The position numbers were made by a program, and so were the translations under genes. From Gammaproteobacteria bacterium (GTDB taxonomy: Bacteria > Pseudomonadota > Gammaproteobacteria > GCA-001735895): a stretch of 45,786 nt of DNA. The notes under the pieces are model-generated. The model was not told where the DNA came from. It searched no databases and worked only from the letters and a program-made list of their open reading frames with translations. Positions 1-45,786 of this stretch are shown piece after piece (positions within the stretch are counted from its first letter, which is position 1; each line of letters opens with the position of its first letter). The DNA lies in contig JAAEMR010000073.1 in assembly GCA_024225395.1 (NCBI GenBank), positions 1 through 45,786 on the forward strand. The letters are read 5' to 3'.

Positions 1-2
1 AT

Positions 3-2873
3 GATGGTGCCGTATTAAAGTTTGGCTTAAATACTTATTTATATGTTGATGGTACCTTGATAACTGGAGACCCGACAGGTGGTGGAGATGGCGCTGGTGT
101 GGGTACCAAAGCTATGTTTACTTCGATCCGTGATAACAGCGCAGAGGCTGGAGGTAATACCTATGAAACAGATGATACGGCACCAGCGCGTACCGACTGG
201 TACCGGATAGACACCAGATCAGGCAGCAACCTCGACATGGATAATGCCATTGTTCGTTATAATTATAATGGTATTTATCACTCAGGTGTAACACCAGCTA
301 GTTTTCGAATCCAGAATTCAATCTTTACCGAACATTATTCTTATGGACTGTATCTGTACCCTTATGGTGGTATTACTTATACATTAGATAATGTTAGCGT
401 CTCCAATACTACCTATGAAGATGGCATACGGATAGCTTCTTACAATAATTCAATTTTACAAACGATTACTCTCGATTTTGACAATGTCACAATTGATAAT
501 ATTGGAAATGATACCAATGACCGAGGTATTGAACTGTATATCGTTGATGATGATCAATTGACCGGAAGACTGGATAATATTACGGTGAGTAATACATCTG
601 GTGATAGTATTCTTCTGCAAAATACAACAGCTGGTTTAGTAGACCCAATATTCAGTGGATTAGACTTGAGTGACCCTGGTACAAACCGCTATGGCTTATA
701 TATTATCGGTCAGGCTGATGGTATGACTTCTCCGACGGTTAATGGTGATAATGGCACTAACTTGATCGGTAATGGCGGTTTGAATAGCGGTGGAAGATGG
801 GGGCTATTAATATCGGGTGCCGATGGCACATACAGTGATACAACCATCAGGAATACCTCTCAGGCTGCTTTATACTTTTCAAATAATTCCAGTCCGACGT
901 TTGGTTCGAATGTAACGCTGGATGATTCTCCTGCACCTTATACTGTGGTTGGAATGCTTTTACCTGCTGGTGTTTCATATACGTCAGGTCTCTCACTTGA
1001 ACAAACGTATGCAAATATATATGGAACTCTTGCAACTGATCTAACATTGAGTTCAGACCCATTGGGTACGGGATCCTCTGTCTGGTATGTCAGTGCTGAT
1101 TTGACAGTAAATGCGGGTGTAACATTGACTGTAGATGCAAATACAGTTGTCAAATCTATTGATGGTGTTGATATATTTGTTGATGGTACGCTAGATATTG
1201 ACCCGATAAATGCTGGAGGCAGTGTTGTTTTTACTGATATCAGGGATGATAGTTATAACGGAGATTCGAATAATGATAGCAGTGCTACGGTCCCTGGTGG
1301 TTCATCAAACTGGCAGGGAATCGATTTTCGACAGGGTAGCCAGGGAACTGTGAATAACCTTATTGTTGATCAGGGTGAAATTGCGCTTATGGTCCAAAAT
1401 GCCGGCGATGGGGGCGTATTGAACTTCTCTAACCTTCTTATTGATAATGCAACAGATGGACTTCTAATTGATCAAACGTCCGCTTCTTTTCCAACTTCAC
1501 CGACTTTTAATAACCTTACGATAACTAACGCGTCTTCTCAGCACTTATACCTAGATGCTGATAACACGACCGAAGGTGCTTTGATGCAACCAACGTTTAC
1601 TGGAGACCTGATGATTTCTGGTAATGGAGCGGATGGTATCTATTGTGTCAATGCAGGTCCCAATATATCGATTTCTGGTTTTACAATCGATGGGTCTTCT
1701 AATGGGGTGGATACAACAACAGGCTGCACTATAACCTTGCAAAATAGTCTGATTCGTAATGCTTCAGCGATTGGTGTTCATGTTCAATCAAACGCTGCAC
1801 CGATAATTCGCAATAATATCATTGTCAATAATGGTTCCGGAGCTGGTAATCATGGTGGAATCTATGCTACTTCAACTGCTACTAGCTATATTAACAATAA
1901 TCTTATTCGTGGAAATTATGCTTCCTATGGTGCGGGTATCATGATTAGAAGTTCTTCCCCAGTGGTACAGAATAATTTAATCATTGAAAATCATAGTGCT
2001 GATACCTCTTCTTATGGTGGTAGTGGTATTTTTGTATGGGACAATTCATCTCCAACAATCATCAATAACACTGTTGCTAACAATACATCTGTTAACGCAA
2101 CCGGTGAAGGTGCAGGGTTGCATATCGAACCAACAGCAGCCCATACGACAACCTTGATGGATAATGTAATTTACGGTAATTTAGGTGGATACCCCGCAAC
2201 TCCAGTAGCTAACGATATTTATTTTGCAGGTTCTTCCACGTTAACAGAAGACTATAACGTGATTGGTACCGATAATATCGCTGTCAATGGGTCAAATGAT
2301 CTTGAGGGTTCAGATCCTTTGTTTACTGATGGGTGGTACTTAACCGTGGATTTACTCAACGGAGGAGGCTTTGATTCTCCTGCGATTGATATGGGTTCAG
2401 TTGACGCTACCAATACAGCCCTTGGGGCTGGAACAGAAATACTAAGTGCTACAACAACCAGAACCGATGGTTCGAATGAAGAGGATGTAAATATTCTTTT
2501 AGACATCGGATACCATTATCCAAACGGGCAGATTTCTGGTAGTAACAGGGTGAATATTCTCAATTCATCCGTATCCCCGGCAAGTTATCTTGAGCAGCCC
2601 AATCCTACCGGTGGAGCTCCAGTGACTATTACTATTACACCACAGGATGATAGTAATCAGCCTTTAGGTGCAGGGTTGGTTATCCTTGCAACGGCTACAG
2701 ACAATAATAATCTTAGCAGCATCACTGATCATGGTGACGGTACTTATTCAGTGATATTTACGATTCCGTCGGGAACAGGTTCGGATGAAGTTTCCTTTTC
2801 TGTGAACGGGGTAAATATTTCTAATACTGGAACTAATGTGAATACTACTGAATTAACCTGGTCTTTGCTTTAA
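3..2873 (+). CDS. Right-handed beta-helix surface protein, 5'-truncated by window edge
   Basis: The frame is open from the first bases of the window, so the true start lies upstream; about 956 residues are visible. The body is a right-handed parallel beta-helix type sequence: Asn/Gly/Ser/Thr-rich, with many short imperfect repeats such as 'NNTVANNT', 'IRNNIIVNN' and 'VQNNLIIEN' and two 'VDGTL' segments (at the truncated start and near residue 390). The last 110 residues look different and resemble an invasin/Big-type Ig-like domain ('GDGTYSVIFTIPSG'). Such proteins are usually exported or surface-anchored adhesins or polysaccharide-active proteins. No catalytic residues can be assigned, and no sorting tag such as PEP-CTERM or a beta-barrel is seen; the protein ends 'TELTWSLL'. 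The signal peptide, if any, is outside the window. The fold call is firm; the function is unknown. Confidence 0.85.
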   Translation, partial: DGAVLKFGLNTYLYVDGTLITGDPTGGGDGAGVGTKAMFTSIRDNSAEAGGNTYETDDTAPARTDWYRIDTRSGSNLDMDNAIVRYNYNGIYHSGVTPASFRIQNSIFTEHYSYGLYLYPYGGITYTLDNVSVSNTTYEDGIRIASYNNSILQTITLDFDNVTIDNIGNDTNDRGIELYIVDDDQLTGRLDNITVSNTSGDSILLQNTTAGLVDPIFSGLDLSDPGTNRYGLYIIGQADGMTSPTVNGDNGTNLIGNGGLNSGGRWGLLISGADGTYSDTTIRNTSQAALYFSNNSSPTFGSNVTLDDSPAPYTVVGMLLPAGVSYTSGLSLEQTYANIYGTLATDLTLSSDPLGTGSSVWYVSADLTVNAGVTLTVDANTVVKSIDGVDIFVDGTLDIDPINAGGSVVFTDIRDDSYNGDSNNDSSATVPGGSSNWQGIDFRQGSQGTVNNLIVDQGEIALMVQNAGDGGVLNFSNLLIDNATDGLLIDQTSASFPTSPTFNNLTITNASSQHLYLDADNTTEGALMQPTFTGDLMISGNGADGIYCVNAGPNISISGFTIDGSSNGVDTTTGCTITLQNSLIRNASAIGVHVQSNAAPIIRNNIIVNNGSGAGNHGGIYATSTATSYINNNLIRGNYASYGAGIMIRSSSPVVQNNLIIENHSADTSSYGGSGIFVWDNSSPTIINNTVANNTSVNATGEGAGLHIEPTAAHTTTLMDNVIYGNLGGYPATPVANDIYFAGSSTLTEDYNVIGTDNIAVNGSNDLEGSDPLFTDGWYLTVDLLNGGGFDSPAIDMGSVDATNTALGAGTEILSATTTRTDGSNEEDVNILLDIGYHYPNGQISGSNRVNILNSSVSPASYLEQPNPTGGAPVTITITPQDDSNQPLGAGLVILATATDNNNLSSITDHGDGTYSVIFTIPSGTGSDEVSFSVNGVNISNTGTNVNTTELTWSLL

Positions 2874-2916
2874 GAAGTAAAATCAGTTGATTATTATAGA
2901 TGTTAACCTTACACCC

Positions 2917-2999
2917 AGGAAGTCAATGAAACTTCCTGTGGTATAACTGGCTTCACCGGATAACAGCCATAGAATAGCATGTGCAATTTCTATGGCTGT
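2917..2999. repeat. Two consecutive hairpins downstream of the beta-helix gene
   Basis: The gene-free stretch 2874-3212 holds two inverted repeats. The first is a 7-bp stem AGGAAGT/ACTTCCT (2917-2923 with 2931-2937). The second is a perfect 12-bp stem ACAGCCATAGAA/TTCTATGGCTGT (2963-2974 with 2988-2999) with a 13-nt loop. Neither is followed by a T-run, so they are not textbook intrinsic terminators, but their place just after a stop codon suggests 3'-end formation or mRNA protection. Nothing else is recognised in the rest of the gap, which should hold the purU promoter. Confidence 0.5.
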
Positions 3000-3212
3000 G
3001 TCACCCCGTTTCACTGGGACTAACTCTTTTACTCTGTCCTCCGGATCAGGTTCTCCGCTAATGTCTCAACTAACACTTGTTATGAGAAGATTTTTATTCA
3101 TATATTTCACTGTTAGTAATAAAATGACCTTGATTCATGAAAGGTATTTCTTCAGGAATCCGATAATATAGAATTTTCCGTAACAGAATGAAAACTTAAT
3201 AATAATGAAATT

Positions 3213-4064
3213 ATGACTCACACCTACCGTTTATTATTCGACTGCCCCGATCAAATAGGACTGGTTTCTGAAGTAACCAGCTTTATCTCGTTATTATCCG
3301 GCTGGATTACCGAATCATCACAACATTCAGAAGAAGCGAATAACTGGTTTTATTCGCGTATCGAAATCAAAGCCGAGTCTTTACCTTTTGACATAGAAGG
3401 TTTCAGGCAATCGTTTTCACCTCTGGCTGAAAAATTCTCCATGAACTGGTCTATTGTGGATAGCGAACAGCCCAAAAAGATCGCTATTTTTGCCAGTAAA
3501 GCGTCTCACTGTCTTTCAGATTTACTGGATCGTTGGAGAAGTGGAGACCTGCCTTGTGAAATCAGTTGTGTCATCGCCAATCACCAGGATTTAGGGCGGC
3601 AGGTTGAGTGTTGCGATATTCCTTTTCACCATGTACCTGTCGATAAACAGAATAAATCTCAGGCTTTTTCTGAAATGCAATCCATTGTCGATAGCTACCA
3701 CGTGGAGACCATCGTATTAGCCCGCTATATGCAAATTTTACCTGAAGATTTCTGTCAACTTTATAAGCACCAGGTACTTAATATTCACCATAGTTTTCTA
3801 CCTTCATTTATCGGTGCTAAACCCTATCACCAGGCGTTTGAGCGTGGGGTTAAACTAATCGGTGCTACCTGTCATTATGTCACCACAGATCTCGATGAGG
3901 GACCGATTATTGACCAGGATATCCAGCGAGTTAATCACTCGGATAATGTAGAAGATCTGGTCAGGTTAGGTAAAGATATCGAGAAACAGGTTCTGGCCAG
4001 AGGTCTCAGATATCATCTGGAAGATAGAATTATGGTTGATGGTAATAAAACGATTATTTTCTAA
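3213..4064 (+). CDS. purU: Formyltetrahydrofolate deformylase PurU
   Basis: Hydrolyses 10-formyl-tetrahydrofolate to formate and tetrahydrofolate, balancing the one-carbon pool and supplying formate for PurT-dependent purine synthesis; cytoplasmic. The 283 residues match the usual length of about 280. An N-terminal ACT domain (about residues 5-80, beginning with 'CPDQIGLV') is followed by a formyltransferase fold with the expected catalytic Asn/His/Asp set: N190 and H192 in 'LNIHHSFLPSFIGAKPYHQA' and D228 in 'DLDEGPII'. The gene stands alone, with about 340 non-coding bases upstream and about 190 downstream. The start is ATG with a weak ribosome binding site. Confidence is high because both domains and the active site are complete. 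Confidence 0.95.
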   Translation: MTHTYRLLFDCPDQIGLVSEVTSFISLLSGWITESSQHSEEANNWFYSRIEIKAESLPFDIEGFRQSFSPLAEKFSMNWSIVDSEQPKKIAIFASKASHCLSDLLDRWRSGDLPCEISCVIANHQDLGRQVECCDIPFHHVPVDKQNKSQAFSEMQSIVDSYHVETIVLARYMQILPEDFCQLYKHQVLNIHHSFLPSFIGAKPYHQAFERGVKLIGATCHYVTTDLDEGPIIDQDIQRVNHSDNVEDLVRLGKDIEKQVLARGLRYHLEDRIMVDGNKTIIF

Positions 4065-4257
4065 AGCACCTTTTTAAGAGTACCATTCTATTTATCACAA
4101 AATACCCGCTAAATTTATGCAGGCAGGATGGTGTCCAGTTAAAGCAGGGGATTTATAAAGTTAAAATTGATCTAGCGCAGACAATTTCTTTATTTGTATT
4201 CATTTTTTTCTACTGACTAGTAGAGTAGAAGCACAATTAAATTTACAGGAGTGATTA

Positions 4258-4911
4258 ATGGAAACAGAGAGACGCGAATCGCCTAGAAGCCTAATGGATG
4301 AACATAAGGAATCTCGAAGAGTTCATCATTTCCTGCTCAAAGTAGGGCTTGTTTATTTAATAATATCATTTTGCCTGTATTTTGTTTTCGCGTCACTTCT
4401 GTCAAATCATGCCTATAATGATATGTCTAAAGATGAAATTAATCATATTTCAGAGATGGTTTTTGAATCGATGTACACCGCCATGCTGGCAGGGCAGGAT
4501 CGTGCGGGTATAGCAGCTGCAGCAAAACGCATGGATGAAACGGGTCCAGGTATGAAAACTTCGGTGATTCGTGGTGAGGTAGTAGCTGAACTATTTGGAG
4601 AAGATGAACTTGATAAAATGCGCCGTCTAAACGATCTGGCTATTTTTGACGTCTTTAAGACCGGAAAAGAAAAAATAATTCAGGGTGATATGAGATTTCG
4701 TTACCTTTACCCGGCCCATTTTAAGCAAAAGTGTTTACAGTGCCACTTAAATTCTAAACCAGGCACGGTTGCTGGAGTCATTGAAATTAATTACCCGATT
4801 TCAAACCTGAAAGTATCGACCAGTTATGTCGAATTACTGTTGCTGGCATATTTTGGTAGTAGCTTTGTAGTGTTGATTTTATTCCTGGGCTGGAGTTTTC
4901 GTAGAAAATAA
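4258..4911 (+). CDS. Membrane-anchored Tll0287-like c-type haem protein (DUF3365)
   Basis: A 217-residue protein with an N-terminal membrane helix (about 22-48), an extracytoplasmic domain and a second membrane helix (about 191-212) with a short basic 'RRK' end. The domain carries one CXXCH haem attachment site, C159-L-Q-C162-H163, and the surrounding 'YPAHFKQKCLQCH ... AGVIEINYPIS' pattern is typical of the Tll0287-like/DUF3365 sensor family, a PAS-like haem domain that usually precedes HAMP, GGDEF or kinase modules. Here no output domain follows, so it would act as a stand-alone redox or gas-binding protein or through a partner. A good ribosome binding site (AGGAG, about 7 bases upstream) supports the ATG. 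Its neighbours, PurU and a hydrolase on the opposite strand, give no functional clue. Confidence 0.8.
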   Translation: METERRESPRSLMDEHKESRRVHHFLLKVGLVYLIISFCLYFVFASLLSNHAYNDMSKDEINHISEMVFESMYTAMLAGQDRAGIAAAAKRMDETGPGMKTSVIRGEVVAELFGEDELDKMRRLNDLAIFDVFKTGKEKIIQGDMRFRYLYPAHFKQKCLQCHLNSKPGTVAGVIEINYPISNLKVSTSYVELLLLAYFGSSFVVLILFLGWSFRRK

Positions 4912-4920
4912 AAAAACCTT

Positions 4921-5559
4921 TTATCCACATATTTTAATAATGAATTTTGCAACCAGTTTTGTAGCCTGGTTGAGATTTTCTACTTCAGTTACTGCTGATT
5001 TCTTACGAGGTATGAAGCTATGATCTCCATCATTTATCCAGTGGATCTGTAAATTGTCTGGAAGCTTATAACCTGGAACTTCTTTTTTATTTCCAAAAAT
5101 ATCCCGATCTCCCTGGCATATCAAACTTTGAGTTTGTAACTTATATAAATGCTCAGTGCGTAATTTTTCTGCTTTTCCAGGTGGGTGAAAGGGGTATCCC
5201 AGACAAACCAGAGCTTTAACTGAAGCTTCACTGTCACACACCATACTGGCTATTCTGCCACCCAAAGACTTTCCCCCGATAATTAACTCCTGTGCCCCAT
5301 CTTCAATTTGGAGAGTGATTACATTTTTATAGCTTTCAATAAATTTTTCAACTCGATCCGGGGGTCTTTTTTTACCAGACTTTATGATGCTATCCATATA
5401 AGGAAAATTAAAACGTACCACACTAAATCCACCCGTAATTTTTACTTGTGCCGATAAATCCTGGGCCATCGTATTCATGAAAGTGGAGTTCATATCAGCT
5501 CCCGATCCATGAGCCAGAATTAAGCGTGTACGGGCATTTGGTGGACCATCAATATGCAT
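4921..5559 (-). CDS. Alpha/beta hydrolase of the TEX30/COG3571 type
   Basis: A 212-residue cytoplasmic alpha/beta hydrolase. The oxyanion-strand motif 'LILAHGSGADMNS' lies near the N-terminus, the nucleophile elbow 'GGKSLGGR' (Ser near residue 96) follows, and a late 'NDGDHSF' supplies the catalytic His, with 'GDRDIFG' probably supplying the acid. This arrangement is that of the predicted alpha/beta-hydrolases related to human TEX30/KANL3, whose bacterial substrates are unknown. It is convergent with the haem protein gene (9 bases between stops) and divergent from dppA, sharing a 240-bp intergenic region. No signal peptide is present. The family assignment is firm; the substrate cannot be predicted. 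Confidence 0.85.
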   Translation of the reverse strand: MHIDGPPNARTRLILAHGSGADMNSTFMNTMAQDLSAQVKITGGFSVVRFNFPYMDSIIKSGKKRPPDRVEKFIESYKNVITLQIEDGAQELIIGGKSLGGRIASMVCDSEASVKALVCLGYPFHPPGKAEKLRTEHLYKLQTQSLICQGDRDIFGNKKEVPGYKLPDNLQIHWINDGDHSFIPRKKSAVTEVENLNQATKLVAKFIIKICG

Positions 5560-5589
5560 TTGATTACCTTAATAACTAACTTGAAGACT

Positions 5590-5624
5590 ATAACTGTTTA
5601 GTATTTTATATGTATCACAGTTAT
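5590..5624. promoter_or_regulatory. Inverted repeat in the hydrolase/dppA divergent region
   Basis: ATAACTGT (5590-5597) and ACAGTTAT (5617-5624) form a perfect 8-bp inverted repeat with a 19-base spacer, about 30 bases upstream of the hydrolase start and about 175 bases before dppA. This is a possible operator; no regulator family is recognised from the motif. The rest of 5560-5798 is AT-rich and presumably holds both promoters. dppA has a strong ribosome binding site, AAAGGAG at 5786-5792. Confidence 0.3.
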
Positions 5625-5798
5625 TTAAGAATTTAAAAAGCTGTTTCCCGGCTACTAATAAACACCTTTTATTTGGATATAAGCTGGCATACAATCGTGT
5701 TAAATCAGGACTTTATATTAAATTTTATTTTAGTTGCAAAGTAACCTGAAATATCAATATAAAAAGTTGTAATTATTACCTAATTAAAGGAGAAAATT

Positions 5799-7388
5799 AT
5801 GAAAAACAAGCTGATATCCGGCCTTTGTTTGTCTGCTATTTGCGTCTTTTCCGGCAGTGCAATGGCAAAAACACTGGTTTACTGTTCTGAAGCAAGCCCT
5901 GAAGGTTTTAATCCTTCTCTGTACACTTCTGGAACTACTTTTGATGCCAGTTCCCGAGCCATCTTTGATTCACTGGTTGGTTTCGAAAGAGGTACGACTA
6001 AGGTTGTTCCCGGCCTTGCTAAATCCTGGGATATTTCCAGTGACGGTAGAACTTATACTTTCCATCTTCGTCAAGGCGTTAAATTTCATACGACTAAAGG
6101 TTTTAAGCCGAGTCGTGATTTTAATGCAAATGATGTGCTTTACAGCTTTAATCGCCAATGGAAGAAAGATCATCCTGATCATAAACTGTCTGGTGGATCG
6201 TACGAATACTTCAATGGCATGGACATGCCTAAATTGCTGAAAAGTGTGACTAAAAAGGATGACTACACGGTGGTTTTCACCCTCAATGAACCAGAAGCTC
6301 CGTTCATTGCGAACATGGCGATGGATTTTGCATCTATTCTCTCCGCAGAGTATTCAAAGAAAATGAATGATGCTGGTACTCCGGATAAGATTGATCAAAA
6401 TCCTGTCGGAACAGGTCCATTCCAATTGGTTCACTATCAAAAAGATGCGGTAATTCGTTATAAAGCTAATCCTTCCTACTGGGCAGGCAAAGCACCTATC
6501 GATAAGCTTATTTTTTCCATTACGCCTGATGCGGCTGTTCGTTACGCCAAGTTAAAAGCCGGCGAGTGTCATGTTATGCCTTATCCTAACCCTGCTGATA
6601 TTGCAGGCATGAAAAAGGATAGTTCTGTACAACTGCTTGAACAGGAAGGCCTGAATGTTGGTTACCTGGCTTACAATACTGAGAAGAAACCTTATGATAA
6701 CAAAAAGGTTCGTCAGGCAATGAATATGGCGATCAACAAAGATGCCATTATCGATGCGATTTATCTTGGCGCAGGTGTTGCGGCTAAGAATCCGATTCCA
6801 CCAACCATGTGGTCTTATAACGATGCGATTATAGATGATGAATATAATCCGACTAAAGCTAAAGCATTATTAGCGGAAGCGGGCTATCCAAACGGTTTTG
6901 AAACGGACCTGTGGGCAATGCCGGTACAACGTCCTTATAATCCCAATGCCAGGCGTATGGCTGAAATGATGCAGGCTGATTTTGCTAAAGTTGGTGTTAA
7001 AGCTAAAATTGTTACCTACGAGTGGGGCGAATATTTGAAGCGAAGTAAAAAAGGTGAACACATGACAACTTTGTTAGGCTGGACCGGTGATAACGGTGAT
7101 CCTGATAACTTTCTGCATGTTTTACTCAGTTGTGCTGCATCTAAAGGTGCTAATAGAGCAAGATGGTGTCATGAACCTTTTGATGACCTTCTGAAGAAAG
7201 CTAAACTAACCACCGATATTGCTGAACGAACCAGACTGTATAAGCAGGCTCAGGTTATTTTTAAAGAAGAAGCTCCCTGGTTTACTATCGCGCATTCTAA
7301 AGTATCTATGCCTATGAGCACCCGTGTTGTTGACTATAAAATCGATCCCTTCGGTGGACATGTTTTCTACGGTGTAGATCTTAAATAA
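5799..7388 (+). CDS. dppA: Periplasmic dipeptide/oligopeptide-binding protein
   Basis: Substrate-binding component of an Opp/Dpp-family ABC importer (SBP_bac_5), 529 residues, the usual size. A Sec signal peptide with a basic start ('MKNK'), hydrophobic core and 'AMA-K' cleavage site at about residue 23 sends it to the periplasm; no lipobox cysteine is seen. The mature protein starts 'KTLVYCSEASPEGFNPSLY', typical of DppA, and contains the family pattern 'KSWDISSDGRTYTFHLRQGV'. It is first in an operon with dppB, dppC, dppD and dppF. A strong ribosome binding site and a hairpin directly after the stop fit its need for higher expression than the membrane subunits. Dipeptide specificity is inferred from overall similarity; haem, delta-aminolevulinate or other short peptides are possible. 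Confidence 0.92.
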   Translation: MKNKLISGLCLSAICVFSGSAMAKTLVYCSEASPEGFNPSLYTSGTTFDASSRAIFDSLVGFERGTTKVVPGLAKSWDISSDGRTYTFHLRQGVKFHTTKGFKPSRDFNANDVLYSFNRQWKKDHPDHKLSGGSYEYFNGMDMPKLLKSVTKKDDYTVVFTLNEPEAPFIANMAMDFASILSAEYSKKMNDAGTPDKIDQNPVGTGPFQLVHYQKDAVIRYKANPSYWAGKAPIDKLIFSITPDAAVRYAKLKAGECHVMPYPNPADIAGMKKDSSVQLLEQEGLNVGYLAYNTEKKPYDNKKVRQAMNMAINKDAIIDAIYLGAGVAAKNPIPPTMWSYNDAIIDDEYNPTKAKALLAEAGYPNGFETDLWAMPVQRPYNPNARRMAEMMQADFAKVGVKAKIVTYEWGEYLKRSKKGEHMTTLLGWTGDNGDPDNFLHVLLSCAASKGANRARWCHEPFDDLLKKAKLTTDIAERTRLYKQAQVIFKEEAPWFTIAHSKVSMPMSTRVVDYKIDPFGGHVFYGVDLK

Positions 7389-7419
7389 ATCGTCAATGTT
7401 TAATTGACTATTGCTGAAC

Positions 7420-7446
7420 TGCCAGGCTGATTAATTCAGCCTGGCA
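7420..7446 (+). repeat. Hairpin between dppA and dppB (mRNA processing/attenuation element)
   Basis: A perfect 11-bp inverted repeat, TGCCAGGCTGA/TCAGCCTGGCA, with the 5-base loop TTAAT lies 32 bases after the dppA stop and 17 bases before the dppB start. There is no T-run after it, so full termination is not expected. In many binding-protein-dependent transporters such a hairpin protects the 3' end of the binding-protein mRNA or causes partial read-through, giving an excess of binding protein over membrane subunits. That role is inference from position. Confidence 0.7.
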
Positions 7447-7463
7447 ACACTAGATTCAATCCC

Positions 7464-8468
7464 ATGTTTCGTTTCCTGCTTACACGCGTATCTCTCATTA
7501 TTCCTACTTTTATTGGTGTAACCCTGTTGAGTTTTTCATTGATTCGACTGGTTCCGGGAGACCCTATTGAATTACTGGCAGGTGAACGTGGCATAGATCC
7601 AGTTAGACATGCGGCTTTAAGAGCTCAGCTCGGGCTTGATAAACCATTACTCGAACAATACTGGATTTATATTCAGAACGTACTTCAAGGAGACCTTGGC
7701 AATTCCATAGTCACTAAATCTTCTGTTGTTGGAGAGTTTTTAACCTTATTTCCAGCAACTATAGAATTATCAGTTTTCGCTATTTTCCTGGCTTTGATTA
7801 TTGGACTGCCGATTGGAATTCTGGCTGCTGTTAAACGAGGTTCAATTTTTGATAATACGACCATGGGACTCTCCCTGGTTGGATATTCCATGCCCATTTT
7901 CTGGTGGGCCTTATTACTCATTTTATTTTTCTCTGTTTTCCTCGGCTGGACTCCCGTGTCAGGAAGGATATCAGTGTTGTTCTACGTAGAACCGGTAACC
8001 GGTTTTTTATTAATAGATTCTTTACTGTCAGATGAAGCGGGTGCATTTCAATCTGCTCTGAGTCATTTAATTTTACCGGCTATAGCACTCGGTACTATTC
8101 CTCTGGCTGTTATTGCTCGAATGACCAGGTCTTCAATGCTTGAAGTGTTAGGCGAAGATTATGTTCGAACTGCACGGGCTAAAGGTCTGACTCCCTGGCG
8201 AGTAATTATCGTGCATGCTTTACGTAATGCGCTGATTCCCGTTGTGACCGTTATCGGTCTTCAGGTAGGTGTGTTGTTTGCTGGAGCCATTTTAACCGAA
8301 ACAATATTTGCCTGGCCCGGTGTCGGTAAGTGGTTGATAGAGTCTGTTCAAAGAAGAGATTATCCGGTGTTACAGGGTGGTGTTTTATTGATTGCATCGG
8401 TAGTTATGATTATCAATTTACTGGTTGATTTATTGTATGGTTTTATTAACCCGAGGATTCGACGCTAG
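7464..8468 (+). CDS. dppB: Dipeptide ABC transporter permease DppB
   Basis: Inner-membrane permease subunit, 334 residues, with the typical DppB/OppB start ('MFRFLLTRVSLIIPTFIGVTLLSFSLIRLVPGDP' region), six membrane helices and the ABC-permease EAA loop near residue 235 ('DYVRTARAKGLTPWRVIIVHALRNALIPVVTVIG'), which contacts the ATPases. It pairs with DppC to form the translocation pore. Its stop TAG shares one base with the GTG start of dppC, a sign of translational coupling. No strong ribosome binding site precedes the ATG; expression may depend on read-through past the hairpin after dppA. Confidence 0.95.
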   Translation: MFRFLLTRVSLIIPTFIGVTLLSFSLIRLVPGDPIELLAGERGIDPVRHAALRAQLGLDKPLLEQYWIYIQNVLQGDLGNSIVTKSSVVGEFLTLFPATIELSVFAIFLALIIGLPIGILAAVKRGSIFDNTTMGLSLVGYSMPIFWWALLLILFFSVFLGWTPVSGRISVLFYVEPVTGFLLIDSLLSDEAGAFQSALSHLILPAIALGTIPLAVIARMTRSSMLEVLGEDYVRTARAKGLTPWRVIIVHALRNALIPVVTVIGLQVGVLFAGAILTETIFAWPGVGKWLIESVQRRDYPVLQGGVLLIASVVMIINLLVDLLYGFINPRIRR

Positions 8469-9361
8469 TGGAAACTTCCTTACAGCAAAAACCAGCCAGA
8501 TTACGTCATCCTCTGTTTGAAATCTGGGATGCTTTTAGAGTCAACCGCGGTGCTTTACTAGGTTTGATTGTCATCGTTATCATTGCGTTATCGGCTATGT
8601 TTGCATCTTATGTTGCGCCTCATGAACCTGCTGAACAATTCCGGGATGCTTTTCTGGCTCCTCCGGTCTGGATTGAGGGAGGCTCTTCAAAATTTATTCT
8701 GGGCACTGATGATATTGGCCGGGATATCCTGTCTCGTATTATTTACGGTGCCCAGGTTTCTTTATCAACCGGTGCAATGGTGGTTCTGTCATCACTGCTG
8801 GCAGGCATTTTGTTAGGACTGATCTCGGCATTTAATCAGGGTGTTGTTGATATTGCCATTATGCGTCTTATGGATGTCATGCTGGCACTGCCGAGTTTAT
8901 TAATGGCCATTGTTATTGTTGCTATTCTCGGTCCCAGCCTGGTGAATGCAGCAATGGCGGTTGTGATTGTTCAACTTCCCCACTTTGTTCGACTAACCCG
9001 TGCGGCAGCACTTGCGGAACTCGGAAAAGATTATGTAGTGGCATCTACCGTTGCCGGGGCAGGGGTGATGCGCCTGATGTGGATAACCGTATTGCCAAAC
9101 TGTATGGCACCATTAATTGTGCAAGCCACATTAGGTTTTTCCAGTGCAATTCTTGATCTGGCAGCACTGGGATTTCTTGGCATGGGTGCTCAGCCTCCAA
9201 CTCCAGAGTGGGGCACGATGTTATCCAGTGCGTTACAGTTTATTCAACGTGCCTGGTGGGTTGTCACTTTTCCCGGTCTGGCAATCTTAATCGTAGTACT
9301 GGCTTTTAACCTGATGGGAGATGGTTTACGTGATGCTCTTGATCCTAAACTTAAATCCTGA
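8468..9361 (+). CDS. dppC: Dipeptide ABC transporter permease DppC
   Basis: Second inner-membrane permease, 297 residues. It has the OppC-type N-terminal cytoplasmic segment and first helix, followed by the conserved '[24 protein letters not shown]' segment and an EAA loop ('[27 protein letters not shown]'). The start is GTG at 8468, overlapping the dppB stop by one base; this start gives the family's normal N-terminus. The stop is followed 14 bases later by the dppD ATG, so the five genes form one operon. Confidence 0.95.
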
Positions 9362-9375
9362 GTGTTTTTAGACTG

Positions 9376-10326
9376 ATGGCTTTATTAGAAATTGAAAATT
9401 TGAGTGTTCAGTTTGGAGATTACACGGCTGTTGACAGGCTATCCGTAACTCTTGAGTCTGGCGATGTTCTGGGAATAGTCGGTGAATCAGGTTCAGGTAA
9501 AAGTGTTTCTATGCTCGCGTTGATGGGTTTGATCGCATACCCGGGTGTCATTACAGCCGATAAGCTTTATTTTGATGGCCACGATTTATTAAGTCTTAAG
9601 CCTAAACAGCAACGACAGATAATTGGCAAAGATATCGCGATGATTTTTCAGGAACCTATGACCAGTCTAAACCCCTGTTATACCGCGGGTTATCAAATCG
9701 TCGAAGCTTTAAAAGTACACGTAGGCGGGAATAAAAAAGAGTTGCTGGAACGAGCCGAAATGTTACTGGATCAGGTGGGTATTCCGGATCCTAAACGGCG
9801 TATGAAATCTTATCCTCACCAGCTATCAGGTGGCATGAATCAGCGCGTGATGATTGCCATGGCAATAGCCTGTAATCCTAAGTTATTAATTGCCGACGAA
9901 CCAACCACAGCACTCGACGTTACGATTCAGGCACAGATCCTGGATTTATTGCTTAGCCTGCAACAGGAACGGGATATGGCACTCGTGTTAATCACTCATG
10001 ATATGGGTGTTATTGCAGAAACAGCGCATCGAGTAAATGTTATGTACGCAGGACAAAAAGTTGAATCTCAGGATGTATCTGAATTATTTCACAGCCCTCG
10101 TCACCCCTATACGCGTGCGTTGCTTGAAGCATTACCGGAGCGCAGTAAAGGTATGAGCCGTTTACCGACAATTTCCGGTGTCGTCCCCGGACCTTATGAT
10201 CATATTACCGGCTGCCTGTTTCATCCTCGATGTGAATCTGCGAAAGAGCGTTGCTCAAAAGAACAGGTGGGGTGGAACGAAAAGCTTGATGTTCGTTGCT
10301 TTTATCCGGAGACAAGCAATGACTGA
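9376..10326 (+). CDS. dppD: Dipeptide ABC transporter ATPase DppD
   Basis: First ATP-binding subunit, 316 residues. Walker A is 'GESGSGKS' near residue 37, the Q-loop is '[12 protein letters not shown]', the signature motif appears as 'LSGGMNQR', and Walker B is '[12 protein letters not shown]', followed by the switch 'ITHDMG'. The C-terminal oligopeptide-transporter extension 'GCLFHPRC ... RCSKEQVGW' (oligo_HPY type) carries cysteines that in some homologues bind an iron-sulfur cluster. The gene's last eight bases overlap the start of dppF (ATGACTGA), so the two ATPases are translationally coupled. Confidence 0.95.
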
Positions 10327-11299
10327 TAATCACGCACACAATGAAGTTGTTGCTGTTGGCCATAACCTGAAAAAATATTACTCGGTTAAACCATCTACTT
10401 TCTCCAAACACATCGATCTTAAAGCTCTTGACGGTGTCAGTTTTGAACTAAAAGCAGGAAAAACACTTGCAGTTGTGGGTGAGTCGGGTTGTGGAAAATC
10501 TACACTGGCCCGTTTGTTAACATTTATCGAAGAACCCACTCAAGGGCAGCTCAGTATTAACGGGCAGAATGTTGATTCTGCCAGTAACAACCAGATAAAA
10601 CAGCTCAGAAAATCAGTACAGATGATATTTCAGGATCCTTATGGGTCTCTTAATCCCCGAAAAAATGTGGGCTCGATTTTAAGCGAATCATTAAAAATAA
10701 ATACCAGCCTGGATGCTAAATCACGTAATGAGCTGGTGGTTAACATGTTAGAAAAAGTAGGGCTTCGAGCCGAACATATATCCAGGTATCCGCATATGTT
10801 TTCAGGTGGTCAACGTCAACGTATCGCCATAGCCCGGGCACTGATGTTAAAGCCGACTCTGGTGGTTGCCGATGAACCCGTGTCTGCACTGGATATCTCG
10901 ATTCAGGCCCAGGTTCTTAACCTGTTAATGGATTTACAGGATGAGTTAAATACCGCCTATGTTTTTATTTCTCATGGTCTAAGTGTGGTTGAGCACATTG
11001 CCGATGAAGTGATGGTGATGTATCTCGGTCGACCGGTAGAACAGGGTACACGAGATGCTATTTTTGGTTCTCCACAACACCCTTATACCCAGGCGCTGCT
11101 CGCCAGTACGCCATTTGTCGATCCGGATAAACGTGCAAAACGGGTGGCCCTGAAAGGTGAGTTACCCTCACCATTAGATCCACCATCTGGTTGTGCATTT
11201 CATCAACGTTGTCCCTATGCGATGGATCAATGCAACAATTCCAGACCCGAATTAAAATCATATCAGGATCGTTTGATTGCCTGTTTTAAAGTTGAATAG
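10319..11299 (+). CDS. dppF: Dipeptide ABC transporter ATPase DppF
   Basis: Second ATP-binding subunit, 326 residues from the ATG at 10319. The open frame extends upstream to 10178 inside dppD, but the 10319 ATG, in the ATGACTGA overlap with the dppD stop, gives the standard N-terminus '[21 protein letters not shown]'. Walker A is 'GESGCGKS', the Q-loop is '[12 protein letters not shown]', the signature motif 'FSGGQRQR' is canonical, and Walker B is '[12 protein letters not shown]'. The C-terminus '[15 protein letters not shown]' is the usual cysteine-containing extension. It heterodimerises with DppD on the cytoplasmic face of DppBC. No terminator is obvious downstream; a pseudogene begins 58 bases later. 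Confidence 0.95.
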
Positions 11300-11357
11300 A
11301 TTTTAGTTTTTTCCAGTAGTGAATATCGTTACAAAACCACGATGAAGCAAAAATTAA

Positions 11358-11956
11358 ATGCTTATTGGTGTACCTAAAGAGATAAAAAATAATGAATATC
11401 GAGTGGGATTAACACCGGTAGCATACGGGAAGTTATTTCTCATGGTCATCAGGTTCTGATAGAAACAGGTGCAGGTGTTGGAATTGGTAAAAGCGATGAT
11501 GATTATATCGCCGTCGGGGCAGTAATATCTTAGACAGCCGCTGATGTCTTTCAACAGGCTGAAATGATTATCAAGGTGAAACAACCACAGGCCGTTGCAC
11601 GTGCAATGTTACGTCCTGAGCAGATTTTGTTTACTTATCTTCAGCTTGCTCCAGACACTGGTCAAACTAAAGATCTTGTTGACAGCGGGCTATCTGCATT
11701 GCCTATGAAACCGTGACTTCAGCCAAAGGTGGACTTCCATTACCGCAGCCATGTCGGAAGTGGCTGGTCGTATGTTATTCAGGCTGGCGCACACTGCCTG
11801 GAAATATCTGCCAAAGGCGCCGAGCAAGCTCTCAAAGAAAATTCTCATTTACGACATGGTTTGATTGTTTACAAAGGTAAAATGACGATTAAAGATGTAG
11901 CCTCTAACCAGGGTTATGACTATCACAATGCAAAAAAGGTTCTTGGCTTAAAATAG
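11358..11956 (+). pseudogene. ald: Alanine dehydrogenase pseudogene (frameshifts, stop, internal deletion)
   Basis: Starting at the ATG 11358 the translation begins '[21 protein letters not shown]', the diagnostic N-terminus of alanine dehydrogenase. The reading frame then shifts. '[21 protein letters not shown]' follows in another frame, an in-frame TAG interrupts near 11533, and 'AEMIIKVKQPQ' and 'FTYLQLAPD' (substrate-binding domain) follow. Further shifts are needed to read 'AYETVTSAKGGLPL', 'AAMSEVAGRM' and 'QAGAHCLE'. The text then jumps directly to the extreme C-terminus ('KGAEQALKENSHLRHGLIVYKGKMT'), so about 190 residues, including the whole NAD-binding domain, are missing. Only about 200 of about 370 codons remain. 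It cannot encode an enzyme. A perfect GGATTCA/TGAATCC palindrome (11965-11980) follows. Intact ald would make L-alanine and NADH from pyruvate and ammonia, or the reverse. Confidence 0.9.
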
Positions 11957-12011
11957 ATGAATCTGGATTCATCTGAATCCTAAAGACTGGAATCCACTGG
12001 CTGAAGACTAT

Positions 12012-12500
12012 TTAAATGCTTAATCTTCGGGTGTTTTGGTCGGGCTGACTATTCTCCCAGGCATGGTCAAAGAATTCCAGTGCCGTTTTAACGTGTAAGC
12101 GATTATTTTTTATTAAACTACCTTCGTATCGATCGGGATTATTGATCTGGCATATAGTATGATTATCAGCTATCAACCAGCTTTCAGAAAACCGTTGTAA
12201 TTCTGCTGTAACCGGCACTTTTATCTGAATGGAGGAGGGTAACCGTTGAGAGAGATTAATTAAACAGTGACCATCGGAAGCCATAGATTGAGTTTTCAAC
12301 ACCAGAATTCGCACACTCGAATAACGGTTTTTTCGTGCCAGGCTTGAAATAGCTTCACAAACAGGTTGATGATTATATAACAGGGGTTCAAGTTGTTGAC
12401 TGAAGATGGCGATACTTTGTTCTGCTGATTGAATAACTTCATGTACAGCATCGAAACATTCCTGTTTATTAATTAATGTAATTACTGAAGTATTTTCCAT
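12012..12500 (-). CDS. DUF7931-like (phospholipase-D-fold-like) hypothetical protein
   Basis: A 162-residue soluble protein with no signal peptide or membrane helix. The arrangement 'INKQECFDAVHEVIQSAEQSIAIFSQQLEPLLYNHQPVCEAI ... VRILVLKTQ ... ESWLIADNHTICQINNPDRYEGSL' resembles the DUF7931 family of gammaproteobacteria, a small domain with a PLD-like layout in which catalytic HKD motifs are absent; none is seen here. In related genomes this domain is sometimes found with GNAT acetyltransferases, and a GNAT gene lies 3 kb away here. It is divergent from the GAPDH-arsJ pair and convergent with the ald pseudogene. The function is unknown and the family call is from memory of pattern only. Confidence 0.6.
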   Translation of the reverse strand: MENTSVITLINKQECFDAVHEVIQSAEQSIAIFSQQLEPLLYNHQPVCEAISSLARKNRYSSVRILVLKTQSMASDGHCLINLSQRLPSSIQIKVPVTAELQRFSESWLIADNHTICQINNPDRYEGSLIKNNRLHVKTALEFFDHAWENSQPDQNTRRLSI

Positions 12501-12665
12501 AACTAATTGTATTTAAATAAATTATTGCTATTTTATGGTTTAGTACGCTATCTGAAAAACCGATTATTAATTTTTTTATAATATTGTCACATTTTAGTCA
12601 TATTTTCTTAAAAATTTTTCAAATTCGATGCAGAACAATCTAAAAACTATCTAAGAGGTTAAATA

Positions 12666-13673
12666 ATGACCATTCGTGTAGGAATAAACGGCTTCGGTCG
12701 TATGGGCAAACTGGGCTTGAGAGCGGGTTGGGGAAGACCTGATCTTGAGTTTGTTCATATTAATGAAATCAAGGGTAGTGCAGCCTGCCATGCCCATTTA
12801 TTAGAGTTCGATTCTATCCAGGGTCATTGGGATAAAAATATATTTTTCGATGATAACAGTCTTTCTGTTGATGGAAAGATGCTGGGCTTTAGTGATCATT
12901 TCTTTCCGGAGGAAATTCACTGGGGTGATAAAGGTATTGACCTGTTAATAGACTGTTCCGGACATTTTAAAACCCGGGAGTCATTGCAACCCTATTTCGA
13001 TCAGGGCATCAAAAAAGTGCTGGTATCTGCGCCTGTACCCGATCCGGCAATAAATATCGTTTACGGTGTTAATCATCATTTATATGATCCGCAGAAACAT
13101 AACATCATTACTGCTGCATCCTGTACGACAAATTGCCTGGCTCCGGTCATTCAGGTGATGAATCAACAAATTGGTATCAAACATGGATTGATGACGACAA
13201 TTCATGATATTACCAATACCCAGACCATTGTTGATAAAGGGCATTCTGATTTACGACGTGCACGAGCCTGTGGTCAATCACTCATCCCAACATCAACGGG
13301 TTCAGCTAAAGCTATCACTAAAATTTTTCCTGAACTGGAAGGAAAGTTAAACGGTCTGGCGGTCCGTGTACCTTTATTGAATGCTTCTCTTGTTGATTTC
13401 GTGTTTGAGGCTAAAAATAAAACCACGGTTAAAGAAGTTAACTCGCTGCTCAAGCAGGCATCAAAAAATGAACTAAAAGGTATTTTAGGCTTTGAAGAAA
13501 GACCACTGGTGTCAGTAGATTATACCGGGGATAAACGATCTTCTATCATCGATGCATTATCGACAATGGTGATCGATGATACACAGGTCAAAGTACTGGC
13601 CTGGTATGATAATGAATGGGGTTATGTGAACAGGATGATGGATACTGCGCAAATGATAGCGAGAAAAATGTAA
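12666..13673 (+). CDS. ArsJ-associated glyceraldehyde-3-phosphate dehydrogenase
   Basis: A 335-residue GAPDH with an NAD-binding start '[18 protein letters not shown]' and a complete active site: C153 in '[11 protein letters not shown]' and the His in '[12 protein letters not shown]'. The sequence is of the divergent type found next to arsJ rather than the glycolytic enzyme: '[30 protein letters not shown]'. In characterised systems this enzyme uses arsenate in place of phosphate to make unstable 1-arseno-3-phosphoglycerate, which ArsJ exports; together they confer arsenate resistance. The arsJ start lies one base after the stop, so the genes are one operon. An AGAGGT ribosome binding site precedes the ATG. 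No arsR is next to it. Confidence 0.92.
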
Positions 13674-13674
13674 T

Positions 13675-14895
13675 ATGCAGGTTGGGTTGAAAAACTACCT
13701 GGTAATTACCGCAGGTTACTGGGGTTTTACTATTACCGACGGGGCTATTCGCATGCTGGTGGTACTGTATTTTCACCAGCTGGGATACAGCCCTTTTCAA
13801 CTTGCTATGTTGTTTTTGTTTTATGAATTTTTTGGTGTTGTTACAAACCTTGTCGGGGGATGGCTGGGCGCACGTATCGGTTTGAACCGGACAATGTTCC
13901 TGGGTATGGGATTACAGGTTATAGCTTTAAGCATGTTAACGGTGCCTGATACTCTGTTAACTGTAGCCTATGTCATGCTGGCTCAGGCATTATCCGGAAT
14001 AGCCAAAGACCTGAATAAAATGAGTGCAAAAGCCAGTGTTAAACTGATGCTGCCGTCTCAGCAGAAAGGTGAGTCGAAGCAGGCGGAAAAAAGACTATTT
14101 AAATGGGTTGCGATTTTAACCGGGTCAAAAAATTCACTCAAAGGAGCTGGTTTTTTTATCGGAGCAGCTTTACTTTCAACCATCGGTTTTCGTTCTGCAC
14201 TCGCTGTTTTAGCAGGAAGTCTGTTGCTGGTACTGCTTATTACCATCGTGTTACTACCCGCTGATATTGGCAAAACAAGTGACAAACCAAAATTCAAACA
14301 ACTCTTTTCAAATACGCCTGAAATTAACTGGCTATCTGCCGCCCGATTTTTTTTATTTGGTTCCAGAGATGTCTGGTTCGTGGTGGGATTACCGGTATTT
14401 CTAAGCTCAGTGCTTGGCTGGCAGCATACTAAAGTGGGTGCCTTCCTGGCTTTATGGATTATCGCTTATGGTTTTGTGCAGGCTCTGGCACCACAATTGT
14501 TACGACAATCTCGTCATCATAGTGGTCCTGATGGCGCTACATCAAGGCGCTGGATATTTGTATTAGCTATAATTCCTGCGGCTATAGCAATTGCATTACA
14601 GCTATCTGCAAACCCGGCCGTTGCTGTTGTTCTTGGGTTGGTAATTTTTGGAATTGTATTTGCCATTAATTCAGCCATACATTCATTCCTGATCCTGGCC
14701 TATTCGGATCACGACAAGGTTTCCCTTAATGTGGGATTTTATTACATGGCGAATGCGGGAGGGCGGTTAAGCGGTACTGTTTTATCCGGTCTGGCGTATC
14801 AGCAATGGGGGTTGACTGGTTGTTTATGGATATCTTCGGCATTTATTATTACCGCAGGCCTGTTGTCTTCACCGCTAGTGCCTGATAAAAACTAA
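13675..14895 (+). CDS. arsJ: Organoarsenical efflux MFS transporter ArsJ
   Basis: A 406-residue major facilitator superfamily permease with about 12 hydrophobic segments. The N-terminus 'LKNYLVITAGYWGFTITDGAIRMLVVLYFHQLGYSPF' and the segments 'FYEFFGVVTNLVGGWLGARIGLNR' and 'QALSGIAKDLNKMSAKASVKL' are characteristic of ArsJ. It exports 1-arseno-3-phosphoglycerate made by the preceding GAPDH; outside the cell the product falls apart to arsenate. Together they form a complete arsenate detoxification route needing no arsenate reductase. Convergent with phoU, 35 bases between stops, with no clear terminator hairpin in that gap. Confidence 0.93.
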   Translation: MQVGLKNYLVITAGYWGFTITDGAIRMLVVLYFHQLGYSPFQLAMLFLFYEFFGVVTNLVGGWLGARIGLNRTMFLGMGLQVIALSMLTVPDTLLTVAYVMLAQALSGIAKDLNKMSAKASVKLMLPSQQKGESKQAEKRLFKWVAILTGSKNSLKGAGFFIGAALLSTIGFRSALAVLAGSLLLVLLITIVLLPADIGKTSDKPKFKQLFSNTPEINWLSAARFFLFGSRDVWFVVGLPVFLSSVLGWQHTKVGAFLALWIIAYGFVQALAPQLLRQSRHHSGPDGATSRRWIFVLAIIPAAIAIALQLSANPAVAVVLGLVIFGIVFAINSAIHSFLILAYSDHDKVSLNVGFYYMANAGGRLSGTVLSGLAYQQWGLTGCLWISSAFIITAGLLSSPLVPDKN

Positions 14896-14930
14896 GGTAC
14901 GCCCGAGCGCACCCGCTAGCTAAGTTTATT

Positions 14931-15626
14931 TTATTTCAAAAATGCCGTCTCATCTGCCGTTATACGCTTATCTTGCGGAAATTTACCTTCTACCGTGTAC
15001 AGAATCTCTTCAGCTATATCAGTAATATGATCGCCAATTCTTTCCAGACTTCTTGCAATGAAGGAAAGGTGCGTGCAGGAACTGGATAATTTGGCATTGT
15101 TCGAATTAATGGTTAATAATTCACTAAAAATCTTGGTAAACAATTCATCAATTTGTTCATCCTGTTGACGAACCAGTTCAGACTTGGCTGCATCCTGCTC
15201 GGTAAAAGCTTCGATAACTTCTTCCAGCATGGTTGTGACGGCATGGCCCATATCAATAACGCGTTGCTCTTCTCCGGTAATATCTAATTGATCCAGTGTC
15301 ATGGAATGATTAGCGATATTGGTTGCATAATCCCCAATACGTTCCAGATCTTTGGCAATTCTTAGCGCAGCGATGAGCTGTCTGCAGTCAGAAGTCACGG
15401 GGTGATGTTGCGAAATTGATTCAATAATCTGGTCATCAATAATTCGTTCGCTTGCATTCACTAGTGTATCGGCGGCGACAGTATCCGAGGCTGACTCCTG
15501 GTCTCGTGTAGAAAATGCCTGAATGCTATCTGATAGCTCTTTACACACCATTTCTGCCATCAAAATAACTTTATGACGCACCTGTTCGAGGTCATTATCG
15601 AAAGACTTGTGATTATCAGCGGACAT
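14931..15626 (-). CDS. phoU: Phosphate signalling protein PhoU
   Basis: A 231-residue, all-helical cytoplasmic PhoU with two repeats, each with the metal-site type motif: 'AKDLERIGDYATNIAN' and 'ARSLERIGDHITDIAEEI'. PhoU links the Pst transporter to the PhoR kinase and restrains phosphate uptake and polyphosphate accumulation. The frame is open four codons further upstream (ATG 15638), but GGAG lies six bases before the ATG at 15626, so that start is preferred. It overlaps the end of the GNAT gene by 11 bases. No pst or phoBR genes are in the window, so it is detached from its usual operon. Confidence 0.93.
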   Translation of the reverse strand: MSADNHKSFDNDLEQVRHKVILMAEMVCKELSDSIQAFSTRDQESASDTVAADTLVNASERIIDDQIIESISQHHPVTSDCRQLIAALRIAKDLERIGDYATNIANHSMTLDQLDITGEEQRVIDMGHAVTTMLEEVIEAFTEQDAAKSELVRQQDEQIDELFTKIFSELLTINSNNAKLSSSCTHLSFIARSLERIGDHITDIAEEILYTVEGKFPQDKRITADETAFLK

Positions 15627-16092
15627 GCGGTACTCCATTTAAAGGTTTTGATAAGTTTAAGTCTGCAAGAGATAAAGTCATATGTATATGCTCTATATCA
15701 GCTTCTATAAAAACTTCGGAATCGGGGATAAAGCCAAATTTCTGATAAAAGGGTAACGCTGTTATTTGCGCATTTAACATCAATAATTTTATCTGTTTCT
15801 GACGAGCATAATTTATCAAGTAAGAAAGCATTTGTCCGCCAACACCCAGCTGTCGATACTCCTTTATCACACACATTCTGCCGATGTAATTGGAAGGTAA
15901 CAATCGAGCAGTGCCGATAACTTCATTTGCTGAATTCAGTGCTTTAACATGAAAACAGTCCGCGTCCTTACCGTCTATTTCAATTTCGGAAGGCACCTGT
16001 TGTTCTTCGACAAATACGCGGGTTCGTATATTTGTTAGCTGCGCCTGATCAGTGCCCCAATGAGCTTGCTGTACGCTGATTTTACTCGTCAT
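15616..16092 (-). CDS. GNAT family N-acetyltransferase
   Basis: A 158-residue GNAT acetyltransferase. The acetyl-CoA site is seen as 'IGRMCVIKEYRQLGVGGQML' and the C-terminal part as 'LNAQITALPFYQKFGFIPDSEVF'. The N-terminal 'IRTRVFVEEQQVPSEIEIDGKDADCFH' is of the ElaA/YjcF kind. The acceptor substrate is unknown; it could be a protein, peptide or small amine. The gene overlaps roxA upstream by 11 bases and phoU downstream by 11 bases, so the three are probably translated from one message. Confidence 0.88.
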   Translation of the reverse strand: MTSKISVQQAHWGTDQAQLTNIRTRVFVEEQQVPSEIEIDGKDADCFHVKALNSANEVIGTARLLPSNYIGRMCVIKEYRQLGVGGQMLSYLINYARQKQIKLLMLNAQITALPFYQKFGFIPDSEVFIEADIEHIHMTLSLADLNLSKPLNGVPHVR

Positions 16093-17236
16093 CTAACACC
16101 GGTATCAAAGCTTTGGAATTAATTAAAACCAGTAACAGGTCAACTGCTGATTTTGATAAAACATCATAAAAATCAGCCACCGAAATGAGTTGTTGGTTAC
16201 ACAGTGTTTTGCAAAAATCGAGGTTAATTTCTGAAAATTCGAGCACAAAAACCTGTCCATTGTGATAAAAGCGCAGTTTATCCGCTGTCCGGAAATAGAA
16301 TAATTTAGAGTCAGGATGTTTTTGCCAAAGCTTGCTGGCTGCCTGTTTAATCGTATCACAGCTTATGCTTTCGACATCATCAGACAGGGTACTGTCTGAT
16401 AGCAGTTTACCGACAATATCCGGCCACAGTTGTGTAGATTGATCGAGTAAATGATCAATCATTGATTTGAAGTGCTGAACATCTGCTGTTTTTATTTCAG
16501 CAGGGTTTCTATTGCTGGATAGGGGGATATCAGTATAACGTGTATCGGTTAACCTGTTATCACTGGCTTCGAGCAAAAAGCTATCCATGATATCGCTAAC
16601 GGCAGGTGCTCTGAATCCAACAGAATAGGTCATGCAGCCTCCACCCATGGCAACTCCGTGATGCGCTAATTTTGGGGGAAGGTAAAGAATATCACCAGGC
16701 TCCAGCACCCACTGCTGATCAGGATTAAATTGCTGCAAAATCGCAAGCTCCGTATCCGGGATTAAGCGGGTATTTTCGCTAATACTGTTTTCAATAGACC
16801 AGTCTCTTTTACCTTTAGCCTGGATTAAAAATACATCGTATTCGTCGACATGAGGTCCAACCGACCCGTGCTCCGGCGCGTACGAAATCATTAGATCATC
16901 AATTCGCCATTTAGGAATGAAATTAAAGCAATCAACCAGTTCCTGTAATTCAGGTATCCATTTTTCACACTCGGAAACCAGCAATGAATAATGAGTTAAA
17001 GGCAGGCTGGTAAAGGTATCTTCTGTAAATGGGCCGTAACTTAATTGCCAGGGGGTTTCAGCATCTTTCTCAATCACAAGACGGCTGTGCACACCTTCTT
17101 CGCAGGCGAGTCCGGCCAGTTCTTCCGGTGAAATGATACTTTCAAAACCGGGCAGGGCCTGCCTGATTAAAAGTGGTTTTTTCTGCCAGTAATTAGCCAG
17201 AAAATCATCGATATCAAAGTTAGTTAAATCTAGCAT
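16082..17236 (-). CDS. roxA: Ribosomal protein uL16 arginine hydroxylase RoxA (cupin, JmjC-type)
   Basis: A 384-residue 2-oxoglutarate/Fe(II) oxygenase of the YcfD/RoxA family, which hydroxylates an arginine of ribosomal protein uL16. The first metal ligands are in 'GSVGPHVDEYDVFLIQ' (HxD) and the third His is in 'LPPKLAHHGVAMG'. The start 'FDIDDFLANYWQKKPLLIRQ' is typical of the family, and the C-terminal winged-helix dimerisation region (about 270-384) is present, so it is full length. It lies 153 bases downstream of purB in the same direction, with an inverted-repeat element between them. No clear ribosome binding site precedes the ATG. Confidence 0.93.
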   Translation of the reverse strand: MLDLTNFDIDDFLANYWQKKPLLIRQALPGFESIISPEELAGLACEEGVHSRLVIEKDAETPWQLSYGPFTEDTFTSLPLTHYSLLVSECEKWIPELQELVDCFNFIPKWRIDDLMISYAPEHGSVGPHVDEYDVFLIQAKGKRDWSIENSISENTRLIPDTELAILQQFNPDQQWVLEPGDILYLPPKLAHHGVAMGGGCMTYSVGFRAPAVSDIMDSFLLEASDNRLTDTRYTDIPLSSNRNPAEIKTADVQHFKSMIDHLLDQSTQLWPDIVGKLLSDSTLSDDVESISCDTIKQAASKLWQKHPDSKLFYFRTADKLRFYHNGQVFVLEFSEINLDFCKTLCNQQLISVADFYDVLSKSAVDLLLVLINSKALIPVLDDE

Positions 17237-17251
17237 AAGATGTCATAAAAA

Positions 17252-17389
17252 AATATTCACCACAAAGGACACTAAGAGCACGAAATTTTAAACCGGAAAA
17301 ACTATGAGTCTTTTTATAAATAAACTTCAATGGTTTATCAAACAAAAATGATTTACTTTTAAATCTTCGTGTTCTTCGTGGTGCAATAT

Positions 17390-17390
<1 letters not shown>
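17252..17390. repeat. MITE-like inverted-repeat element between roxA and purB
   Basis: The 150-base gap between the purB stop and the roxA start is almost filled by an imperfect inverted repeat. The left arm starts AATATTCACCACAAAGGACA at 17252; the right arm, read on the minus strand from 17390, starts AATATTGCACCACGAAGAAC. The arms are about 35 bases long, match at most positions and are separated by about 70 AT-rich bases. The 'CACCACGAAG...CACGAAG' motif is a familiar dispersed repeat in environmental proteobacteria. The right end touches the purB stop codon. The element could act as a terminator or mRNA processing site; no coding capacity is seen. Confidence 0.7.
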
Positions 17391-18793
<1,403 letters not shown>

Positions 18794-18915
18794 TTACATT
18801 ATTCCGGCAAATAACCTACTGCAATGACGTTATTTAGGGGGATGCTTTTTTGATTTCTAAAATAAAATTAGTGCAGCGGTGGACTATAAATGTTGGTAAT
18901 GGCAAACTCGGCTTT

Positions 18916-19875
18916 ATGTATAAAATAGTACCCGTATTACTGTTTATCAGTTTAACCAGTATTTTTAACATTGTTCAGGCTAAACGAATTCTGCCATTCC
19001 CATCCGGTGAAGTTAACGCAGAGCAAATAGCTGAGCAGGTTTATGCGGTTGCGCATGGCAACCTGGTTAAAAATGCAGCCAGCAAGAAAAATAAAAAAGA
19101 TATTGCGATGGTGGTTAACCGGGCACCTAGCGCCAAAAGAAAACCTGGTCGACGTCCGATTGTTAATACTTTCGAAACATTCGGAAATAGTAACCCGCTG
19201 AATCCAAACATTGATTCAATGCAAATGGCTATAATCAAATCAGGTAAAGCTAAAGGCACCGGAATTCTATATATCAGTTATACCGATAAATCCCGATCAG
19301 GACAGTTGACTATCTGGTTGCCATCTCTACGCAAAACACGTCGCATGAATGAACCGGCCCATGAAGATACCTGGGTGGGTACCAACCTGACTTATGGCGA
19401 ACTGGTTTTAAGGAAACCAGAACATGAAGTTCATGAAAAAATGGATGATGCCGTTTTCGAAGGTTGTTTACTGGCAATGAAATTAAACCCCTGGGAAGTT
19501 AATCGTTACACAAAAAAACTGCCCGGACCACAGTGTGAACATCAAGGAAAACCTGTCTATGTACTAAAAAGTACCACTAAATTTAAAGACTGGTGGTATG
19601 ACTACCATATTAGTGAAGTCGATAAGGAAACTTTTGCCCTGTACCGCACCGTTTATTATAAAGATGGTAAAAAACTCAAGACGGTTGTTATCGACTGGCA
19701 GTCACTGGATCAGTCTGATCCCAGAGTCAGTTATCCACGTTATATTTATGCGCTGACACATACCAGTGGTATTGACAGTATGATTTTTGTGCCAAGAAGC
19801 ACTATTTCTTTAAATGAAAATTTACGCGACAGTTTCTGGTCCGAGAAAACATTAAAGAAATATGGCAAACGCTAA
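18916..19875 (+). CDS. LolA-like outer membrane lipoprotein-sorting protein
   Basis: A 319-residue periplasmic protein of the LolA-like family (PF17131-type 'outer membrane lipoprotein-sorting protein'). From the ATG at 18916 the N-terminus is a clear Sec signal peptide, 'MYKIVPVLLFISLTSIFNIVQA-K'; the frame extends upstream to a TTG at 18850, but that would bury the signal peptide. The domain shows the usual beta-strand pattern: 'SGKAKGTGILYISYTDKSRSGQLTIWLPSLRKTRRM', 'WWYDYHISEVDKETFALYRTVYY'. The RND exporter starts 18 bases after the stop, and in other gammaproteobacteria these two families are regularly paired, the LolA-like protein presumably carrying a hydrophobic cargo handled by the exporter. 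The cargo is unknown. Confidence 0.82.
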   Translation: MYKIVPVLLFISLTSIFNIVQAKRILPFPSGEVNAEQIAEQVYAVAHGNLVKNAASKKNKKDIAMVVNRAPSAKRKPGRRPIVNTFETFGNSNPLNPNIDSMQMAIIKSGKAKGTGILYISYTDKSRSGQLTIWLPSLRKTRRMNEPAHEDTWVGTNLTYGELVLRKPEHEVHEKMDDAVFEGCLLAMKLNPWEVNRYTKKLPGPQCEHQGKPVYVLKSTTKFKDWWYDYHISEVDKETFALYRTVYYKDGKKLKTVVIDWQSLDQSDPRVSYPRYIYALTHTSGIDSMIFVPRSTISLNENLRDSFWSEKTLKKYGKR

Positions 19876-19893
19876 TAATGCCTTTCAAGTACC

Positions 19894-22770
19894 GTGAATA
19901 GCGACGGGAAAAGCGCAGCAGAACGTTACGCTTGTTTTGTAATAAAATACCGCTGGGCTGTTATTAGCTTCATCTTCGCCTGGACCATTCTGGCTGCTCT
20001 GTTTATTAAAGATGTAAATCTGCGTAATGACCCTGATTCTCTATTACCCCTCTCCAATAGGTATATAGCAACAAATTTATACAACGAACTTCATTATGGT
20101 ATGGGCAATATCATGGTGTGGGGCGTCAAGGTAAAACAGGGAGATATCTTTCAGCCCTGGTTTGTCAAAATGCTTGATGCTTTTTATGACGATGTCATCA
20201 AGCTGGATTATGCCAACGCAGAAAATTTTGCCGGATTGCCATCATCCAGAATGCGTCATCTAGGTTTATCTGAAGAGGGTAACCTGGATTTCAAACGGCT
20301 TATTCCTGCTAGTGGCTTTTCTGCTGAATCGAAAACTCTCGATCACCAAATTGATTTTTTAAAAAATGGCCTACAGACACATCCCGTTTTAGAACCATTG
20401 CTGGTTTATTACGAAAATGATGACGCTGAAAAGTGTGATTTACTGGATGAAAATGGTGTTCTTTCCAATCAATCAGTTGCCTATGCTCATGAACAATGTT
20501 CGGCTAAAGCAACGTTTATCGTCGGTGATTTTAATAACGAACTCAAGGATGACTACATTAACTGGATAAATGCTGTTAATAAACTTCAGGCGGATTATGA
20601 GTTGCGTTATGGAGATCGCGTTGAATTTTTGATATCTGGTGAGCCTTATTTTCTGGCTTCGATGGTGCAGGAAGTATGGGACAAAGCCTGGTTATTCGGT
20701 GTTTCCCTGCTGATTATATTACTGGTTCTTTGGTATGAGTACCGTACCTGGAGCTGTTCGGTATTCCCTCTATTAGGCGTTGGCATGACTATCATCCTGA
20801 CATTAGGTCTGATGGGGTTCACCGAGTTTAAACTCACTACCATGATGGTATTAACTCCCATGTTATTGCTGGCAATAGGCATTGGACATGCGATGCAGGT
20901 GACTCGCCGCTTTAAACAGGAGTATCAAAAATCTGATGACCCTGAAGTAGCCGCCTATAAAGCGATTCGATTTACCATCGTGCCGGCAACTCTATCAATT
21001 GGAACCGATTTGCATGGTTTCTTTGCTATCTCTTTTGTTGATATCTCCTTTTATAAAGCCTATGCCTATTTTGGTATTTTTGGTATGTCGACGCTTATCC
21101 TTACAACAACGACGCTCATTCCATTACTACTGATGATTTTTCCTCCTGAGAATAAAAGTCACCGGGAAGAACGTGGCTGGGAAAATAAACTGGGAAAAAG
21201 TATCGCTAACTTGCTTACGAGTAAACTCAAGTGGATACCGCTGGCTATGGTTTTTGGAATTTTATGGTTATCGGCAGATTATGCCGAACTAGGGCGCGGC
21301 GTTGATGCAGTATTTGCCGGTGAAGCAGGGCGTAGCGACCCTGAAGTAGCGCGAATACAGGATGAATTCGATATTATGCCAGGCATTGAAAAAGGTATTA
21401 ACTATCCACGTGCAGCTTTCAAAGATCATTACATGCTGGGCGAAATTGTTGGCGCTGGAGAAGTGCGGCAAATTAGTGATCTGGATAAACTTTCAGCCAT
21501 GATGCCCGGAGCCATTACGGCGAACATGATCATTCGTTCAAAATTAGGAACACTGCCTTTGTGTGGAGAAGACTCAAGAAATGACTACGGTGACAGAGTT
21601 ATCGGTCCCGAACAATGTTATGACGAACTGGATGATCCCGCACAGGGAATTTTCAATGATGCAACCGTATTGAAAGCGCTATCAGATTTCGAAGACTGGT
21701 TACGCAAACATCCTTACGTCGGTTATTCAACGTCATATATACAGTTTGTTAAAACACTCAACATGATGCTCAATTCGCCGGATGGTGTAGCTCCGATGAA
21801 ACATATGAACCTGTTTGCCATTCCTGTGCGGCAGCACCTGCTGGAAAACCGTTATGCCTATGCAGATCCTGATGACCCGGATTATTTACCTGTCCCAGAT
21901 GATACTGTCCAGCTTTACAATGCCATGCTGGTCAATAGTTCAGGGCCGGGAGAACTTGATTCATTTGTCAATACCACAACCTGGGATGAAGGTATTATTG
22001 TCAGTTTTATTAATACGATGGATCCCGTTCTAACTCATCAAACCATAGTGGATATCCAGAATTATTTACATGAACATCAAAATGAACCGGGCTTTAGAAA
22101 AATAAGAGTGGGTATCACCGCGGGTGAAAAAGTAGAAATTCGAATCGACAATGGTGTAAAAACAATTGTGACTGAAGAGTCAATTCAAGATGGAAAAGTT
22201 GCAATTGGCGGTTTTCTGGGTATCACCGAAGCAACACGAGATGTTGCTTTTGCCGAGTGGTTACATGCGCCAGCAATGACATCTTTAACTGTTTTTTTAA
22301 TGTCTGCCATTATGTTTAGAAGCTGGTCAATTGCTTTTGTATTAATCTGTCTATGTTACATCACTCTGATGTCACAATATGGCCTGGCAGGGTATATGAC
22401 GTCTATTAAAGAATGGTCTGCAAACCTGGCCTTTCATGTTCAGGTTGCTCTCAGTATTGCGATGGGACTGGGCATAGATTATGGCATTTATATGGTTTCG
22501 CGGTTACGTGAAGAAATGCAGAGAAGCAAATTAAACTGGTATCAAGCTCTGGAGAAGACATTAAGTTCGACAGGATCAGCGATTGTCATATCGGTTGTGG
22601 TTTTACTGGGCAGTGTTATTCCCTTAATGAACACCACTTTAGCCAATACCTGGTCAGTTAGTTTGTATATTGCCGAGGCATTAATTCTGGATGTGCTCAC
22701 TGCATTAATGTTCCTGCCCATTATCATTTACTGGCTTAAACCCAGGTTTGTATTTTCTGCTGATAAATAA
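19894..22770 (+). CDS. RND superfamily (MMPL/COG1033) exporter
   Basis: A 958-residue inner-membrane protein with the RND plan: one N-terminal helix (about 18-36), a large periplasmic loop, a cluster of about five helices ('GIGHAMQVTRRFKQEYQ' in the first half), a second helix and periplasmic loop, and a second cluster with 'MGLGIDYGIYMVSRLREEM'. It lacks the length of tripartite HAE/HME pumps and fits the COG1033 'predicted exporter' group that moves lipids or other hydrophobic molecules. The start is GTG, 18 bases after the LolA-like gene; no in-frame ATG fits better. It probably works with that periplasmic partner. No adaptor or outer-membrane channel gene is adjacent. Confidence 0.88.
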   Translation: MNSDGKSAAERYACFVIKYRWAVISFIFAWTILAALFIKDVNLRNDPDSLLPLSNRYIATNLYNELHYGMGNIMVWGVKVKQGDIFQPWFVKMLDAFYDDVIKLDYANAENFAGLPSSRMRHLGLSEEGNLDFKRLIPASGFSAESKTLDHQIDFLKNGLQTHPVLEPLLVYYENDDAEKCDLLDENGVLSNQSVAYAHEQCSAKATFIVGDFNNELKDDYINWINAVNKLQADYELRYGDRVEFLISGEPYFLASMVQEVWDKAWLFGVSLLIILLVLWYEYRTWSCSVFPLLGVGMTIILTLGLMGFTEFKLTTMMVLTPMLLLAIGIGHAMQVTRRFKQEYQKSDDPEVAAYKAIRFTIVPATLSIGTDLHGFFAISFVDISFYKAYAYFGIFGMSTLILTTTTLIPLLLMIFPPENKSHREERGWENKLGKSIANLLTSKLKWIPLAMVFGILWLSADYAELGRGVDAVFAGEAGRSDPEVARIQDEFDIMPGIEKGINYPRAAFKDHYMLGEIVGAGEVRQISDLDKLSAMMPGAITANMIIRSKLGTLPLCGEDSRNDYGDRVIGPEQCYDELDDPAQGIFNDATVLKALSDFEDWLRKHPYVGYSTSYIQFVKTLNMMLNSPDGVAPMKHMNLFAIPVRQHLLENRYAYADPDDPDYLPVPDDTVQLYNAMLVNSSGPGELDSFVNTTTWDEGIIVSFINTMDPVLTHQTIVDIQNYLHEHQNEPGFRKIRVGITAGEKVEIRIDNGVKTIVTEESIQDGKVAIGGFLGITEATRDVAFAEWLHAPAMTSLTVFLMSAIMFRSWSIAFVLICLCYITLMSQYGLAGYMTSIKEWSANLAFHVQVALSIAMGLGIDYGIYMVSRLREEMQRSKLNWYQALEKTLSSTGSAIVISVVVLLGSVIPLMNTTLANTWSVSLYIAEALILDVLTALMFLPIIIYWLKPRFVFSADK

Positions 22771-23209
22771 TGCCGGGATAAAGGTTAATTGCCCAATTGC
22801 CCAATCCCAACGATACTGTAGCCATTTAAAACAGACCTTTTTGTTAATCTAGATTTACTCTTATCGGGGTTATCAGTTTTGCTAGTATTTTCAGTTGATA
22901 GATGCAACTCTTTTTTATATTTAGATGACTCAACGCAAGGTGTATAAATTCATTTAATGGTTCAATAAGACACTTTTTGTGGTTTCCTGATTTTGATATG
23001 CGCTATCATCGAGTTCGACTAATCAAGTTAGTGTTATGCTTTTATTCGGGTGTTTCAATAGAGTGAAATTACAAATACACTTATCAGATATTGGGTAAAG
23101 GGACCATTTTACGTTTTCAACCTGCCAAAGCTTTTTTTTCCAGGAATATAGAAGATAAATTTGTCACTCTATTCATTTTAATTTTAATAATAATAGAAAG
23201 GTAAAAAAA
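22771..23209. other. 439-base gene-free region upstream of the PiT gene
   Basis: No ORF with coding character is present. It contains a short tandem repeat of ATTGCCCA near 22788 and is AT-rich up to the PiT ribosome binding site (GAAAGG, 23197-23202). A long leader suggests regulated expression, as expected for a phosphate transporter, but I could not find a convincing PHO box, riboswitch or intrinsic terminator within it. Confidence 0.5.
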
Positions 23210-24847
23210 ATGTCAATGTTTAGTTTTTTTCAAGAGATGGAGGATGCTGCAGAAAGCTCCAGCAAGGGTGATTTTGTAAAATTCGGCATCATCATAGTCT
23301 TTATGATATCGGTGCTTATTCTCAGTTATAACTCTATGGGAGAACTGCCGACAAATGCATTCCTGGTTATAGCCGCTCTTTTTGGTGCTTATATGGCCAT
23401 GAATATCGGTGCTAATGATGTAGCTAATAATGTTGGCCCCGCAGTGGGTTCTAAAGCCCTGACTCTGGGTGGCGCAATCGTTATCGCGGGTATATTTGAA
23501 GCTGGTGGAGCTTTTATTGCCGGTGGGGATGTAGTTGGTACGATCAAAAAAGGCATTATTGATATTGATGCTTTTGGAGGTGATCCTAATAGTTTTATTT
23601 GGGCCATGATGGCAGCACTACTCTCAGCGGGCTTATGGTTAAACCTGGCGACTAAATTTAAAGCGCCCGTTTCCACAACCCACGCAATTGTGGGTGGCGT
23701 GATGGGTGCAGGTATTGCGGCCGGCGGATTTGCCATCGTTTCCTGGGGAACCATGGGTAAAATTGCAGCATCATGGGTGATCTCTCCTGTTTTAGGTGGA
23801 ATAATTGCTGCAGCTTTCCTGTTTTCTATCAAGATGAACATTGTTTTTAAGGAAGATAAAGTTTCTTCTGGAAAATTCTGGGTTCCTGTTTATGTCGCTA
23901 TTATGACATGGGCGTTTTCGACTTATTTAACCTTAAAAGGTCTTAAGAAAGTATGGCCGACTATTGTAGATTTCATTCCATTTTTGCCTGATGAGAAAAA
24001 ACCAAGTTTTATGGTCGCTGCTATTCTTGGTGTGATACTCGCAGTAATCGTTTTTATATTGGTTAAAAATAGTGTGTCAAAGAAAAATCACCTTAAAAAT
24101 GATAGAGCCAGTATCAATACTTTATTTACCGTCCCGCTTATTTTTGCAGCGGCACTGTTGAGTTTCGCGCATGGAGCCAATGATGTCGCCAATGCGATTG
24201 GACCCCTGGCTGCGATTAGTGATGCTGTCAATACGGGAGGTATTTCATCCAAAGCTTCTATTCCAATCTGGGTTATGGCTGTTGGTGCACTGGGTATTGT
24301 TGTTGGTCTGGCATTATATGGTCCAAAGCTAATTAAAACGGTAGGTTCTGAAATAACAGAACTTGATCAAATGAGAGCTTTTTCCATCGCAATGGCTGCT
24401 GCTATTACAGTTATTATTGCCAGTCAGCTAGGCTTACCGGTTAGTTCTACTCATATTGCTATTGGTGGCATCTTTGGTGTTGGTTTCTTAAGGGAATATT
24501 TACAGGATCATAAGGAAGTCATTAAACTGGATGAAGAAGAAAAGGTACTGATAAAAGAAGAAAATAAACTGGAGCAATATAGAGATAATCTTCAGGAATT
24601 ATTAGACCTGGATGACGAGAAGAAAGATAAAAAAGTTTACAAGCAAATCGGTAAACTATACGAGATGGTCGAGACTGAAGAAAAAATTCTTGAAGAAGAA
24701 CAGCGTATTGTTGATAAGTTACACCGTAAAAAGTATGTAAAAAGAGATGCCTTCAAAAAGATTATTATGGCATGGATTATTACGGTACCCGTAGCAGCTT
24801 TTCTTTCTGCGAGCATTTATTTTATGATCAGAGGCATGATGATGTAA
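23210..24847 (+). CDS. PiT family inorganic phosphate transporter with charged coiled insertion
   Basis: A low-affinity, cation-coupled (metal-)phosphate transporter of 545 residues. Both copies of the PiT signature are present, 'GANDVANNVGPAVGSKAL' (near 66) and 'GANDVANAIGPLAAI' (near 324), with 'PVSTTHAIVGGVMG' and 'PVSSTHIAIGGIFG' as the repeated substrate-site motifs. About 11-12 membrane helices are visible. Between the penultimate helix and the last (about 428-515) lies a Glu/Lys-rich predicted coiled coil ('EEEKVLIKEENKLEQYRDN'), reminiscent of the PhoU-like proteins that control Pit transporters and of extended PiT subfamilies. No separate pit-accessory gene is beside it. A terminator hairpin follows at 24890. 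Confidence 0.93.
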   Translation: MSMFSFFQEMEDAAESSSKGDFVKFGIIIVFMISVLILSYNSMGELPTNAFLVIAALFGAYMAMNIGANDVANNVGPAVGSKALTLGGAIVIAGIFEAGGAFIAGGDVVGTIKKGIIDIDAFGGDPNSFIWAMMAALLSAGLWLNLATKFKAPVSTTHAIVGGVMGAGIAAGGFAIVSWGTMGKIAASWVISPVLGGIIAAAFLFSIKMNIVFKEDKVSSGKFWVPVYVAIMTWAFSTYLTLKGLKKVWPTIVDFIPFLPDEKKPSFMVAAILGVILAVIVFILVKNSVSKKNHLKNDRASINTLFTVPLIFAAALLSFAHGANDVANAIGPLAAISDAVNTGGISSKASIPIWVMAVGALGIVVGLALYGPKLIKTVGSEITELDQMRAFSIAMAAAITVIIASQLGLPVSSTHIAIGGIFGVGFLREYLQDHKEVIKLDEEEKVLIKEENKLEQYRDNLQELLDLDDEKKDKKVYKQIGKLYEMVETEEKILEEEQRIVDKLHRKKYVKRDAFKKIIMAWIITVPVAAFLSASIYFMIRGMMM

Positions 24848-24889
24848 TTTTTTAATCGTTCCAGTTACATCTGAAACTGTCAATTTGAA

Positions 24890-24941
24890 TCAAGGAGTGT
24901 TATCCATTTTTGACCGGGTAATGCTCTTTGATTTATTTTAA
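24890..24941 (+). terminator. Intrinsic terminator after the PiT gene
   Basis: A 16-bp stem (24890-24905 with 24916-24931) forms entirely from Watson-Crick and G-U pairs, with a 10-base loop ATTTTTGACC, followed by the T-rich TTTATTTTAA. It lies 43 bases after the stop. apaH converges from the other side and ends at 24985, so the hairpin may also serve that transcript, although its G-U pairs become A-C mismatches on the other strand, so it should be stronger for the plus strand. Confidence 0.7.
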
Positions 24942-24984
24942 TAATCGAATAATCTCGTCTACTTCTTAAACGTTTGCAGTGTTA

Positions 24985-25896
24985 TCAACTATAAGCCCTG
25001 GCATCATGGCACCGCACACTTACATAGCTTTTATTCTGCAAACATATCGCAGTCAACTTTCCTCCATGAACACAGCCACTATCAAGTGAAAAAACCTGTT
25101 TAGACTTGATTTTCTGAGCTGATAAGGAGGCCCAGTGCCCAAAGATTACCGGTGTTTTTTTAAGTGATCGTTTAGGCACTTCATACCAGGGTATATAGCC
25201 ATTTTTCTGGGCTTCTCTGCTACCTGCATTTAGATAAACCCTGGCTTTGTCATCACAATAACGCATTTGAGTAAAGCTGTTACTGATGAAGCATAGACGC
25301 TCTATACCCTTTAATCCTGATTTCCATTTTTTAGGTTTGGTCCAGTTAGACATCTGTTCTAGAAAATCACGATAGTGTTCGCCCTGCAATACTGTCTCCA
25401 GTTCGAGTGCACAGGCCCGTGCCTGCTTTAGATCCCATTTTGGATAAATACCAGCATGCACCATCACGTAATTGAGCGATTTATCGTAATGCAATAGAGG
25501 CTGGTGTCTCAACCATTTGAGTAATTCGTCAATATCCGGTGCTTCCAGTATTGCTGAAATAGTATCCCGTTGTTTGGGTTTTAAAATGCCTTCAGCGGCC
25601 GCCAAAAGCTGTAGGTCATGATTACCCAGTACTGTAACAGCACTATCTCCCAAGGTTTTCACAAAACGTAAAACCTGAAGTGAGTTAGGCCCTCTGTTTA
25701 CCAGGTCACCGGCAAACCATAACTTATGTTTGTCAGGATCAAAATCAATTTTATCGAGTAATTTTCTAAGCTCATCAAAACAACCCTGAACATCACCAAT
25801 CGCAAAGTCTAATTTTTGCCTGTCACCAGTTGCCCCGGTTTTTTCGTCAATCAGATCCTCTAGCGTATCAAGCAGTTGTTCAAATGATTTAGTCAC
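24985..25896 (-). CDS. apaH: Symmetrical diadenosine tetraphosphatase ApaH
   Basis: Hydrolyses Ap4A to two ADP and removes NpnN caps from RNA 5' ends. All phosphoesterase motifs are present: 'AIGDVQGCFDEL', 'FAGDLVNRGPNSL', 'VLGNHDLQLLA', 'VHAGIYPKWD' and 'IFGHWA'. At 303 residues it is some 25 residues longer than E. coli ApaH because of an N-terminal extension before 'LDFAIGDVQG'. The start GTG at 25896 is the only plausible one in frame, so the extension appears real. It lies between two phosphate-transport regions and close to many Nudix genes, in line with a nucleotide-polyphosphate theme. Confidence 0.94.
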   Translation of the reverse strand: MTKSFEQLLDTLEDLIDEKTGATGDRQKLDFAIGDVQGCFDELRKLLDKIDFDPDKHKLWFAGDLVNRGPNSLQVLRFVKTLGDSAVTVLGNHDLQLLAAAEGILKPKQRDTISAILEAPDIDELLKWLRHQPLLHYDKSLNYVMVHAGIYPKWDLKQARACALELETVLQGEHYRDFLEQMSNWTKPKKWKSGLKGIERLCFISNSFTQMRYCDDKARVYLNAGSREAQKNGYIPWYEVPKRSLKKTPVIFGHWASLSAQKIKSKQVFSLDSGCVHGGKLTAICLQNKSYVSVRCHDARAYS

Positions 25897-25991
25897 GGTA
25901 TTTGTTTTTTAACGGAAACATTTATAAGCCATATCTGGAATCTATGTCGACAGACTCCTAAGCTGTATAACCGGGGCAGGGCTGCCTGCAA

Positions 25992-27251
25992 CTATAAACG
26001 TTCAACCCGAACCTTGATAACCGAGCGTTCATCCGCGTCCAGAACCTTCAGGCTATAACCCTGTTCTTCGATGGTGTCACCTATGGCTGGAATGTGTCGT
26101 AAGCGACAACCGATCAATCCTCCAATAGTATGTGCCTCCTCGACTGAAAAGTGTACATACAGGATATCATTGACTTCTGAGATGGGAGTCCTGCCGCTCA
26201 TAATGTGAATGCTTTCACTCTCGTGTTCGATGTAGCTTCGTTGCCTGGGGTTATATTCATCGAAGTCATATCCGACATCGATCTCACCCACGACCTCTTC
26301 AAAAACATCTTCCATCGTGAGAATTCCAACCGCAGAACCAAATTCATCAACTACTACGGCCATATGATCATCACGTGCCTGCAACAGGGGAAGAGCCTGG
26401 TCAATAGTTTGTTTAGGAGAAATAAACAATACCGAACTCATGTAATCGGTAGCAGGCTTTTCCATAATATCTGGATCCATTAAGTCCCATGAATCCAGCG
26501 TCAGGATACTCTTGATATTGGTAATATTTCCCCGATAGATCGGCAACCGGTTGAAGCCGTATTTCATGACCAGACGCACTGCCTCTTTCATGGGGCGAGC
26601 TTCATTTAAGCCAACTACATCGGCGAGAGGAATCATAGCCTCTCCCACTGTCGTATCGCCAAAACGAATGATTCTCCGTATACGTTTACGATCAATCGTT
26701 GAAGAGTTTGCGGTAGAATCGGATACATCGAGTAGTACTCGTAACTCTTCGCGGGTGATAAACATATTCTGAGGAACCGTTCCTCCACCCACGATACGTG
26801 TGATAAAACGTGCTACAAGACTGAAAATGAAAATTACCGGATAGAAAAGGTAAGAGAAAAAACGTAGCGCATAGATAATTCGACTGGAGAGCGTGTCAGC
26901 ATTTTGCTGGAAGATACTCTTGGGTACGACTTCTCCAAGAATCAGTAGCACCGGAGTTAAAATCAGAATTGATATCAAATCCCCGGCCGAGCCAAACATA
27001 TCGATGAATATCAGGGCACCCAGGGTGGAGATAATCACTGTGGCCAGATTGGTGCCCACCAGAGTCGTACCAAGAATAACGTCCGGAGTTTTGAATAGTT
27101 TGAGCACTAATGAGGCACCACGGTTTCCCTTCTTTGCCTGATGTCTTAATTTGAGCTTATCCGAATTCACCATGGCTATTTCGGAACCAGAGAAAAAACC
27201 TTTCAGCAACAGGAAAAAAATAATTAATATGAGTTCAACAGCCCATTCCAT
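25992..27251 (-). CDS. CNNM/CorC-type membrane protein (DUF21-CBS-CorC_HlyC), shorter paralogue
   Basis: A 419-residue membrane protein with an N-terminal DUF21/CNNM transmembrane domain (about 1-180, 'FFSGSEIAMVNSDKLKLRHQAKKGN', 'LILGEVVPKSIFQQNAD'), a pair of CBS domains (about 205-325, 'VVDEFGSAVGILTMEDVFEEVVGEI') and a C-terminal CorC_HlyC transporter-associated domain ('TIGGLIGCRLRHIPAIGDTIEEQGY'). CNNM/CorC proteins act in Mg2+/Na+ export, with the CBS pair binding Mg-ATP. The start ATG at 27251 has AGGAG seven bases upstream (a GTG at 27254 is also possible) and shares a base with the stop of the larger paralogue, so the pair is co-translated and may form a heteromeric transporter. Confidence 0.9.
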   Translation of the reverse strand: MEWAVELILIIFFLLLKGFFSGSEIAMVNSDKLKLRHQAKKGNRGASLVLKLFKTPDVILGTTLVGTNLATVIISTLGALIFIDMFGSAGDLISILILTPVLLILGEVVPKSIFQQNADTLSSRIIYALRFFSYLFYPVIFIFSLVARFITRIVGGGTVPQNMFITREELRVLLDVSDSTANSSTIDRKRIRRIIRFGDTTVGEAMIPLADVVGLNEARPMKEAVRLVMKYGFNRLPIYRGNITNIKSILTLDSWDLMDPDIMEKPATDYMSSVLFISPKQTIDQALPLLQARDDHMAVVVDEFGSAVGILTMEDVFEEVVGEIDVGYDFDEYNPRQRSYIEHESESIHIMSGRTPISEVNDILYVHFSVEEAHTIGGLIGCRLRHIPAIGDTIEEQGYSLKVLDADERSVIKVRVERL

Positions 27252-29092
27252 CACTTCTCTCCTTCAGATTGTTTATCGTCAGGCAGCTTGCCAGGTATAA
27301 CTTTTGGCAATGCCTTTGATCTTTTTTTATGACCCTTTGATGACGAAACACTTTTAGTAACGACAATTGAATGCTGGTTCTTTATTTTCTTTTTATTCTT
27401 CGAAATAATTGTCTTTTCTGGTTTAGTTAATAGTTCCTGATTTTCTTCATGATTTTTTTCTGTTGGTTCTTTCTCGCTGTTCACTGCAGAGCCTTCATCA
27501 ACTGGAACATGTTTCTTTGTTTTCTTTTTTTTCTTAGGGGGCGCTAACTCTTCATCCTTAGCCAATGCTTCCAAATTGTCATCGAGACTAGTAGCAATCG
27601 ATTCATCTGTATCAGGTTGTTTCTTATCAACTTCTGCTAATATCACTGGTTTTTTTTCTTGACTCGTTGAAGGTGATCCATTTTCGCGATCCACTACGGC
27701 ATCATTCTTTTTCTTTTTCTTCTTCTTTTTTTTCTTCTTCGAGTTAGTTAACTCTTTATCATTTGACTGTTCATCCTGATTGTTCGAAGATAACTTCTGA
27801 ACCTGAAGCTGACTGATTCTTAATCCACTACGTTGTTTTACGGTAAAGCGAAAGCCTTCGTATGTTATCTGATCTCCGGGTTCTGGTAGTCGGTCAAACA
27901 GCCTGAAGGCAACGCCACCGATAGTTGCCATTACCGCATCTTCAATATCAAAATTGGTAAGATTGTAAAAATCTGCCAGACGCATATCGCCGGGAACAAT
28001 ATAACTGTTTTCATCATCTTCCTTGTAATGCTCCTGTCCCACCATTTTTCCAGAGATTTCACCGAAAATGAATTTGAGGACATCTTTCATGGTGACAATA
28101 CCAGATACCTCTCCATATTCTCCAAGTATTATCGCAACACGGGTATTATGTGCCTGAAAATAATCGAACATTTCATCCACCTTTTTAGTGGGAGGTACAT
28201 AATGTGCCTGTTTCAGGATCATATCCAGAGTGACCATGGCAAGATCTCCCCCCCCCCTGACAAGTTTCAATATATCTTCGGAATGGATGAATCCGATCAC
28301 ATTGTCCCAATGTCCCTGATAAACAGGTACGCGAGGGTGGCGATAGCTGCGGAACTGTTCAATGATTTCATTAACAGGAAGATCAGCATCAAGAAATTGT
28401 ATACGGGGCCCGGGCGTCATTATTCGTGAAATGTCCGTTTCTGATGCCTCCAGAACGTTATCTATCAGTACTCTCTCCGTTGCATCAATGATACCGGTCT
28501 CTTCTCCCTCTTCAAGCAGGGTTCTTAATTCATCTGGCTGCAGGATATTTTCTCTGTCAACGATATCTCCAACTACCATAGTGGTGATCTGGTCGGCTAC
28601 TGCACGCACTATCTCGCGTAACGGCGTTATAAAGATAATCCAGCGTGGCAAAAAAAATGAAGTGATACGGGTAGTGAACTTAATGGGGAAACTGACCGCG
28701 ACAGTTTTTGGGGTTACTTCTCCAATCAATAACAACAGGGGAACCATGATTAAAATGTTAATCCAGCCCACATCCTGCTCACCATAAAGCAATAGTAATA
28801 TCCCGGTCATATTCACAGCTGAGGCGATATTGACCAGTTCGTTACCACACAGGATGGAGATAATTAAACGGCGGGGTTCATCCAGCATTGCATGAATACT
28901 TTCCGAGTTTTCATGCCGTGATTGCCTAAGTTTTTGTAAATCTATGCGGCTGAGGGAAAACAGGGCAGTTTCTGATCCTGAAAAAACTGCTGACGATGCT
29001 AGAAACAGCACCTGAAACAGGATACGAATAATCAGTTCCCAATCTTCCATGCTGAGATTGAATGTATCAAAAAATAAATTTGCCTGATCCAT
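27251..29092 (-). CDS. CNNM/CorC-type membrane protein with lysine-rich C-terminal tail
   Basis: A 613-residue protein. Residues 1-430 are the normal DUF21 membrane domain ('VFSGSETALFSLSRIDLQKL', 'LLIGEVTPKTVAVSFP'), CBS pair ('FIHSEDILKLV', 'ILGEYGEVSGIVTMKDVLKFIFGEI') and CorC_HlyC domain ('TIGGVAFRLFDRLPEPGDQITYEGF'). Residues 432-613 are an added low-complexity tail with a run of 11 lysines, a further 'KKKKKTKK' block and acidic/serine patches; its composition is unlike the rest. In the CBS region the coding strand has ten consecutive G (28248-28257) encoding 'RGGGD'. It is upstream of, and overlaps, the shorter paralogue. Role: probably divalent-cation or sodium transport with a nucleic-acid- or polyphosphate-binding tail; the latter part is inference. 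Confidence 0.9.
   Translation of the reverse strand: MDQANLFFDTFNLSMEDWELIIRILFQVLFLASSAVFSGSETALFSLSRIDLQKLRQSRHENSESIHAMLDEPRRLIISILCGNELVNIASAVNMTGILLLLYGEQDVGWINILIMVPLLLLIGEVTPKTVAVSFPIKFTTRITSFFLPRWIIFITPLREIVRAVADQITTMVVGDIVDRENILQPDELRTLLEEGEETGIIDATERVLIDNVLEASETDISRIMTPGPRIQFLDADLPVNEIIEQFRSYRHPRVPVYQGHWDNVIGFIHSEDILKLVRGGGDLAMVTLDMILKQAHYVPPTKKVDEMFDYFQAHNTRVAIILGEYGEVSGIVTMKDVLKFIFGEISGKMVGQEHYKEDDENSYIVPGDMRLADFYNLTNFDIEDAVMATIGGVAFRLFDRLPEPGDQITYEGFRFTVKQRSGLRISQLQVQKLSSNNQDEQSNDKELTNSKKKKKKKKKKKNDAVVDRENGSPSTSQEKKPVILAEVDKKQPDTDESIATSLDDNLEALAKDEELAPPKKKKKTKKHVPVDEGSAVNSEKEPTEKNHEENQELLTKPEKTIISKNKKKIKNQHSIVVTKSVSSSKGHKKRSKALPKVIPGKLPDDKQSEGEK
28248..28257 (-). repeat. G10 homopolymer tract inside the larger CorC-type gene
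   Basis: Ten consecutive C on the plus strand, read as AGG GGG GGG GGA in the gene (R-G-G-G in the linker between the CBS motifs, near residue 280). Tracts of this length in coding DNA are classic sites of slipped-strand mispairing; a one-base change would truncate the protein before its second CBS half and its lysine tail. In this sequence the frame is intact. It could also be a site of sequencing error. Confidence 0.9.
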
Positions 29093-29472
29093 TTTTTCTC
29101 GTTATTTTAATTATTAAAAGGAGCATTTTAACCTAAATATTATTTTAACCTAAAAATATAGCTTGCTACATTGATTTAAGCCTTCTTATGTATCATTTAG
29201 TCCAGTTTTTCAGGGTTAAGGTGATGCATCAACTGCTGACAGCTTCCAGATGGGAGCTGTCAGTATTAATAGCTTTTGTTTACGATGAAATATTGTAAAT
29301 GGGTAGATATACTTTTCGACTCTAGTCTTTTAATCAAAAAGTATCATTCCCATGCACTGTCAGTGTTCTGTTATTATGAAATATCTGAGGACAGTAATAA
29401 CCTTTATCAGGTCAATTCAGGCTATTACTTATTATGTCCTGATAGAAAAAATACAATAACTTTTTTCAACTG
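29093..29472. other. 380-base gene-free region with one strong hairpin
   Basis: Between the CorC pair and the small lysine-rich gene. The only clear structure is a 12-bp stem (one G-T pair) CTGACAGCTTCC/GGGAGCTGTCAG, 29236-29263, with the 4-base loop AGAT. On the plus strand TATTAATAGCTTTT follows, but no plus-strand gene ends here. On the minus strand it would end the lysine-rich/NptA transcript, but without a T-run. It could be a terminator or a structured leader of the CorC operon. The open frame of 66 codons on the plus strand here lacks coding character. Confidence 0.5.
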
Positions 29473-29712
29473 CTAAAGTGATTCCAGCAACTTGGTTGCT
29501 TTCATGCACTTCTTCTTTACAATCTTTAACTCGGCTTTTATTTGCTGAATTTTTTTATTTTTTGTTTCACTACTCAGTTCATGTTTCAGCTTTTTCCTAT
29601 ATTTGCCAAGCTTTTCCATCAGTTTTAATAGATCATCTTTGCATTTCTTTTGCTTTTTCTTTTTCTCGTCAAAAAAATCGTCCAGGTTGTTCAGTATATT
29701 AGATCCAGTCAT
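29473..29712 (-). CDS. Small lysine-rich helical protein of unknown function
   Basis: A 79-residue, highly basic protein predicted to be a single coiled coil: 'LDDFFDEKKKKQKKCKDDLL', then alternating hydrophobic and charged residues to 'KKKCMKATKLLESL'. There is no signal peptide or membrane segment. GAGG lies eight bases before the ATG, which supports translation. It follows the NptA-type transporter gene by 44 bases in the same direction, so it is probably co-transcribed with it. I recognise no family. Together with the lysine tail of the larger CorC-type protein and the H1-like protein at 42766, it is one of three lysine-rich proteins in the window. Confidence 0.6.
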   Translation of the reverse strand: MTGSNILNNLDDFFDEKKKKQKKCKDDLLKLMEKLGKYRKKLKHELSSETKNKKIQQIKAELKIVKKKCMKATKLLESL

Positions 29713-29756
29713 TCTTTAAATCCTCATAATAAATTTTTTAGTTATATATGTTAGTT

Positions 29757-31559
29757 CTAGTTTACTATCGGTTCATCTATGTCCTGATCATCATCGATAT
29801 TTAATACTGTCATGGTGTCATGTAAGCCGGATTCTTTTTCGCCAGAAAATAGTATCAATCCCATTTTTACAAGGCTTCTGGCAAGATCATAAGCGTATGA
29901 TGTATCGTTCATAAGGGATGTCGCCATCTCAGATGTGATCTTGTTTTCCCGGATCATTTTATCCAGGCTGGTATTGATGTGTTGCTCATGTTCCTCAATT
30001 TCCAGAGATACAGCCTCAAGTGGGATTATGTCTTCTAAATCACCTTCAGAATTTCTCAAGGTGTACACTCGTCTCAGGACATCGCCCAGTCCAATACGTA
30101 AGGTGTTATATTCAGTCTTGATGAATTCATTATCAGATGTGATGTAGTTGCTCAGGTTTGAGTGCATGTGTTTGCTGTCCTTGATAGCTTCAACGATATC
30201 ACGACCAGCCGTACGATAATGAAACATTTCATTGACCTGATCGGAAGTCATATTCGTGTTCGCCCTGCTCATAAAGGAAATGATTTCACCAAACAGTCCT
30301 TTGATACTTTTCTCATATTCATCATCGATAACAATACTCATGGCCTTTCTACGATGTAGATTTAGTGTTTCCAGTTCTTTGTCTGACTCGATATCCTGTC
30401 GATGCAGGCTCAGCCCGTGAGCGATGATTTCATAGGCGTTATCGTAGAGGTGTATAATTTCCTTGCGTACTGCTTCAATGGCAACATCGGGAACTTCCAG
30501 TGATGAATCGTTCAGGTACCTCGATTTGTCTTTGGGAATCATTTTTTCCGGCATAGCCCGCATCAGAAAGTTCACCAGCTTATTAATGAAAGGCAACATA
30601 GCAATGACGCCGATGAAGTTGAAAATAGTATGGAATACGGCCAGTTTAAGCGTGTAATTGTCTTCATCAATACCCAGAGCATTACTGAGGACTTCGACAG
30701 CCTCTACCAGTTGATATATAAATGCGATGGCAATAGCACCTGTAGTCATATTGAATATCAGGTGTGCAAACGCCAGTCGTTTACCCTGTATGTTAGAACT
30801 CATTGACCCCAGAATTGCTGTAATGGTAGTGCCAACATTGGCACCTATTGCAAGTGCCAGTCCGTTTTCATAGGTGATTTGACCTACAGATAGAGCGGTG
30901 ATGATAATGACCAGGGTCGCGTGACTGGACTGCATGATAACCGTAGCAGCAATCCCGAGCAGGGTAAACAGCAAGATTCCACTATAACCGGAAACGGCAA
31001 ATTGAGTCAGGTCTATGGTGTCACGAAAGGCTTCAAAACCTTCCTTCATGAAGTGAATACCGAGGAAAAGAAAACCAAGTCCAGCAAGAATATAACCTAT
31101 TCCTTTAAGCGACTTTGATTTCTGAAATACCAGTACGATTCCGATCACAAGCATTGGCATAGCGTATGCTGAAATTTTCACTTTCATACCGAAGCCAGCG
31201 ATCAGCCACGCGCCGGTGGTGGTTCCAAGATTGGCACCGAAGATGATTCCAACACCGGCAGCCAGGTCAATTAAGCCGGCACCAAGGAATGAAATAGTAA
31301 TAACCGATACCAGTGAACTGGATTGCATCAACGTAGTTGAAACAACACCGAAGCTCAGACTTTTCCATATACTACTGGTAGTACGTTGTAGTATCCTTTC
31401 CAGTACACCACCGGTAAAGAACTGGAAGCCCTGTTCAAGGAAAAGCATTCCAAATAGAAAGACCGCAACTCCAGATGAAATAGCTTTGAAATCTGGACTA
31501 ATCCAGAAACCGTAGATCAGGGCTATAAGGATTGCGGGTAAAAATAATTTGCGTAACAT
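29757..31559 (-). CDS. Na/Pi cotransporter family protein (NptA-type) with PhoU-like C-terminus
   Basis: A 600-residue membrane protein. Two inverted Na/Pi-cotransporter repeats carry the QSS motif: 'TTLMQSSSLVSVITISFLGAG' and 'ATVIMQSSHATLVIIITALSV', each followed by 'GANLGTTTGAWL' and 'GANVGTTITAIL'. About eight to nine membrane helices span residues 1-340. From about 350 to 575 the protein is soluble and helical, with a PhoU-like arrangement ('EVPDVAIEAVRKEIIHLYDNAYEII'). Members such as YjbB export phosphate while others import it; direction cannot be told here. The start ATG has AGGAG about 11 bases upstream. It is 300 bases downstream of the CofD-related gene and probably has its own promoter. 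Confidence 0.92.
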   Translation of the reverse strand: MLRKLFLPAILIALIYGFWISPDFKAISSGVAVFLFGMLFLEQGFQFFTGGVLERILQRTTSSIWKSLSFGVVSTTLMQSSSLVSVITISFLGAGLIDLAAGVGIIFGANLGTTTGAWLIAGFGMKVKISAYAMPMLVIGIVLVFQKSKSLKGIGYILAGLGFLFLGIHFMKEGFEAFRDTIDLTQFAVSGYSGILLFTLLGIAATVIMQSSHATLVIIITALSVGQITYENGLALAIGANVGTTITAILGSMSSNIQGKRLAFAHLIFNMTTGAIAIAFIYQLVEAVEVLSNALGIDEDNYTLKLAVFHTIFNFIGVIAMLPFINKLVNFLMRAMPEKMIPKDKSRYLNDSSLEVPDVAIEAVRKEIIHLYDNAYEIIAHGLSLHRQDIESDKELETLNLHRRKAMSIVIDDEYEKSIKGLFGEIISFMSRANTNMTSDQVNEMFHYRTAGRDIVEAIKDSKHMHSNLSNYITSDNEFIKTEYNTLRIGLGDVLRRVYTLRNSEGDLEDIIPLEAVSLEIEEHEQHINTSLDKMIRENKITSEMATSLMNDTSYAYDLARSLVKMGLILFSGEKESGLHDTMTVLNIDDDQDIDEPIVN

Positions 31560-31732
31560 GTACTTGTATTCTCCTGCAATAGATCTTCAGAGAAGAGCTA
31601 TGCTTTAAAGTTGTTTCAATCGGTGTAAAACTGCTGGAGTCTGATTTGACCAGAAGTTAATTTATTTATAGAAAAGCTGGTTTAATTGCATCTATACAAA
31701 TGAATGGATGATTATTTTAGCCCATAAATTAT

Positions 31733-31772
31733 TGTTCTATAAAAGAGGTAGAACACACTCTATTATAGAACA
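31733..31772. promoter_or_regulatory. Hairpin/palindrome between the CofD-related gene and the NptA-type gene
   Basis: TGTTCTATAA (31733-31742) and TTATAGAACA (31763-31772) are a perfect 10-bp inverted repeat; after one A-A mismatch the stem continues with AGAG/CTCT, leaving a 10-base loop. It sits about 90 bases after the CofD-related stop (minus strand) and 175 bases before the NptA-type start. It could be an operator for the transporter or a transcript end; no T-run follows on either strand. The remaining part of 31560-31859 shows nothing else recognisable. Confidence 0.45.
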
Positions 31773-31859
31773 CGACATGGCTATGTGGCAAAATCATGTT
31801 GCATAAAATAACTAGATGAAAAAAGTGCATTTCTATAAAAAAATTTCGGGTTATTCTGC

Positions 31860-33053
31860 TCAGGTTAGTGAAAGCAGGGCTAATACCAGCAATTCCGGAT
31901 CATATAATGGTGTGCTGGATTTACTCACGAGTTTGGTAACGATAAGCTGTATACCCTTTTTTTGTAACAATGTTATTGACGGTTGATTTAACTGGCTCTG
32001 ATAGCCACTGTCCATCAAAACAAAGTTAATAAAGCGATTGGCGGCAAGTTTAGGCCCGGCGTCTGCTCTAAGGTAATCCAGCAGGGTCTGGATGGATGAA
32101 TCCATCGTCATGCCAATCTGTTCAGGATCCAGGCCAAGGTTTGGGATATATACCTTTGGGCAGTCATTACTGGCAATCGCCTTGCCGACACCGTCGGGTA
32201 ATAAATTTGCTATCAGGCTGGTATAAAAACTGCCTGGTGGATAGCAGATCAGTTCGGCATTGGTGATTAATTTACGATTCTTCTTTCGTAGTTTTGCCTG
32301 TGCTAACGATAGTTGCCGAGGATTAGTTGACAGGTATAATTTTTTTACCCGGGAAGCTAATGGTTTCTGTTCCTTACCGGTCAGTCGGTGCTGCCCAATG
32401 ATACGACTACCGTCTGCCAGGTCTGCGCAGAGAGTGAGGTTATCGTTGACGGTAGCCCTTACCGTGCCTCGAACACCGACCAGTTTGGAAAATAGAAAAA
32501 TAATGGGGTCAAGGTGTTGGTGGTTATTCAGATAACCTCCTGTAAGAATGAGATTTCCAATGCTGGCACCACGCAAATTAAATGAGGATGGCATAGCTTT
32601 GCGAAAATAACCGAGCTGAGTACGAATGAGGCGGCGCATCGGGTTGGGTACAGCTCGTACCAGTTCATCTTTACCTTCACACATTGCATCCAGTTGCATT
32701 AGTAGCTCAGCGTTTTTAGAGCTTTTGTTCAGTCGATGAGTGAACAGTTTGTAGACTTCGGGATGACCTGTAATGGTTTCGTCTGCCAGAGCCATCAGGC
32801 GACTACGCAGATCACCGATAGAAGGCATCTGAAAAGCTTTACGCAGAACGGCTGAGCTACCACCGGAATCGAATGGTGTGACCATATGAACCGAATTATG
32901 CGTATAGGACTTAAGTGTCTGGCTAAATTGATTGAGTGCAGACCCGCCACTGAAGAACAGAATATGAGGGCCTAGCTCGGGAGCTTTTCTGTAACGTCCC
33001 GCCCGTAACGGATCGGGCATCTGTATTGCTCGGGTTACGTGGATGCTTTTCAT
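31860..33053 (-). CDS. GAK system CofD-related protein
   Basis: A 397-residue member of the CofD/YvcK superfamily (2-phospho-L-lactate transferase fold). The nucleotide-type loop appears as 'HILFFSGGSALNQFSQTL', followed by 'VTPFDSGGSSAVLRKAFQMPSIGDLRSRLMAL' (compare the DDGGSSG..R...PPGDIR pattern of YvcK) and 'ELICYPPGSFYTSLIANLLPDGVGKAI'. The divergence and the companions downstream (ATP-grasp, HprK-related kinase B, amphi-Trp) mark it as the CofD-related protein of the GAK gene set; no reaction is known. The ATG at 33053 is preferred, with a TTG at 33062 possible. It is divergent from the Nudix-led operon, sharing a 237-base region with a Fur-box-like palindrome. Confidence 0.85.
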   Translation of the reverse strand: MKSIHVTRAIQMPDPLRAGRYRKAPELGPHILFFSGGSALNQFSQTLKSYTHNSVHMVTPFDSGGSSAVLRKAFQMPSIGDLRSRLMALADETITGHPEVYKLFTHRLNKSSKNAELLMQLDAMCEGKDELVRAVPNPMRRLIRTQLGYFRKAMPSSFNLRGASIGNLILTGGYLNNHQHLDPIIFLFSKLVGVRGTVRATVNDNLTLCADLADGSRIIGQHRLTGKEQKPLASRVKKLYLSTNPRQLSLAQAKLRKKNRKLITNAELICYPPGSFYTSLIANLLPDGVGKAIASNDCPKVYIPNLGLDPEQIGMTMDSSIQTLLDYLRADAGPKLAANRFINFVLMDSGYQSQLNQPSITLLQKKGIQLIVTKLVSKSSTPLYDPELLVLALLSLT

Positions 33054-33143
33054 GTCAGACAATCATAGGAAACCTGTTTTAGGTTTACAAGTGTATACGC
33101 GATATTAACCTGCAGAATCACAATAAATTTAAGCGTAATTGAC

Positions 33144-33162
33144 ATAAATCATAATCATTATT
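33144..33162. promoter_or_regulatory. Candidate Fur-box-like palindrome in the CofD/Nudix divergent promoter region
   Basis: ATAATCATTAT at 33151-33161 is an exact match to the core of the Fur consensus (GATAATGATAATCATTATC); the 19-base window matches at 14 positions. It lies about 90 bases before the CofD-related start and 140 bases before the Nudix start, where it could act on both promoters. AT-rich DNA produces such matches by chance, so this is tentative. A 6-bp stem AAACCT/AGGTTT (33070-33086) is also present just upstream of the CofD-related start. Confidence 0.3.
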
Positions 33163-33299
33163 TTGCAGTGATGGACAATGACTTATCTGGACATATTTTA
33201 GCTGTAATAAGCTACACTTCAAATGAGACTTTTTTCTGGATGTTTCATTAAATAATTTTGTTATAGGTATATTTCCAGCTAGATCCTCAGGAGATACTA

Positions 33300-33770
33300 T
33301 TGTTAAACCTTGAGCCCAATATATGTAATGCAGTACGTGCTCTTATCATTCGTGATGACAGGATTTTGTTGATCAGAAAAGAGTATGGGGGAGTTTGCCA
33401 GAAATTTGCGTTACCGGGTGGAAGGCAGGACACAGGCGAGACCCTGGCGAATGCTCTGATCAGGGAATGCAAAGAGGAGGTAGGAGCTGATATCAGCAAT
33501 ATTGCATTGTTACATGTAGTGGACTGGTTTAAGCCTCGCGATTGTATTCCGCCATTAACTCGTCAACATGTGGAATTTCTATTTTCATGCGATGTGGATG
33601 ATTCATACATTCCACAAAATGGTATTCATCCGGACAAACATCAGGTCGAAGTGATCTGGGTCAAAATTGATGCACTTGATAATCTGCCATGTCACCCGAA
33701 TTCCATGCTAGCCTTGCTGCCGGGCATTAAAAATAAAAAATCAACGATTTATTTGGAAACGATTAACTAA
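33300..33770 (+). CDS. Nudix hydrolase (canonical box), first gene of GAK operon
   Basis: A 156-residue Nudix hydrolase that would cleave a nucleoside diphosphate linked to another moiety. The Nudix box is canonical, 'GRQDTGETLANALIRECKEE' followed by 'VGA', so the Mg2+-binding REXXEE set is intact. The N-terminus 'NICNAVRALIIRDDRILLIRKEYGGVCQKFALPGG' is ADP-ribose-pyrophosphatase/MutT-like. The start is TTG with CAGGAG about seven bases upstream; no ATG fits. It is first in a five-gene operon, with the PhoU-kinase fusion starting two bases after its stop. The substrate is unknown. Confidence 0.88.
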   Translation: MLNLEPNICNAVRALIIRDDRILLIRKEYGGVCQKFALPGGRQDTGETLANALIRECKEEVGADISNIALLHVVDWFKPRDCIPPLTRQHVEFLFSCDVDDSYIPQNGIHPDKHQVEVIWVKIDALDNLPCHPNSMLALLPGIKNKKSTIYLETIN

Positions 33771-33772
33771 CC

Positions 33773-35422
33773 ATGCAGATAGATAAAAGCATACGTGAAA
33801 ATTTACGCTTTCTGATTATTGAAGTCGGTTCACAGGTTTCTAACCTGCAAACCTATTTTGATACGCATTCTGTCACGGTGGCAAAGCGTATTCTCGATCG
33901 TAGAGGTTATACTAATAATCTTAAAACAAGTATCCACAGTAGTTGCCTGGCAAGAATTGAACAAGATAAGAATGTTCGAAATGCGGCAAGTTTATTGCGT
34001 TCGACGGAAAGTGTAGCTACCGATCTGGTACGTATTGCGGAACTGTGCCGAGACTGTATTCAACAGTTTGGTTACATAGAAAATCCTAAAAACCTGCCGT
34101 CAAGGTTGTACGTGTCCTTGCTGGGTCGTATTGGCAAAGGTATACGCGTAGTCGATTTGGCCATTGTTAACAGCGACATTCAAATGGCTTTAAAGATTGG
34201 TCGTATTGAGAATAAACTGGATTGTGCATATAAAAAACTACTGAGAAAATACACTCGTGACCTGCAACTACAGAAAAAAAAGAACACGGGAGATTTGATC
34301 GCAGCGTTGTTTGTTGCTCATTCACTGGAGCAAATGGGAGATATTTTACTCAATATCAGTGAGTCAATTATTTCTGCGAATCTGGGCCAGCCCTTTAATA
34401 CAGATAGATACCATTCCTTGCAGGCTTCGGTTGAACTACTTAACGCTGTCGAAGGTAATAAATCGGAGCTGGTGCTGGAAACAGTTGCACAAACTAAATC
34501 TGGCAGTGGTATTTCCGGGGTTAGCACGACTGATGAAAAGGGGGTAGAGCACCTCGCCATCTTTAAAGATGGTCAGAAACGCAAAGTTAAGGAAGAGCGT
34601 CAGGGTGTAGAAAGCTGGCATGAAATCTTTCCAGGCCTGGCGCCAAAGATATTGTCCTATCATAAGCAGGGGCAGTCTGCGTCATTATTGATTGAGCATC
34701 TTGCCGGATTAACCTTCGAACAGATCCTGTTACACGAACCACCAAAGCTGTTAGATCAAACATTAAAACAATTACAGAAAACACTGAAATCTGTATGGAA
34801 CGAGACGCGTACTAAAAAAGCGGTATCGGCAGACTATATGGGGCAATTGCAAAAGAGGCTGGGTGATGTTTATGAACTTCACCCGGAATTCATGCACAGT
34901 GATATGCAGATCTGTAAGACTACAGAGAAATCATTTGATAACCTGCTAAATCAGGCAAAGCGTTATGAGAAGAAACTCAAAGCGCCATTCTCTGTTTACA
35001 TCCATGGAGATTTTAACGTGGATAACATCATTTACGATCCGCTGGAGAAAAAGATTAATTTTATCGATTTACATCGTTCCAGTTATATGGACTATGTACA
35101 GGATATTTCGGTGTTCATGGTTTCTAATTATCGATTGCGGGTTGTAGATCCTGTTATCCGAAGACGGATTTGTGATCTGGTCTGTAATTTCTATGACTTC
35201 TCGGCAGCTTATGCGAAAACCAGGAAGGATGACTATTTTGATCTCAGGCTGGCACTTGGGCTGGCGCGCTCGTTTGCCACTTCGACCCGTTTTGTAGTGG
35301 ATAAAACACTGGCACGAGCCATGTGGTTACGCGCCCGTTATCTTCTCGAAAGTGTTCTATTAACAGACCCCAAACAAATGCATAAATATCGTGTACTCAT
35401 TAAGGAGTTGTTCGTTGGCTAA
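33773..35422 (+). CDS. PhoU-like domain fused to aminoglycoside-phosphotransferase-type kinase
   Basis: A 549-residue two-domain protein. Residues about 1-215 are all-helical and PhoU-like (regularly spaced '...SVATDLVRIAELCRDCIQQFGYI...', '...AHSLEQMGDILLNISESIIS'). Residues about 225-549 form a protein-kinase-like APH domain. The nucleotide-binding beta sheet is near 'KRKVKEERQGVESWHEIFPGLAPKIL', the catalytic loop is 'YIHGDFNVDNIIYD' (HxDxxxxN), and the metal site is 'INFIDLHRSSYMDYVQDISVF', with D as the DFG-equivalent. Both active-site motifs are intact, so it is probably an active kinase for a small molecule, perhaps controlled by a phosphate-sensing helical domain. It overlaps the following ATP-grasp gene by eight bases. 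Confidence 0.8.
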   Translation: MQIDKSIRENLRFLIIEVGSQVSNLQTYFDTHSVTVAKRILDRRGYTNNLKTSIHSSCLARIEQDKNVRNAASLLRSTESVATDLVRIAELCRDCIQQFGYIENPKNLPSRLYVSLLGRIGKGIRVVDLAIVNSDIQMALKIGRIENKLDCAYKKLLRKYTRDLQLQKKKNTGDLIAALFVAHSLEQMGDILLNISESIISANLGQPFNTDRYHSLQASVELLNAVEGNKSELVLETVAQTKSGSGISGVSTTDEKGVEHLAIFKDGQKRKVKEERQGVESWHEIFPGLAPKILSYHKQGQSASLLIEHLAGLTFEQILLHEPPKLLDQTLKQLQKTLKSVWNETRTKKAVSADYMGQLQKRLGDVYELHPEFMHSDMQICKTTEKSFDNLLNQAKRYEKKLKAPFSVYIHGDFNVDNIIYDPLEKKINFIDLHRSSYMDYVQDISVFMVSNYRLRVVDPVIRRRICDLVCNFYDFSAAYAKTRKDDYFDLRLALGLARSFATSTRFVVDKTLARAMWLRARYLLESVLLTDPKQMHKYRVLIKELFVG

Positions 35423-36302
35423 TTTAAAAATAGGTGTAATAGGTATCCCCGGAAAGTGGTCTACCGAAGTTCTGGCAGATGCAGTTGAAAAAAAAACGGG
35501 TTTCAGACTGGTCTTAGATATGGCCGATGTCAGTCTTAATCTTGAAACCAACACACTGGTTGCGGGTGGCAGCAATCTTTGCGAGCTGGATGGTTTACTG
35601 GTCAAAAAGATAAGCGCAGTTTACTCTCCGACGACGCTTGACAGGCTGGAATTACTGCGTGTCGCAGAACAGGCGGGCGTTCGGGTATTTAGCCCGGCAT
35701 TAAGTATGTTAAGGCTTATAGATCGACTCAGTTGTACAGTGACGCTGCGTAATGCCGGAATACCGATGCCTGATACCCGGGTGACTGAGGACATAGCGGT
35801 TGCGATGGACACGGTCAGAGATTTTGGTAGTGCCGTGTTTAAACCGCTGTATTCTACCAAGGCACGTGGTATGACTATCATTGATGCGGATCAGGAGCCT
35901 GATGCGTTAGAGAGCGCTATCAGTAATTTTAAAGCTGATAATCAGATGATGTATATACAGCGTAAAATAAACTTGCCCGGCAGAGACCTGGGCATGGTAT
36001 TTTTGGCCGGTAACTACCTTGGCACCTATGCACGAGTACCTCAGGGTGATGCCTGGAATACCACTATTAATAGTGGTGGCCGTTATGCCGCGCATACGCC
36101 ACCCGATGATGTCATCGAACTCGCTTATCGTGCTCAGGCACCTTTTAACATGGATTTCACTACTGTCGATGTTGCAGAAACGGATTCAGGTCCGATTGTT
36201 TTCGAGGTATCAGCATTCGGTGGTTTTCAAGGTACCAAAGATGGTATTGGTATCGATGCAGCTGCATTATATGTGGAACATGCTTTAAAAGAGTTAGGAT
36301 AG
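35415..36302 (+). CDS. GAK system ATP-grasp enzyme (RimK-like)
   Basis: An ATP-grasp ligase of 295 residues related to RimK/alpha-L-glutamate ligases. Features seen are 'RLIDRLSCTVTLRNAGIPMPDT' (linker to the ATP-grasp core), 'AVFKPLYSTKARGM' (Lys and glycine-rich loop that bind ATP) and 'GPIVFEVSAFGGFQG' (metal-binding Glu; the usual second Asn of 'EVN' is replaced by Ser). The frame is open to 35391, but the TTG at 35415 has AAGGAG seven bases upstream, giving 'MANLKIGVIGIPGKW'. It is the 'grasp' part of the GAK set. Expected chemistry is ATP-dependent ligation of an amino or thiol group to a carboxylate; the substrates are unknown. Confidence 0.85.
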   Translation: MANLKIGVIGIPGKWSTEVLADAVEKKTGFRLVLDMADVSLNLETNTLVAGGSNLCELDGLLVKKISAVYSPTTLDRLELLRVAEQAGVRVFSPALSMLRLIDRLSCTVTLRNAGIPMPDTRVTEDIAVAMDTVRDFGSAVFKPLYSTKARGMTIIDADQEPDALESAISNFKADNQMMYIQRKINLPGRDLGMVFLAGNYLGTYARVPQGDAWNTTINSGGRYAAHTPPDDVIELAYRAQAPFNMDFTTVDVAETDSGPIVFEVSAFGGFQGTKDGIGIDAAALYVEHALKELG

Positions 36303-36303
36303 T

Positions 36304-36999
36304 ATGGGCAGACGAATAGCTGCTATTATCCGACATGGAGATTATCATCAGATGGCCGGGGCTCCTAGTGCTCATCAGCCATATCCACTGAATACCAGTG
36401 GTAAAAAACATGCTGCAGAAGCTGCTAACATTATTGATGAGATTCAACAAAAAAATGGCTGGTCACTGGCTACAGAGATCGACTGTTCGCAGATGCTTAG
36501 AGCCTGGCAGACGGCAGATATTATAGCGCAGACACTTGGAACTGAACCTGAATTGCAACTACAGAGCTTTGATGAGCTGGCAGAACGTTGTGTTGGAAGT
36601 GCTGCTAACCTCACCACTGAGCAAATAAGCCGGGTTATTCATGATGATCCTCGATATGAGGAACTTCCACAAAACTGGAAATCGAATAGTGAGTACCGGT
36701 TGCCTTTTCAGGGTGCTGAATCACTACTAGAGGCGGGTCAACGGGTTGCTGAACACCTTAATGTACGTCTCTCCAAACTTGCTGCCAATGTACCGGGTAC
36801 GCTCAAACTGTTTGTTGGACATGGCGCATCCTTTCGTCATGCTGCATATCATCTTGGTGTTATGAAATATGACGATATCGCTCGTCTGAGTATGTTTCAT
36901 GGTCGACCGGTATTTTTGGAATTATTACAGGATGGAAGCTGGGTTCATATTGCCGGAGATTGGAAAATAAGGAAAACCAATTCAGAATTCAGAGACTAA
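36304..36999 (+). CDS. Histidine phosphatase family protein
   Basis: A 231-residue member of the phosphoglycerate mutase/SixA superfamily. The phosphohistidine motif is 'AAIIRHGDYHQMAG', the second Arg is in 'DCSQMLRAWQTADIIAQTL', and the second catalytic His is in 'KLFVGHGASFRHAAYHLG'; the active site is therefore complete. The extra segment after 'RHG' and the length of 231 differ from the short SixA proteins and resemble phosphatases acting on small phosphorylated metabolites. It follows the ATP-grasp gene by one base and precedes the metallophosphoesterase by four, so it belongs to the same operon. The substrate is unknown. Confidence 0.86.
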   Translation: MGRRIAAIIRHGDYHQMAGAPSAHQPYPLNTSGKKHAAEAANIIDEIQQKNGWSLATEIDCSQMLRAWQTADIIAQTLGTEPELQLQSFDELAERCVGSAANLTTEQISRVIHDDPRYEELPQNWKSNSEYRLPFQGAESLLEAGQRVAEHLNVRLSKLAANVPGTLKLFVGHGASFRHAAYHLGVMKYDDIARLSMFHGRPVFLELLQDGSWVHIAGDWKIRKTNSEFRD

Positions 37000-37003
37000 A
37001 ATA

Positions 37004-38365
37004 ATGGGTAAAAAGTTAAAATCATACGTATTTCCCCGTTATCAGGGCGAAGAGTGGACAGGTACAAAGCTGCCAACGGTTAGTGAGAACTGGCTGGTAG
37101 GAAGGAGTCGCTCTGTTAGTAAGGATCGTTATCACCGGGAGGAATACTCCAGTGAACTGAAAAAAGTTATTGGTCAGGAAGACTGGAAATGGCCCAAACG
37201 TCCACTGTTTTTTATCTCTGACATACACGGAGATGCGGATGCGTTCATTGCTTCACTGGTGGCATCGGGGGTGATAAAAAAAACAGGCGCCAGGGATAAG
37301 GATTTTCAGGTCACAAAAGGCTTCCGTAAAGCCAAGATTCTTATTGGAGGTGACTGTTTTGATAAAGGACCAAGTACACTGCGTCTTTTACGGGTTATTA
37401 AAATTCTTCTGCGTAAACATGCGGATGTTTTAATTCTTGCCGGTAATCATGATGTTCGTATGATGCTTGGAATCCGCAGTATTGACATGGAAGCCGATCC
37501 CAGAACTGACCATTTTTTTATTCGTATGGGCAGGAAGATGGTGCCATTCCTGAAAGAGATCAGTGAACAATATTTACAGGGTAAAGAGGCTTTACGAGAT
37601 ATACCCTCTGCACGTGAATGTCGGCGAATTCTTTATCCACCAAAAAGCTGGTTTAGAGATTTTCCCCTGCATGCTGTATGGAATATGCCTGATGCAACTA
37701 TTGATAAGGAAGTGAAGAAGTTGAATGATAAAATTCGTCAGTTTGATGAAGACTGTGAGAGAGCGGATTTATCGATACGCATGGTGTATGCAGCAGCTCA
37801 AAAATGGAATGAACTGTTTCTACAGCCTAAAGGTGAATTCGCCTGGTTCTACCAGCACATGAGTCTGTGTTATCGTAAAGGTTCCCTGATATTCCTACAT
37901 GCAGGTATCGATGATCGAATTGCCGGTATCCTTAATCATTCAGACTGGAAGCAACTGAATGAGAATTTCAGAAACTTAATGTTTGGCAATCCTTATGAAT
38001 TTTACTATGGCCCGTTTGCAAATATTATGCGAACCAAGTACCGCGATGTCGATATGCCGCTAACACGTAACGGCGTAAAGAAAATTCATCAGCAGGGTAT
38101 TCGTGTTGTTGTGCACGGGCATCGTAATCTGCTGCATGGTCAAAGACTGATGTTGCGTAAGGGCTTGCTTAATGTTGAGTGCGATACAACTCTTGATCGA
38201 AATTCTCGCAAAAAGGAGGGGCTCGAGGGAGTAGGAGCTGCAGTAACAGTTATTCATCCCAACGGCTATATTTTAGGTATTAGCAACGATTATTCATTCA
38301 TTAAGTTATTCGACCCGAAACATATCGTACGCCAGATAAGAACGGTAAAAATCAAAGGTTCATAA
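37004..38365 (+). CDS. Metallophosphoesterase (PPP/ApaH-like), long form
   Basis: A 453-residue cytoplasmic calcineurin-like phosphoesterase. All metal-binding motifs are present in order: 'FFISDIHGDADAF', 'GGDCFDKGPSTLRLL', 'LAGNHDVRMMLG', 'FLHAGIDDRI' and 'VVVHGHRNLLHG'. A region of about 120 residues between GNHD and HAGID is inserted, as in fructose-bisphosphatase class III-like or long PPP phosphatases, and the first 60 residues are an unassigned basic N-terminus. It ends the Nudix-to-phosphoesterase operon and overlaps the stop of the convergent exonuclease/endonuclease-family gene by six bases. Substrate unknown; a nucleotide, a phosphoprotein or a sugar phosphate are possible. Confidence 0.87.
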   Translation: MGKKLKSYVFPRYQGEEWTGTKLPTVSENWLVGRSRSVSKDRYHREEYSSELKKVIGQEDWKWPKRPLFFISDIHGDADAFIASLVASGVIKKTGARDKDFQVTKGFRKAKILIGGDCFDKGPSTLRLLRVIKILLRKHADVLILAGNHDVRMMLGIRSIDMEADPRTDHFFIRMGRKMVPFLKEISEQYLQGKEALRDIPSARECRRILYPPKSWFRDFPLHAVWNMPDATIDKEVKKLNDKIRQFDEDCERADLSIRMVYAAAQKWNELFLQPKGEFAWFYQHMSLCYRKGSLIFLHAGIDDRIAGILNHSDWKQLNENFRNLMFGNPYEFYYGPFANIMRTKYRDVDMPLTRNGVKKIHQQGIRVVVHGHRNLLHGQRLMLRKGLLNVECDTTLDRNSRKKEGLEGVGAAVTVIHPNGYILGISNDYSFIKLFDPKHIVRQIRTVKIKGS

Positions 38366-39499
38366 GCTGATCCTGGCTAAAAGTACGGCATGATCTGAAG
38401 CGAATGCGGGGTTTTCAAAATAAGGCCGAAATGGACGCTTTGATCCTGTCGTATCGAGTCCATCCTCAGCAAAGGTAAACTGTTCCAGTCCGCAGAAAAT
38501 ATAGTCCACATTGATTGCCGGGGTCTGGCTGTCCAGTAGAGACCACTTGCTTCCGATTTTGTTGTGCAAAGCGCTATCGGGGTTTTTATCTTCAATACGT
38601 TTGTCCGGTATAGCATCAATAAAACCCGACTGGCGGATCATGTTAATTTCATCAGAGTCCGGGGTTGTATTAAAATCGCCGCCTATGACCCAGATATCTC
38701 TCTGAGACTGTTGTGTTCCAGCGGGTATACGATAATGAGTGGTTTCCTGGTAGGCAGAAACAATATTATCCAGAATCAACTCTATCTGCCGCAACCGTGA
38801 AGCTCCCGCTCGCCTGTTAAGGCGTACGTTACCCTCTCGCTCACCACTTAAAGTGTTGAGGTGAATATTGAGAAAATTGAGGTAGCGGCTTTCGCCTTCT
38901 GATTCCAGTTTTACACGACCCATGATAACCAGTCTTGGTTCTGTATCACGCTGACCGAGATATAATCCCGTGGTGATGCTAACAGGTTCAAAACAGGAGA
39001 TACATTCAGTATCAACCAGGTCTGCATCTGGTGGAATATTTTCAGGGTCTGCCCAGGGAACCCATAATTTTCTACTGCTGATGCCTTTGCGGATGCAGAT
39101 TCCGTAACCCTGCTGTACATCGACATGAGCAGGAATATAGTTTTTTACATCGCCTGTTTCTGTATAGCGGTTCCACTTGCCAGGATGAGGATTGTTGTGC
39201 GAGGTGACTGCGGGAAAAAAATAACACTGATAACCTGAAAAAATTCCCTGCAGTATAGCTCTGCCGGTCTGCCAGCGACCGGAGGGCGAAGTGGACATGT
39301 CTTCAAAGCCGATACATTCCTGCAATAAAATAATATCGGGTTGAAGCTGATCAGGAGTTTGTAGCCAGACAGCTATGCTTTCTTCCCAGGTTTTGCGGAA
39401 TGCAGCCGTGTAGCTTCCCGCTACAGGGTAGGGCCTGGAATCAAGCTGTTCAAACAACTTTGCTCCGGCCATATTCCAGCTCATAATACTGATGTCCAT
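38360..39499 (-). CDS. Endonuclease/exonuclease/phosphatase (EEP) family protein
   Basis: A 379-residue DNase I-like EEP protein. Motifs: 'ISIMSWNMAG' (Asn), 'DIILLQECIG' (metal-binding Glu), 'NFLNIHLNTLSGERE' (His), 'WVIGGDFNTTPDSDE' (Asp/Asn) and 'FASDHAVLLARISL' (Asp/His), so the active site is complete. EEP enzymes cleave phosphodiesters or phosphomonoesters in DNA, RNA, inositol phosphates or lipids. There is no signal peptide. AGGAG lies five bases before the ATG at 39499; a TTG at 39502 is less likely. It is the only gene on this strand between 33.1 and 42.7 kb and is divergent from the second Nudix-led operon. Confidence 0.88.
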   Translation of the reverse strand: MDISIMSWNMAGAKLFEQLDSRPYPVAGSYTAAFRKTWEESIAVWLQTPDQLQPDIILLQECIGFEDMSTSPSGRWQTGRAILQGIFSGYQCYFFPAVTSHNNPHPGKWNRYTETGDVKNYIPAHVDVQQGYGICIRKGISSRKLWVPWADPENIPPDADLVDTECISCFEPVSITTGLYLGQRDTEPRLVIMGRVKLESEGESRYLNFLNIHLNTLSGEREGNVRLNRRAGASRLRQIELILDNIVSAYQETTHYRIPAGTQQSQRDIWVIGGDFNTTPDSDEINMIRQSGFIDAIPDKRIEDKNPDSALHNKIGSKWSLLDSQTPAINVDYIFCGLEQFTFAEDGLDTTGSKRPFRPYFENPAFASDHAVLLARISL

Positions 39500-39667
39500 C
39501 AATTCTCCTGAATTTATTTAAAACTTCATGACGCTCTGCTGAGAGCATGAAACTATTATGCCGATACAGTAAAAAATATACAGCACAAAGCGGATACTGT
39601 CTTCGTGAAGGTTTGAAGTCGTGGTAAACTATATTCCTGTGAAATTCCTTACCAGGTTCGATTTTCT

Positions 39668-40240
39668 ATGGGTGCAGGTGTAATTCCGTTTGCTATTAAT
39701 GGTGGACAACTTCAGTTTCTTTTTCAGAAAACCTTTACTGGCAGAAAGGTCGGTTACCTGATCGATTTTGGTGGTGGTTTGGGTGATAGAGAAGACTATC
39801 ATGCAACTGCGATACGTGAATTTGTTGAGGAAACAGAAACCATGTTTCTTGACAATGATCTACAACATGCCTGTCGGTCAGATGAACGTGTAATGTCTCA
39901 GATTATTGAGGTTGATGAAATATTCGAACGTACTTTGTCTGCACATCCAAACTGGTGGTGCCGGAGACTCCCCGGGAATGGAAAAAATCCCAAAGACTGG
40001 CGAACTTATTTCATACAGTTTCCGTTTCGTGATATCTCGGCTATGAACAATGAGTGGAAACGCGATACTTCAGGCCGTTTCAAAAAACGCCGCCAACTTG
40101 TCTGGGTTTCGGCAGATAACTTACTGGAAATCTATGCCAGATCACCTGAGAAGCTATGGAAGCGTGTACGTCAACTTGAAAGTGCTGAGACATTGATCAA
40201 GGAGATTCAATCCACTCTGGTAAAATCGCAATACGCATAA
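39668..40240 (+). CDS. Nudix hydrolase, divergent box
   Basis: A 190-residue Nudix-fold protein. The box reads 'GGLGDREDYHATAIREFVEE' then 'TETM', so the metal-binding REXXEE is kept, but the glycine normally two residues later is Glu. N-terminal 'GAGVIPFAINGGQLQFLFQKTFTGRKVGYLIDFGGG' and the late 'DWRTYFIQFPFRDISAMNNEW' are unlike MutT and suggest a specialised subfamily. It is first in an operon with the HprK-related kinase, the phosphatase-Nudix fusion and the amphi-Trp protein (gaps of 34, 29 and 44 bases). Substrate unknown. Confidence 0.8.
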   Translation: MGAGVIPFAINGGQLQFLFQKTFTGRKVGYLIDFGGGLGDREDYHATAIREFVEETETMFLDNDLQHACRSDERVMSQIIEVDEIFERTLSAHPNWWCRRLPGNGKNPKDWRTYFIQFPFRDISAMNNEWKRDTSGRFKKRRQLVWVSADNLLEIYARSPEKLWKRVRQLESAETLIKEIQSTLVKSQYA

Positions 40241-40274
40241 GGTCACACAAACAATCAAATTCATGAGATTTTAA

Positions 40275-41369
40275 ATGACAAATATTACTCTAAACACACT
40301 GATTGACACGCTCTCAGCTAATGAGAAATTAATTGACGAACATCTGGATCTTTATCTGGGTGGATTTACCATGAGAATCCGCTCCAACCAGAAACCGGTT
40401 ATTGATAAGTTAGCTGCTTATTTTTCACATGTGGAACCGGGTAATGCTGAGCCTGATATTGAGATTCTTGCTATTGAACGTGATGTAATAACTGACTCCG
40501 GACTGGAGTTTATCGACTGGGCACGTGAACCCGGCAAGACCGGTCGTAAAGATGCTTATTTTGATATTCCGAATGCACGTGTCGTGCATAAGGTTCGTAC
40601 CGGCATGCTATTTTTGCAAAGTGCATCTGCAAGAATCGCAGCGGGACCGTGCCTGCAATATGATAACCAGGTTATTAATTTTATCAATTCACAGTACATG
40701 GACTGGTTACAGCATAACGGCTGGCTGATATGTCATGCATCGGGCATGGAAGTTAAGGGTCATGCTATCGGCATGGCAGGATTATCCGGCGGTGGTAAAT
40801 CTACTTTAATGCTCAATCTGATGGAAGATAACTCGGTGAACTATGTGACCAACGATAGACTCTTTATTCGCACAAACAACAGTACTGTTACAGCTCGCGG
40901 GATACCAAAATTACCGCGAATTAATCCAGGCACTATTGTATTTAATGAAAGGTTGCATGGCCTGATTTCCAAACAGCGCAGAGAAGAATTACTGCAGTTG
41001 CCAAAACAGGAATTATGGCACCTTGAAGAAAAATACGATGTGCATATTGAACAGGTTTACGGAGCGCAAAGGGTCACAACGGAGGCACAGCTGGAAGCTT
41101 TCGTCATTCTTAACTGGCAACATGATACGACTGAGAAAACAGCAGTAACCGCTGTTGATATTAATCAGCGTCGTGAATTGCTAATGGCTCTGATGAAATC
41201 ACCCGGACCGTTCTATCAGCATACTGATGGCAGTTTCCACAGTGACACAGCTGAATTCGATGAACGGTCTTACCTTGAAGCGCTTCAAGGTGTAACTATC
41301 TATGAGGTTACCGGTAAGGTTGATTTTGAACTGGCAGGCAATCGCCTGTCCGAAATACTCGATCTCTAA
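40275..41369 (+). CDS. HprK-related kinase B (GAK system)
   Basis: A 364-residue P-loop kinase related to HPr kinase/phosphorylase. Walker A is 'GLSGGGKST' at residues 169-177, followed by 'YVTNDRLFIRT' (Asp at the HprK catalytic position) and 'GIPKLPRINPGTI'. The first 160 residues are an N-terminal domain of the HprK-related B type ('FTMRIRSNQKPVIDKLAAYF'). No HPr or PTS gene is nearby, so the target is unlikely to be HPr; small-molecule or protein phosphorylation is possible. Together with the ATP-grasp, CofD-related and amphi-Trp genes it completes the GAK signature. No enzymatic function has been shown for this family to my knowledge. Confidence 0.87.
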   Translation: MTNITLNTLIDTLSANEKLIDEHLDLYLGGFTMRIRSNQKPVIDKLAAYFSHVEPGNAEPDIEILAIERDVITDSGLEFIDWAREPGKTGRKDAYFDIPNARVVHKVRTGMLFLQSASARIAAGPCLQYDNQVINFINSQYMDWLQHNGWLICHASGMEVKGHAIGMAGLSGGGKSTLMLNLMEDNSVNYVTNDRLFIRTNNSTVTARGIPKLPRINPGTIVFNERLHGLISKQRREELLQLPKQELWHLEEKYDVHIEQVYGAQRVTTEAQLEAFVILNWQHDTTEKTAVTAVDINQRRELLMALMKSPGPFYQHTDGSFHSDTAEFDERSYLEALQGVTIYEVTGKVDFELAGNRLSEILDL

Positions 41370-41398
41370 TACGTAGAAAGTCAACGGGAGACGGAATT

Positions 41399-42361
41399 AT
41401 GCTTCGTGAATTATTACTGCTTCGCCATGGAAAATCAGACTGGAATATTAATACCGATGATTTTAACAGGCCGCTGAAAGACAGAGGGAAAAGAGCTGCA
41501 CAACGTATGGGAGTATGGCTGGCAACTCATAACAAGATACCTGACATCATTATCAGCTCACCGGCCGAACGTGCTCTGACAACGGCTGAAAAATGCTGCA
41601 AGGCGATGGGGCAGGGATCCGATAATATTTTGCAGCAGCAGAAAGTCTATCTTGCTGATACCAGTGACCTGCTCCAGGTACTGCGAAAGTTACCTGCATC
41701 TGCAAATCGGGTCATGCTGGTCGGTCATAATCCCGGGTTAGAAAACCTGCTCACCTGTCTTACCGATGGTGCTGCCAAAGCTGAAGAAGATGGAAAGTTA
41801 CTACCAACGGCCACTTTAGCGCTGTTAGAGATTGAGTTGAACTGGTCAGATATTAAACAGGGCAGTGCCAGGCTGAAACGCATAATTCGTCCGCGCACAC
41901 TACCCAAACAATTTCCCTGGCCACTGCACGAAGCTAAAGAAAGACGGGATCGACCTGCTTATTATTACAACCAGTCTTCTACTATTCCATACCGTTTACG
42001 TGATGGTGAGTGTGAAATTCTGATTGTTCGATCTAGCAAGAAAAAACATTGGGTTGTTCCAAAAGGTATCCACGAACCGGGGTTGACATCACAGCAATCG
42101 GCGGCCAAAGAGGCGCTCGAAGAAGCTGGTGTTGAGGGCTCTGTAAAAGCAAAGGCTTTAGGTCGTTATAGTTACCAGAAATGGGGTGCTAACTGCATCG
42201 TTGAAGTGTATGCGATGGAAGTCAGTCATGTCATTGAAGAAAGCGAATGGGAAGAAAGGCATAGAACACGGCAATGGGTTTCCCCGCAACAAGCCGCTAG
42301 CCTGGTCAGGCAGACGGAACTCGGCCCGATGATCATGGCTCTCGAAAAAAGTACTAATTAA
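41399..42361 (+). CDS. SixA-type histidine phosphatase fused to Nudix hydrolase
   Basis: A 320-residue two-domain protein. Residues about 1-160 are a SixA-like histidine phosphatase ('LLLLRHGKSDWN', 'DIIISSPAERALTTAEKCC', 'VMLVGHNPGLENLLTCL'). Residues about 180-320 are a Nudix domain with 'WVVPKGIHEPGLTSQQSAAK' followed by 'EALEEAGVEG', the PKG-type box of the diadenosine/diphosphoinositol polyphosphate hydrolase kind. Mycobacterial MutT1 combines the same domains in the opposite order and uses them in sequence on one nucleotide; a similar two-step reaction is plausible here. GGGAG precedes the ATG. It lies between the HprK-related kinase and the amphi-Trp gene. Confidence 0.88.
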   Translation: MLRELLLLRHGKSDWNINTDDFNRPLKDRGKRAAQRMGVWLATHNKIPDIIISSPAERALTTAEKCCKAMGQGSDNILQQQKVYLADTSDLLQVLRKLPASANRVMLVGHNPGLENLLTCLTDGAAKAEEDGKLLPTATLALLEIELNWSDIKQGSARLKRIIRPRTLPKQFPWPLHEAKERRDRPAYYYNQSSTIPYRLRDGECEILIVRSSKKKHWVVPKGIHEPGLTSQQSAAKEALEEAGVEGSVKAKALGRYSYQKWGANCIVEVYAMEVSHVIEESEWEERHRTRQWVSPQQAASLVRQTELGPMIMALEKSTN

Positions 42362-42405
42362 AGAATACTTTGAAAATTAACAACCGGATTAATCAGGAAA
42401 AAAAC

Positions 42406-42678
42406 ATGCGACTCGATAAAAATACTTTCAGACACGATTCATTACAGGATACAAAATCAATTAGTAAAGTTCTGGATTCGATTACTGAAGGCTTAGCAAA
42501 AGGAAAGCTAGTCTTTAGTGATGAGGACGATAAAATTATACTAAATCCTGACGGCCTGCTTGAACTTAAGGTTACTGCCAGTCAGGAAGATAATCGTCAA
42601 AAAGTCAATGTGCGCATTAGCTGGCAAGTTGAAAGTAAAACAAAAAATAACAAAAAAAGTTTAACAGTTTCATCCTGA
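42406..42678 (+). CDS. Amphi-Trp domain protein (GAK system)
   Basis: A 90-residue soluble protein from the ATG at 42406, which has an AGGAA ribosome binding site; the open frame reaches a TTG at 42370, but the extra 12 residues do not fit. The pattern 'FRHDSLQDTKSISKVLDSITEGLAKGKLVFSDEDDKIILNPDGLLELKV ... VRISWQVE' matches the amphi-Trp domain, an amphipathic helix plus beta-strands ending in a conserved Trp. This small domain co-occurs with GAK genes and may act as a carrier or substrate protein, for example one modified by the ATP-grasp or kinase enzymes; that is inference. It ends the operon. Confidence 0.8.
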   Translation: MRLDKNTFRHDSLQDTKSISKVLDSITEGLAKGKLVFSDEDDKIILNPDGLLELKVTASQEDNRQKVNVRISWQVESKTKNNKKSLTVSS

Positions 42679-42702
42679 TACTAAACTTGCGGTTGGTGAA
42701 CC

Positions 42703-42729
42703 CCGGTAACTGGTCAAGCCAGTAACCGG
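42703..42729. terminator. Hairpin between amphi-Trp gene and H1-like gene (convergent)
   Basis: CCGGTAACTGG and CCAGTAACCGG form an 11-bp stem with one central A-A mismatch and the loop TCAAG, 24 bases after the amphi-Trp stop and 36 bases beyond the H1-like stop. No strong T-run follows, so efficiency is uncertain; the site between two convergent stops suggests a bidirectional terminator. Confidence 0.5.
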
Positions 42730-42765
42730 TACTTCATTCCACCCTAGAACTGGATGACAGGCTAG

Positions 42766-43278
42766 TTACTTTTTATTTTTTTTGGATTCTTTCTTTTTGC
42801 TATTCTTTTTATCCTTCTTGGATTTCTTGTCTTTTTTGGATTTTTTACCCTTTTTGTCTTTCTTAGACTCTTTTTTAGCTTTCTTCTTTTTACCTTTAGT
42901 TTTCACTGGCTCACTAGAGTCTTCTTTATCATCATCGGTATCAACTGTCTCCGGGGTATCTTCGACTGCAGCCGGCTTAGTAGCAGCGACTTTTTTAATT
43001 GTCGATTTCTTAGGGGTTGATTTTTTTGGAGCCGCTTTTTTAGTACTGGTGGCGTTAAACAAATCCATGCCAATTTTTTTAAAGCGATTGAGCATATAAC
43101 TAACTTGTCCAGCAGTCAGACCTGATTTTTCAGCAGCTTCCTTGTTAGTATCACCATTGTTCAGAGCTAAAAGTGCTTTGGCTCGTTTACCTTCAAGATC
43201 TACTTTTTCGGCCAGCTGTTCACATTTCTGGATTGCTGCAGTGTCGAGTAACGGGTTCGTGGTCGTGTTAGTTATCAT
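42766..43278 (-). CDS. HTH protein with histone H1-like lysine-rich tail
   Basis: A 170-residue protein. Residues about 28-68 form a helix-turn-helix-like segment ('AKALLALNNGDTNKEAAEKSGLTAGQVSYMLNRFKKIG'), resembling transposase/regulator HTHs. Residues 78-170 are low-complexity: 'KKAAPKKSTPKKSTIKK' (H1-like AlaLysPro repeats), an acidic Asp/Glu/Ser stretch (about 108-127) and then a Lys/Ser/Asp tail of 'KKDKKSKK' type. It is probably a nucleoid-binding protein; such tails also bind polyphosphate and resemble the C-terminus of PhaM-like granule proteins. GAGGAG precedes the ATG by five bases. A palindrome lies about 67 bases upstream. It is separate from the CHAD operon but has the same orientation. 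Confidence 0.78.
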   Translation of the reverse strand: MITNTTTNPLLDTAAIQKCEQLAEKVDLEGKRAKALLALNNGDTNKEAAEKSGLTAGQVSYMLNRFKKIGMDLFNATSTKKAAPKKSTPKKSTIKKVAATKPAAVEDTPETVDTDDDKEDSSEPVKTKGKKKKAKKESKKDKKGKKSKKDKKSKKDKKNSKKKESKKNKK

Positions 43279-43344
43279 AATAACTCCTCGGTATTTTGGA
43301 ATAACAATTGATGAAAATATTATATTTTTGATTTTGTGGGAAAC

Positions 43345-43367
43345 TTACCATATTTTTTATATGGTAA
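43345..43367. promoter_or_regulatory. Perfect palindrome upstream of H1-like gene
   Basis: TTACCATAT and ATATGGTAA (43345-43353, 43359-43367) form a 9-bp inverted repeat around TTTTT, about 67-89 bases upstream of the H1-like start, a typical operator distance. The HTH in that protein makes autoregulation possible. In the same gene-free stretch (43279-43587) a weaker repeat TGCTCT/AGAGCA (43482-43513) with an inner ATCA/TGAT lies below the Nudix stop and could end that transcript. Nothing else is recognised there. Confidence 0.45.
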
Positions 43368-43587
43368 ACAAATGAATTCTTGCGTTTTAGTATTATTTTA
43401 AAAAAATCACAATATCTTGATGCTCTTTTTTTCGAGTATTCATAGAATATTTTACTCAATTCAATAAACCCGTATTTTAATTGCTCTGCCCATCATCATT
43501 TGATAGTAGAGCAGAATCTGGGGACTGAAAATGATCTGGATTAATTACTTATTAAAACTAAAGGGGTTGTGTTATATCGTTGTTGCA

Positions 43588-43992
43588 TTAAACCGTCTTT
43601 TCCAAAAGATTGATACAGGCTACAATTTCCGGCCAGACTACAAGTGATTTAGCCTGCTTGGTGGACACTTCAATGCGTTTTCGCTGATGACTCTCGGGCC
43701 ATTTTTTTGATAAACGTTTATCTGTTCGCATGGGGTAAAGCGTTAAATCTACTTTTTCTCCATGGCTCATAATGTTAAAACAACATTTTAAATTTACATC
43801 AAGCTGACCGGTTAAACCCGCTTCTTCATAAGCTTCCTGCAATGCTGATTCACGTTTTGATTTATTGGGAACTCTGTTACCTTTAGGCACAATCCACTGA
43901 TTGCTTAACCGACTGGTAATTAAAATAATTTTTATTTTCCCTGAACTCTGAAAATAGGGGAGAACACCATATTGCTTTGGGAGTGATGCCAT
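43588..43992 (-). CDS. Nudix hydrolase, PKG-type (diphosphoinositol/diadenosine polyphosphatase-like)
   Basis: A 134-residue Nudix protein with 'WIVPKGNRVPNKSKRESALQ' followed by 'EAYEEAGLTG'. The box is of the same PKG...EAxEEAG kind as the Nudix half of the phosphatase fusion, with Q in place of the usual R and K in place of the first Glu, while the two adjacent metal-binding Glu (EE) remain. This kind includes enzymes acting on diphosphoinositol polyphosphates, diadenosine polyphosphates and sometimes polyphosphate. It is last in a minus-strand operon (CHAD, ParA, CYTH, Nudix), three bases after the CYTH stop. Substrate not determined. Confidence 0.83.
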   Translation of the reverse strand: MASLPKQYGVLPYFQSSGKIKIILITSRLSNQWIVPKGNRVPNKSKRESALQEAYEEAGLTGQLDVNLKCCFNIMSHGEKVDLTLYPMRTDKRLSKKWPESHQRKRIEVSTKQAKSLVVWPEIVACINLLEKTV

Positions 43993-43994
43993 TT

Positions 43995-44477
43995 TCAGAT
44001 CTTAATGCCCTGAGGGTTCATCGCCAGTGCTTTATTCTGGTAGGATTTATCAATAGTCACTTCGCGACCAAACCAGTCAGCAGGTTCAAACTGATCAGCT
44101 TGCTCTAGAGATGAAAACTCAACCTCAACCAGCATTAAATGATCAAGTTCACCTAGAAAAACATCGAGTTCATAGCTTAGTTGTGTGTTTAACTTGCCTG
44201 TCCAACGATTTTTTTCTATTCGTTTACCCTGTGTATCCGGCCATAAAGTTTCAAATTGCTGCTGGTCAATGGAGGTTTCACGTTCTGTCCGAACCATACC
44301 CGAACCAGATTTCACGGTGATGAAATATTGCTCATCTTTTCTCCTTAATCGTATTTCAACCGAATCGCTTGATTGAGTAAGGTATCCTTGATGAATATAC
44401 GCTTTTTTTGCATTTGTAAGTTCAGGCAATTTTTTTACCAGGAATTTACGTTCTATTTCGATGTACTGGTCAGTCAT
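43995..44477 (-). CDS. CYTH domain protein (predicted inorganic triphosphatase/adenylate cyclase-like)
   Basis: A 160-residue CYTH/triphosphate tunnel protein. The signature 'EIERKFLVKKLPE' begins the barrel. 'VEIRLRRKDEQYFITVKSGSG', 'RTERETSID' and 'YELDVFLGELDHLMLVEVEF' supply the arginine, lysine and acidic residues lining the tunnel. Bacterial members studied so far are mostly inorganic triphosphatases (YgiF, NeuTTM) and many are linked to CHAD domains. Here the CHAD is a separate gene two genes upstream in the same operon. Short length means a single-domain enzyme. An inorganic triphosphatase is the most likely function, with cyclase activity possible but less likely. Confidence 0.87.
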   Translation of the reverse strand: MTDQYIEIERKFLVKKLPELTNAKKAYIHQGYLTQSSDSVEIRLRRKDEQYFITVKSGSGMVRTERETSIDQQQFETLWPDTQGKRIEKNRWTGKLNTQLSYELDVFLGELDHLMLVEVEFSSLEQADQFEPADWFGREVTIDKSYQNKALAMNPQGIKI

Positions 44478-44489
44478 TATTATATTGTT

Positions 44490-45233
44490 TTAAAGCTTTT
44501 TCTGAATTTCCTGCCAAAGTGATTGATACGCTTTGGCAGCTGGACGGCTTCGTGCAAATGTTGTCACTGGTGCACGATGAATACCCATTTTCTCAACATC
44601 TGTAGAAAAAGGAACCCTGGTTTCAAGGAATGTTTTTTTATAGCGGCTGTGTAACTGGTTCATGGTATCTATATGTAGCTTTTTCTGACGCTGAACCATG
44701 GAAAAAAAAGGTACCAGCTTTTTTCTCCCCAGGTTGTGTTTTTTGAAAAAGTCGATTAACTGCTCAAACGTACGAACAGTTAATGTGGAAGGTATGACGG
44801 GTATCACAATGTGATCGGCCGCCTTGAAAACACTTTCTGATAACGAAGAAATATTTGGAGGGCAATCAAGTAAAATGACATCATAATCGTTATTAACAGA
44901 CTTCAGTGCTTTTTTAAGCCTTGAACGGCTATTTTTCATGCGTGACAGAAAAATATCGAAATCACGATATGTCATGTTGGCAGGTAAAATATCCAGGTTA
45001 TCATAATCACTCCCTTTAATAGCATTAGTGAAACGCTTTACATCTTTAAAAAAAGATTCTTTTTTAAGATTATTAGAAGGTTTAACTCTAAAGTAAAAAC
45101 CTGAAGCACCTTGCGGATCGAGATCACAAAGTAAAGTACGGTAGCCTGATCGGGCCAGCTCATAAGCAAGGTTAACTGACGTGGCTGTTTTACCCACGCC
45201 GCCCTTGTTACTGTAACACGCGATAATTTTCAT
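44490..45233 (-). CDS. ParA/MinD-type ATPase, orphan (no ParB)
   Basis: A 247-residue ParA family ATPase. The deviant Walker A is 'SNKGGVGKTATSVNLAYELA' (residues 8-27), with 'LLCDLDPQGASGFYF' (switch I) and 'DVILLDCPPNISSLSESVFKAA' (Walker B/switch II) intact. The ATG at 45233 has GAGGT seven bases upstream and gives the family N-terminus 'MKIIACYS'; an ORF start at 45293 would overlap the CHAD gene. No parB or parS is present, so it is not a chromosome segregation pair. Such orphan ParA proteins position cargoes (McdA for carboxysomes, PpfA for chemoreceptors), and here its operon partners are CHAD and CYTH genes. Confidence 0.88.
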   Translation of the reverse strand: MKIIACYSNKGGVGKTATSVNLAYELARSGYRTLLCDLDPQGASGFYFRVKPSNNLKKESFFKDVKRFTNAIKGSDYDNLDILPANMTYRDFDIFLSRMKNSRSRLKKALKSVNNDYDVILLDCPPNISSLSESVFKAADHIVIPVIPSTLTVRTFEQLIDFFKKHNLGRKKLVPFFSMVQRQKKLHIDTMNQLHSRYKKTFLETRVPFSTDVEKMGIHRAPVTTFARSRPAAKAYQSLWQEIQKKL

Positions 45234-45243
45234 CCTTTTGACC

Positions 45244-45786
45244 TCAAATGTTAAATAATTTCTTGAATTGTTGTTGTGTTGACAGGCTGTCAAAAATTTG
45301 AAAATTTGTAATAACCTTGGCTCGTTCTTCCAGCTGTTTCTGATAGAGCATGGCTATTAATGCACCAACACTTTTGGCAACAGAGATATCCTGTTTTCGA
45401 CCTTTTGAAGCATTGGTCAATATAAATTCCTGCAAAGATTCCTGCTGCACAGAGTAGTCATTAAATAGTCCTAAATTATCCTGTAGCCGTTTCAGTGCCT
45501 TAATTAAACTCTTAATCTCTTTTAATGGAAACATGGGGCTAAAAAACTCCATTAAGTAACGTAACTTCTTGCAATGGATGCGCAGCTCATGCACTTCTGA
45601 ATCTGGAGTATCCGGGTTAATGGCGCGTGCTATCTTACAAACTTTGCGATACCTCTTCCAGATTAACTCTCGAGCATAAATAAAAGCAGAATGATCAGCA
45701 TTTGGGCCGGGCTGTAAATCATCTGATCCACTAAATAGAGCATGTAGACTGCTAATGGATTTATTATAAGCTGAACTTTTTAAGTG
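45244..45786 (-). CDS. CHAD domain protein, 5'-truncated by window edge
   Basis: The frame is open from the end of the window to a stop at 45244, so the N-terminus lies outside; about 180 residues are visible. The CHAD signature is complete: 'YARELIWKRYRKVCKIA' and 'VHELRIHCKKLRYLMEFFSP', with the conserved His and basic residues, then 'LKRLQDNLGLFNDYSVQQESLQ'. CHAD domains bind inorganic polyphosphate through their histidines and lysines, and CHAD proteins attach to polyphosphate granules ('phosins'). Here CHAD is a stand-alone gene or the C-terminus of a CYTH-CHAD fusion; the upstream part would decide. Its stop lies about ten bases before the parA start, so they are co-transcribed. Confidence 0.88.
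   Translation of the reverse strand, partial: HLKSSAYNKSISSLHALFSGSDDLQPGPNADHSAFIYARELIWKRYRKVCKIARAINPDTPDSEVHELRIHCKKLRYLMEFFSPMFPLKEIKSLIKALKRLQDNLGLFNDYSVQQESLQEFILTNASKGRKQDISVAKSVGALIAMLYQKQLEERAKVITNFQIFDSLSTQQQFKKLFNI

Follow-up and report, generated by a model that had tools for sequence, protein, structure and literature searches.

Gene content of the GAK region

The window, i.e. the whole stretch of DNA analysed here, comprises positions 1-45,786 of contig JAAEMR010000073.1 (GCA_024225395.1) from a Gammaproteobacteria bacterium. It carries all four families of the GAK system as defined by NCBI (TIGR04354-04357), each above its NCBIfam cut-off in a profile search (Table 1), in agreement with a preliminary description of this DNA. 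That description placed the CofD gene at 31860 in a plus-strand operon; the gene is present, but it lies on the minus strand and 31860 is its 3' end. The PhoU domain and the APH-type kinase domain indeed reside in one protein, and two histidine phosphatase domains, a metallophosphoesterase (MPE) and an EEP phosphodiesterase on the opposite strand are encoded as described. From the three Nudix domains proposed, Nudix1 and the SixA-fused domain were recovered, but Nudix2 scored below the Pfam cut-off. The XXXCH protein (TIGR04358), mentioned in the same description as occurring in other GAK loci and not seen here, gave a best match of 22.7 bits (cut-off 40) in the window's own genome and was above the cut-off in none of the 25 genomes with GAK genes, the window's own included. 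For the ATP-grasp gene, 35391 marks the longest open reading frame and the start may be further in; the CHAD gene extends past the end of the window.

Table 1. Features of the GAK region, with profile scores in bits
Feature	Position	Strand	Status	Profile match
Na/Pi cotransporter adjoining CofD	29757..31559	-	recurrent neighbour	NF037997 164.1 (cut-off 50)
GAK CofD-like protein (YvcK/UPF0052-like)	31860..33062	-	accessory, divergent from operon	TIGR04357 (CofD_rel_GAK) 535 (cut-off 340)
CofD/Nudix1 divergent intergenic region	33063..33299		no convincing PhoB site	
Nudix1 hydrolase	33300..33770	+	accessory	PF00293 65.5
PhoU-kinase fusion, 549 aa (PhoU N-terminal, APH/choline-kinase-like C-terminal)	33773..35422	+	core	PF01895 47.9; PF01636 35.5
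GAK ATP-grasp enzyme (RimK/LysX/MptN-like)	35391..36302	+	core	TIGR04356 (grasp_GAK) 441.6 (cut-off 300); MptN 133.7
Histidine phosphatase HisP1	36304..36999	+	core (absent in part of one genus)	PF00300 (His_Phos_1) 60.0
MPE, distantly ApaH/PPP-like	37004..38365	+	core	PF00149 32.9
EEP phosphodiesterase	38360..39502	-	local, not core	PF03372 35.1
Nudix2	39668..40240	+	local, not core	PF00293 18.2 (below Pfam's 21.1)
HprK-related kinase B (HprK-B)	40275..41369	+	core	TIGR04355 (HprK_rel_B) 339.6 (cut-off 200)
SixA-like phosphatase + Nudix fusion	41399..42361	+	accessory	TIGR00249 54.3 (below cut-off 74.5); SixA-like His_Phos 42.0; PF00293 36.8
amphi-Trp protein (likely start ATG at 42406)	42370..42678	+	core	TIGR04354 (amphi-Trp) 68.1 (cut-off 31)
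CYTH - ParA - CHAD	43995..45786	-	neighbours	PF01928 23.5; PF13614 139.3; PF05235 66.7

A co-inherited core operon

We tabulated 44 loci, and the operon counts are based on the 35 that carry the ATP-grasp gene. The PhoU-kinase fusion is encoded in 34 of these, MPE in 32, HisP1 and HprK-B in 31 each and amphi-Trp in 26; in one locus (L006), neither amphi-Trp nor SixA-Nudix was found in the 2.3 kb past HprK-B. Both in the Pseudomonadota that we searched and on plasmids of Rhodobacterales, the PhoU-kinase, ATP-grasp enzyme, HprK-B, HisP1, MPE and amphi-Trp make up one conserved operon. Among 397 Pseudomonadota genomes, the ATP-grasp enzyme is present in 14 and the PhoU-kinase fusion in 13, all of which are among these 14. 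When 72,556 plasmids were searched, the PhoU-kinase and MPE matched the same five, which are also the top five of 65 for the GAK ATP-grasp enzyme (58-63% identity), and with the exception of one weak local match of 26 bits MPE was found only in GAK plasmids and GAK genomes. In these searches the PhoU-kinase and MPE hence occurred almost only with GAK.

The kinase and phosphatase genes thus co-occur with GAK well beyond the genome of the window, and the phosphate enzymes around the GAK genes are conserved parts of the system rather than local clutter. The dense cluster described previously holds for the PhoU-kinase, HisP1 and MPE, but not for EEP and Nudix2, which are local: among 32 other loci searched by BLASTP (L004 and L063 lie on one contig, as do L005 and L069), EEP was found only in L008 and Nudix2 only in L006 and L008. 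CofD, Nudix1 (matched in 18 of the 32) and SixA-Nudix are optional. Of the 14 ATP-grasp genomes, five encode a CofD above the cut-off, compared to one of the 383 others, which is more than expected by chance.

Of 48 species from one genus, represented by genomes G189 and G177, 36 carry GAK; in this genus CofD is unlinked to the GAK operon and HisP1 is missing from 12 of the 36 GAK loci. In Rhodobacterales the operon is plasmid-borne, and AAA_21 and RloB-like genes lie within the operon of locus L117. Although the last two features would fit an anti-phage defence or toxin-type island, only one of ten cluster proteins matches PADLOC (Nudix1, PDC-S07, 44.3 bits), and both the spread through one genus and the PhoB-type sites described below speak against such an island, which we regard as extremely improbable.

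Conserved residues and structural matches

The PhoU half of the fusion superimposes on PhoU (4q25) with a TM score of 0.86, whereas against the full PhoU equivalog TIGR02135 the protein remains below the cut-off (46.1 versus 130.25 bits). By structure comparison the kinase half resembles APH(3'), ethanolamine/choline kinase and maltokinase, and its HGDxxxxN motif, D432 and R435 are kept in all 35 rows of the alignment. HisP1 (R10, H11, R66, E94, H173) and HprK-B (GGGKST, H154, N193, D194, R195, R215) retain the residues listed in 32 of 32 rows each. We take the P-loop of HprK-B, the upstream His and the following Asp to be the equivalents of HPrK residues, while its score against HPr kinase/phosphorylase PF07475 is 17.2 bits, below the cut-off of 33.3. 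PDB matches of MPE are weak, with ApaH among them, and those of the ATP-grasp enzyme are RimK, LysX and of the amino-acid-ligase type, with no inositol kinase among them.

The CofD-like protein belongs to the CofD superfamily (PF01933, 131.1 bits, cut-off 30), and GG...DSGGS, N170 and PPGS are kept in 30 of 32 rows. All five of its matches in PDB sequences at an E-value of 0.01 are UPF0052 or uncharacterised proteins (2ppv, 2o2z, 2hzb, 2p0y and 2q7x), with no CofD structure among them, and it scores 121.8 bits against YvcK TIGR01826, below the cut-off of 196.

The amphi-Trp protein as a possible carrier or relay

The preliminary description suggested a YvcK/CofD-type activated metabolite ligated to amphi-Trp. 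Spelled out, CofD would make this metabolite, the ATP-grasp enzyme would attach it to amphi-Trp, and it would be phosphorylated and dephosphorylated on this carrier. LysX ligates onto the carrier LysW, and both a CofD-like gene, enriched among ATP-grasp genomes, and a RimK/LysX-like enzyme are present. Because no side chain that could serve as acceptor is invariant in 60 distinct GAK amphi-Trp proteins and CofD is missing above its cut-off from 9 of the 14 GAK genomes, this ligation chemistry is unsupported. The only mostly-lysine column holds 54 Lys, 4 Arg and 1 Ser in 59 sequences, the C-terminus is variable and the matches of CofD are to YvcK/UPF0052 structures, and we consider such a carrier very unlikely.

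Alternatively, one might speculate that GAK is an HPr-like relay, in which HprK-B phosphorylates amphi-Trp at Ser24 or His22 of its N-terminal FxHxSLQD motif, the phosphate is taken off again by HisP1, the SixA domain or MPE, and the other enzymes respond. Amphi-Trp is the sole non-enzyme in the core, and the motif is found in the GAK-linked proteins of most lineages, whereas of 11 loci labelled as orphans eight gave no match to the GAK profile and two a weak match without the motif. Lasso precursor peptides are reported to be phosphorylated on a C-terminal Ser by homologues of HPr kinase, which in Proteobacteria add several phosphates (PMC8498205), and the phosphocarrier NPr is dephosphorylated by SixA (PMC7948535). 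However, no column of the 60 proteins is at least 90% Ser/Thr/Tyr, and in the genus of G189 and G177 Ser24 is replaced by Ala in 33 of 36 genomes and His22 by Tyr in 19 of 36, with the operon kept. In this genus HisP1 is missing from 11 of 19 genomes with Tyr22 but from only 1 of 17 with His22 (Fisher p 0.0013); on the tree, this link is unsupported, as only two of the independent pairs rest on supported branches and counting every branch gives 3-4. No PDB entry matches the predicted structure of amphi-Trp (pLDDT 71.5) at an E-value of 0.001. A relay of this kind therefore seems unlikely to us.

PhoB-type sites and phosphate-related neighbours

Using a matrix built from 21 E. coli PhoB sites, we found a site of at least 13 bits in 33 of 36 GAK upstream regions of the genus of G189 and G177, where 0.11 would be expected from the regions' own flanking DNA, although these promoters represent one genus and not independent events. 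The sites follow the consensus YTGTMAYATAACTGTCAT, and 29 of them sit 55-100 nt upstream in the orientation of the operon. TATAGT follows exactly 21 nt past the box in 15 of the 36, and TAAAGT or TATACT in four more. In the further 200 nt upstream the median identity is 0.55 (40 random pairs), with some near-copies of up to 0.96. Outside this genus we scored 26 regions, from 25 loci plus the window, of which eight reached p < 0.04 and 18 did not; five of the eight sites (L113, L114, L008, L007 and L006) are opposite to the operon, and the score of L065 gave p 0.168 with this matrix, against p 0.008 with another. In the window itself, the best score in the upstream region is 9.0 bits (p 0.087), and its consensus match of 8/14 was reached by 197 of 200 shuffles.

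In G177, CofD follows ugpBAEC and a GDPD gene, and the best PhoB site of this locus is just ahead of ugpB; the CofD locus of G189 has no site of at least 11/14. Na/Pi cotransporter genes recur near GAK: in the window, and likewise in 12 further loci, one is located at most 8.4 kb from a GAK gene, and by our own grouping these represent about six lineages. No Na/Pi gene was found in 7 of the 23 genomes that we searched. In view of the PhoB sites, the ugp linkage and the Na/Pi neighbours, the most likely function of GAK is in phosphate limitation, by reversible phosphorylation under the control of PhoU. The phosphate theme noted earlier gains support from this evidence, which lay outside the original reading. 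CHAD binds polyphosphate, and CHAD with ParA is found beside or inside GAK loci in the window, L115, L117 and L015.

A proposed role in phosphate limitation

We propose, with a probability of roughly 0.5, that GAK is a phosphate-limitation system around the conserved six-gene operon, with YvcK-like CofD, Nudix and SixA-Nudix as optional parts. This proposal builds on what can be read from the DNA: the operon and its co-inheritance, the kept active-site residues, the PhoB-type sites in one genus and the ugp and Na/Pi neighbours. We infer the gating by PhoU, the order of reactions, the role of amphi-Trp and the use of the PhoB sites as follows. Scarcity of phosphate would switch on the operon, and in one genus or more this would act through PhoB. 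The PhoU domain, which the fusion links physically to a kinase, would sense the phosphate status and gate the attached small-molecule-type kinase, and this kinase and HprK-B would phosphorylate a substrate that the ATP-grasp enzyme may then extend or cap. The two phosphatases would restore the substrate, so that the level of the phosphorylated compound tracks the phosphate status, and amphi-Trp could act as a non-catalytic partner or effector rather than a covalent carrier.

Eukaryotic inositol-pyrophosphate signalling uses an ATP-grasp kinase, a histidine phosphatase, Nudix enzymes and a phosphate-sensing domain. By analogy, GAK might make and remove a diffusible (pyro)phosphorylated signal, with PhoU in the place of the sensor. 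The small-molecule kinases resembled by the fusion, the ATP-grasp, histidine phosphatase and Nudix domains, and the PhoB sites with the ugp linkage would all suit such a pathway, but the ATP-grasp matches are to amino-acid ligases and neither Nudix1 nor SixA-Nudix is core, and we rate it as unlikely. A bolder version, which we also hold to be unlikely, is that GAK represents an unrecognised bacterial phosphate-signalling pathway. In it, PhoB would induce the operon, a PhoU-gated kinase, the ATP-grasp enzyme and the HprK-type kinase would together synthesise a novel phosphorylated messenger, and dedicated phosphatases would erase it, with a logic akin to eukaryotic SPX/inositol-pyrophosphate control.

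Comparison with known systems

We found no mention of the GAK system, the amphi-Trp (domain) or the HprK-related kinase in the open-licence papers searched. In B. subtilis, the operon yvcI-yvcJ-yvcK-whiA-crh brings together a Nudix protein, a YvcK-like protein and an HPr-kinase-related function, all of which have counterparts in GAK; this is a resemblance only, and no HPr-fold protein was found in GAK. YvcK/GlmR is described as an accessory uridyltransferase in Listeria (PMC10128056); CofD of GAK shares its UPF0052 structure matches, but differs in its sub-threshold TIGR01826 score and its neighbours. In the lasso-peptide systems (PMC8498205), an HPr-kinase-like enzyme is likewise found beside a small protein, but the C-terminal Ser modified there is not conserved in GAK amphi-Trp. 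The PhoB regulon includes operons such as pstS, phoA and ugpBAECQ, and the excerpt of PMC10294691 names no GAK gene among the E. coli Pho operons. GAK meets this regulon in the PhoB-type boxes of one genus and in the position of CofD behind ugp in G177, whereas the GAK promoter of the window, unlike Pho operons, has no PhoB site.

By its NCBI names GAK consists of four families; here, the PhoU-kinase, HisP1 and MPE recur about as regularly as these, and CofD does so less. GAK is thus a larger co-inherited operon than its names imply, with PhoB-type sites upstream in one genus, and the redefined core, the two nearly GAK-exclusive families and these sites together provide a first testable role for GAK.

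Composition and gene order of the GAK locus

The GAK system is present in the window and extends beyond the four families named for it. The best-supported reading is that it would act in phosphate limitation through reversible phosphorylation, as judged from gene content, conserved residues and predicted regulatory sites. All four NCBI-named families proposed in the preliminary description score far above their curated cut-offs, and its list of phosphate-related enzymes was correct, with a weak score for Nudix2. The CofD-like gene, which had been placed in the plus-strand set, lies on the minus strand, divergent from the plus-strand run. This run has the order Nudix1, PhoU-kinase, ATP-grasp, HisP1 (a histidine phosphatase) and MPE (a metallophosphoesterase), followed by the minus-strand EEP gene and then by Nudix2, HprK-B, SixA/Nudix and amphi-Trp. 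The contig is part of a 4.45-Mb genome that is closest, among named relatives, to gammaproteobacterial MAGs. The window gave no tRNA, no tmRNA and no Rfam family at the gathering score, and XXXCH was found neither in the window's own genome nor in the GAK genomes searched.

We compared 22 CofD relatives in named genome contigs with loci from further genomes and plasmids. In the common block, CofD is divergent from Nudix1, PhoU-kinase, ATP-grasp, HprK-B, SixA-Nudix, HisP1, MPE and amphi-Trp; it recurs in Onishia taeanensis, a Sedimenticola MAG and symbionts of Escarpia, Lamellibrachia and Bathyaustriella. A Ketobacter MAG has the same block without Nudix1 and SixA-Nudix, and plasmids of Qingshengfaniella, Tritonibacter and Pseudooceanicola carry it without SixA-Nudix, with a Nudix gene only in Qingshengfaniella; in the Tritonibacter record shown, CofD was not found within 14 kb of the block. 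The window clade has a different order, in which HprK-B follows MPE, and locus L008 shares this layout, including EEP and Nudix2. The PhoU-kinase lies in two frames in the tubeworm symbiont loci L010 and L018, and SixA-Nudix and CorC are likewise split in L018, reflecting assembly frameshifts or decay. To the right of CofD in L007 and L008, SixA-Nudix is directly followed by a CorC-like gene, with a second SixA-Nudix copy in L008; CofD also has CorC-type pairs as neighbours in tubeworm symbionts, L015 and L017.

The terms 'GAK system', 'amphi-Trp' and 'HprK-related kinase' did not occur in the open-licence papers searched, a scope that leaves most subscription papers outside. Within the same scope and under strict criteria, no paper joined PhoU, APH, ATP-grasp and HprK, or ATP-grasp, HprK and CofD, or linked these to phosphate starvation.

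Coordinates of features in the window and in one compared locus
Feature	Position	Strand	Remark
GAK gene set	31860-42678		
Highest-scoring pair of E. coli-type PhoB matches in the window	12574-12602		16.0 and 15.5 bits, 11 nt apart, in tandem
ArsJ-associated GAPDH and arsJ genes	12666-14895		directly downstream of the tandem pair
ApaH (Ap4A hydrolase)	24985-25896	as CofD	6 kb from CofD
CorC-like protein	27251-29092	-	run of 11 lysines
Helix-turn-helix protein	42766-43278	-	long Lys-rich tail
Small Nudix-like gene, CYTH, ParA, CHAD	43588-45786	-	after GAK
AAA_21 ATPase and RloB-like gene	L117:11105-12796		between MPE and CHAD, within the GAK operon

Co-occurrence of the GAK genes

The ATP-grasp gene was found in 35 of 44 tabulated loci, several of them from close relatives, and is accompanied by the PhoU-kinase in 34, MPE in 32, HprK-B and HisP1 in 31 each and amphi-Trp in 26. 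Most misses of core genes coincide with the end of the available stretch; exceptions are the decayed locus L121 and L111, which lacks HisP1. In L006, amphi-Trp and SixA-Nudix were not seen in the 2.3 kb past HprK-B. Among 397 evenly drawn Pseudomonadota genomes, the ATP-grasp enzyme occurs in 14 (13 above cut-off) and the PhoU-kinase fusion in 13, two of whose matches begin at model positions 76 and 101, all of them inside the 14; a 14th PhoU-kinase match covers PhoU only. Amphi-Trp is present in 22 genomes, including 12 of the 14, and CofD above cut-off in six, including five of the 14. The hypergeometric values for these co-occurrences treat genomes as independent, with kinship uncorrected. 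A search of 28 chosen genomes detected MPE in 13 of the 14 ATP-grasp genomes and in the fragmented genome G209, where a GAK-type amphi-Trp is also encoded; of the 13 other genomes outside the 14, G414 gave a weak match of 26 bits and 12 gave none. Among 72,556 plasmids, the PhoU-kinase and MPE each match the same five records, which are the top of 65 for the GAK ATP-grasp enzyme (58-63% identity; next listed row 26.5%). From these genome and plasmid counts, the PhoU-kinase and MPE belong to the GAK proteins, with CofD as an accessory. Of two related genomes (loci L064/L065), G042 lacks the operon that G050 has between CofD and the Na/Pi gene, and the flanks are conserved. Correlations of pairwise distances between families range from 0.45 to 0.93, in line with co-inheritance as far as a pairwise comparison may indicate.

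In other Pseudomonadota (L040-L045, L048), a CofD/YvcK-like domain lies in open frames of 599-695 aa, scoring 65-101 bits to TIGR04357; at L071 (the same gene as L040), the single locus of this set examined, no GAK core gene stands beside it. A defence function was rejected on a PADLOC comparison of the cluster proteins. The AAA_21 and RloB-like genes of L117 resemble a defence-like insertion.

Predicted PhoB sites

The GAK MPE occurs in 36 of 48 species of the genus to which genomes G189 and G177 belong, and the regions upstream of the PhoU-kinase were collected for all 36 loci, with the gene start extrapolated in L173, where the sequence piece begins inside the gene. An assignment of this genus as Halomonas-like was not borne out (median G+C 0.45 versus 0.62 in the Onishia locus L021). 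PhoB of Halomonas is reported to bind an 18-bp Pho box (PMC4563254). With a Pho-box consensus, 25 of the 36 regions reach at least 11/14, compared with 0.43 expected; the consensus drawn from these 25 sites omits three for their position. A first Pho-box matrix was derived from the genus itself, which made it circular for that genus, and it was therefore replaced by a matrix of 21 E. coli ChIP-seq sites from unbracketed rows in PMC10294691, where at least six other unbracketed rows, for example feaR/feaB, rhsE, yhjB/yhjC, yhjJ, hemC/cyaA and frwA/frwC, were left out. With this matrix, 33 of the 36 regions contain a predicted PhoB site of at least 13 bits, compared with 0.11 expected, and 29 of the 33 sites lie 55-100 nt upstream and are oriented with the operon. 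TATAGT follows 21 nt past the box in 15 of the 36 regions, and TAAAGT or TATACT in four more. Outside the genus, 26 regions were scored, one from the window and 25 from other loci; eight give p <0.04, five of them oriented against the operon, and the GAK promoter of the window has no Pho box or PhoB site by the consensus or either matrix.

CofD lies outside the operon in this genus. In G177 it is preceded by ugpB-A-E-C, all above cut-off, a ugpQ-like GDPD gene that at 218.7 bits is below its cut-off (264), and two further genes, one for a GlpR-type regulator and one of HAD type; the top predicted PhoB site of this 16.5-kb locus is directly before ugpB. G189, compared at the level of ORFs, has similar ORF sizes and order with an intervening IclR-type gene; no such PhoB site was found at its CofD locus. 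In E. coli, ugpBAECQ is listed as a PhoB operon (PMC10294691).

The tandem PhoB-type pair of the window lies upstream of the gapdh-arsJ operon, and this suggests that the arsenate-resistance operon may be under phosphate control.

Conserved residues and the amphi-Trp protein

Active-site residues are kept in HprK-B (32/32 rows), the PhoU-kinase (35/35) and HisP1 (32/32); for MPE, 26 of 33 rows are identical, five have one His-to-Gln change and two are truncated. CofD matches YvcK/UPF0052 structures and the ATP-grasp enzyme RimK/LysX structures. In the AlphaFold2 model of the PhoU-kinase (pLDDT 77.7, weak at about 205-305), one half resembles PhoU (TM 0.86) and the other APH(3'), ethanolamine and choline kinases. 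The top matches of HprK-B among PDB sequences are ABC transporter P-loops. The amphi-Trp model (pLDDT 71.5) has no PDB match at E 0.001.

An N-terminal FxHxSLQD motif precedes the helix in GAK-linked amphi-Trp proteins of most lineages. Of 11 loci labelled orphan, eight do not match the GAK profile and two are weak matches without the motif; the remaining one, in G209, has it and belongs to a GAK genome by its MPE. Ser24 and His22 of the motif were considered as a universal phosphoacceptor, being invariant in the first 15 sequences; in the G189/G177 genus, Ser is changed to Ala in 33 of 36 and His to Tyr in 19 of 36 proteins, and this idea is left as a rival only. Among 60 distinct amphi-Trp proteins (identical sequences merged), the columns conserved to at least 90% are F, L, L, G, G, F, P, G, L, K, A and W, none of them Ser, Thr or Tyr, and the Lys column has 54 Lys, four Arg and one Ser of 59. 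A fixed covalent acceptor in amphi-Trp therefore seems unlikely from the alignment. With such an acceptor unlikely and CofD an accessory, the earlier proposal of a CofD-type metabolite ligated to amphi-Trp finds no support.

HisP1 is missing in 12 of the 36 loci of the genus, and a genome-wide search of 14 of its genomes found it absent from those 12 and present in two. A co-loss of HisP1 and His22 was rejected: the Fisher p is 0.0013, but the tree has only three changes of Tyr and four of HisP1, independent pairs give no support, and L160 is a counter-example with His22 and without HisP1.

Phosphate-related neighbours

The PhoU domain is the first strand of the link between GAK and phosphate. 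A Na/Pi cotransporter gene, searched with a profile made from the window's own gene, lies at most 8.4 kb from a GAK gene both in the window and in 12 loci (L004, L005, L008, L010, L011, L012, L013, L015, L018, L023, L064 and L065), which we group into about six lineages; it is absent in seven of 23 genomes searched. The figures behind the background estimate for this gene are rough: two copies, 3.5 Mb and 15 lineages taken as independent. ApaH adjoins GAK in L116, L119 and L120, three genomes of family f44, and is also encoded in the window.

CHAD and ParA genes stand directly before the PhoU-kinase in L115, whereas in L117 they are found between MPE and amphi-Trp. In L015 their neighbours are SixA-Nudix and CofD, the operon core being outside that stretch, and in the window they lie near amphi-Trp together with CYTH. 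CHAD domains are reported to bind polyphosphate (PMC6537752). Since the pairs recur in L015, L115 and L117 as in the window, they suggest what may be a ParA-positioned polyphosphate system. AlgP is rich in lysine, and the helix-turn-helix and CorC-like proteins of the window are reminiscent of it. AlgP is described as a histone H1-like protein of polyphosphate granules (PMC9239181).

Follow-up and report, generated by a model that had tools for sequence, protein, structure and literature searches.

Why should a ParA-family ATPase be encoded between a CHAD protein and a candidate CYTH phosphatase? This arrangement is found in the window, by which we mean the whole stretch of DNA analysed here (45,786 nt), an entire contig of a 4.45-Mb gammaproteobacterial draft genome. 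The original prediction described a CHAD-ParA-CYTH-Nudix operon with a helix-turn-helix (HTH) protein as neighbour and proposed that ParA positions polyphosphate granules. All five genes were found among the open reading frames of the window where they had been predicted, on the minus strand, and the families were borne out by Pfam (CHAD, ParA, CYTH) and PHROG (Nudix):

45244..45786, minus strand: 3' part of the CHAD gene, 180 aa (PF05235, 2.1e-27); the 5' part is missing from the window and present on contig C174
44490..45233, minus strand: ParA-family ATPase of the CHAD-linked subfamily, 247 aa (ATG start; AAA_31, 1.7e-40)
43995..44477, minus strand: candidate stand-alone CYTH (TTM) phosphatase (PF01928, just above the cut-off; intact ExExK motif, EIERK)
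43588..43992, minus strand: small Nudix protein, PKG type (PHROG nudix, 3e-14; Nudix box non-consensus)
42766..43278, minus strand: HTH protein with a Lys-rich C-terminal tail (HTH_23, 2.4e-4, below the cut-off)

The first four genes are spaced as in one transcript, with gaps of 10 nt (CHAD-ParA), 12 nt (ParA-CYTH) and 2 nt (CYTH-Nudix). The HTH gene follows at a distance of 309 nt, and a simple promoter and terminator scan of this interval returned promoters at chance level only and no minus-strand terminator. The upstream part of the CHAD gene, which the original prediction had left to be identified, lies on C174, a contig of the same assembly that shares exactly 141 bp with the window end. 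C174 completes the CHAD protein to 506 aa and adds a gene for a 62-aa protein that overlaps the CHAD start by 4 nt. This small protein is a ribbon-helix-helix (RHH) protein (RHH_1, 3.8e-5, over the cut-off). The operon therefore reads RHH-CHAD-ParA-CYTH-Nudix, and two congeneric genomes (L033 and L034) have the same order.

A profile built from five orthologs picked out a well separated ParA subfamily: the class sample of 369 genomes yielded it in 57, and 80 named loci from many groups also have it. Its hosts belong to the Pseudomonadota, Thermodesulfobacteriota, Chlorobiota, Verrucomicrobiota, Lentisphaerota and Planctomycetota and include metagenome genomes titled Dadabacteria and Chloroflexi; Nitrosomonas europaea is among the cultured species with a CHAD-ParA operon. 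The class sample plus the two congeners contains 61 such ParA genes, and 45 of them have CHAD immediately before them in the same orientation. The original prediction had suggested counting how often ParA adjoins CHAD without parB. Above 305 bits, 101 of 111 ParA loci have CHAD directly upstream, compared with 0/25 generic ParA loci, and a ParB box was detected near only 2 of 133 subfamily loci, once in a spurious frame, whereas 19 of the 25 Soj-type controls have one. The CHAD-linked ParA is thus not part of a ParABS system, taken as an adjacent ParB with a GERR box plus parS. The absence of ParB noted in the window holds for ParB proper; what was missed is the RHH gene, which lies outside the window.

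The pairing is also close. CHAD and ParA overlap by 4 nt in 42 of the 71 pairs in the named set and lie within 30 nt of each other in 64. Because the order is kept across phyla, chance adjacency was ruled out. Not every member keeps the pair: several Methylococcales have this ParA without CHAD next to it, as do 10 deeper-branching or long-branch members. At the level of whole genomes, 51/57 genomes with the ParA subfamily encode CHAD, compared with 75/312 of the others, and 54/57 encode PPK2, compared with 160/312 (both counts uncorrected for kinship).

We surveyed the neighbours of the pair at 105 loci with home-made profiles. CYTH was the most frequent (25), followed by SixA (17), RHH (16), Nudix (13), PPK1 (7), PhoU (6) and PPK2 (5). 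Several loci bring kinases and the pair together, as in CHAD-ParA-PPK2 (G043), PPK1-CHAD-ParA-CYTH-SixA-PPK2-PPK2 (L139) and PPK1...Nudix-CYTH-CHAD-ParA (L103); in one (G194), PPK1 lies directly upstream of ParA and CHAD is absent. The source genome itself encodes PPK1 and two PPK2. By genomics, the association of CHAD-ParA with polyphosphate is close to settled. The CYTH ortholog from Neiella (L067) matches PF01928 at 3.4e-10. The window Nudix protein has no Pfam model above the cut-off; it aligns with a SixA-Nudix protein at 41399-42361, and its counterparts on Paracoccus plasmids are annotated NUDIX. Its Nudix box deviates from the consensus, and the suggestion that it is a polyphosphatase found no support.

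Does the CHAD protein of such an operon bind polyphosphate? The partial gene in the window scores 97 bits against a curated Pfam cut-off of 25.6, which places it in the CHAD (phosin) family, and R/K/H columns are invariant in an alignment of 58 homologs. The AlphaFold (AF2) model of the L067 ortholog (pLDDT 93.6) pairs a TTM/CYTH-like N-terminal domain with CHAD, the same layout as the full 506-aa protein. The closest structures to its CHAD domain are those of Chlorobium tepidum CHAD in the free form and in complex with polyphosphate (6QV7/6QVA; TM 0.94-0.95, 33-34% identity). The N-terminal domain has a TTM-like fold in the model; it gave no Pfam CYTH match and ExExK is absent from its consensus, so it is not classed as a catalytic TTM/CYTH domain. 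The C. tepidum chain 3E0S was then traced to a genome that encodes a 100% identical sequence. Its CHAD protein is 522 aa long, a ParA of the subfamily begins 2 nt downstream of the gene, and a single gene separates CHAD from PPK1 on the upstream side, in the order PPK1-X-CHAD-ParA. Polyphosphate binding has been demonstrated experimentally for the C. tepidum protein (PMC6537752), so at least one CHAD protein of the operon type is a proven polyphosphate binder. The passages found of that structural paper do not mention ParA.

The ATPase is a deviant Walker A protein of the ParA/MinD type, with KGGxGKT including the signature lysine, a switch I DxD and a Walker B Asp. Among 54 homologs KGGVGKT is invariant, as are signature Lys10, Lys15, Asp37, Asp39 and Asp123. 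The model (pLDDT 87) has the fold of Soj/ParA (TM 0.85-0.90), which are its best structural matches; McdA comes next, ahead of BcsQ and MinD. It stops at the last ParA helix and lacks the MinD-type C-terminal extension, and the window sequence is nearer Soj than McdA. The basic residues K184, K/R215 and R220 are retained in 89-98% of homologs. The Soj segment 'PRNVR' contains a DNA-binding Arg, which the printed alignment shows is not conserved in the CHAD-linked ParA. In a tree made by a quick method, with some long branches and an unsure deeper order, the CHAD-linked proteins form their own clade across several phyla, split from Soj-type ParA with a branch support of 100, and CHAD linkage requires few changes. 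The view that an orphan ParA is tied to CHAD and polyphosphate enzymes is therefore upheld far outside the source genome, and the nearest solved relatives are nucleoid-binding ATPases of the Soj/ParA and McdA types.

For partners of ParA/MinD ATPases, action through a disordered N-terminus of positive charge has been either demonstrated or proposed (PMC10241942). The RHH protein carries the tail MSKQNDNTTGTGKAGKKNTSLRLD, and its N-terminus is short, basic and probably disordered. It fits the known pattern of ParA partners better than the H1-like HTH protein does. The RHH gene occurs at 16 loci of a single clade and has decayed to remnants in Nitrosomonas (L080 and L083). We dropped it as a universal ParA partner because most CHAD-ParA lineages have no RHH gene. 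We also surveyed the CHAD N-termini as an alternative activator and rejected them, as no consistent basic, disordered tail was found. Almost every RHH locus has the palindrome TGACGTCA immediately ahead of the RHH start codon. No other full site was found in the source genome, so that it is unique to the operon, and its position and uniqueness suggest that RHH regulates its own gene.

The original prediction assigned the link between granule and nucleoid to the H1-like protein. This role was abandoned because the gene adjoins the operon only in the source genus (3 of 105 loci). Family profile searches with the protein returned weak HTH hits only and no phasin, PhaF or PhaM match. It is probably a neighbour outside the conserved module.

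In the reading that we favour, with a probability of roughly 0.55, the products of the operon form a ParA-type system that positions polyphosphate as its cargo. The CHAD protein would coat polyphosphate granules or an assembly of polyphosphate enzymes, and ATP-bound ParA dimers would bind the nucleoid without sequence specificity. Acting through CHAD, and in this clade also through the basic-tailed RHH protein, the cargo could stimulate ATP hydrolysis locally, and the granule would move or become spaced along the resulting ParA gradient, such that granules pass to both daughter cells. The CYTH and Nudix proteins would be polyphosphate- or triphosphate-processing enzymes of the same operon. Extended to the whole branch, the proposal is that a new group of ParA proteins in several phyla moves or spaces polyphosphate granules, with CHAD (and RHH in one clade) as the cargo adaptor, and forms the first ATP-driven positioning system for these granules; we regard this as an even bet.

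Could the ATPase act on polyphosphate metabolism rather than on the position of its product? Like BcsQ in cellulose synthesis, it might be a regulator or assembly factor that binds CHAD, PPK or CYTH and controls their activity or recruitment, with no nucleoid-based movement of granules. The tight linkage to polyphosphate enzymes, including the locus with PPK1 directly before ParA and no CHAD, would suit this role, and BcsQ is among the structural matches. However, Soj/ParA and McdA are closer than BcsQ, and every motif of the ParA dimer ATPase is invariant, which makes a purely regulatory function possible but rather unlikely. That the ATPase positions rather than regulates we infer from the ParA family to which it belongs. 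It is also conceivable that CHAD and ParA have unrelated functions and share a conserved operon because the block is passed on horizontally as a whole; its patchy distribution, its copies on plasmids and the extra genes of particular clades might indicate this. Against this, order and overlap persist although ParA identity falls to 45% between phyla and the remaining neighbours are exchanged, and we consider a shared operon without a shared function improbable.

The RHH gene raises the question of DNA partition. In type Ib plasmid systems (ParF-ParG, delta-omega), as here, ParA is accompanied by a small basic-tailed RHH protein and a palindromic site upstream, and the palindrome directly before nearly all of the RHH genes could serve as the centromere of a similar cassette that acquired polyphosphate genes and stabilises plasmids or islands. 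Two Paracoccus plasmids do hold the complete five-gene module. Unlike in type Ib systems, the CHAD gene stands between RHH and ParA, RHH is dispensable across the family (most lineages lack it), and the genes are mostly chromosomal. In the source genome, the operon is the one place with the full operator. Both Paracoccus plasmids encode a second, RepA-like ParA that matches the full RepA profile including the N-terminal extension (below the curated cut-off), so the module probably does not serve them in partition. A search of a plasmid collection found the ParA subfamily on only 9 of 72,556 plasmids, which ruled out plasmid partition as a reading for the whole family. We hold a type Ib-like cassette of RHH and ParA to be very improbable. 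Clustering of ParA with parB/parS or plasmid genes in relatives, which would have spoken against the original prediction, was rare: the gene lies off plasmids in most hosts, and ParB boxes are as rare as given above.

The proposed granule positioning by the CHAD-linked ParA has partial parallels in known systems. Like McdAB of carboxysomes, it combines a ParB-less ParA-family ATPase with a presumed cargo protein encoded beside it, and McdA is a structural match. It differs in that the cargo protein is a polyphosphate-binding CHAD instead of a carboxysome component, no McdB was identified, and the ParA is nearer Soj in sequence. In Pseudomonas aeruginosa, AlgP spaces polyphosphate granules (PMC9239181). 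Both cases concern the placement of granules relative to the nucleoid, but AlgP works as an H1-like tether that binds DNA and has no ATPase, and the HTH/Lys-tail protein of the window has no family match to AlgP. The order folD-ppk-parA-CHAD has been noted in Acidithiobacillus, conserved within one genus (PMC10892726); judging by gene names rather than alignment, this is very probably the same CHAD-ParA pair. That work is a copper study which related the ParA to plasmid partition, and it does not define a subfamily, survey the phyla or propose positioning.

A 2025 review describes the part of ATP hydrolysis in placing polyphosphate or PHB granules as unknown and gives no ParA for either (PMC13052382), and the words CHAD and polyphosphate are absent from a survey of ParA/MinD cargos (PMC10241942). 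Among open-licence papers, the only ones searched, we found no earlier proposal of ParA-driven polyphosphate granule positioning; one may exist elsewhere. With a ParA gene firmly linked, across phyla, to one for a polyphosphate-binding CHAD protein, also in the organism whose CHAD was crystallised with polyphosphate, ATP-driven granule placement becomes a question that experiments can address and no longer a guess from a single genome. If the proposal is true, a storage granule would join the list of ParA/MinD cargos, and many 'orphan' ParA genes now annotated as partition proteins would gain a function. A point against the proposal is that E. coli and P. aeruginosa also make polyphosphate and are not known to have such an operon.

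The window also carries a GAK system (TIGR04354-04357). We found nothing on the GAK system or on amphi-Trp in the open-licence literature. In Neiella (L067) the GAK system lies directly behind RHH-CHAD-ParA-CYTH, and in two further genomes (G298 and G393) it is located at most 8 kb from CHAD-ParA. Across the class, 9 of the 13 genomes with the GAK ATP-grasp enzyme have a CHAD-linked ParA (p about 1e-5, uncorrected for kinship).

The RHH-CHAD-ParA-CYTH-Nudix operon is adjoined by a GAK system, accompanied by Pit and Na/Pi transporters. The features surrounding the operon are as follows (window coordinates unless a locus is named).

27251-29092, CNNM/CorC-type transporter whose C-terminus extends into a long poly-lysine tail
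31860-42678, GAK system: CofD-like, ATP-grasp, HprK-related kinase B and amphi-Trp (TIGR04354-04357)
33773-35422, PhoU-like N-terminal half fused to an aminoglycoside-phosphotransferase-like kinase half
41399-42361, SixA-like histidine phosphatase and PKG-type Nudix domain in one fused protein
12692-13387 (congener locus L033) and 1168-1869 (congener locus L034), collagen-repeat protein whose C-terminus forms a basic tail, encoded between the Nudix and HTH/Lys-tail genes

Physical linkage of CHAD-ParA to the GAK system was also observed in Neiella (L067) and in genomes G298 and G393, and the CHAD-linked ParA is present in 9 of the 13 class genomes positive for GAK. This suggests that GAK has a phosphate- or polyphosphate-related role. 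The PhoU-like/kinase fusion also occurs in Neiella, where it lies immediately behind CYTH. In six Methylococcales loci (L102, L113, L114, L116, L120 and L125) the subfamily ParA has no neighbouring CHAD; the partner is lost or relocated there.

The collagen-repeat protein was found in both congeners, and none lies at the corresponding place in the window. Because the CNNM/CorC-type transporter carries a poly-lysine tail, Lys-rich tails are not peculiar to the HTH protein.

Directly 5' of the RHH start codon, the palindrome TGACGTCA is conserved at L037 (10480-10510, contig C174) and at RHH loci L033, L034 and L067-L093, with extra half-sites beside it in steps of about 7 nt. This conserved site is probably an RHH operator. 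In Nitrosomonas (L080 and L083), only RHH gene remnants lie upstream of CHAD, with CHAD-ParA-CYTH intact; L083 retains the palindrome. A repeat containing AATGACGACATTACATGAT, similar to the RHH operator, lies close to many contig ends in genome G007 and is probably a repetitive element.
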